DNA from: Nitrospirota bacterium
GTDB lineage: Bacteria; Nitrospirota; Thermodesulfovibrionia; Thermodesulfovibrionales; UBA9159
Direction: 5' to 3'
Length of the DNA stretch: 32,692 nt
Assembly: GCA_023382175.1 (NCBI GenBank)
Contig: JAMCQB010000041.1
Coordinates: 1-32,692 of the forward strand
The notes under the pieces were generated by a model that worked only from the letters and a program-made list of their open reading frames with translations, made no database searches and was not told the origin of the DNA. Positions 1 to 32,692 of this stretch are shown one piece after another. How positions within the stretch are numbered: position 1 is the first letter of the stretch; every line of letters starts with the position of its first letter. A program made the position numbers and the translations under genes.

Positions 1-547
1 CCCTTGCTGCCTTGCCCACATGATAGGGAGAAGCGTTGATATTGATGATGACCTCGGCCCCGAACAGTGACTGTACATGAGCCGGCCCTTCCGGATACCA
101 TATGTCCTCGCAGATATTCACGCCGAACGCTACATCACCGATTATATAGATCGGGGATCTCGTACCGGCCTGGAAATAACGCACCTCATCAAAGACGCCG
201 TAATTGGGAAGGTACATCTTGTGATAGACATCCACAATGTTCTTATTGTGAAGTATGGCAGCTGCGTTGTAGATGTCATTCTTCCTGTCCACAAAGCCAA
301 TGACGGCGGTGAGGTCCCAGACTTCTTCCTTGATTCTCTTGAGGGCATCGAGATTGTCCCTGATGAACTGAGGCTTCAAAAGGAGGTCTTCGGGAGGGTA
401 TCCCGTGATCGACAGTTCCGGGAAAACAACGATATCGGCAGAATGTTCTTCAGCCTTCCTGATATTGTCTATGATTTTTTCGGTATTGGCTTCCAAATCC
501 CCCACGGTGAGGTCAATCTGGGCAAGGGCGAGCCTCAGTGTCTTCAT
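1..547 (-). CDS. nadE: Glutamine-dependent NAD+ synthetase, N-terminal part (runs off window)
   Basis: Reading the minus strand from ATG at 547 gives 182 residues with no stop before the window edge. This is the carbon-nitrogen hydrolase (glutaminase) domain that precedes the synthetase domain in long NadE proteins. It hydrolyses glutamine and supplies ammonia for converting nicotinate adenine dinucleotide to NAD+ in the cytoplasm. All three catalytic elements are visible: Glu in [15 protein letters not shown] (about residue 43), Lys in [13 protein letters not shown] (about 112) and Cys in [10 protein letters not shown] (about 148). The GYPPEDLL and YGVFDE signatures favour NadE over a plain nitrilase. 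The synthetase half must lie beyond position 1. The gene diverges from the IS, whose left end is 51 bp upstream of the start. The nearest GGAGG lies about 20 nt upstream, so the Shine-Dalgarno is weak. Confidence 0.92.
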
Positions 548-598
548 GCATAAATAATAAAGGAAGAGCCTCCGTTTGTAAAGACGATGAAACGGGCA

Positions 599-619
599 GG
601 GTCTGCGACAAAAATATTG
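599..619 (+). repeat. Left terminal inverted repeat of the IS
   Basis: The 21 bases starting GGGTCTGCGACAAAAA are the exact reverse complement of 2412-2432. They mark the left end of the element. Confidence 0.9.
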
Positions 620-625
620 ATGTAG

Positions 626-654
626 TTGACTTACGTTTTTATTTGTCTTATAAT
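626..654 (+). promoter_or_regulatory. Sigma-70 promoter of the IS transposase genes
   Basis: TTGACT at 626-631 and TATAAT at 649-654 are separated by exactly 17 bases. They lie just inside the left terminal repeat and about 40 bp upstream of the first ORF. The ORF also has a strong Shine-Dalgarno (AAAGGAGG, 677-684) 8 nt before its ATG. Confidence 0.75.
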
Positions 655-692
655 CTGGTTAATGCTAAGCAGCCAGAAAGGAGGATAAGACA

Positions 693-1115
693 ATGAAAGA
701 AACCCTTGGGGCTTTGGAGCGAAAAAGGCAATCTCTATATCGGGAGATTGAGGGACTCGGAGATTTCAGGCGTGGAACGGTTTCGGTCAATTATCGCAGG
801 TGCGGGAAGAAGAACTGCGTATGCGCTAAGCAAGGTCATCCCGGACACGGGCCGCGCTATTTATGGAACGCAACAATTAAAGGCAAAAGCTATGCAAAGG
901 ATATCAAATTGGGACCTGAGGTCAAGAAATATCTGGAAGAGACCGAGAACTATCGTAAATTTGTAGGACTTTGTGATGAAGTCATCCAGGTGAGTGAGAA
1001 AATCTCTAATTTACGGCCTATTGCTCAAGTCGATGACAGTGCTGAACTGGAAGAACTTAAAAAAAACTTGCAGGGGCGCTTCATGGCGAAATACAAGAAG
1101 AAATTGACCGGATAG
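693..1115 (+). CDS. DUF6788-like first ORF of the ISKra4-type element
   Basis: This 140-residue protein has a cysteine cluster (CGKKNCVCAKQGHPGHGP, about residues 37-54) followed by YLWNATIKGKSYAKDIK. I recognise that signature from small DUF6788-type proteins found beside ISKra4 transposases. The Cys/His cluster suggests metal or DNA binding. Its role in transposition is not established as far as I know. The start is fixed by AAAGGAGG 8 nt upstream. It contains an A8 run at 1059-1066 from which a -1 shift would read straight into the transposase frame. The protein may therefore be both a stand-alone product and the N-terminal part of a fusion. The stop lies 8 nt before the first possible start of the next ORF. 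Confidence 0.75.
   Translation: MKETLGALERKRQSLYREIEGLGDFRRGTVSVNYRRCGKKNCVCAKQGHPGHGPRYLWNATIKGKSYAKDIKLGPEVKKYLEETENYRKFVGLCDEVIQVSEKISNLRPIAQVDDSAELEELKKNLQGRFMAKYKKKLTG
1061..1067 (+). other. Candidate -1 ribosomal frameshift heptamer (A AAA AAC)
   Basis: In the frame of the first ORF the codons here are AAA AAA AAC, giving a canonical X-XXY-YYZ heptamer within an A8 run. The -1 frame is open from 1061 through to the transposase stop at 2404. A shift would yield a fusion of roughly 570 residues. The stop of the -1 frame at 1058-1060 lies immediately upstream of the slip site. Confidence 0.55.
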
Positions 1116-1123
1116 TCACCATA

Positions 1124-2404
1124 GTGGTGAAAGAGGGCCGCGTTGATCTGGAAGCCCTTGAGATGCGTATCCGCTCCTCCATGCTTAACATTGGCAGCGT
1201 CATGCTTGAGGAGTTGCTCAATGCCGACGGCGGCGGTTACCAGGGCGGGAGTCATCCCTGCGAAATGGGGCATGAATTTGAGTTCATGGGGTATCGGGAC
1301 AAGAAGGTGCTCACCGTTTTGGGAGAAGTGAAGGTGAAGAGGGCCTATTACTACGACAGGCGGTGTGCTGTCGGATTCTGCCCGAAAGACAGGATGCTCG
1401 ATATAGAGAGGAACTCCTTTAGCCCCGGCGTCAGAAGGATCATGGCAAGAGTGGGGGCGTATAGGCCCTTCGGGCTTGGGCAGGAAGACATACGAGAAAT
1501 GGCGGGAATTCGTGTTACCGACAAGGAGATCGAAAGGGTATCGCGCCGGTTAGGAGAACAGGCGGAGGAATTCTTAAAAAAAGAGGATGACGGGATGCTC
1601 CCCGATAACGTGATACCTATAAAATCGGCTTCCACGATGTACATTAGCATGGACGGAACCGGCGTTCCTGTCATCAAGGCGGAAGTAGCGGATAGGCGGG
1701 GCAAGGGAGAACACGGAGAGGCAAAGACGAGAGAGGCGAAATTGGGCTGCATATTTACGCAGACACAAGTGAATGAAGAAGGACGTCCGGTAAGAGATGA
1801 TGACTCAACCAGTTATACGGGCGCTATTGAGACGGCAGAGGAGTTCGGCAAAAGAATGTATGCGGAGGCACAGCGCCGAGGCATGAATCGAGCAAAAACA
1901 ATCTGTGTAATAGGAGACGGCGCTCCATGGATATGGAATATCGCCGATGAGCACTTCTACGGAGCGGTTCAGATTGTCGATCTCTATCATGCAAGGGAGC
2001 ATTATTGGAATGTGGCAAAAGCGGTGTTTGGCGACAGCAAAAGAAAATTGGATGCATGGACTGAGAAACGCTGCAAGGATCTGGATGCTGGGAAAGTGGG
2101 AAAGGTTATCGGAGCAATACGAAGACTGTCACCATCTACCGAGTACGGAAAAGAGATATGCCAAAAGGAGGCCGGTTATTTCGAGAAGAACAAAAAAAGG
2201 ATGCGTTATGCCGATTTTAGAAAGAGGGGGTTTTTCGTAGGGTCGGGCGTCTTAGAGGCGGGATGCCGCACGGTTATCGGACAAAGATTAAAGCAATCAG
2301 GAATGCACTGGTCTGTGAGAGGAGCCAATAGCATTATCGCCCTAAGATGTTGCCTTCTCAGCAATCGTTGGGAAGACTTCTGGGAGTACCGGGCATGTGC
2401 TTAG
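1124..2404 (+). CDS. ISKra4-family DDE transposase
   Basis: This 426-residue ORF begins at GTG 1124. It has an N-terminal region with MGHEFEFMGYRDKKVLTVLG and KRAYYYDRRC, typical of the ISKra4 transposase fold. A DDE RNase-H-like core follows: first Asp in MYISMDGTG (about residue 175), second Asp in CVIGDGAPWIWN (about 265) and Glu in GSGVLEAGCRTVIGQRLK (about 383). It catalyses cutting and joining at the terminal repeats. The GTG start has no convincing Shine-Dalgarno. The same frame is open upstream to 1061 and encodes plausible protein (EIQEEIDRIVTIVVKEG), so translation probably starts in the upstream ORF and shifts -1. No frameshift or truncation is seen in the catalytic core. Confidence 0.88.
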   Translation: MVKEGRVDLEALEMRIRSSMLNIGSVMLEELLNADGGGYQGGSHPCEMGHEFEFMGYRDKKVLTVLGEVKVKRAYYYDRRCAVGFCPKDRMLDIERNSFSPGVRRIMARVGAYRPFGLGQEDIREMAGIRVTDKEIERVSRRLGEQAEEFLKKEDDGMLPDNVIPIKSASTMYISMDGTGVPVIKAEVADRRGKGEHGEAKTREAKLGCIFTQTQVNEEGRPVRDDDSTSYTGAIETAEEFGKRMYAEAQRRGMNRAKTICVIGDGAPWIWNIADEHFYGAVQIVDLYHAREHYWNVAKAVFGDSKRKLDAWTEKRCKDLDAGKVGKVIGAIRRLSPSTEYGKEICQKEAGYFEKNKKRMRYADFRKRGFFVGSGVLEAGCRTVIGQRLKQSGMHWSVRGANSIIALRCCLLSNRWEDFWEYRACA

Positions 2405-2411
2405 TCCGTAC

Positions 2412-2432
2412 CAATATTTTTGTCGCAGACCC
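2412..2432 (+). repeat. Right terminal inverted repeat of the IS
   Basis: This is the exact 21-bp reverse complement of 599-619. The transposase stop codon lies 7 bp before it. Confidence 0.9.
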
Positions 2433-2448
2433 AGATTCGTAGTTCTTC

Positions 2449-2479
2449 TTGACAGTGTATTGTTCCCTGTGGTATGTTC
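2449..2479 (+). promoter_or_regulatory. Probable promoter of the polysaccharide operon
   Basis: A perfect -35 TTGACA (2449-2454) is followed after 19 bases by TATGTT (2474-2479), an acceptable -10. The long spacer makes it suboptimal unless a regulator aligns it. Transcription would begin near 2486, at or just after the first ATG, so the mRNA would be almost leaderless. The -10 overlaps the first half-site of the palindromic pair. The IS right end is only 16 bp upstream of the -35. Confidence 0.5.
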
Positions 2480-2505
2480 AAAACATGAACGTTCAGAATA
2501 TGAAC
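2476..2505 (+). promoter_or_regulatory. Two abutting GTTCA-N5-TGAAC palindromes (putative operator)
   Basis: Positions 2476-2490 read GTTCA-aaaca-TGAAC and 2491-2505 read GTTCA-gaata-TGAAC. These are two perfect 15-bp dyads with no gap. They overlap the candidate -10 and both possible start codons (2485 and 2500) of the winged-helix gene. This is what an autoregulatory operator would look like. Half-sites recur every 10-15 bp, compatible with cooperative dimer binding. Confidence 0.6.
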
Positions 2506-3108
2506 AACGAGGAACAGGGGAGCCAGGACACCTACAAATCCCTCCTCCTCCTGGACGAGATTTCAAAAGGGGAACCCCTCTCCCAGAGGGACCTCAGCAA
2601 GAAACTTAACATAGCCCTCGGCCTGGTCAATTCCTACATCAAAAATCTTGTTTCAAAAGGCTATGTAACGGTCAAGGCGATCCCGGCAAAGCGCTATGCT
2701 TATTACCTCACGCCGAAAGGTTTTGCTGAAAAGACACGCCTTGCCTACGATCTGCTCCATGACTATACACGGATATACCGCGAGGCAAGGGAGAACCTCA
2801 AACAGCTCTTTAAGGAGATGAGCGCCGACGGCGTGAAAAAGGTCGTCTTTGCCGGGGCTGACGAAGTTGCTGAGATAGCGTATATAACACTCCAGGAGAC
2901 TGATCTGGAGCTTACAGGAGTGGTGGACGGAGAGATGGCGGGAAAGAAGTTCTTCGGGTTCGAGGTAAGGCCCATGGATGCGATCGATGGCATGTCCTAC
3001 GATTGCCTCGTGGTAACCACTCATTTGAAAAGAGAGAAGATTTACGGGGAATTGCTCAAGAACGGAGTAAAGAAGGGAAAAATCAAAACCATCTTTGTTG
3101 TGAATTGA
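2485..3108 (+). CDS. Winged-helix transcriptional regulator of the polysaccharide operon
   Basis: A 207-residue two-domain protein. Residues about 15-75 form a winged-helix DNA-binding domain (ISKGEPLSQRDLSKKLNIAL, then LVNSYIKNLVSKGYV as recognition helix and wing). A linker helix follows (YDLLHDYTRIYREAREN). The C-terminal half resembles a small Rossmann domain (KVVFAGADEVAEIAYITL, then VVDGEMAGKKFFGFEV, then DCLVVTTH), like the N-terminal domain of PglD-type sugar acetyltransferases or CoA-binding proteins. I infer sensing of a nucleotide or sugar-nucleotide. It is first in the operon, 28 bp before the flippase, and probably autoregulates through the palindromes overlapping its start. The start is uncertain: ATG 2485 and ATG 2500 are both possible and neither has a clear Shine-Dalgarno. 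Confidence 0.8.
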   Translation: MNVQNMNNEEQGSQDTYKSLLLLDEISKGEPLSQRDLSKKLNIALGLVNSYIKNLVSKGYVTVKAIPAKRYAYYLTPKGFAEKTRLAYDLLHDYTRIYREARENLKQLFKEMSADGVKKVVFAGADEVAEIAYITLQETDLELTGVVDGEMAGKKFFGFEVRPMDAIDGMSYDCLVVTTHLKREKIYGELLKNGVKKGKIKTIFVVN

Positions 3109-3136
3109 AAATGAAATCAATTAATAAAGAGCAAAA

Positions 3137-4438
3137 ATGAACCTCGCGAGAGAAAGCTTTTACACCTTCATGTTCCAGGTGTCCGGTTTCCTGTTCGCCA
3201 CTGTCACGGGCATGATCGTGGCGAGGGCGTTGGGGCCGGCGAATAAAGGGATACTTACTGTCGCCCTGCTCTGCCCTTCTCTTTTTTTTACCGCATTCAA
3301 CCTTTCCATCGGGCTCGGAATAATTCACCACATGGGAAAAGGGCGCTACGAGATGAAAACGTTTGCGGGCAGCGCGCTGGCATTGTTTGCCGTAATAACC
3401 ATTATTGCACTGGTGGCTTTTTTTGTCACTATTATTTATTTCAGGGAAGTCCTGTACCGGGGGATTGATTTGCGATATCTAATAGTCGCCGGCATCGCAA
3501 TCCCCTTTAACCTGATGCTCTACTATTTTTCCTCAATACTTCAAGGGAGCATGGAAATAAAGGGTTACAATATTACTAATCAATTGTTATCCTATTCAAA
3601 TCTCTTTTTTGTTTTGCTTTTTCTCTTCTTAAGTAAGCTAACCGCCATGGAAGCGGTTATCGCCGGTATAAGCGGCATTGTCATTGGCGGGACAGTTGCA
3701 TTATTGAAGGCCACAAAAATGGCGGGCGGGATTTCATTTAACGCGGAACTCACAAAAAGGCTTATAAAAGATGGGGGGAAGATCCAGATAGGAGCTATCG
3801 CTACTTTTCTCTATACTCAAGCCAATGTCTTTATACTGAATTACTATGCACCCCCGGCTGAAGTTGGTTTCTACTCGGTTGCCCTCAACGTAGCGAATAT
3901 GCTTTTGTTCTTTTCGGTATCATTAGAAATAGGCCTGTATCCCAAAATGGCTCATGCGTCTATGGAAGAGGCCGTTTCACTTGTCCAAGTAGCAACAAGA
4001 CAGATTCTTCTAATATCAGCGCTTGCGGGTTTGATAGTAGCCGTCTTTTCAACGGGAATAGTTAGAATATACGGGGGCAACGCCTTCATGCCCGCAGTAA
4101 CCCCCTTACTTTTACTCCTACCGGGAGTTGTCATCTTTATCATTCCAAAAATTCTTGCGACTCTTTGGGTCAGAAAAGGTTGGTTTTTCCCACTTACCCT
4201 CATAGCGAGTATCACTGCTTTGCTCAGTATTTGCTTCAACTTCTTGCTCATACCCAAGTACGGTGCGAATGGAGCAGCTATTGCGACAACGCTAACCTAT
4301 GCCTTGTCCGCTTTTGTTGGCCTGTTTTTGTTTCGGAAATTTGTAGATAAAGACTTGACCTTACTTCTAATCCCAAGCCGCAAGGATTTGAGCATGTATC
4401 GTGAGATTTATCGTGAGAGTATCCAGAAATTCATCTAA
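3137..4438 (+). CDS. Polysaccharide flippase (Wzx/MATE-like, MOP superfamily)
   Basis: A 433-residue polytopic inner-membrane protein with roughly 12-14 hydrophobic segments. It begins with the family-typical N-terminus (FYTFMFQVSGFLFATVTG then VARALGPANKG, near residues 10-40). The ALGP-x-x-x-G motif is characteristic of polysaccharide-type MOP flippases. Such proteins move lipid-linked oligosaccharides from the cytoplasmic to the periplasmic face. The central FLYTQANVFILNYYAP and the following VGFYSVALNVANM are also family hallmarks. It lies between the regulator and the sugar-modifying enzymes, as expected for a Wzx. No Wzy polymerase or initiating phosphoglycosyltransferase is seen in the window, so the locus may rely on genes elsewhere. 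Confidence 0.88.
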   Translation: MNLARESFYTFMFQVSGFLFATVTGMIVARALGPANKGILTVALLCPSLFFTAFNLSIGLGIIHHMGKGRYEMKTFAGSALALFAVITIIALVAFFVTIIYFREVLYRGIDLRYLIVAGIAIPFNLMLYYFSSILQGSMEIKGYNITNQLLSYSNLFFVLLFLFLSKLTAMEAVIAGISGIVIGGTVALLKATKMAGGISFNAELTKRLIKDGGKIQIGAIATFLYTQANVFILNYYAPPAEVGFYSVALNVANMLLFFSVSLEIGLYPKMAHASMEEAVSLVQVATRQILLISALAGLIVAVFSTGIVRIYGGNAFMPAVTPLLLLLPGVVIFIIPKILATLWVRKGWFFPLTLIASITALLSICFNFLLIPKYGANGAAIATTLTYALSAFVGLFLFRKFVDKDLTLLLIPSRKDLSMYREIYRESIQKFI

Positions 4439-4459
4439 ACAAACTGATTTGATCTGATA

Positions 4460-5224
4460 ATGATAACACTCAATACAAAAGAACAACTTCTTATCAGTCA
4501 TCGGTTACTGCAAATGGCATCGACGCTTTCGCCGTCGAGTAATGCGGCGACAATCCTTGACTTGGGATGCGGTGAAGGAAACCTTGTCAGCGAACTCAGA
4601 CAAGACAGCTATAACGCTTACGGTTGCGATTATATAGATAAAAAGAATTCGTCAGATTTCACTCTTGACGTTCAAAATCGCTTCGAGGCAGGCGTTCTTC
4701 GTGCCATAGAGGTGTCGCCATACCGGTTGCCCTTTGAAGATGATACTTTTGATTATATTTTTAGTATGCAGGTTTTTGAACATGTAATGGACTACGACAC
4801 GACTTTACGAGAAATACATCGAATACTAAAACCCGGCGGCCTGAGTCTAAATATGTTCCCGAGCAGATTTACGCTTGTTGAACCTCATGTATTTGTCCCT
4901 TTGGCGACCGTACTTCGAAATAAAGTGTGGTTGCTAGTTTGGGCATATTTGGGCATAAGAAACAGGTTTCAGAAGGGCAAGAATGCAAGAGAAGTGGCAG
5001 CCTTGAATTATGATTATCTTGTCGCACATACAAATTACTTAAGAAGAAGAAAAATGTTGAATTATGCCCAGAAATATTTTGTCGCGTCATTTCGGGAAGA
5101 TGCGTATGTCGAGACGGGCACATCAAGAAAGGCTAAACTCGTTACTTCGATTGGGAAACTATTCCCATGGCTTTATGCGTTGTTGAGCGAGTTTTGTTTT
5201 CGCCTTTTAACCCTAAGGAAATGA
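4460..5224 (+). CDS. SAM-dependent methyltransferase (class I, Methyltransf_11 type)
   Basis: A 254-residue protein with the glycine-rich SAM loop ILDLGCGEGNL (about residues 32-42), acidic strand 2 (GCDYID) and the LPFEDDTFDYIFSMQVFEHV / LKPGG block of small-molecule methyltransferases. The C-terminal third is basic and hydrophobic (VWLLVWAYLGIRNRF and a terminal ALLSEFCFRLLTL), which may associate with the membrane. In this context it probably methylates a lipid-linked sugar, either as a capping or a tailoring step; the substrate cannot be read from sequence. The gene is visibly AT-richer than the cytochrome region. Its Shine-Dalgarno is weak. Confidence 0.82.
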   Translation: MITLNTKEQLLISHRLLQMASTLSPSSNAATILDLGCGEGNLVSELRQDSYNAYGCDYIDKKNSSDFTLDVQNRFEAGVLRAIEVSPYRLPFEDDTFDYIFSMQVFEHVMDYDTTLREIHRILKPGGLSLNMFPSRFTLVEPHVFVPLATVLRNKVWLLVWAYLGIRNRFQKGKNAREVAALNYDYLVAHTNYLRRRKMLNYAQKYFVASFREDAYVETGTSRKAKLVTSIGKLFPWLYALLSEFCFRLLTLRK

Positions 5225-5402
5225 GCCTTTCTTCTATCTTACTAGGAGCGCAGCAAATTAATACGCAACGTGGCCTGGTCAATATTGGACATAAATAGTC
5301 ATAGATGAATGCTTATTGAGACTGGTAAATTCATGGCCATCTTTGGGATTGTTAAAGAAACCAAGATGCTTAGTCCCTATATTGGTTAATTGGAAAGAAA
5401 TA

Positions 5403-6119
5403 ATGAACGACGAAGATAAGACCTTGTGGGATTTTCACGAAACCGAAAACAGGCAGTCTTTTGCGCTTGCCAGACCTCGCCTGAATTATATTACAAAGAG
5501 AATTTCCAAAATTAAAAAAGCTGGAAAAGTGCTAGACATTGGCATCGGTGACGGCTACTTGCTGGAGGCATTGAGTAAACGGTATAACGTCTATGGACTC
5601 GACATTTCTTCGGTCAACATAGAGAAGACACAAGAAGATTTTGAAGCAAGAAAGATTAATGCGCACCTGACGGCTGGAAGCATACAAAACGCCCCTTACG
5701 CGGACAATACGTTTGATATTGTTGTCGCAAGCGAAGTCTTGGAGCACTTGGAGAGGAAAGACGCTGAGAACGCAATAAAAGAAGTTGGACGCATATTGAA
5801 GAAAGGCGGTTTCTTTGTTGGTACCGTGCCCGCTGATGAGAATTTGAAGGACAATACATGTTTCTGTCCGAATTGTGGCCTTAGTTATCATCGGTGGGGG
5901 CATAAACAGTCGCTTAATAAGGACGCAATAACGACGATGTTTACCGATGGTGGTTTCCAGAGCCGCAATCTAAAACGGGTCACATTTTTTTGGAGCACCA
6001 TGGATCGAGCCACGCACCTAAACAAGATTAAGTTTGCCATAGGAAAGTTGCTCTTCGGGCTTCTCAGACGTATATTTGCCCCCCAGTGGTGGATATACTT
6101 TGAGATGACGAAGATTTGA
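5403..6119 (+). CDS. SAM-dependent methyltransferase with CPNC zinc-like motif
   Basis: The 238-residue product has the SAM-binding VLDIGIGDGYLL (about residues 43-54), acidic YGLDIS and the APYADNTFDIVVASEVLEHL / LKKGG block. A CFCPNCGLSYHRWGHKQ segment near residue 160 resembles a Cys/His element seen in many polysaccharide-cluster methyltransferases. I place the start at ATG 5403, preceded by GGAAAG, rather than at an upstream in-frame codon (5316) whose extra residues do not look like family sequence. The 178-nt gap before it holds only tiny ORFs. It is the second of three consecutive methyltransferases and presumably acts on the same glycan. Confidence 0.82.
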   Translation: MNDEDKTLWDFHETENRQSFALARPRLNYITKRISKIKKAGKVLDIGIGDGYLLEALSKRYNVYGLDISSVNIEKTQEDFEARKINAHLTAGSIQNAPYADNTFDIVVASEVLEHLERKDAENAIKEVGRILKKGGFFVGTVPADENLKDNTCFCPNCGLSYHRWGHKQSLNKDAITTMFTDGGFQSRNLKRVTFFWSTMDRATHLNKIKFAIGKLLFGLLRRIFAPQWWIYFEMTKI

Positions 6120-6133
6120 TCGCATGATTTGTC

Positions 6134-6880
6134 ATGAACAATCCTCAGACGACTAAATTCGCCAAACTGATTGAGCGTCAAAGGCTCCATCCCAGAATAT
6201 GGGACTACTCGTATTTTCTTTTAAGAAATAATTTAAACGCATTTACGACATTCCGGGACCTGGTCGCTGCTGAGAAGAAAACGAGAATCTTAGACATTGG
6301 CTGCGGGTTCAAGCCGTGGCTCGAACTGTTTGACAAAACGCAGGTTGAGTACATCGGCGTCGATTTTGATCAGGAGCGGTCGTCGGCTGACTTTCTTGCA
6401 TATGCAGACAAACTGCCGTTCCCTGACAACCAATTCGACGCGCTCATCTATTCTGAGGTCCTGGAGCACGCTCAAAACTTGCCCGTCGTGCTAAAGGAAA
6501 TGCACAGAGTTGCGAAACCAGACGCTCTTGTTTTTCTTTCTTCACCATTCGTATTTCCTGAACACGGCGTTCCTTTTGATTTTCAGAGATTGAGCCGTTA
6601 CTATTATGAGAACATATTCAGAGACGACGAAATCCTGGAACTGCGTGAATCAAACACCTCGGTATCAACAGCGATTGTGTCCATAAATCTGGCGCTTGAA
6701 GTTACTCCCTTTGGGGCACTTTGCGGTTTCAAGAATCTGCTTTATGCCTTTACGAACAGTGTGGGCTTGATTTGCGATAAGCTGCTTCAATGGTTTCTCT
6801 TGCCGCTCAGGAAAGAATTTCGCGATCAAGTCCATTTAATGCCGTTAGGATATGCACTGATTGTCAGGATCAAGAAATGA
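6134..6880 (+). CDS. SAM-dependent methyltransferase (class I)
   Basis: A 248-residue protein with RILDIGCGFKPW (about residues 50-61), acidic YIGVDFD and LPFPDNQFDALIYSEVLEHA followed by VAKPDALVFLSSPFVFPEHG. The pattern matches methyltransferases of O-antigen and capsule loci. The HGVPFDFQRLSRYYYEN segment is a common feature of that subgroup. Its stop (6878-6880) overlaps the ATG of the next gene by ATGA, implying translational coupling to the glycosyltransferase. Confidence 0.82.
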   Translation: MNNPQTTKFAKLIERQRLHPRIWDYSYFLLRNNLNAFTTFRDLVAAEKKTRILDIGCGFKPWLELFDKTQVEYIGVDFDQERSSADFLAYADKLPFPDNQFDALIYSEVLEHAQNLPVVLKEMHRVAKPDALVFLSSPFVFPEHGVPFDFQRLSRYYYENIFRDDEILELRESNTSVSTAIVSINLALEVTPFGALCGFKNLLYAFTNSVGLICDKLLQWFLLPLRKEFRDQVHLMPLGYALIVRIKK

Positions 6881-8013
6881 AGCCGACCAAGGTCTGTTTT
6901 GTTTCCCTGTTGGCCTACCCCCTCTTTAATCCCTCAATCACTGCGGAATTTGGAGGGGCTGAGGTGCAGTTGTATTACCTGGCAACCGAACTGGCAAAAG
7001 ATCCCCGGTTTGATATTGCATTCCTGACAGGTGACTTCGGCCAGCCTGCTTTTGAGATGAGAGAGGGCGTTAAATTGTATAAACTTGCCCGGTTCCCGAG
7101 AGGGATAAAATACATCCGGACTGTCATCGAATACGCGAGGCTGGCAATGCTTATCAAGAAACTTGATGCTGACCTCTGCATCCAAAGGGCCGCTGCTATG
7201 CTGACCGGGGTAACGGCTCTGACATGTAAATTCAGCGCGAAGAAATTTGTGTATATGACAGCCCATGACCAGGATGTCATGAAAGAAAGGCCCGGTTGGA
7301 TGCCTAAAGGGATCATAGGGTTCATTGTCTGGGCGCTCTTCGGCATCGGCATAAGAATGGCGGACTTCGTCATTGTTCAAAACCAGAAGCAGAAAGAGAA
7401 TCTCAAGAGACTTTACAACAAGGACGGGTATGTTCGACCATCCGCTCACAGGATATCTGAAAATAGCGAGATCTCAGTAAAACAGTTGATCTTGTGGGTT
7501 GCACGATGTGAAGACTGGAAACAGCCCGAGCTCTTTCTCGATCTGGCGAAGGAATTCCCCGGGGAACTGTTTTGCATGGTCTGCCCCCGCTCGCTTGACG
7601 AAAAGTATTTTGTAAGGATCAAGGAACTTGCGGCAGGGTTGGCAAATGTTCAATTTGTCGAGTTCGTTCCTTTTAAAGAAATTGACACCTTTTTCTCCCG
7701 TGCCAGGGTTTTTGTCAATACCTCTAAAAAGGAAGGGTTTCCAAATACATTCATTCAGGCATTAAAGAATAAAACACCGGTCTTATCTCTGAACGTTGAT
7801 CCTGACGGGATACTCGAGAAATATAATTTCGGGAGATGTTCACATGGTAATATTGATCGATTGAAGATTGATTTAGGGAATATGCTCAGGGATGATCGTT
7901 TATGGCAAGCAATGTCTGAAAGTGCATACACATATGTCATAGCCCGTCATGATATCAAGAAAATAATTGAGGAAGACAAGAAAATAATTTTAGGGTTAAC
8001 AAAAAATCATTGA
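6877..8013 (+). CDS. GT4-type (GT-B fold) glycosyltransferase
   Basis: The 378-residue protein starts at ATG 6877, overlapping the previous stop. The N-terminal Rossmann domain opens with KVCFVSLLAYPLF and FGGAEVQLYYLATELAK. The C-terminal nucleotide-binding domain has LILWVARCEDWKQPELFLDLA and VFVNTSKKEGFPNTFIQALKNKTPVLSL (as separate motifs). In canonical GT4 enzymes the last block is E-x7-E; here the second Glu is Gln (EGFPNTFIQ), a variant I have seen in some environmental GT4 proteins. It transfers a sugar from a nucleotide donor to a growing lipid-linked glycan at the inner face of the membrane. The donor is unknown. A fossil of another GT4 C-terminus overlaps its end in a different frame. 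Confidence 0.82.
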   Translation: MKPTKVCFVSLLAYPLFNPSITAEFGGAEVQLYYLATELAKDPRFDIAFLTGDFGQPAFEMREGVKLYKLARFPRGIKYIRTVIEYARLAMLIKKLDADLCIQRAAAMLTGVTALTCKFSAKKFVYMTAHDQDVMKERPGWMPKGIIGFIVWALFGIGIRMADFVIVQNQKQKENLKRLYNKDGYVRPSAHRISENSEISVKQLILWVARCEDWKQPELFLDLAKEFPGELFCMVCPRSLDEKYFVRIKELAAGLANVQFVEFVPFKEIDTFFSRARVFVNTSKKEGFPNTFIQALKNKTPVLSLNVDPDGILEKYNFGRCSHGNIDRLKIDLGNMLRDDRLWQAMSESAYTYVIARHDIKKIIEEDKKIILGLTKNH

Positions 8014-8134
8014 AGAGTTAGGGAAAACATTAAGAGAGGCCGGTAGGGAAAGAGCAAAGGATTTTGCAGTGGAAAAGATCGTAAGGCAATACGAAACGGT
8101 AATCGAAGGAGTATGTGAGAAACGTCATGTCTGA
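8000..8134 (+). pseudogene. C-terminal fragment of a lost GT4 glycosyltransferase
   Basis: The frame starting at 8000, closed upstream by TAA at 7997-7999, runs to TGA at 8132-8134. It encodes a helix-rich tail with LGKTLREAGRERAKDF and AVEKIVRQYETVIEGV. That is the standard C-terminal signature of GT4 enzymes (AGRERxxxxFxxxKIxxxYxxxY). The upstream glycosyltransferase already has its own equivalent C-terminus in another frame, so this is not simply its frameshifted end. I infer a second glycosyltransferase gene whose body was deleted, leaving about 40 codons. There is no start codon of its own. Its end overlaps the start of the next methyltransferase. Confidence 0.6.
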
Positions 8135-8993
8135 AAGCGGCACATGCAACCTTTGCGGAGGGAGGTCTTTTAAGCTTTTCAAGAAGGCAAAGTCACTGTA
8201 TTCGGAGGATTTCCACGATGTCATTCAATGCGCGAGATGCGGCCTGGTGTGTGTTTCTGACGTTGATCCTGAACGTGTTATTGACGTATACAGGAATGAC
8301 CCAAATAGCGTGACGTACTTTCTGGGCAGGCAAAGGAGGGATGGTGTCTTATTTAACTCCACCCTGAAAGAGCTGTCAAATTATAGAGAATTCCGGTCGG
8401 GCATGAGATTGCTGGATATCGGATGCGGGATCGGAACGTTCCTGAATATGGCAAGATCAGAAGGATGGGATGTGACCGGACTTGAGCCGAACGTGAGTGC
8501 TGCTCAGTATGCAGTGAAAACATATGGACTGAATGTGATACAGGGGACACTGAATGAAACTTCTTTCCCGGCGGAATCTTTTGATGTTGTTACAATGATT
8601 CAAACTCTGGAGCACGTACCGGACCCCATGGGGGTATTGGCAATTGCTCAAAAGATCTTGAAAAGGAACGGCTTGATTTATATTGAGGTGCCTAATCTTC
8701 ACAACATCTCTTTTCTGGCCGGTCGCTTCCTGGGTGTAAAGGACAGGGTAAACACTATGGACCCGACAGCGCATCTTTTTTATTTCACTTCCGGGACATT
8801 GAAGAAGATGGTGCAATCTTCCCATCTCGTCCCCCTGCTGCTTTATTCGGGATTCAACAAGTCAATGCTTGATATGGTGATGCGCAACTCATTTATTAAG
8901 CGCGTTTTATCGCTGCCCTACAGAGTCCTTTGTAAGATAACGAGGATCTCAAGGACCGGGCTGTCAATCCAGATGATAGGCAGAAAAGAATAA
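8115..8993 (+). CDS. Methyltransferase with N-terminal CxxC zinc-binding domain
   Basis: A 292-residue protein. The N-terminus carries CNLCGG (about residue 11) and CARCGLV (about 39), a four-Cys zinc-ribbon-like element common in C-methyltransferase-type proteins. SAM motifs follow: LLDIGCGIGTFL (about 98), VTGLEPN, and FDVVTMIQTLEHVPDP with LKRNGLIYIEVPN. The architecture resembles sugar-modifying class I methyltransferases in O-antigen loci. GTG 8115 is only 3 nt after GAAGGAG, while ATG 8127 is 15 nt after it, so the start is uncertain. The purine-rich stretch is part of the fossil GT4 reading frame. Its stop TAA shares one base with the ATG of asnB. Confidence 0.8.
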   Translation: MRNVMSESGTCNLCGGRSFKLFKKAKSLYSEDFHDVIQCARCGLVCVSDVDPERVIDVYRNDPNSVTYFLGRQRRDGVLFNSTLKELSNYREFRSGMRLLDIGCGIGTFLNMARSEGWDVTGLEPNVSAAQYAVKTYGLNVIQGTLNETSFPAESFDVVTMIQTLEHVPDPMGVLAIAQKILKRNGLIYIEVPNLHNISFLAGRFLGVKDRVNTMDPTAHLFYFTSGTLKKMVQSSHLVPLLLYSGFNKSMLDMVMRNSFIKRVLSLPYRVLCKITRISRTGLSIQMIGRKE

Positions 8994-10906
8994 TGTGCGG
9001 GATCTGCGGAAAATTAAACTTCACCGGCGAACCTCCATCGGAGGCGCTGATCAGGAGCATGGCCTTGACCCTTGTCCACCGTGGCCCCGATGATGAGGGC
9101 GTTTATGTGAAGGGCAATGTGGGACTGGGGCACAGGAGGCTGAGCATCATCGACCTCACCCCTGCCGGCCATCAGCCCATGTGCAACGAAGACGGCACGG
9201 TATGGATCGTCTTTAACGGCGAGATCTATAATTTCCTTGACCTGAAAAAGGACCTCGAAAAGAAAGGCCACCTCTTCCGCTCCCACTCCGACACCGAGGT
9301 CATACTCCATCTTTACGAAGAAGAAGGCATCGACTGCGTCAGAAAGCTGAGAGGGATGTTCGCCTTCGGCATATGGGATGAGAGGGACAGGTCTCTTTTT
9401 CTTGCAAGGGACCGGGCAGGAAAAAAGCCCCTTTTTTATTATCTCCACAGGGACTGCCTCATATTCGCCTCAGAGATCAAGGCGATCCTCCGGGACCCCA
9501 CGGTTCAGCGAACACCTGATCTTACGGCCATCCACCACTACCTCACCTACCAGAGCGTGCCCTCTCCTTATTCCGCCTTTGAGGGCATAAGAAAACTTCC
9601 CCCGGCCCATTACCTTGTCTGCAGGGACGGAAAGATCGGGATAGAGCAATACTGGAAACTCTCCTACCTGCCCAAGTTCAGCGCGAGCACGCCTGGTGAG
9701 ATAAAAGGGCTTCATGAAGAGCTTTTGGAAAGATTGAAAGAGGCGGTAAGGATGAGGCTCATCAGCGACGTGCCACTGGGGGCATTCCTGAGCGGGGGCA
9801 TGGATTCCAGCGTCGTGGTGGCCCTCATGAGCCAGGTGATGGAAAGACCTGTCAAGACCTTCTCCATCGGCTTTCATGAAGAAGCATACGATGAACTGAG
9901 CTATGCGAAAATGGTAGCCGAGAAATTCAGGACCGAGCATACCGAATTCAAGGTGAGGCCTGATGCAGTGGAGGTACTGCCGAAACTCGTCTGGCACTAC
10001 AACGAACCCTTTGCGGACTCTTCCGCCATTCCGAGCTACTATGTCTCGAAGCTTGCAAGGGAGCACGTAACGGTGATATTGAACGGCGACGGGGGGGATG
10101 AGAGTTTCGCAGGGTATGAGCGGTATATGGCCAATGAACTGGCGATGAGGTTCGAAAAGATCCCGTCCCTGCTGAGGAAAAAGCTGCTCCCCGCCCTCGC
10201 CGCCCTCCTTCCCCCATCGTCAGACCCCAATGGATTTTTCTGGCGGCTCAAGAGGTTCACGCAGACTCTGGCCTTGTCCCCTGAACTCAGAAATGCGCAC
10301 TGGCTCTGCTATTTCAACAATGAAATGAAAGCAGGGCTTTATACAGAGGCATTCAAGAAGAAAACCGAAGGGACCGACTCCTTTGACATTATCCTCGAAA
10401 AATACCGGCAGGCTGAGGCCGACACCTTCACTGACCGCACTCTTTTTGCAGACCTCAGTCTCTATCTTCCTGACACCCTTCTTGTGAAGATGGACATTGC
10501 CTCCATGGCTAACGCACTGGAGGCTCGTTCTCCGTTCCTCGACCATGAGCTCATGGAATTTGCCGCAAGGATACCCGCTCATCTCAAAATGCACCGTGGC
10601 AGGACAAAGATAATCCTCAAGGACACCTTCAGGGACATTCTTCCCCAGGGGATCATCGAAAGGAAAAAAATGGGCTTTGGCGTTCCCATAGACCACTGGT
10701 TCAGAAATGAACTGAAGGAGATGGCATATGATATCCTGCTCGGGGACCGGTGCATCGGAAGAGGATACTTTGACAGGGGATATATCCGGAAGATATTGGA
10801 CGAACACATGTCAGGGAAATGGAACTGGCACTATCATATCTATAATCTTTTGATGCTCGAATTGTGGCATAGGACGTTCATTGATGCAGCGGGCGATGAG
10901 CTATGA
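8993..10906 (+). CDS. asnB: Asparagine synthetase (glutamine-hydrolysing) family amidotransferase
   Basis: A 637-residue full-length AsnB-type protein. The catalytic Cys2 of the glutaminase domain is present (MCGICGKLN), followed by VHRGPDDEG, LGHRRLSIIDL and FNGEIYN. The synthetase domain has the ATP pyrophosphatase loop SGGMDSS (residues 267-273) and the GDGGDESFAGY and EARSPFLDHE blocks. The known reaction is ATP-dependent amidation of aspartate. Copies inside polysaccharide loci are often proposed to amidate sugar acids or to supply modified precursors, which I consider likely here but cannot prove. It overlaps both neighbours (1 and 4 bp), so it is firmly part of the operon. Confidence 0.9.
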   Translation: MCGICGKLNFTGEPPSEALIRSMALTLVHRGPDDEGVYVKGNVGLGHRRLSIIDLTPAGHQPMCNEDGTVWIVFNGEIYNFLDLKKDLEKKGHLFRSHSDTEVILHLYEEEGIDCVRKLRGMFAFGIWDERDRSLFLARDRAGKKPLFYYLHRDCLIFASEIKAILRDPTVQRTPDLTAIHHYLTYQSVPSPYSAFEGIRKLPPAHYLVCRDGKIGIEQYWKLSYLPKFSASTPGEIKGLHEELLERLKEAVRMRLISDVPLGAFLSGGMDSSVVVALMSQVMERPVKTFSIGFHEEAYDELSYAKMVAEKFRTEHTEFKVRPDAVEVLPKLVWHYNEPFADSSAIPSYYVSKLAREHVTVILNGDGGDESFAGYERYMANELAMRFEKIPSLLRKKLLPALAALLPPSSDPNGFFWRLKRFTQTLALSPELRNAHWLCYFNNEMKAGLYTEAFKKKTEGTDSFDIILEKYRQAEADTFTDRTLFADLSLYLPDTLLVKMDIASMANALEARSPFLDHELMEFAARIPAHLKMHRGRTKIILKDTFRDILPQGIIERKKMGFGVPIDHWFRNELKEMAYDILLGDRCIGRGYFDRGYIRKILDEHMSGKWNWHYHIYNLLMLELWHRTFIDAAGDEL

Positions 10907-12099
10907 GCAGTGAACCACGAGCTATAAGGGTCTGCGTCGTCTCTCCCCTTTATCATCCATCCCTGGGAGGACTCGGCAGACAGGCTCAGCTCCTGACTGA
11001 GCGTCTGGCAGAGGAAGGGGTAGAGGTCTTTGTGATCGCCAGGAGGATGAAAGGCATGCCCGAGGCAGTTTTCAGTCAGAAAGTGAAGGTTCACAGGGCC
11101 TGGTCCATAAAACCCTATCTCCACACCTACGAAAAGGTCACCCTCCTTAACATCCTCATTTCTCTCACCTTCTCCCTGAGTTGCGCATTCCTGCTTCTGC
11201 AAAAGAGGAAAGAGTATGAAGTCGTCCACTTCCACGGCGCCAGCCTTCCCCTTTTCTTCAATCTTCCCATCCTTAAGATCATGGGGAAAAAGGTCATCGC
11301 CAAGGTGGCAGCAGCCGGTGTCGGAACTGAGGCGGGTTCCCTTGGGGGCCGCCACCTCGGCTTGGGGAATGTTTTCATCAGGCTTTTGAAGATGGTGGAC
11401 ACCTTTGTCGCAACAACAGCAGAAATTGAGGAAGGGCTGCGGCGGGACGGTCTCGACCCTAAAAAGGTAAGAAGGATTCCCAATTTCATTGATCTCCCGG
11501 CCTTTTCCGGGGCTTCGGGGGAAGCAAAGACAGACACAAAGGCAAGAATGGGTTGCGAAAACAGATACATAGTGACCTTCAGCGGGCGGTTTATCCCCCG
11601 TAAGGGGGTCAGCTTCCTTTTGGAAGCGTGGAGGAATGTGATAAATGAAGAGCCGGATGCAAGGTTGCTTCTTCTGGGAGACGGGCCCCTCCTGGGGGAT
11701 ATGAAGAAAATGGCTACGGGGCTGGGTATTGAGGATTCCGTGGATTTTCGTGGACATGTGAATTCGGTTATGGACTACTTTCAGATGGCCGACATCTTTG
11801 TTTTACCCTCCCTTCAGGAGGGTATGCCCAATGCCCTTCTTGAGGCCATGGCATTCGGGCTTCCTGCTGTAGCTACAAAAATAGGCGGCGTTGTGGATAT
11901 CATCAGGGACGGTGAAAACGGCATCCTGGTTAGCCCCGGTGATCCGGCAGGAATGTCAGCGGCTATATTCAGGCTTCTTCGGGACCCGGCGCTGGCCCGG
12001 CGTATCTCTACCTCAGCCCTTGAAACAATTAAGAGTTCTTATAGCCTCGACCGTGTTGCCCCCCGCTATATTGAGATCTACAGGGCTCTTGCATCCTGA
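10903..12099 (+). CDS. GT4 family glycosyltransferase
   Basis: A 398-residue GT-B enzyme starting at an ATGA overlap with asnB. The N-terminal domain shows VCVVSPLYHPSLGGLGRQAQ, followed by LTERLAEEGVEVFVIA. The C-terminal domain shows VTFSGRFIPRKGVSFLLEAW, LLLLGDGPL and the complete E-x7-E motif in LQEGMPNALLEAMAFGLPAV. The tail RRISTSALETIKSSYSLDRVAPRY is typical. It is the last gene of the operon and presumably adds one sugar to the lipid-linked repeat unit in the cytoplasm. Donor and linkage are unknown. A short perfect hairpin without a T tract follows its stop. Confidence 0.88.
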   Translation: MSSEPRAIRVCVVSPLYHPSLGGLGRQAQLLTERLAEEGVEVFVIARRMKGMPEAVFSQKVKVHRAWSIKPYLHTYEKVTLLNILISLTFSLSCAFLLLQKRKEYEVVHFHGASLPLFFNLPILKIMGKKVIAKVAAAGVGTEAGSLGGRHLGLGNVFIRLLKMVDTFVATTAEIEEGLRRDGLDPKKVRRIPNFIDLPAFSGASGEAKTDTKARMGCENRYIVTFSGRFIPRKGVSFLLEAWRNVINEEPDARLLLLGDGPLLGDMKKMATGLGIEDSVDFRGHVNSVMDYFQMADIFVLPSLQEGMPNALLEAMAFGLPAVATKIGGVVDIIRDGENGILVSPGDPAGMSAAIFRLLRDPALARRISTSALETIKSSYSLDRVAPRYIEIYRALAS

Positions 12100-12154
12100 T
12101 CCGGGGCCAAACTCCCATGCCGACAAGTCGGCACAAAGGAGGATGAAAATTTAG

Positions 12155-12248
12155 CCACAGAGAGCACAGAGGATGCCGTAACCCGTAACGTGTCACGCGT
12201 AACGTGTAATGAAATTATTTTTCTCGGTGCCCTCTGCGACCTCTGTGG
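12155..12248. repeat. MITE-like inverted repeat (CCACAGAG ends)
   Basis: The ends are an imperfect inverted repeat: CCACAGAGAGCACAGAGG at 12155-12172 pairs with 12231-12248 at 15 of 18 positions. The interior contains CGTAACGTGT twice (12184-12193 and 12198-12207). Ends of this type recur in many bacterial genomes as short intergenic palindromic elements. No coding potential is evident. Confidence 0.6.
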
Positions 12249-12365
12249 TAAGAATGTATTTTAAGGTATTTTCCGGCCAAAAGGTCTGCCACAACATGGG
12301 CCATTTCACATTGGGCGTGTGCGAAAAAACCCACTTCAACCGGCGCACCTCGGGAAGTAATGCAA

Positions 12366-12538
12366 GGGTGTGCGACAAAATATTGGTAGCTCCGCCACTG
12401 AGGAGATTGCTTCGTCGCTTCTCTCCTCGCAATGACGGTAACATGGCGCAATGCCTCGCTTTTGTCATTGCGAGCGGAGCGAAGCAATCTCATGCTTTCA
12501 GCATTTACGGTAATTACCAATAAATTTGTCGTAGACCC
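12366..12538. mobile_element. Non-autonomous (MITE-like) relative of the ISKra4-type element
   Basis: The 173-bp element begins GGGTGTGCGACAAAATATTG and ends (read on the minus strand) GGGTCTACGACAAATTTATT. Both ends closely match the terminal repeats of the IS at 599-2432, including the GGTA that follows the IS right repeat. It has no transposase. The interior consists mainly of a palindromic REP-like unit. I infer that it is mobilised, or once was, by the IS transposase in trans. No clear target duplication is seen. Confidence 0.65.
12403..12491. repeat. REP-like palindrome inside the MITE
   Basis: The left arm 12403-12436 (GAGATTGCTTCGTCGCTT...) is complementary to the right arm 12464-12491 (GTCATTGCGAGCGGAGCGAA...). 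The CGCAATGAC / GTCATTGCG core is a repeat family common in environmental Gram-negative genomes. It is nested within the IS-like ends. Confidence 0.7.
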
Positions 12539-12554
12539 GTGATAGTGGAACGTC

Positions 12555-12583
12555 TTGACAACTCGTCGGTAAGTGTGTAATAT
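12555..12583 (+). promoter_or_regulatory. Sigma-70 promoter of the tetraheme cytochrome gene
   Basis: TTGACA at 12555-12560 and TAATAT at 12578-12583 are separated by exactly 17 bases, close to consensus. Initiation near 12590 would give a leader of about 135 nt. A small CCGC-TTAT-GCGG hairpin lies at 12586-12597, at the very start of the leader. Confidence 0.7.
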
Positions 12584-12650
12584 TACCGCTTATGCGGCAA
12601 TGGGACGAGAAGATTTCAGCAGCTATGGGATGTCCCGTTACACCAGGAAT

Positions 12651-12666
12651 TGGCATATATTTTGCT
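12651..12666 (+). promoter_or_regulatory. Sigma-54 promoter of the tetraheme cytochrome gene
   Basis: TGGCAT-N5-TTGCT matches the -24/-12 consensus TGGCAY-N5-TTGCW exactly. Initiation near 12677 would leave a leader of about 50 nt before ATG 12726. It lies within the leader of the sigma-70 transcript. The activator site was not identified. Confidence 0.6.
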
Positions 12667-12725
12667 TTATAAGTAGCAACAAGACAATTTGGTCTTGAAT
12701 CCTAAAAGAAAGGGGGTGAAATAAA

Positions 12726-13355
12726 ATGAAAAAAGCTTTACTTTTGGTTATAGCGATACTGCTTGTGGCAGGCGCAGCCTATGGCGCAGGGACCATCGTT
12801 GGTTCGAAGCATGACGTAAGGGGCGCAATAGCTGATGAGACCACAACCCAGGTATGCGTATTCTGCCACGTGCCTCACAATGCAGCTACCACCTGGGGAG
12901 GTCCGCTCTGGAACCATGCTAATACCTTGTCCACTTTCGGACTCTATACGAGCGCAACTCTCCAGGGCGCAACAAGCCAGCCTTCCGGTGTATCAAGGGC
13001 ATGCCTGAGCTGTCATGACGGAACAGTTGCGATCAACTCGCTCATCAATGCTCCGAAGGACGGCACTGCTGGTACCCTCACGACCATGGCGGCCGGACCT
13101 GCAAGGCTCGGTACCGACCTCACCAATGACCATCCTGTGAGCATCACTTACAGACAGGACCTGGACAGCGGTCTGAGGGCAAATGTGGGTGCAACCGTAC
13201 CCGGAACGGTCTGGACTGCACAGCTCTACGGTACGGCATCTCCGTATACAGTTGAGTGCGCAAGCTGCCATGCGGTTCATGATCCTACGAATGTACCGTT
13301 CCTGAGAATCACGAACACAGCCAGCCAGATGTGCACCACCTGTCACTTGAAATAA
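12726..13355 (+). CDS. Secreted tetraheme c-type cytochrome
   Basis: A 209-residue protein with a clear signal peptide (cleavage near AYG-AG, residue 20). It has four CxxCH heme sites at residues 44-48, 93-97, 178-182 and 203-207. Five further His (KHD 29, VPH 51, WNH 63, NDH 136, AVH 185) could supply distal ligands. The pattern CxFCHxPH, PLWN, CLSCHDG, DHPxS and CxSCHxxHDPxxxPFLR is shared with the genes at 17646 and 31804. Heme attachment in the periplasm is expected. The exact electron partner is unknown. A strong ribosome site (AAAGGGGGTG), dual promoters and a strong terminator make it a self-contained, probably highly expressed unit. Confidence 0.9.
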   Translation: MKKALLLVIAILLVAGAAYGAGTIVGSKHDVRGAIADETTTQVCVFCHVPHNAATTWGGPLWNHANTLSTFGLYTSATLQGATSQPSGVSRACLSCHDGTVAINSLINAPKDGTAGTLTTMAAGPARLGTDLTNDHPVSITYRQDLDSGLRANVGATVPGTVWTAQLYGTASPYTVECASCHAVHDPTNVPFLRITNTASQMCTTCHLK

Positions 13356-13378
13356 GTGCCGGCTGTTTTCTTTACGCA

Positions 13379-13411
13379 AAAGAAAGGAGGGGTTTTCCCC
13401 TCCTTTCTTTT
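13379..13411 (+). terminator. Strong intrinsic terminator (possibly bidirectional)
   Basis: A perfect 14-bp stem (13379-13392 with 13397-13410) closes a TTTT loop. The descending arm ends in a T-rich CTTTCTTTT and the ascending arm begins AAAGAAA, so it could act in both directions. It isolates the cytochrome gene from the following operon. Confidence 0.88.
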
Positions 13412-13470
13412 AGATGCGGAGGGCTCGCCGCATGGCGCGGAACTTGTGCTGCTCCCTTTATTGCGGGCTC

Positions 13471-13496
13471 AGGCTCAGGAATTAGGCTCAGGAATT
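13471..13496. repeat. 13-bp tandem repeat (two copies) before the porin gene
   Basis: AGGCTCAGGAATT occurs exactly twice in tandem (13471-13483, 13484-13496), preceded by a partial copy. It lies directly upstream of the proposed promoter of the porin operon. Confidence 0.8.
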
Positions 13497-13497
13497 A

Positions 13498-13526
13498 TTG
13501 TATTTTCGAACGTTTTATGGTATAAA
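13498..13526 (+). promoter_or_regulatory. Possible promoter of the porin-cytochrome operon
   Basis: TTGTAT (13498-13503) and TATAAA (13521-13526) are spaced by 17 bases, about 45 bp before the porin start. The -10 is good and the -35 is moderate. Confidence 0.45.
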
Positions 13527-13571
13527 TAGTGGCCGGAAAATGCCGGGCAATGATGAAGGAACAATGATATT

Positions 13572-15383
13572 GTGATACGGTTTGTGAGAAAACTCCCTTT
13601 CCTCACTGTTATTTCTTTTTTTTACCTGTCTGCCGCAGTTTCCCTTATTTCCCTTTGGTCCGACACTGCCGGAGCTGAATCCTACTGGCGCCGTTATGAT
13701 ACCCTGCTGAGGAATTACAACCTTTACGGCTCCATCGGGCTTACGTATCAAAAGCAGTGGTTCGAGAATGATGAGACCTTTTCATACTTTACCCAGTCAT
13801 ACAACCTTGGTCTCCGGGGCTTTGTGGTCGACCCGAGGCTTGTCTATTTCGATGTATCAGGGTATTTCACCAAAACCAACAGCAGCCCGGGGGAGGATTT
13901 CTCCCTTCTTGGCCAGAACATGAGGGTCGTCCTGCTGCAGAAACTCCCCCAGAAATGGTTGAGTTCATGGAAATACATTCCGCACCCCATCACCCTGAGG
14001 TTCTCCCACTATGCCAACAGCGCCGAGTACACGAACTACGGCATCAGCCTGAGATACGGGAAACCCTATGAATGGACGCTTCACGAACGGGAAGTCAGGC
14101 AACAGCAGGAGGCCGGCGCCAACGCAGAGAACGAGGCCAATGCAAATGCCGGCGCAAGCGCCACGGCGGCAGCCCCGAAGCAGAAGGGAACGTTCCTCGG
14201 CCTTAACTTTCCCGTCACCTACTTCGACTATGACCATTACAAGAGCACCTCAGAAGGGCAGACCAGCAGCACGAACCTTTACAGCGTCAGGTCTTTCATG
14301 CAGGGCAAGGTCTATGATTACCGGCTCTATTTTGAACACCAGAATGTGACCGGAATCTCCCCTCTCAAGAGAACCCTGGTACAGTTTGAGCCGAACTACC
14401 GGTTCTTTGATCCTGACACAAAGAGGCTCCTGGACATTTATAATGCCCTGAGATATCAGAATATCGAAGGTCAGAAGACCTATGAAGTGCACAGCAGGGT
14501 GAACCTGTATAGACCCTTTGGCTATGATACGCTGATGGGACAGGGCTCCCTGGACTACAGCAGGACCTCTGACAAGTCATCCACCACTGATGTCTTTAAT
14601 GTCACTTCCACCGTTTCGTATAACAGGGTGGTCTCGCCACGGCTGTCCTACATGCCCTTCGTAGCTGTGGGGTACGGCACGAGCGACACCACGAATTCGC
14701 ATTTCGAGCGCGTCGGCTCCAATGTCTCGGTTGACCTGTCGCGGGTCTTCAGGAACACGAGCACTGTTTTTGTCGGCGGCAGCCAGGAGGGACTTGAGTA
14801 CGGCGCCCAGACGTTTTTCATGACCAAGACAAGAATAAGCGCCTCCCTGGGCTATGCTGTTTCCTCCATTGCCCAGGATAACGGCAGGGTGCTCACCCAA
14901 AGGGCGGTGCTCAATGCCTCAGGTCCGATCATCGGCAATCTGAGCTTCAACACCTATGCCGATTTTACCCGGCGGGACGACGACTCTGATCCGGAGGACC
15001 CTTTTGTTGAGGACGCCCTCAGGGGCGCTGTCAATCTCTACTGGTACTTCTACCGGACATCGGTCACCGTCGGCGGCAGTTACTCCCAGGTGAAGAGAAG
15101 GAACACCACAACGGACAAAACAGACGTTACGACCCTTTCGGCGGCCCTCACGAGGGTGATCACGAGAAATACCCTTTTCACCCTCTACAGTTTGTGGATA
15201 AGGGATTCCCTGAAGAACAAGTCCCTTGAAATCACCCCCCGGCTCCAGTGGAGCCTGCGGCAGACAGCCATTGACGTTGAGTATAAATACCGCAGGGTGT
15301 CGCTTCTTGGGGCGCCGTCCACAACCGACCACCGGCTCACCGTGAACTTCATCAGGTACTTCTCAGCCAATTTCAGGATGTAG
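13572..15383 (+). CDS. Outer-membrane beta-barrel, putative porin of an electron conduit
   Basis: A 603-residue protein with an N-terminal signal peptide (cleavage near TAGA-ES, residue 35). Long runs of alternating polar and hydrophobic residues rich in Tyr, Thr, Ser and Phe follow, ending in RLTVNFIRYFSANFRM as expected for a barrel-terminal strand. Length and repeats suggest a large barrel of more than 20 strands, in the size range of MtrB-like porins. An Ala/Asn/Glu/Gln-rich insert (residues about 177-206) probably forms a flexible loop. It is followed at once by a periplasmic folding chaperone, NHL lipoproteins and multiheme cytochromes. I therefore infer a porin that sheathes a cytochrome wire across the outer membrane. 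No sequence match to MtrB or OmbB is claimed. The start is GTG 13572 without a strong ribosome site. ATG 13563 is out of frame. Confidence 0.78.
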   Translation: MIRFVRKLPFLTVISFFYLSAAVSLISLWSDTAGAESYWRRYDTLLRNYNLYGSIGLTYQKQWFENDETFSYFTQSYNLGLRGFVVDPRLVYFDVSGYFTKTNSSPGEDFSLLGQNMRVVLLQKLPQKWLSSWKYIPHPITLRFSHYANSAEYTNYGISLRYGKPYEWTLHEREVRQQQEAGANAENEANANAGASATAAAPKQKGTFLGLNFPVTYFDYDHYKSTSEGQTSSTNLYSVRSFMQGKVYDYRLYFEHQNVTGISPLKRTLVQFEPNYRFFDPDTKRLLDIYNALRYQNIEGQKTYEVHSRVNLYRPFGYDTLMGQGSLDYSRTSDKSSTTDVFNVTSTVSYNRVVSPRLSYMPFVAVGYGTSDTTNSHFERVGSNVSVDLSRVFRNTSTVFVGGSQEGLEYGAQTFFMTKTRISASLGYAVSSIAQDNGRVLTQRAVLNASGPIIGNLSFNTYADFTRRDDDSDPEDPFVEDALRGAVNLYWYFYRTSVTVGGSYSQVKRRNTTTDKTDVTTLSAALTRVITRNTLFTLYSLWIRDSLKNKSLEITPRLQWSLRQTAIDVEYKYRRVSLLGAPSTTDHRLTVNFIRYFSANFRM

Positions 15384-15477
15384 CGCGGTGACGGTTTCAG
15401 AAATTCATTGAGCGGTGAGCGCGTAGCTTTTGGGAATGAAGACAACTGCACATAATGGAACTATCCGAGGAGTTGAC

Positions 15478-16497
15478 ATGTTTATGACGAAAGAAAAGAC
15501 CGGAAGGGTCCGCCGGCTGCGGACCGATTATCTTCCAGACCTGCTTGTGGCTTTGGCGTTATTCCTCTCTGCTCTCCCTCTTCTTTGGGCTTCGCCTCTC
15601 TGGGCAGCAGAACCTCAGCAAACCGGCGTCGTTGCCAGGGTGAATGGCGTTTCCATAACCGAGGCCGAGCTTGAAAGGGCCATCGACACCTTTGTCCCTC
15701 CCGGAGCCTATCATGGCGGCGTGGCAGCGCAGAAAAGGGATGAATACCGAAAACAGGCCCTTGACGTCCTCATCGATAACGAACTCCTCTACCAGGAAGC
15801 AAGAGCCCGGGGTCTGGCCGTAGAAGACAAAGCCATCGATGCTGCGGTGGCAGAGACAAAAAAGAGATATAAAGACAACGCGGCCTTTAAGAGGGCCCTG
15901 AAGGCAACGGGGATCACCCTCGATGAATTCAGGAAGATCCTGAGGCGGAACGAGCTCATACGAACCGTGCTGAGGCTGGAGGTCGAAGAGAAATCGCGGT
16001 ATTCGGAAAAGGACCTTGAAGACTATTTCAGCGCCAACAGGGACAAATTCGTGAGGCCCGAGGGGTTTCGCCTCAGGCATATCCTCCTCATCATCCCCCC
16101 CACCGCCACAGACGCTGAGAAAGCGGAAATAAGGAAAAAAGCGGATGACCTCTTCAAACGGGCAAAGGCAGGGGAGGATTTTGCGGCCCTCGCATCCGCC
16201 TATTCCCAGGACGCTTATCGCATCAAGGGCGGCGACCTCGGTTTTGTCCATAAGGGGAGACTCGATCCCGTGGTAGAAGAGACCGCTTTCAAACTCGCAG
16301 TGGGTGAAGTGGGAATGGGGGAAAGCATTTACGGCTATCATATTGTGAAGCTTGAAGAGAAGAAACCGGCGGAGCAACTGAACTTCGCCGACGTCAAAGA
16401 CTCCCTCAAGAAAGAGCTCGAAGCGAAGCGCTACAGAGAGACAAAAGAGGCATTGCTGAAGGCGTTGAGGGAAAAGGCAAAAATAGAGATTTATTGA
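15478..16497 (+). CDS. Periplasmic peptidyl-prolyl cis-trans isomerase (SurA/PrsA-like, parvulin)
   Basis: The 339-residue product starts at ATG 15478 with GAGGAG 5 nt upstream. A signal peptide or anchor occupies residues about 18-44 (LLVALALFLSALPLLWAS, cleavage near WAA-EP). A SurA-type N-terminal chaperone region follows (VNGVSITEAELERAIDTFV and VLIDNELLYQEARARGL). A parvulin domain spans about 200-300: RLRHILLIIPP, FAALASAYSQD, GGDLGFVHKGRLDP, GYHIVKLEE. Such proteins help outer-membrane barrels and secreted proteins fold. Being the gene right after the barrel suggests dedication to the barrel or its cytochrome partners. The stop overlaps a TTG of the next frame. Confidence 0.88.
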   Translation: MFMTKEKTGRVRRLRTDYLPDLLVALALFLSALPLLWASPLWAAEPQQTGVVARVNGVSITEAELERAIDTFVPPGAYHGGVAAQKRDEYRKQALDVLIDNELLYQEARARGLAVEDKAIDAAVAETKKRYKDNAAFKRALKATGITLDEFRKILRRNELIRTVLRLEVEEKSRYSEKDLEDYFSANRDKFVRPEGFRLRHILLIIPPTATDAEKAEIRKKADDLFKRAKAGEDFAALASAYSQDAYRIKGGDLGFVHKGRLDPVVEETAFKLAVGEVGMGESIYGYHIVKLEEKKPAEQLNFADVKDSLKKELEAKRYRETKEALLKALREKAKIEIY

Positions 16498-16502
16498 AAA
16501 AC

Positions 16503-16611
16503 AGGTTGAGGTTAAGGTTGAGGTTAAGGAATAGCGATAAAGCCGGCGGAGATGTGACGAAAATAAAGCAATCTCTTTTTTTCTTCTTAACCTTAACCTT
16601 AGCCTTAACCT
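16503..16611 (+). repeat. Complementary GGTTAAGG / CCTTAACC arrays flanking a start codon
   Basis: The GGTTGAGGTTAAGG-type run at 16503-16529 is complementary to the CTTAACCTTAACC-type run at 16586-16611. The likely start codon (GTG 16554) lies between them. The downstream arm encodes the hydrophobic core (LTLTLALT) of the signal peptide. A transcript could fold with the translation start in the loop. Confidence 0.75.
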
Positions 16612-17609
16612 ACTCTTGTGCTCCCTCAAAAGCCTATGTTGACAAGTCGGCCATGGGTCAGATCATCTGGCCCGGGCCGCCCGAAGCCCCCCGCATCAAG
16701 TTTCTCTGGAGCCTATCCCAGATATCGACCGATCTGGAAGGAAGGAGGGGATTCCTCGACCTCCTGGCAGGCAATGTCCGCGACGATGTCACCGACCCGA
16801 AGACCTCGAACGTCCTCATGAGACCCTTTGCCCTCTTTGTTGATGCCAGGGAAAAACTCTATATTGCGGATTCAGGGGCGGGAAGGGTTACGGTGATCGA
16901 TATGAAAACCTTCGACGTGCTGAACATCCTGGATGCGGGGAAGGATGAGTTGCTCTCTCCCACAGGGGTGGCGGCGGATGGCGCGGGCCGCATCTTTGTT
17001 GCGGACTCGGCCTTGAAAAAGGTGTTCATCCTGGATGAAAAGGGCAGGTTCCTCGCTGCCTTTGAAGGCGATTTTCAACGTCCGGCCTGCATAGCCATCG
17101 ATGCGAAGACCCGGAAGGTGTACGTTTCCGATACCCTTGAACATACGATATTCATTTACTCTTCTGAAGGAAAACGTCTGGGGAGGATCGGTCGCTGGGG
17201 GTCTCAGCCGGGAGAGTTTAATTTTCCGACGCACCTCTTTGTTGATGCCGGGGGCCTTATCTATGTGACTGATGCCATGAACTTCAGGGTGCAGATTTTT
17301 AGCCCTGAGGGAAAGGTGATCGGCAGTGTCGGAAGCCTCGGTGATTCGCCGGGAAGCCTTGATAAACCAAAGGGCGTGGCAGTGGACGGGGAAGGCCATG
17401 TCTATGTAGTAGACGCCATCCGCGACACCGTCAAGATTTTCGACAGGGAGGGAAGACTGCTCCTTTTTTTTGGGGAAAAGGGGAATAACTATGGTGACTT
17501 CTGGCTTCCCTCTGGTATATTTATTGATAACAAAAATGTAATCTATGTTGCCGATACCTACAACATGCGGGTACAGGCCTTTCAATTAATAGAAGAAAGT
17601 GGAAAATAG
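16554..17609 (+). CDS. NHL-repeat (six-bladed beta-propeller) lipoprotein 1
   Basis: A 351-residue protein with a short lipoprotein-like signal peptide (MTKIKQSLFFFL, then the Leu/Thr core, ending TYSC with Cys about 22). NHL blades begin near residue 80 and include RPFALFVDAREKLYIADSG, FNFPTHLFVDAGGLIYVTDA, KPKGVAVDGEGHVYVVDA and LPSGIFIDNKNVIYVADTYN. The post-signal motif WPGPPEAPRIKFL recurs in the second NHL protein (WPLPPEEPRIKFL). NHL propellers usually bind proteins or ligands. Here I infer a scaffold for the porin-cytochrome complex, lipid-anchored in the periplasm or on the surface. GTG 16554 gives a normal signal peptide. The alternative TTG 16494 would add a repeat-encoded LRLRLRLR segment. 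Confidence 0.82.
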   Translation: MTKIKQSLFFFLTLTLALTYSCAPSKAYVDKSAMGQIIWPGPPEAPRIKFLWSLSQISTDLEGRRGFLDLLAGNVRDDVTDPKTSNVLMRPFALFVDAREKLYIADSGAGRVTVIDMKTFDVLNILDAGKDELLSPTGVAADGAGRIFVADSALKKVFILDEKGRFLAAFEGDFQRPACIAIDAKTRKVYVSDTLEHTIFIYSSEGKRLGRIGRWGSQPGEFNFPTHLFVDAGGLIYVTDAMNFRVQIFSPEGKVIGSVGSLGDSPGSLDKPKGVAVDGEGHVYVVDAIRDTVKIFDREGRLLLFFGEKGNNYGDFWLPSGIFIDNKNVIYVADTYNMRVQAFQLIEESGK

Positions 17610-17610
17610 A

Positions 17611-17749
17611 CTGAGGTTAAGGTTAAGAACAAGGGGAACAAAAAGATGGAAAGAAACGGAATAAAGAAAGTCATCTTCTCATTTTCTTACGGCTTAATGC
17701 CAAGGAAAAGAACGGTCTCAATCTTAACCTATGCCTTAACCTTAACCTT
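17611..17749 (+). repeat. Second pair of complementary GGTTAAG / CTTAACC arrays around a start codon
   Basis: GAGGTTAAGGTTAAG (within 17611-17627) is complementary to CTTAACC-type copies at 17722-17749. ATG 17646 lies between the arms. As in the preceding gene, the downstream arm encodes the signal-peptide core (LTYALTLTF). Confidence 0.7.
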
Positions 17750-18482
17750 TCTTTTCTGCGTGCTGCACGCTACACGCTGTACGCTGAATGCTGATGCAGC
17801 GGAGATCACAAAGACAAAGCATAATCTCTCTGTGAGCGGTCCCGGCTCCATAAGGGCCGCCAGCGAAACACAGGTCTGCATTTTCTGCCACACCCCTCAC
17901 CGTGCCCTGGACGCTCCCCTATGGAACCGGAGCCTGACCAACGCCACCTACACGGTTCAGTCTGCCAGCGTCTGGCGCACCCTGAAATCAACTCCGCAGA
18001 ATATCCCTGACGGAGATTCACGGCTCTGCCTGAGCTGCCATGACGGAACCATCGCCATAGGGTCCGTGGTCAACCTGGGTAGCGCGGTGACCACGAAGAG
18101 CATGCAGGCCGGCGGGCTGCTGACGGCAGAAGGCAGACTTTCTGAGGCCTCTCAGGCCTTTATAGGAACAGACCTCAGCGGACATCACCCGGTCTCCATC
18201 GGAGTGAATGATGCCCTCCTCAGTGACAAGAGCATGCAGTGCGATGACGGCGACACTTCCTGGAGAGTCTGTAACCCTCTGCCGCCCGTGAGGTTGAGAC
18301 CTACGGAAAACGCATACAAGGTCGGACCCCATACAAAGCTGGGGGTGCAGTGCACATCATGCCACGACGCCCACGATGATCCGATCCCCGGCGCCACAAA
18401 ATTTCTCCGGGCCGGCACGCCGTCCGATACGAGCCCCCTGTGCACGAAGTGTCACGTGCCTTGTTCCCAGTTATGCCCATGA
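17646..18482 (+). CDS. Tetraheme c-type cytochrome, conduit operon
   Basis: A 278-residue protein with a long N-terminus, a hydrophobic segment about residues 25-40 and probable cleavage near DAA-EI (about 52). CxxCH sites lie at residues 78-82, 128-132, 236-240 and 266-270. Additional Cys at 199, 209, 273 and 277 could form disulfides. The CIFCHTPH, PLWN, CLSCHDG and CTSCHDAHD pattern makes it a paralogue of the stand-alone cytochromes at 12726 and 31804, with an insertion between hemes 2 and 3. It probably accepts electrons in the periplasm or docks at the porin. An alternative start at ATG 17697 would give a shorter n-region. The signal-peptide C-region is itself encoded by a low-complexity repeat. 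Confidence 0.86.
   Translation: MERNGIKKVIFSFSYGLMPRKRTVSILTYALTLTFLFCVLHATRCTLNADAAEITKTKHNLSVSGPGSIRAASETQVCIFCHTPHRALDAPLWNRSLTNATYTVQSASVWRTLKSTPQNIPDGDSRLCLSCHDGTIAIGSVVNLGSAVTTKSMQAGGLLTAEGRLSEASQAFIGTDLSGHHPVSIGVNDALLSDKSMQCDDGDTSWRVCNPLPPVRLRPTENAYKVGPHTKLGVQCTSCHDAHDDPIPGATKFLRAGTPSDTSPLCTKCHVPCSQLCP
17758..17799 (+). repeat. CACGCTA/CACGCTG-type degenerate tandem repeat within a signal peptide
   Basis: Seven-base units (GCACGCT, ACACGCT, GTACGCT, GAATGCT) are repeated in tandem. They encode the end of the signal peptide (VLHATRCTLNADAA) of the tetraheme cytochrome. The 7-bp period is not a multiple of 3, so the translation is not repetitive. Confidence 0.65.
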
Positions 18483-18507
18483 GCAAGAGGTCCATAGAGG
18501 GTAATGA

Positions 18508-18675
18508 AAGATAAGGGTAAAAAGGTCAAATAGGTGAAAAAGGTAAAAAAGAAAATGGAGGATAGAAAATTGAGAACCGGAAAAATAAAAGGCTCGAAGC
18601 TGGAAAAGCCCTTTTTACCCTTTTTGACCTCTTTGACCTTCTTAACCTTCTTAATCTTTGTCTTAACTTTGACTT
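18508..18675 (+). repeat. Third pair of complementary low-complexity arrays around a start codon
   Basis: AAGGGTAAAAAGGTC and GGTGAAAAAGGTAAAAA (18514-18552) are partly complementary to CTTTTTACCCTTTTTGACC and following ACCTTCTT copies (18609-18675). GTG 18534 lies inside the first array. The second array encodes the Leu/Thr/Phe signal-peptide core (LTSLTFLTFLIFVLTLTF). The match is looser than in the two upstream genes. Confidence 0.55.
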
Positions 18676-19688
18676 TTGCCTTTGCTGTTAATGAAACGCA
18701 CCTGGACAAGGCGAAATTACCCCGGGGGTGCGCTTCCTGCCATAAAGGCCACGGCAAACGCGCAACCGTAATGCTCGAGAGCGCAAAAGATGAACTCTGC
18801 TTCAATTGCCACGGCCCGGCAAGAAAAGGAGTTCCAGGGGAGGCAAAAACAGACATCTCCACGGTCATGCTCAAGAAGTCGGTGCATCCCATCACCCAGA
18901 CGGCACAGTATCACGTGATCGGAGAGACTCTCCCCGAGATGTCTCCTGCTACCCCGAGGCACGTAAGTTGTTACGACTGCCACAATATGCATCTCTCGAC
19001 AAAAGACAAGGCTTTTAAGGGTGTCCGGGGATATTCAGGAAAGGGGGCAAAGATAAAGAGATCGGAGAATGAGTATGAGGTCTGCTATCTCTGCCATGCG
19101 GACAGCGCTAATCTTCCCTCCAAGGCGAGCAATATCGCCCCAAAATTCGACCGGAACAATGCGTCTTTTCATCCTGTTGAAGCCATGGGGAAAAACAGGT
19201 CGGTGCCGAGCCTGAGAAGCCCCCTCTCCACCAGCAGCGCCATAACGTGCTCTGATTGTCACGGGAATGACGACAAATTCGGCCCGAAGGGGCCTCATGG
19301 ATCCAATTATGCAAATCTGCTCAAGGCGAACTACACTGTGGAATCAGGGCCCGAAAGTCCTTTCGCCTATGAGCTGTGCTATGACTGCCACACCCGGAGC
19401 AGTATTTTGAATGACGACAGTTTTAAATCACATAAGAGGCACGTGCTTTACGCAAATATCCCGTGCTTCAGCTGCCACGATGCCCACGGGAGCAAGAGCT
19501 ATGACAACCTCATGAATTTCGACAAGAACAAGGTTCTGCCGAATTCCATGGGCCAGTTGCTCTATACAAAATCCATCCCCGGGAAGCCGCGGTGCTTTCT
19601 GAGCTGCCACATAGGGGCCATGAACTATGAACACAAGGTGAATGCCGGCAAATATTGCGTCAATGCCAATTGCCCTCCGGGGTGGTAA
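18534..19688 (+). CDS. Octaheme c-type cytochrome with one CX3CH site
   Basis: A 384-residue protein with a lysine-rich n-region (residues 1-25), a signal-peptide core (27-50) and probable cleavage near FAFA-VN. Seven CxxCH motifs lie at 66-70, 89-93, 146-150, 184-188, 239-243, 282-286 and 311-315. An eighth possible heme site is CFLSCH (354-359), with three residues between the cysteines. The C-terminus has two more Cys (375, 380). Many extra His (KGH, VHP, NMH, FHP, PHG, KSH, RRH-type) can serve as distal ligands. It is probably a main wire component of the conduit. The start is uncertain: GTG 18534 or ATG 18555, both without a good Shine-Dalgarno and embedded in repeats. Confidence 0.85.
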   Translation: MKKVKKKMEDRKLRTGKIKGSKLEKPFLPFLTSLTFLTFLIFVLTLTFAFAVNETHLDKAKLPRGCASCHKGHGKRATVMLESAKDELCFNCHGPARKGVPGEAKTDISTVMLKKSVHPITQTAQYHVIGETLPEMSPATPRHVSCYDCHNMHLSTKDKAFKGVRGYSGKGAKIKRSENEYEVCYLCHADSANLPSKASNIAPKFDRNNASFHPVEAMGKNRSVPSLRSPLSTSSAITCSDCHGNDDKFGPKGPHGSNYANLLKANYTVESGPESPFAYELCYDCHTRSSILNDDSFKSHKRHVLYANIPCFSCHDAHGSKSYDNLMNFDKNKVLPNSMGQLLYTKSIPGKPRCFLSCHIGAMNYEHKVNAGKYCVNANCPPGW

Positions 19689-19747
19689 GGGTCTTCCCTT
19701 CGCACGTGGATGACATTTTCGCCGGCCATAGGGTAAAATAGAACGCA

Positions 19748-20698
19748 ATGGAGAGAAAATCAACAATGATGTCCGCCGCCATTATGGAACACAGCAAGAT
19801 ATCTGTTCGACGCTTTTTTCTTTTCAGTATCCTTTCCCTGTCTTTCTCCCTGGCCGGCGGATTTTCCGCCTTTGCCGAGGAAATAAACTGCCTCATGTGC
19901 CATGAGCAGCTTGCGAAAGAAAAGGTGGTGCACCCCGCCCTTTCCATGGGTTGTCCCACATGCCATAGCGGAATCGATGCTGCGGACGTTCCCCATAAGA
20001 AAACGAACAACGTGCCGAAGGGCCTTTCATCCGACCAACCCGAACTCTGTTACGGCTGTCATGACAAGACAAAGTTCACGAAAAAGACAGTGCATGCTGC
20101 AATCGGCATGGGATGCACAGCCTGCCATAACCCCCATTCCTCGAAGAATGCAAAGCTCCTCAAGGCAGAGCCGCCGGAACTCTGCTATAACTGTCACGAC
20201 AAGAAACAGTTTGAAGGGAAAGACGTGCATCCACCCGTTGCCGGAGGGATGTGTACTTCCTGTCACAGTCCTCATTCCAGTGATGCCGGGAAACTGCTCC
20301 TCTCGGACCCCCCGGGCCTGTGCTTTAACTGCCATGACAAAGGGGAATTCAGCAGAAAGAATGTTCATATGCCCGTGGCAGGGGGCATGTGTCTGAGCTG
20401 CCATAAACCCCACGCATCGGACCATACTGCCCTTCTCATGAAAGATCCCTATTCCCTTTGCCTCGAGTGCCACGGGAATGTGAGAAAAACACCCCACGCC
20501 GTTGTCGGTTTCTCTTCTGCGGGACATCCCCTCGGGGAGCCGAAGAAAAGGAAAAAGGAAGTGGAGGACCCATTGAGGCCGGGGAAAAAGTTCTATTGCG
20601 GAAGCTGTCATAATCCGCACAGTTCGGATTCCGTGAGACTGTTCAGATATAAGGCATCGTCGCCCTTTGACCTCTGTGTTCGTTGCCACAAAATGTGA
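19748..20698 (+). CDS. Undecaheme c-type cytochrome (doubled CXXCH type)
   Basis: A 316-residue protein with a signal peptide (FFLFSILSLSFSLAGG, cleavage near AFA-EE, residue 43). It has eleven CxxCH motifs at 48, 69, 101, 123, 146, 169, 192, 215, 238, 284 and 310. The central part is a regular array of about 45-residue units, each with two hemes (PPELCYNCHDKKQF then MCTSCHSPHSSD). This is the DmsE/doubled-CXXCH architecture typical of periplasmic decahemes that enter MtrB-like porins. That makes it the best MtrA-like candidate in this locus, by architecture only. The start may be ATG 19748 or one of the ATGs at 19766/19769. A basic KKRKKEVED linker separates the last two hemes. Confidence 0.88.
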   Translation: MERKSTMMSAAIMEHSKISVRRFFLFSILSLSFSLAGGFSAFAEEINCLMCHEQLAKEKVVHPALSMGCPTCHSGIDAADVPHKKTNNVPKGLSSDQPELCYGCHDKTKFTKKTVHAAIGMGCTACHNPHSSKNAKLLKAEPPELCYNCHDKKQFEGKDVHPPVAGGMCTSCHSPHSSDAGKLLLSDPPGLCFNCHDKGEFSRKNVHMPVAGGMCLSCHKPHASDHTALLMKDPYSLCLECHGNVRKTPHAVVGFSSAGHPLGEPKKRKKEVEDPLRPGKKFYCGSCHNPHSSDSVRLFRYKASSPFDLCVRCHKM

Positions 20699-20749
20699 AA
20701 GGAGCACGTTGAGACGGGCAAAGATCGAAGTAAGGAGGAAATTGAATAG

Positions 20750-21805
20750 ATGAGAAGCGCTATCCTTTTTGGTATTGTTACGGTCCTTTTGATAGGCATC
20801 ACTGCCTGCGCACCAGCCCCGGGAAAGAGAGTATGGGACATCGTCTGGCCCCTCCCCCCGGAGGAACCGAGGATAAAATTCCTCGAGATATATCAGTCAA
20901 ATGCCGACGTTGAGGGGTCGTCACAATTTGCCAGGGCTCTTTTTGGAGAGGACGTGCCCCTCATCCTGGTAAAACCATACGGTGTGGCCGTTGACAGGGA
21001 GAGCAGGATCTGCGTGACGGACATCGGCAGGGTCTTTATCTTCGACAAAAAGAACCGGCGCGTTGATTTCATAGGCGCTGAAGCGGGCACCGGCAAACTC
21101 AGGATACCCATCGGGATTGCGACCTCCCGGGACGGAAGGATCTATGTCACTGACACGGCGTCGGACAGGGTATTTATTTACAACAGCAAGGGGAATCTTG
21201 TCGGCCTTATAGGTCAGAAAGGAGAATTCGAAGGACCGAGCGGTCTTGCCGTGGATGAAAAAAGAGGGAGACTGTATATTTCGGATGCAAAGAAGCATTT
21301 CATTAAAGTATATACGCTTGACGGGAAAGAGGTTCTTTCGACCATAGGGGAAAGAGGCGCCGAATCCGGCAAATTCAATTTTCCGACGAACCTCGCCCTT
21401 GACAGCGAAGGGAATCTCTACGTAGTCGATACGGGCAACTTCAGAGTGCAGGTCTTTAATCCTGAGGGAAAACATGTCAGGAACATAGGCTCTGTGGGTG
21501 ACAGGCCGGGCAATTTTTCACGGCCAAAGGGGATAGCCATTGATTCGGAAGATCACATCTATATCGTTGATGCTGCCTTTCAGAATTTCCAGATCTTTAA
21601 CAAGGAAGGGCAGCCGCTCCTCTTTGTCGGAGAAGGGGGAAGCCATCCGGGACAGTTTCTGCTCCCCGCAGGCATTGCCATTGACGATGAAGACAGGGTT
21701 TACGTCGTTGATCAGTTGAATGCAAGGGTGCAGGTCTTCGAATATATGGGAGAGAAATGGAAGAAACGGCAGGCAGCCGCGCCGAAGCCGGAGCAGAAGA
21801 AATAA
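20750..21805 (+). CDS. NHL-repeat (six-bladed beta-propeller) lipoprotein 2
   Basis: A 351-residue protein with a good lipobox (LLIGITAC, Cys 20) and AGGAGG 11 nt before ATG 20750. NHL blades include KPYGVAVDRESRICVTDIG, IPIGIATSRDGRIYVTDTAS, FNFPTNLALDSEGNLYVVD, RPKGIAIDSEDHIYIVDA and LPAGIAIDDEDRVYVVDQLN. It matches the first NHL lipoprotein along its whole length, including the WPxPPExPRIKFL motif after the Cys, so the two are paralogues flanking the cytochrome trio. The C-terminal tail is Lys/Ala/Pro-rich. I infer a structural or docking role in the conduit; no enzyme motif is visible. Confidence 0.86.
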   Translation: MRSAILFGIVTVLLIGITACAPAPGKRVWDIVWPLPPEEPRIKFLEIYQSNADVEGSSQFARALFGEDVPLILVKPYGVAVDRESRICVTDIGRVFIFDKKNRRVDFIGAEAGTGKLRIPIGIATSRDGRIYVTDTASDRVFIYNSKGNLVGLIGQKGEFEGPSGLAVDEKRGRLYISDAKKHFIKVYTLDGKEVLSTIGERGAESGKFNFPTNLALDSEGNLYVVDTGNFRVQVFNPEGKHVRNIGSVGDRPGNFSRPKGIAIDSEDHIYIVDAAFQNFQIFNKEGQPLLFVGEGGSHPGQFLLPAGIAIDDEDRVYVVDQLNARVQVFEYMGEKWKKRQAAAPKPEQKK

Positions 21806-21820
21806 CCAACAGTGGGCCTT

Positions 21821-22174
21821 ATGAGATGCCGCATATTCTTTAGCAGTTTCCTTATCCTGCTTTTCTGTATTGGGGGTGCGGGAGCTGAAGCTCCAAAGGA
21901 GATACACAAGGGCTGTGCCACCTGTCATACGGAGCCGGACTTCAAAGCGATAAAGGCGAAGGTGAGTGAAACCTGTCTCACGTGCCATCCTGCGAGCCTG
22001 GGGAGGGACCATTCCATAGGGGTCGTCCCAAAAATAATCCCTGAAGACCTTCCCCTGGGAGAAGGGAACAAGGTCACCTGCATCACCTGTCATGACCCGC
22101 ACGGCAAGGGCGTTGCAGCTAAGCTCTTGAGGAAGGATTTTAACAGCCTCTGCATATCCTGTCACAAGAAGTAG
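21821..22174 (+). CDS. Small secreted tetraheme c-type cytochrome
   Basis: A 117-residue protein (counted from ATG 21821) with a signal peptide ending near GAGA-EA. Four CxxCH motifs (CATCH, CLTCH, CITCH, CISCH) sit in about 85 mature residues. The two-plus-two arrangement around HDPHGKG resembles half of a doubled-CXXCH cytochrome, like the last units of the 11-heme protein. It may be a periplasmic shuttle that feeds the conduit. It closes the operon, 15 bp after the NHL gene stop. GTG 21812 is an alternative start; neither has a clear Shine-Dalgarno. The next gene converges 34 bp away. Confidence 0.85.
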   Translation: MRCRIFFSSFLILLFCIGGAGAEAPKEIHKGCATCHTEPDFKAIKAKVSETCLTCHPASLGRDHSIGVVPKIIPEDLPLGEGNKVTCITCHDPHGKGVAAKLLRKDFNSLCISCHKK

Positions 22175-22208
22175 GGGTTCCCGCTCCTTCCTTTTCAGGC
22201 ATCTCTCG

Positions 22209-22964
22209 TCAACGCAATTTTCGTCCTGCGCGGGCAAAGAGGGATGAGGGCATACCCGCCTTCTGGAGCAGGTATTTAAAGGATGTGGAAAGAACCCCGA
22301 GACCATACGTTATGCTTCTACGGAAATTGATCGAGGAGGCGTCCTCAAAATACCTGGTCGGACAGCTTATCTCTCCAATCTTGAAGCCGAAATAGACTGC
22401 CTGCGCAAGCATCTCATTGTCAAAGACGAAATCATCGGAGTTCTCCCCGAGGGGAAGGGTCTCGAGCGCCTTACGGCTGAAGGCGCGATACCCGGTATGA
22501 TATTCCGAAAGCTTGGCGCCGAAGATCAGGTTTTCGATAAGGGTAAGGAAGCGGTTCGCAACGTATTTATAGAGCGGCATCCCTCCCTTGAGGGCTTCGC
22601 CGCCGAGTATTCTCGACCCAAGAACCACGTCATAGTGGCCCGAAACGATCATGGATGCCATTGCAGTAACAAGCCGGGGAGAGTACTGGTAGTCCGGATG
22701 GACCATAACGACGATATCCGCGCCACATCCCAGCGCCTCCCGATAACAGGTTTTCTGATTTGCCCCATACCCCCTGTTCTCCCTGTGTACAACGGTCTTT
22801 ATCCCCAGTTCTCCGGCAATCCTGGTTGTGCGGTCGCTGGAAGCGTCATCAACAAGGATCACTTCATCAACATATTCGTGAGGCAATTCCTCGAAGGTCT
22901 GACGAAGCGTCTTCTCCGCATTATATGCAGGCATGACAACCACAAGCTTCTTGCCAAGGATCAT
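22209..22964 (-). CDS. GT2 glycosyltransferase, DPM1/polyprenyl-phosphate sugar synthase-like
   Basis: A 251-residue cytoplasmic GT-A enzyme with [22 protein letters not shown] (about residues 38-46), [10 protein letters not shown], a metal-binding HPDYQYSP in place of DxD, GSRILGG and [13 protein letters not shown]. This pattern matches dolichol-phosphate mannose synthase-like GT2 proteins without C-terminal membrane helices. It would transfer a hexose from a nucleotide sugar to polyprenyl phosphate. That product is the kind of donor GT-C enzymes use, and four GT-C genes precede it on the same strand. The start at 22964 has AAAGGAGA upstream; the longer frame to 22994 lies in a C-rich repeat. 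Confidence 0.86.
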
Positions 22965-22982
22965 GCGCTCTCCTTTGATGCC

Positions 22983-23052
22983 CTCCCCCCTCAAGGGGGG
23001 AGCCTATATTACCCCCCCTCCCCTGGAGGGAGAGGGTGAGGGTGAGGGGGAC
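22983..23052. repeat. C/G-rich palindromic repeats between minus-strand genes
   Basis: A perfect 8-bp stem (22983-22990 with 22995-23002, loop TCAA) is followed by CTCCC-N5-GGGAG (23018-23032) and GGTGAG copies. It resembles common intergenic hairpin repeats. There is no T tract for a terminator on the minus strand. Confidence 0.6.
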
Positions 23053-23096
23053 AATCTATGTCTATGCTATTTCGAGACCCTCAATAACATGTTTTT

Positions 23097-24632
23097 CTAG
23101 TCTAAATGTATCACCGCGTCCTTTTCAAGCTCCCGGAGAAAGTCAGAGGCTGCCTGCAGGTCGGGCTTTGTGCGCAAGGCCTTTCTTGCAAGCCTTGCTG
23201 CGTCCGCTCTCTTTCCGCTCTCCCTGTACTTCCGTGCAAGCGCAAGGTATTCACGGGAGACCTTTTCATTAATCCTCTTCATCTCACCATATTCGGCAGC
23301 CGCCTTTTCACCATCGCCCCTCTTCTGATATTCATTAAAGAGATTCCAGTGGACAGCCAGGGAGTCGGGCGCCTTTGACCTGGTGTCTTCAAACAGGGTT
23401 ATATCATTTTTCCAGACCGCATTTCTTGAAAGAGTCAAAATAAAGAAAAGCGACAGGACCGCGACATAGGAGCCGAGGGCCGGCACAGTAGTGCGGGTAA
23501 GATGAAAGGTCCTGCGGCCCTTGAAAGCCGAAACAGTCAGAATGAGCAATCCTATTACAGGGAGATAGAGGTACCGCTCCGCCATCATGGCAGCCCGTAT
23601 GGGGATGACGTTGCTCACCGGCAGTAAAGTGAGAATGAACCACCAGCTTCCCAGTAGGGGCAGCGAAAACGTCTTTCGGGAGAGAGACACCACAGTGGCA
23701 ACGATCAGTAACGCCATAAGAAAAAGAAAAATTACCGTATATGGATTTACGGGCGTCACCAGAAGAAAGATATCATATCGTGCGGACAGCGGATAAGGGA
23801 TAAAGACTAGTTTTATGTACTTGAGAACTATTGCTGTCTGCGTGAACATTGTTGTCCAGAAACTGTCTCCATAATACTCTCCACGCCCGAGATCTCCGAT
23901 AGCAAGAGTTCTTGCATAGAGATAGAGCCCGCTGAGCACGGTCAGCATCAGATAAAAGGAAAGCTTTTTGCGAAGCTCTGCAATTTGCCCTCCCTCCAGA
24001 AAAATATCTATCAGAACAACAGTCAACGGGAAGGAAATAGCCATCTCCTTTGAAAGCAGAGATAATGAATAGGCCACGACGACGCCCACGAGGTACAGTC
24101 TTCTCCGTGGGCTGTAGCGCGACTTTATGTAGAAGATCACTCCGATAAGATAAAAAAATAAAAAGAGGACATCTGCCCTTCCGGCAATATTCGCAACCGC
24201 TTCGGTGTTTACCGGATGGACTGAATAGAGCGTCGACACAAGAAACGATTGCAGAGCGCTCAAGCGAAGATGGCGCAACAAGAGAAACAACAGCAGGCAG
24301 TTCATGGAATGCACGAAAACGTTTTGAAGGTGATACCCCGACGGATTCGGACCGAACATCTTATATTCGATGGCAAACATCACCTGCCTCAACGGCCTGT
24401 ATACCTTCATATCGTAAGAAGCCTGAGTTTTGGAAGTCGTGAAAAAGGAGGGGATATTCTCCATATGGCGAATATAAGGGTTCTCCGACAAGACGTAGCG
24501 GTCATCCCACACAAAATCGTTGTGGAAAGTATTTACGTACGCGAGGAAAGGAATCGCAAGAAGCAATGAAAAGATCAGGAACCTCATCTTTGCGGAGAGC
24601 ATTCCTTCATCTGTTAACTGCATAGAGCTCAA
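23097..24632 (-). CDS. GT-C membrane glycosyltransferase, TMTC/DUF1736-like, with C-terminal TPR
   Basis: A roughly 511-residue inner-membrane protein with about ten hydrophobic segments. After the first membrane segment comes NDFVWDD (Asp43-Asp44), the position of the catalytic acidic pair in PMT-like GT-C enzymes. Later motifs are YHLQNVFVHSMN, HPVNTEAVANIAGRAD and MAERYLYLPV, all shared with the three GT-C genes upstream on this strand. The tail (about 430-505) has two weak TPR-like helix pairs. GT-C enzymes move a sugar from a polyprenyl-phosphate donor to protein or lipid at the periplasmic face. TTG 24632 has GGGGAGG 5 nt upstream but overlaps the methyltransferase end by 26 bp; ATGs at 24623, 24602 and 24587 are alternatives. 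Confidence 0.82.
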   Translation of the reverse strand: MSSMQLTDEGMLSAKMRFLIFSLLLAIPFLAYVNTFHNDFVWDDRYVLSENPYIRHMENIPSFFTTSKTQASYDMKVYRPLRQVMFAIEYKMFGPNPSGYHLQNVFVHSMNCLLLFLLLRHLRLSALQSFLVSTLYSVHPVNTEAVANIAGRADVLFLFFYLIGVIFYIKSRYSPRRRLYLVGVVVAYSLSLLSKEMAISFPLTVVLIDIFLEGGQIAELRKKLSFYLMLTVLSGLYLYARTLAIGDLGRGEYYGDSFWTTMFTQTAIVLKYIKLVFIPYPLSARYDIFLLVTPVNPYTVIFLFLMALLIVATVVSLSRKTFSLPLLGSWWFILTLLPVSNVIPIRAAMMAERYLYLPVIGLLILTVSAFKGRRTFHLTRTTVPALGSYVAVLSLFFILTLSRNAVWKNDITLFEDTRSKAPDSLAVHWNLFNEYQKRGDGEKAAAEYGEMKRINEKVSREYLALARKYRESGKRADAARLARKALRTKPDLQAASDFLRELEKDAVIHLD

Positions 24633-25572
24633 TGGTGCCTCCCCTCTTCAGTACAGAGGACTCAAAAACGGAAAGCAATAAACAGAGAGGAAGATAGAGG
24701 GGGAGCAGTCCGAAGGTCAGAATGAGATCAGAGGTCTTGAAATCCGAGAATCGTTTTCCCCCTGACGTTCGCCTCCTGAGAAGATCGTAAAAAAGGTTTC
24801 TTTCTATCCCCGACATGTTCAAGAGGGTCTGCACCCATCCAAAAGGGTTATACTCCAGATCGAACCTCCTGATGTTCACGATCTCGAAGGAATGCTTCTT
24901 CAACAGGCCGGATAACCCTTCTTCGGAAAAATGCGACAGATGATAGGGCACATCAAGATGAAACCATGCCCCTTTCCCTGCAGATGCCTGAAGGCTTGAT
25001 ATATTGGGAACTGCAACCACAAGGAGACCGCCCTTCTTTAATATCCTCCTGCATTCATTCATCATTTCCGCGGGCCTCTCAACATGTTCCAGCACATGGC
25101 TGATGGTGACAACGTCGAACTCTTCCGCGCCAAAGCCCCAGTCCGCCGGGCTTCCCGCCCTGACATCGATGCCATACGCCCCGGCAGCAGAGCGGGCCGT
25201 TTCCTCGCTGAATTCGACGCCCCTCACCTCCCATCCTCTTGTTCTCATGGTATGGAGGAAGAGCCCCCGCCCACACCCTATATCGAGGAGTCTCCCTCTT
25301 CTGACATGCCTCTCTATCCTCCGTGCTCTCATGAGTCTGGAAAGGTTGATAAAGAACTCTATGAAAGGATTGAACCTTCTTCCTCCGTCTGTTGATCGGT
25401 AATTTCCCGAAGAATACAGTTGTGCGAGTTGCTCTGATGAAGGCACGGGAAGTGTGGCGCCTATCCTGCATTCTCTGCAGAAAAAGACGTCATAGTATTT
25501 ACCATTTCTTTTTATCCCGCTCACGAGCTTCTCTTCTATTACGCTGTTGCACACCGCACAGATTTTTTTCAT
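24607..25572 (-). CDS. SAM-dependent methyltransferase with N-terminal zinc element
   Basis: A 321-residue protein starting at ATG 25572. The N-terminus has CAVC (about residue 5) and CREC (about 35), a zinc-ribbon-like pair. Then come the SAM loop LLDIGCGRGLFL (about 95), EFSEETARSA, FDVVTISHVLEHVERP and LKKGGLLVVAVPN, followed by FHLDVPYHLSHFSEEGL. A hydrophobic stretch near the end (LILTFGLLPLYLPLCLLLSVF) suggests membrane association. It has the same architecture as the methyltransferase at 8115 in the polysaccharide operon. It sits between GT-C genes, so it may methylate the lipid-linked or transferred sugar; the substrate is unknown. Confidence 0.84.
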   Translation of the reverse strand: MKKICAVCNSVIEEKLVSGIKRNGKYYDVFFCRECRIGATLPVPSSEQLAQLYSSGNYRSTDGGRRFNPFIEFFINLSRLMRARRIERHVRRGRLLDIGCGRGLFLHTMRTRGWEVRGVEFSEETARSAAGAYGIDVRAGSPADWGFGAEEFDVVTISHVLEHVERPAEMMNECRRILKKGGLLVVAVPNISSLQASAGKGAWFHLDVPYHLSHFSEEGLSGLLKKHSFEIVNIRRFDLEYNPFGWVQTLLNMSGIERNLFYDLLRRRTSGGKRFSDFKTSDLILTFGLLPLYLPLCLLLSVFESSVLKRGGTIELYAVNR

Positions 25573-25588
25573 AGCGCTCCCCAGGGCT

Positions 25589-27598
25589 TCACCGCCTCGC
25601 CCCCGCAAGCCTCTCTGCCGCCTCATAATCTTTCATCGCTTCCTCGCGCCTGCCCGCTTTCTCATAGACAAGGGCGCGGCTGCGGTAGTAATCCGCAACA
25701 GGCTCGGGACTGAGCTGAATTGCTCGTGTATAATCACTCAGGGCTGCTTCAAAGTGTCCCAGCCTTAAATAGATATTCCCGCGATTGTAATACGGTCTCG
25801 GGGAAAAGGGGTTCAGATGAATCGCCTGCGTGTAATCCTGCAGGGCCTCTTCATAGCGCCCAAGTTTTTCATGCACATATCCGCGATTGTTGTACACTTC
25901 ATGAGAATAGGGGTTGAGATACGCTGCCTGCGTGTAATCCTGCAGGGCCTCTTCATAACGCCCAAGTTCTTCATACACATATCCTCTGTTATAGTAGTTG
26001 TCAAACGTAGGACTCAGGCTTGTCCGTATGGCCCCGCTAAAATCCTTCAGGGCCTCATGGTAGTTGCCGGCCTTCGCATAAATCGTTCCCCGGCTGGAAT
26101 AATAGGAACTCACCTCGCTGTTGAACTGGGTGAGACCCAGGGTAATGGCCTGCGTGTAATCCCTGAGGCTGTCCTCAAATCTCCCCTGCGCCGCATAGGC
26201 GTCAGCGCGCCTTGCGTATGCCATCGGCACACCAGGGTCGATTTCAATAACCCGGCTCCAGAGAACAACGCCGTTTTTCCAGACGCCGATCTGCCTTACC
26301 GTGGCAAATGAGAGAACACCAATGCAAACGACACAGAAAAGACAAAAGGCAATGGCGCCCCTGCGACGCCACACCAGAGAGGACTTCAACGGTTTCAGAA
26401 GAGAAGCTGCTCCAATGCCGGCGAGAAGAAAGGGGCCGAGGCTGGGCAGATAGGTGTATCGGTCTGCCATGGCCTGGCTCCCTACCTGGACGATGCCGAG
26501 GACAGGGAGAAGGGTCACCAAGTAATAGCCCCATATCGCCAAATAACCTCTCTGTTTCCTTGAGACTGCAACGCAAGCCGCTGTGATGAGTGTGATGATC
26601 GCTACCGGGAGCAGGCACCCGGGGGTCAGCAGGGACAGGGTGCGTGGATAGGGATAGAACGGACTCAACCCTGTGGGGAGAATCATTTTCACCAGATACA
26701 GCATGAGAGCCTTGAACGCCATGAGGATTCTTGAAGGTATGGACACGTCGGTCATGGATATAACGGACGCGGTCGAATGCTGTGCTTTGAGTGTCAGGAA
26801 TGAGGACAGGAGACTCAGGGCCGCATAGGGAATCTTTTCGATAAAAACCGGTTTCATTTTCCCGCGTCCAAATCTCCTGAGGGGATACCAATCCATGATC
26901 AGGAGAACCACCGGCAGGGTCACTGCCATAGGCTTGCTCAGGAGCGCAAGGAGGAAGAATCCCAGGCTCGTGAGATAGCGCCGATCCGAATACATCCACA
27001 GAGCAGCGCCCTGGCCTGCCCTTGTCTCCTCCAGGGTCGCATAACGGAGATAGGCCACAATGCTGAGCATAAAAAAGAAGGCGCACAGTACGTCCTTTCT
27101 TTCGGAAATCCAGGCAACCGATTCCACGTGAAGGGGATGGATGCCGAAAAGTAATCCTGCTGCCGTTGCCGCAGCGAGTATGCCGGCGCTTGACAGGGAA
27201 GTCTCTCCCTTATCGTAGCTCGTGGCAGCGCTCACGGCTGCGCCAAGGAGCTGCGCCACGAGGATGACCAGAATTCCGGCATTCAGTCCATGAAAGAGAA
27301 TGCTCGTGAGGTGATGTCCCGCGGGATCCAATCCCCAGAGCGCATAATCAACAGCGTGAGAAACCCATGTCAAGGGATGCCAGTTCGAGACATGAAAGTC
27401 GAGAAAGGCCCACGTAAGGAAAGAGACATCCAGGGAGCGTATCCGGGGATTTTCGTAAACATAGAGCATATCATCCCAATTCACGAAGCCATTACGAAGG
27501 GCGGGGATATAGACCGCAATGGTGAAAACAGCCACAAGGGCTGCGCAGAAGAATGCTGCACGGGGGGAATGCAGAACATGGAGGATCCTCTGCATCAT
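25589..27598 (-). CDS. GT-C membrane glycosyltransferase with six C-terminal TPRs
   Basis: A 669-residue protein. The membrane part (about residues 1-430) shows NGFVNWDD (Asp42-Asp43) after the first helix, NWHPLTWVSHAVDYALWGLD, GHHLTSILFHGLN, HPLHVESVAWISERKDVL and MADRYTYLPSLG. These are TMTC/DUF1736-like GT-C hallmarks. The C-terminal 230 residues contain six TPRs of the YYNRGxxYxxLGxYEEALxDYTQAIxLNP type, presumably periplasmic and binding acceptor proteins. It overlaps the upstream paralogue by 4 bp. The two are clearly duplicates, matching along both the membrane and TPR parts. Confidence 0.85.
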   Translation of the reverse strand: MMQRILHVLHSPRAAFFCAALVAVFTIAVYIPALRNGFVNWDDMLYVYENPRIRSLDVSFLTWAFLDFHVSNWHPLTWVSHAVDYALWGLDPAGHHLTSILFHGLNAGILVILVAQLLGAAVSAATSYDKGETSLSSAGILAAATAAGLLFGIHPLHVESVAWISERKDVLCAFFFMLSIVAYLRYATLEETRAGQGAALWMYSDRRYLTSLGFFLLALLSKPMAVTLPVVLLIMDWYPLRRFGRGKMKPVFIEKIPYAALSLLSSFLTLKAQHSTASVISMTDVSIPSRILMAFKALMLYLVKMILPTGLSPFYPYPRTLSLLTPGCLLPVAIITLITAACVAVSRKQRGYLAIWGYYLVTLLPVLGIVQVGSQAMADRYTYLPSLGPFLLAGIGAASLLKPLKSSLVWRRRGAIAFCLFCVVCIGVLSFATVRQIGVWKNGVVLWSRVIEIDPGVPMAYARRADAYAAQGRFEDSLRDYTQAITLGLTQFNSEVSSYYSSRGTIYAKAGNYHEALKDFSGAIRTSLSPTFDNYYNRGYVYEELGRYEEALQDYTQAAYLNPYSHEVYNNRGYVHEKLGRYEEALQDYTQAIHLNPFSPRPYYNRGNIYLRLGHFEAALSDYTRAIQLSPEPVADYYRSRALVYEKAGRREEAMKDYEAAERLAGARR
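25824..25984. repeat. Near-identical TPR-coding DNA repeats, 102-bp period
   Basis: The stretch 25824-25882 recurs at 25926-25984 with about three mismatches, a 102-bp (34-codon) offset. It encodes consecutive TPR units of the GT-C gene. The identity at third positions points to recent unit duplication or conversion. Confidence 0.75.
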
Positions 27599-29463
27599 GA
27601 CCCTCGTTCTGCTTTCATCCGCAGTTCGTAGTGAAGCAAATCGTTCAGGGCATCGTCGTCTCTTCCCATGCTCTTGTACACAATACTACGGTTACGGTAA
27701 TAGTCAGGGTGGGGACTTATCTGAATGGCCTGCGTATAATCCCTCACCGCATCCTCGTACCTTCCTGTTTTCGCATAGATGTTCCCACGATTGTAATACA
27801 GATCGGAAGAGTCCGGTTTCAGCAAAATGGCGCGGCTATAATCACCAAGGGCTTCTTCCAGATGTCCCAGCCGCGCCTGAAGGGAGGCGCGGTTGATGTA
27901 TGAATCCGGGGTATCTGGCTTGAGCTCGATGGCCCGGGAATAATCAGCCAGGGCTTCTTCAAATCGGCCCACCTTCTCAAAGGCATACCCACGGTTGTGG
28001 TACTTTGTAGCATTGGGGTTCAAATAAAAGGCGCGGCTGAAGTCACTGAGCGCTTCTTCGAAGCGGCCGGCATTCTTGAATGCAATCCCCCGGTTTTCAT
28101 AAGGGATATCGATATTGATATACGCCTTCCCGCCTTCCCTCGATAAGGTCCCGATCGCCTTTGTCCAAAGCGCTATCCCATTCTTCCAGGTCCGAACCTG
28201 TTGTATCGTCAAACCCGAATAAAGAGCAACAAGAAGCGCGAAAGCAGCGAAAAAGGACACCTTCACAAGCGCATTCCGCCGCATCAAGGCGCCCATTTTC
28301 TCGTACAGCAATGCAGCTCCGCATCCTGCAAGGAGAAAGGGCCCGAGGCTGGGCAGATACGTGTATCGGTCTGCCATGGCCTGTCCGCCCACCTTGATAA
28401 TTCCGAGAACGGGCAACAGGGTTATCACATAATAGGCCCACACAGCAAGCCAGATTTTTTGCCGCCTCGACTGCATAAGACAGACTGACGTCACCAGAAG
28501 CACAAACAAGACCGGGAGTAAATATTCAAAAGAAAAGAGAGAGACCTTCTGGGGATACGGATAATAGGGGATAAGATCCACTGGCCAGACCATCTTCACG
28601 AGATAGGCGGTGAGGGCATGAAAGGCGATCACGCTCCGCGTCGCCGCGGGTATGTCGGTCAATTCAACCACAGCGCCTCCGTAAAGCTGCGCCAAAACCG
28701 TCACGATGCCCGAAAGGGCGCTCAATATGAGAAAAGGGAGTTTCTCTGCAAAGAGAGAACGCATGGCGCCTCTTCCCCAAAATCTGCCAAGGGGATACCA
28801 GTCCAGGATCAATAGTACCAAAGGAAGCGAGATGGCCATGGGTTTACTCAACAGAGCGAGGAGAAAAAAGGCGAAAGCAAAGCGATAGTATTTGTGAGTG
28901 AACGGCATGGGGTTCATCTCCCTTCCTGTGCCGGAGGCGTATCGGAGGTACGAGAGCAAGCTCAAAAGGAAGAAGAGGGCGCACAGCACATCCTTTCTCT
29001 CGGAAACCCACGCAACCGATTCCACGTGAAGGGGATGGATGCCGAACAGCATGGCTGTTACAAAGGCGGCGGTGATGGCCACGCCCTCTTTGTCGGCTCC
29101 CCGTGCCCGAAAGAATTCCACAACGAGCATGCCGACGAGGAACGTATTCGCCCCGTGAAGCAGGATGCTTGAGAGATGATGCCCTGCGGGATTTAATCCC
29201 CAGACCGCATAGTCAAGGCCGTGGGAAATCCACGTCAGGGGATGCCAGTTCCAGGCATGGAAATCAAGAAAAGCCCATTTGAAGAAAGGAAGACCGAGGG
29301 AACGTATATGGGGATTCTCATATACGTACGCCGGGTCATCCCAGTTCACAAAGCCGTTTTGGAGCGCCGGGAGATAGATGAGAAGTGTTGCCGCAGCAGC
29401 GCCCGCGACCCATGCATACGGTCTCTTTGTTCTCAAAAGTGATCCGTTCCTTTCCGCAGACAT
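27595..29463 (-). CDS. GT-C membrane glycosyltransferase with five C-terminal TPRs
   Basis: A 622-residue paralogue of the previous gene. It has NGFVNWDD (Asp42-Asp43), NWHPLTWISHGLDYAVWGLN, GHHLSSILLHGAN, HPLHVESVAWVSERKDVL and MADRYTYLPSLG in the membrane part. About five TPRs follow (PYENRGIAFKNAGRFEEAL, YHNRGYAFEKVGRFEEAL, and so on). The near-identical luminal-loop motifs imply the same chemistry. The TPRs differ more, consistent with different acceptors. Start ATG 29463 lies 34 bp downstream of the stop of the first GT-C gene of the operon. The function as an O-glycosyltransferase is inferred from TMTC relatives. Confidence 0.85.
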   Translation of the reverse strand: MSAERNGSLLRTKRPYAWVAGAAAATLLIYLPALQNGFVNWDDPAYVYENPHIRSLGLPFFKWAFLDFHAWNWHPLTWISHGLDYAVWGLNPAGHHLSSILLHGANTFLVGMLVVEFFRARGADKEGVAITAAFVTAMLFGIHPLHVESVAWVSERKDVLCALFFLLSLLSYLRYASGTGREMNPMPFTHKYYRFAFAFFLLALLSKPMAISLPLVLLILDWYPLGRFWGRGAMRSLFAEKLPFLILSALSGIVTVLAQLYGGAVVELTDIPAATRSVIAFHALTAYLVKMVWPVDLIPYYPYPQKVSLFSFEYLLPVLFVLLVTSVCLMQSRRQKIWLAVWAYYVITLLPVLGIIKVGGQAMADRYTYLPSLGPFLLAGCGAALLYEKMGALMRRNALVKVSFFAAFALLVALYSGLTIQQVRTWKNGIALWTKAIGTLSREGGKAYINIDIPYENRGIAFKNAGRFEEALSDFSRAFYLNPNATKYHNRGYAFEKVGRFEEALADYSRAIELKPDTPDSYINRASLQARLGHLEEALGDYSRAILLKPDSSDLYYNRGNIYAKTGRYEDAVRDYTQAIQISPHPDYYRNRSIVYKSMGRDDDALNDLLHYELRMKAERGS

Positions 29464-29497
29464 TTTTTATACCCTGCTGCTCCAGGATTGCGCGTCC

Positions 29498-31597
29498 CTA
29501 TCTCAATTGAGCAAGGTAAGGGTCTATCCTGATCTGCAGCTCCTGGTTTTCTCCGGCAAGTCGCTTTGCAGTGGAAAAATATTTCTTCGCCTGCTCACTG
29601 TTTCCGATAATGAAATAGACTCTTCCCAGGTTAAATGCTGCGAAGAAGAAGCCCGGGTCTCGCTCGAGCGCCTGCTCGTAGTACTTTATGGCCAGATCAT
29701 GCTTTTTCATCGCCATAGAGCAGATTCCGATATTGTTCAGTGCATCCCTGTTCTGAGGGTTGAGGGCAAGGGATCGATCGAGGCCATCCACTGCCTCCTT
29801 CCACCTGCCGCGCTTCATATAGGTGAGGCCCAGGTTATACCACGCCTCCCAGCTCGATGGATAGAGCTGAAGAGCCCCTGTATATGCCCTCTCCGCCTCA
29901 TCGAACATCCCCAGGCTCTGAAGAAAAAACGCCAGTTCCCATTGGGCGCGGAAGCTTGCGGGTTCCCTCTCTGCCTGAAGACGGAGTTCCTCCACCTTTG
30001 GAGAAAAATGGTTCCTGATGCGGACAATCCCTTCCTTCGCCTTTCTTTCATACCGCCCCATGAAATCAACGCTGTTCGTATCGATCACTTTCAGATAGTG
30101 TTCAAGGGCCTGCGTATTCCTTCCCAGTTTCTCGTACGCCTCAGCAAGGTCCAGATGAGGTTCTTTCCATGCGTCTCCTCCTTCTGCCAGCGCCTTGCTG
30201 TAGAAAGCAATTGCCTTTTCGTACCTTCCTGAGCGGAACAAATATTTGCCCATGTGCTGGCTGTAGCGAAAATCACCGGATGAGTCACGGAGCTGCTTGA
30301 ACTGGACCAGTGCCTCTTCATGTCGCCCCCGATCCCAAAGCGCCTCTGCAAGGCCCTTCCTGCTTTCAGGATCAACAGAGACGGCTGATTCCCACAGGGA
30401 TATATCAGTGCGCCAGTCCCTGTTTCTTGCGAAATCTATGCCGCTCCAGACCATCAGAACTGCCACCGCAGCGTACAGGAAACCCTTGCCTCTTTTCTGA
30501 GACTCCCGGAGCACAAGGGCACAAACGAGACCGAAGCCCGCCACGGCAAAGTATGCATACCGTTCGGCAACGACCGGGGTTGTCGGAAAGATATTCAGGA
30601 CCGGTCCAAGAGAAAGAAAATACCACGCAATGCCGAGAACAGCGAGAGGATATCGTTTCCTCCGGATCCAGAGCAGAAGGAAAACTCCGACAACAGCCGT
30701 GCCGGCCAAAACAGACCTGATTATGTAGTTGCCTGACAGTAAGGAGAAATGATAATCAAAGCTCAAGGGATAAGGCAGAAGGAGCTTCCCGAGGTAAAAA
30801 AAGGGGATATGGAGCGCTTTCGCAGCCACCAATCCGGCGCTGCCGCTCCCAAAGCGGAGATAATTCTCGTTCAGAACCGCTGCAGTGGAAGCGTTTGCCA
30901 GATGCATCCAGGCCCCGCCGATGTCCAGAACAAGAAACATGAGGAAAATGACGACCTTTTTCCGCACCGGAATCACGCTATCGGGAACAAAGAAGAACAC
31001 CATCCCCATAAAGAACGGATAGAATACGGCGCTCGCCTTTGAAAAGAGCGCTGCTATGAAAAGCAGGACTGAAAGAAAAATGGGAATGTTTGCCCGGCGG
31101 CGAACTCCTGCCATCAGAACATTGAAAGACAGGAACAGAAAAAGGCCGGCAAGAATATTATTGCGGGCTGACACAAAGCTCACGGCTTCAACATGGAGCG
31201 GATGGAGGGCGAAGACCAACGTGGTCCAGAAGGCGATAAAGTCCTTCTCAGCGCCGACAGTCAACAGAGCGAGATTCCGTATCATGTAATAAAAGGCTGC
31301 CAGTGCCGCAAGATAGAGGATCAGATTGGTAAGGTGGTATCCGAAGGGTCTCGATCCCCAGAGCCGGCCATCGAGAATAAGGGTGAGATCCCGGACAGGG
31401 AGGTACTCAACAGAATTCGCCTTCACCAGAAAAACGGACGAAAGGTCAAGGTTCTGGGAAAGCCAGAGCGGCACGAGGGCCCAGTCATCTGCAACAAAGT
31501 CATTGGCCAGGGAGTTTATATATACTACCCCTGTAACAACGAGTATAAGAATAAGGCCCTTCAGGGCCGCCGGTTTTGGATTGATATGCCCTAGCAT
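29498..31597 (-). CDS. GT-C membrane glycosyltransferase with long TPR domain, first gene of operon
   Basis: A 699-residue protein. The first helix (about 13-31) is followed by NDFVADD (Asp37-Asp38), then FGYHLTNLILYL, HPLHVEAVSFVSARNNIL and VAERYAYFAVAG. These are the same framework as the other three GT-C genes but more divergent. About eight TPR-like units fill residues 440-695 (for example EAWYNLGLTYMKRGRWKEAV and DALNNIGICSMAMKKHDLAI). It heads the minus-strand operon. The start ATG 31597 has GAGG only 1 nt upstream, so the true start may differ slightly. I see no convincing promoter in the 206-bp gap upstream. Confidence 0.84.
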   Translation of the reverse strand: MLGHINPKPAALKGLILILVVTGVVYINSLANDFVADDWALVPLWLSQNLDLSSVFLVKANSVEYLPVRDLTLILDGRLWGSRPFGYHLTNLILYLAALAAFYYMIRNLALLTVGAEKDFIAFWTTLVFALHPLHVEAVSFVSARNNILAGLFLFLSFNVLMAGVRRRANIPIFLSVLLFIAALFSKASAVFYPFFMGMVFFFVPDSVIPVRKKVVIFLMFLVLDIGGAWMHLANASTAAVLNENYLRFGSGSAGLVAAKALHIPFFYLGKLLLPYPLSFDYHFSLLSGNYIIRSVLAGTAVVGVFLLLWIRRKRYPLAVLGIAWYFLSLGPVLNIFPTTPVVAERYAYFAVAGFGLVCALVLRESQKRGKGFLYAAVAVLMVWSGIDFARNRDWRTDISLWESAVSVDPESRKGLAEALWDRGRHEEALVQFKQLRDSSGDFRYSQHMGKYLFRSGRYEKAIAFYSKALAEGGDAWKEPHLDLAEAYEKLGRNTQALEHYLKVIDTNSVDFMGRYERKAKEGIVRIRNHFSPKVEELRLQAEREPASFRAQWELAFFLQSLGMFDEAERAYTGALQLYPSSWEAWYNLGLTYMKRGRWKEAVDGLDRSLALNPQNRDALNNIGICSMAMKKHDLAIKYYEQALERDPGFFFAAFNLGRVYFIIGNSEQAKKYFSTAKRLAGENQELQIRIDPYLAQLR

Positions 31598-31803
31598 ACC
31601 TCGTCAAATGGGACCGCAGGACGTATTTCCTGATGCTTCTGTCTTTGTTGATGGATTGCCCTCGCGGCGAGTCCCGGACCGGATAACATGAGCTTTTGCA
31701 CCTTGTTTTATCTTACAAAATAACAGCGGGAAAAGGAAATGTTTCCTCTCAGTGAGCAAATGAGTTAGTTTCGGAAAGCAGCGGAGACGAAAGGATCCCT
31801 ATT

Positions 31804-32499
31804 TCATTTAATGTGACAGGTGAGACACAAGGAACTCGCCGCGTTCGATTTTCTCAGGAAGGGGCTGACCGCCGGATCATGCACATTGTGGCACGATGCA
31901 CATTCCACCCTGCCGTTATACAACTTCACGTCGTTCTGGGAAGGCCCTCCCCAACCACGCTGCGAGTCAGGAGGAGTCACGAAGAACGGGTCCTGAGCAG
32001 CAGTGGGATAAGGCATAGAAAGGGGATGGTCGTTGGACATATCGGTCCCCGGCGTTTTTATCTTGGAAGGCCGACCCAAGGTAATTTCGCTATGACAATT
32101 CGTGCAATCCGGCGATGAGGAAGTATCCGGCGGTCGATGGGTAATAGGATCATTGTACAGACTATGCTTGTCATTGCTCGCCAATACGCCATCGTGGCAG
32201 CTAAGACAGGCCAGGGAAACACCGGTGGGCGGATTACTGGGAGAAGTGTTCATAGTAGCGCTTGAATACACTACGAACGTAACCGGACCTATTATCCTGT
32301 TCCAGAGAGGGGCGCCGGCGAACGCCGGATCCGGATTAGCATTGTGAGGCACATGGCAGAATTGGCAGGGTTCTGACGGAAATCCCCCATTGAGACTCAG
32401 GTCATGCACTGAGCCGATGACACTGGCTCCATAGGCAAAATAGGTCACTGAAAGAAGCATTGCAAGCGTTATGAGAGGAAGGATTTTAATTTTTTTCAT
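31804..32499 (-). CDS. Secreted pentaheme c-type cytochrome
   Basis: A 231-residue protein with a signal peptide (cleavage near AYG-AS, residue 24) and GGGAGA 6 nt before ATG 32499. Five CxxCH sites lie at residues 45-49, 98-102, 132-136, 200-204 and 225-229. Six further His could be distal ligands. It aligns end to end with the tetraheme protein encoded at 12726 (CQFCHVPHN, PLWN, CLSCHDG, NDHPLS, CASCHNVHDPAVSPFLR, CLTCHIK). The extra heme (CTNCH) is inserted between hemes 2 and 3. Like that gene it stands alone and has both sigma-70 and sigma-54 promoters. It is likely periplasmic or extracellular; the redox partner is unknown. Confidence 0.9.
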   Translation of the reverse strand: MKKIKILPLITLAMLLSVTYFAYGASVIGSVHDLSLNGGFPSEPCQFCHVPHNANPDPAFAGAPLWNRIIGPVTFVVYSSATMNTSPSNPPTGVSLACLSCHDGVLASNDKHSLYNDPITHRPPDTSSSPDCTNCHSEITLGRPSKIKTPGTDMSNDHPLSMPYPTAAQDPFFVTPPDSQRGWGGPSQNDVKLYNGRVECASCHNVHDPAVSPFLRKSNAASSLCLTCHIK

Positions 32500-32526
32500 T
32501 ATTTTCTCCCGGTCACAAATGTCGCT

Positions 32527-32555
32527 ATCTTACCCGACTGTACCAAACTTGTCAA
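32527..32555 (-). promoter_or_regulatory. Sigma-70 promoter of the pentaheme cytochrome gene
   Basis: On the minus strand TTGACA (32555-32550) and TAAGAT (32532-32527) are separated by exactly 17 bases. Initiation near 32520 would give a leader of about 20 nt before ATG 32499. Confidence 0.7.
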
Positions 32556-32595
32556 CCTCTCCGCTTACACTTGCATATACATCCAGATTTGTGGA

Positions 32596-32611
32596 AGCAA
32601 AAAAAGTGCCA
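32596..32611 (-). promoter_or_regulatory. Sigma-54 promoter of the pentaheme cytochrome gene
   Basis: On the minus strand TGGCAC-N5-TTGCT matches the sigma-54 consensus exactly. Initiation near 32585 would give a leader of about 85 nt. Here it is the distal promoter, whereas in the homologous gene at 12726 the sigma-54 site is the proximal one. Confidence 0.6.
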
Positions 32612-32692
32612 AACCGATGCTCGGCTACAATTTCAGGAAAGCAATGAATTTCTTTTATAAGAGGAACTTGCAAAACTCCTTAAACCACAGAG

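Follow-up and report, generated by a model that had tools for sequence, protein, structure and literature searches.

Several described systems combine multiheme cytochromes with outer-membrane barrels or NHL proteins. In the Geobacter omcE locus (GSU0612-0618 region), the gene order is a 3-heme small protein, two ORFs, a 10-heme protein, an 8-heme protein, an NHL protein, OmcE and a barrel; the order agrees with the published one, in which a cytochrome-biogenesis pair stands where the two ORFs lie. Within OmcE filaments, heme ligation crosses subunit boundaries, with a His from one subunit binding a heme of its neighbour (PMC9473688); the physiological role of Geobacter cytochrome filaments is disputed (PMC11077965). 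For SEEP-SRB1, a core operon comprising a six-bladed propeller, a PPIase and two large multiheme cytochromes has been described (Skennerton et al., 2017; PMC5539420), and the OetABI conduit has been named, with nanowire cytochromes (Murali et al., 2023; PMC10553843). Cytochrome clusters of Desulfovibrio ferrophilus contain two NHL genes (PMC9769857). Because these systems (the propeller/PPIase/multiheme operon, OetABI and the D. ferrophilus NHL clusters) are published, the view of an initial annotation of the DNA analysed here, that its gene composition is unfamiliar and corresponds to no named system, does not hold.

The DNA in question (the window, a stretch of 32,692 nucleotides) carries, on the + strand at positions 12726-22174, nine genes, which in sequence order encode an OmcE-type cytochrome, a barrel, a PpiC/SurA-type protein, NHL lipoprotein 1, the cytochromes T4b, H8 and H11, NHL lipoprotein 2 and the cytochrome T4c (Table 1). 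The locus resembles the Geobacter omcE locus in having an OmcE-type subunit, an adjacent NHL protein, multihemes and a barrel side by side. It differs in that Geobacter has its T4b-H8 pair at a separate locus beside type II secretion system (T2SS) genes, in lacking the cytochrome biogenesis genes found at the Geobacter locus, and in that the barrel adjoining Geobacter OmcE is only a remote relative of the barrel here (profile comparison, 4e-13). Points of resemblance to MtrCAB of Shewanella are a large barrel, in which profile and fold comparisons give a remote MtrB-like signal, and an 11-heme protein that is possibly MtrA-like; the locus differs in having NHL and PPIase genes, in a barrel that, like 32 homologues of it, gives no match to PF11854 or TIGR03509 (MtrB/PioB family), and in containing no 10-heme lipoprotein of the MtrC/OmcA extracellular type. 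The D. ferrophilus clusters DFE_0448-0451 and DFE_0461-0465 are similar by gene content, being cytochrome clusters with NHL proteins, but porin-cytochrome genes are reported to be not apparent there. The SEEP-SRB1 operon and OetABI share with the locus a six-bladed propeller, a PPIase, multihemes, a barrel and linked filament cytochromes. This common mix, together with the dsrA/dsrB-like genes of the genome, would suit a diverged version of OetABI, the conduit of sulfate reducers that partner ANME. However, the cytochromes there have 16 and 26 hemes and those here have 4, 8, 11 and 4, the filament gene there is of OmcS/OmcX type and the one here is of OmcE type, and the locus has no lipoprotein cytochrome; on gene content and heme numbers, we consider membership in OetABI highly improbable.

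Table 1. Features of the locus and related features of the window
Feature	Coordinates	Strand	Evidence
OmcE-type tetraheme cytochrome, 209 aa, proposed filament subunit	12726..13355	+	7TFS homology
Terminator-like hairpin in the gap between OmcE-type gene and barrel	13386..13406	+	7 pairs, T-rich tail; consensus match only
Outer-membrane beta barrel, 603 aa, proposed MtrB-like sheath	13572..15383	+	AF2 model, profile comparison
PpiC/SurA-type peptidyl-prolyl isomerase (PPIase), 355 aa	15430..16497	+	PF13616 3e-21, SurA_N_3 3e-17
NHL six-bladed propeller lipoprotein 1	16494..17609	+	PF01436 2e-29
T4b, OmcE-paralogous tetraheme cytochrome, N-terminal half of proposed 12-heme adapter	17646..18482	+	7TFS E 1.3e-23
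H8, octaheme cytochrome (7 CXXCH + 1 CX3CH), C-terminal half of proposed 12-heme adapter	18534..19688	+	Site conservation
H11, 11-heme repeat cytochrome, MtrA/DmsE-like	19748..20698	+	MtrA match
NHL six-bladed propeller lipoprotein 2	20750..21805	+	PF01436 6e-37; LIGITAC lipobox
T4c, small tetraheme cytochrome, c3/c7-like, possible periplasmic carrier	21812..22174	+	PF14537 1.4e-5, PF09699 2.2e-12
Terminator-like hairpin at operon end	22173..22188	+	Consensus match only
Second OmcE-like cytochrome, 5 CXXCH, convergent	31804..32499	-	46% identical to 12726-13355 protein

The genes from the barrel through T4c form a tight run with intergenic gaps of -4 to 59 bp. The OmcE-type gene is separated from the barrel by a gap of 216 bp with a terminator-like hairpin inside it, and a promoter-like site at 12555-12584 belongs to the OmcE-type gene itself. 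T4b, H8, H11 and T4c have 4, 8, 11 and 4 heme sites, for a total of 27 (26 CXXCH and the one CX3CH of H8); the observed CXXCH counts of 4, 7, 11 and 4 compare with means of 0.03-0.10, and a maximum of 2, in residue shuffles. An obvious lipobox is absent from all cytochromes encoded in the window. The gene list of the initial annotation (a large barrel, a parvulin-type protein, two paralogous NHL lipoproteins and cytochromes, all on one strand), its heme counts and its tight spacing are thereby borne out. The interval that it delimited begins at the upstream terminator-like hairpin and leaves out the 4-heme gene at 12726-13355, which is key to the locus.

The protein encoded by this upstream gene matches the Geobacter OmcE filament (PDB 7TFS) with E 4.5e-34 over its full length (query residues 7-209, to the chain end), matches another cytochrome structure, 9YUQ, with E 8.1e-31, and has four conserved CXXCH motifs and four conserved distal His residues. 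On the basis of this homology, we propose that the protein is a filament subunit, predicted to form filaments as OmcE does. OmcE-like proteins have four His residues outside CXXCH that may act as distal ligands; their conservation is 97-100% across 121 filament-type, 25 T4b, 36 fused and 7 Geobacter sequences, and complete in the T4b-type ones. With the 12726-13355 protein as query, only three OmcE-like genes were found in the genome: its own gene, T4b and the convergent gene at the far end of the window.

The barrel was compared with MtrB by fold and by profile. The AF2 model of the barrel (33 homologues; pLDDT 88) has ~28 predicted beta strands, and in a Foldseek search with the model MtrB (6r2q_B) ranks third (E 2.6e-9, TM about 0.4), among TonB receptors and LptD, so that the fold search does not settle the matter by itself. 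Profile comparison with hhalign is more telling: the barrel profile matches MtrB/PioB with E 2.2e-8 and probability 95%, vs. E 0.008 and probability 5% for the negative control LptD, and it matches OmcE-adjoining barrels of many phyla with 1.4e-27 and 3.6e-32. Pfam and NCBIfam searches with the barrel and 32 homologues returned six TrAA12 hits and no shared credible family, and searching PDB sequences by means of the barrel profile returned low-complexity chance matches only; the apparent similarity to MtrB is remote. H11 matches MtrA (PDB 6r2q_A) with E 1.4e-14, scores 116 bits against TIGR03508, under the family cut-off of 192, and has a heme motif about every 23 residues. Taken together, the MtrB-like barrel profile and the MtrA match of H11 make an MtrAB-like core plausible but remote.

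Barrel homologues are present in 46/396 genomes of the phylum. Around them the order barrel-PPIase-NHL-T4b-H8 recurs, often with H11-NHL-OmcE nearby. A search with H8 gave matches in 81/396 genomes, and a reverse test starting from H8 found a barrel in 17 of 18 further loci (from genomes with a nearby barrel missed by BLAST, or with a fused form of T4b and H8), the exception lying at a contig end. Because the OmcE profile also matches T4b, the OmcE-vs.-H8 part of the presence/absence table is partly circular; the barrel-vs.-H8 part is not, and there the two go together in 40/46 genomes, of which related ones are not independent. Whether relatives keep the barrel and the cytochromes together was one of the points on which the initial annotation had made its porin-cytochrome conduit depend. 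They do, and this co-conservation, combined with the remote profile similarity to MtrB and the lack of any such similarity to LptD, makes a porin-cytochrome conduit a fair reading.

To extend the comparison across phyla, genome contigs were scanned with a profile of OmcE sequences headed by that of Geobacter, yielding 80 named loci from Geobacter, Gammaproteobacteria, Nitrospirota, Bacteroidota, KSB1, Verrucomicrobia, Acidobacteria and others. Of these OmcE-picked loci, 60/80 contain a barrel belonging to the families compared above. Among the 76 named loci with a clear OmcE-like gene, which were picked by OmcE alone and not by NHL, an NHL gene lies within 1.5 kb and on the same strand as the OmcE-like gene in 69, Geobacter included. 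TMTC-like/GT2 glycosylation genes, considered as a fixed part of the locus, have homologues in 6/80 named loci and 6/40 loci of the phylum, which weakens that candidate.

The two NHL lipoproteins of the locus are 41% identical over 348 residues, a lipobox-type Cys is found in most orthologues of NHL lipoprotein 1, and the whole genome encodes only four NHL proteins, these two among them. The initial annotation had suggested that the NHL proteins replace an extracellular decaheme and that the SurA-like protein is dedicated to the system. Neither suggestion is supported: an OmcE-type gene adjoins and NHL genes accompany OmcE genes in most loci, and the PPIase is not a fixed part, since in other phyla many clusters lack its gene or have it at another place. 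The first suggestion belongs to a reading in which the locus encodes a porin-cytochrome conduit that works on its own, capped at the surface by NHL proteins and not linked to a filament. Such a conduit would be consistent with the co-conservation of barrel and multihemes and with the lipoprotein character of the NHL proteins; it accords poorly with an OmcE-type gene immediately upstream, an OmcE paralogue inside the operon and the company that NHL genes keep with OmcE genes across phyla, and we regard it as improbable. The extracellular partner is more likely the OmcE-type filament encoded next door than the NHL proteins.

The OmcE paralogue inside the operon, T4b, is tied to its neighbour H8. 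In ~38 loci from many phyla, T4b and H8 are a single protein with 11 CXXCH motifs and, usually, one CX3CH near the C-terminus; the T4b profile matches the N-terminal half of this fused 12-heme protein, and the H8 profile matches the C-terminal half. In H8, the CX3CH and all 7 CXXCH sites are invariant in 28/28 homologues. (An AF2 model of H8 from 28 sequences was discarded; its mean pLDDT was 54.5, and hemes lie outside the modelling.) The OmcE-like domains of the fused proteins, separate T4b proteins and Geobacter T4b form a single clade vs. filament-type OmcE, with support 100/99. Since gene context served to label the fused members, and adjacency to H8 the Geobacter members, this adapter clade is not merely circular. 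At OmcE alignment positions 24/192, the adapter clade has His-Asn/Gln-Cys, whereas filament subunits mostly have His-Asp/Glu-Cys. A search of the open literature, extending to part of the key nanowire papers, found no description of a split or fused OmcE-like 12-heme protein, and T4b and H8 as halves of one 12-heme protein appear to be undescribed so far.

In Geobacteraceae, the T4b-H8 pair and an NHL gene (in two loci also a PPIase gene) adjoin a type II secretion operon, and the neighbourhood contains no barrel. Pfam identifies GspF, GspE and a secretin at one such locus (L172), and the ORF order is identical at L173, L174, L176 and L178. Because this set occurs without a nearby barrel, the association of T4b-H8 with a barrel need not be obligatory. 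For this part of the set, the Geobacteraceae loci favour the main rival interpretation, according to which the locus is a station for nanowire export or assembly, the barrel, SurA-like protein and NHL proteins secreting or assembling the filament and T4b-H8 serving as a secreted initiator or tip. A PPIase and NHL scaffolds would suit assembly, and a domain paralogous to OmcE could initiate or cap a filament, at either of its ends. However, the remotely MtrB-like barrel and the MtrA-like H11 in the operon point to electron transfer through the barrel, and a fixed 8-heme part would be costly for a mere cap; we judge an export or assembly station unlikely.

The interpretation that we prefer, and that we hold to be on balance probable, is that the locus encodes an OmcE-type cytochrome nanowire and an outer-membrane conduit that feeds the filament. 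With a similar, modest degree of confidence, we propose from sequence relationships that T4b-H8 acts as an end-piece joining the OmcE-type nanowire to the MtrAB-like conduit. The heme ligation between neighbouring OmcE subunits (PMC9473688) would give a paralogue a way to cap one end; T4b has all eight possible ligands, is linked to an octaheme protein and is encoded together with a barrel, properties compatible with an end-piece prolonging the heme chain from conduit to filament. In the predicted path, electrons would pass from the periplasmic carrier T4c to the MtrA-like H11 and/or H8, located inside or at the MtrB-like barrel, then to T4b, T4b and H8 making up one 12-heme adapter, and finally to the extracellular filament of the 12726-13355 subunit. 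T4b would seat the first filament subunit and extend the heme stack of the filament. The SurA-like protein may assist the folding or export of the cytochromes and the barrel; the NHL lipoproteins may both be outer-membrane assembly scaffolds. Of all this, the sequences show the homologies, the gene order, the fusion of T4b with H8, the clade structure, the conserved ligands and the co-conservation, whereas the formation of filaments, the topology, the identity of the cytochrome in the barrel, the direction of the electrons and the roles of the NHL and PPIase proteins are inferred. More tentatively, as a generalization that we rate as possible but short of probable, a 12-heme end-piece dedicated to OmcE-type nanowires may be common to many bacterial phyla; it would consist of an OmcE paralogue and a one-CX3CH octaheme, either fused or encoded side by side, and would join the extracellular filament to an MtrAB-like barrel conduit.

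Elsewhere in the same genome, one contig (C154) carries a second barrel with a 9-heme protein and another (C17) a 20-heme/NHL locus. The genome also carries dsrA and a second dsr-type gene (dsrA/dsrB-like), which makes it likely that the organism is a sulfate reducer or sulfur disproportionator that exchanges electrons extracellularly, in either direction. The way in which cytochrome nanowires are connected to the cell is still an open problem (Murali et al., 2023). The T4b-H8 pair offers a concrete, widely conserved candidate for the junction, with predictions that lend themselves to genetic tests in laboratory Geobacter, and a 12-heme end-piece, if true, would answer how cytochrome nanowires are anchored to the cell, both electrically and physically. 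The module of OmcE, NHL, barrel and 12-heme protein is recognisable and can serve as a marker for likely nanowire producers in metagenomes.

The genes that adjoin the cytochromes downstream include four multi-TM proteins, three of which carry TPR repeats (Pfam). In two Geobacter loci (L083 and L089), homologues of the multi-TM proteins come after both OmcE and the barrel. Because OmcE filaments have been reported to be glycosylated (PMC9473688), a role in glycosylation is possible for the genes at 22209-31597, although such an association is rare in other phyla. As a separate observation, translations of the polysaccharide cluster upstream of the cytochromes read as flippase-like proteins, methyltransferases, asparagine synthetase, and glycosyltransferases.

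Features adjoining the cytochromes and in comparison loci
Feature	Location	Strand or position	Remark
Transposase-like ORFs and polysaccharide cluster	window 693-12099	upstream of cytochromes	names from reading translations only
GT2 glycosyltransferase, methyltransferase, four multi-TM proteins	within window 22209-31597	-	adjoin cytochromes
NHL-T4b-H8 set beside type II secretion operon, Lon/ClpX	L172 324-13782 (Geobacter sp. AOG1); also L173, L174, L176, L178
20-heme 1300-aa protein, 5-heme OmcE-like protein, 921-aa NHL protein, 890-aa ORF	L221 (own genome contig C17)		consecutive
~900-aa NHL-similar protein, then multiheme cytochrome	L045 1926-4580; L050		examples
Second barrel (682 aa) and adjoining 9-heme protein	L216 5885-8943 (own genome contig C154)

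Homologues of the 11-heme repeat cytochrome (19748-20698) in relatives within the phylum (L042-L081) have heme counts that are mostly odd (9, 11, 13, 15, 17, and 21), a pattern that looks as if hemes had been gained or lost in pairs. Downstream of the module, many of these relatives encode an NHL-similar protein of ~900 aa and, after it, a multiheme cytochrome. In Geobacteraceae, the set of NHL, tetraheme (T4b), and octaheme (H8) genes is directly adjoined by Lon/ClpX and a type II secretion operon, the secretin of which contains a cohesin domain.

The window's own genome contains, on contig C17, another NHL-multiheme locus. On contig C154, the barrel shows a weak match to MtrB_PioB, and the adjoining 9-heme protein has a lipobox-like start; the two constitute a candidate for a separate porin-cytochrome system.
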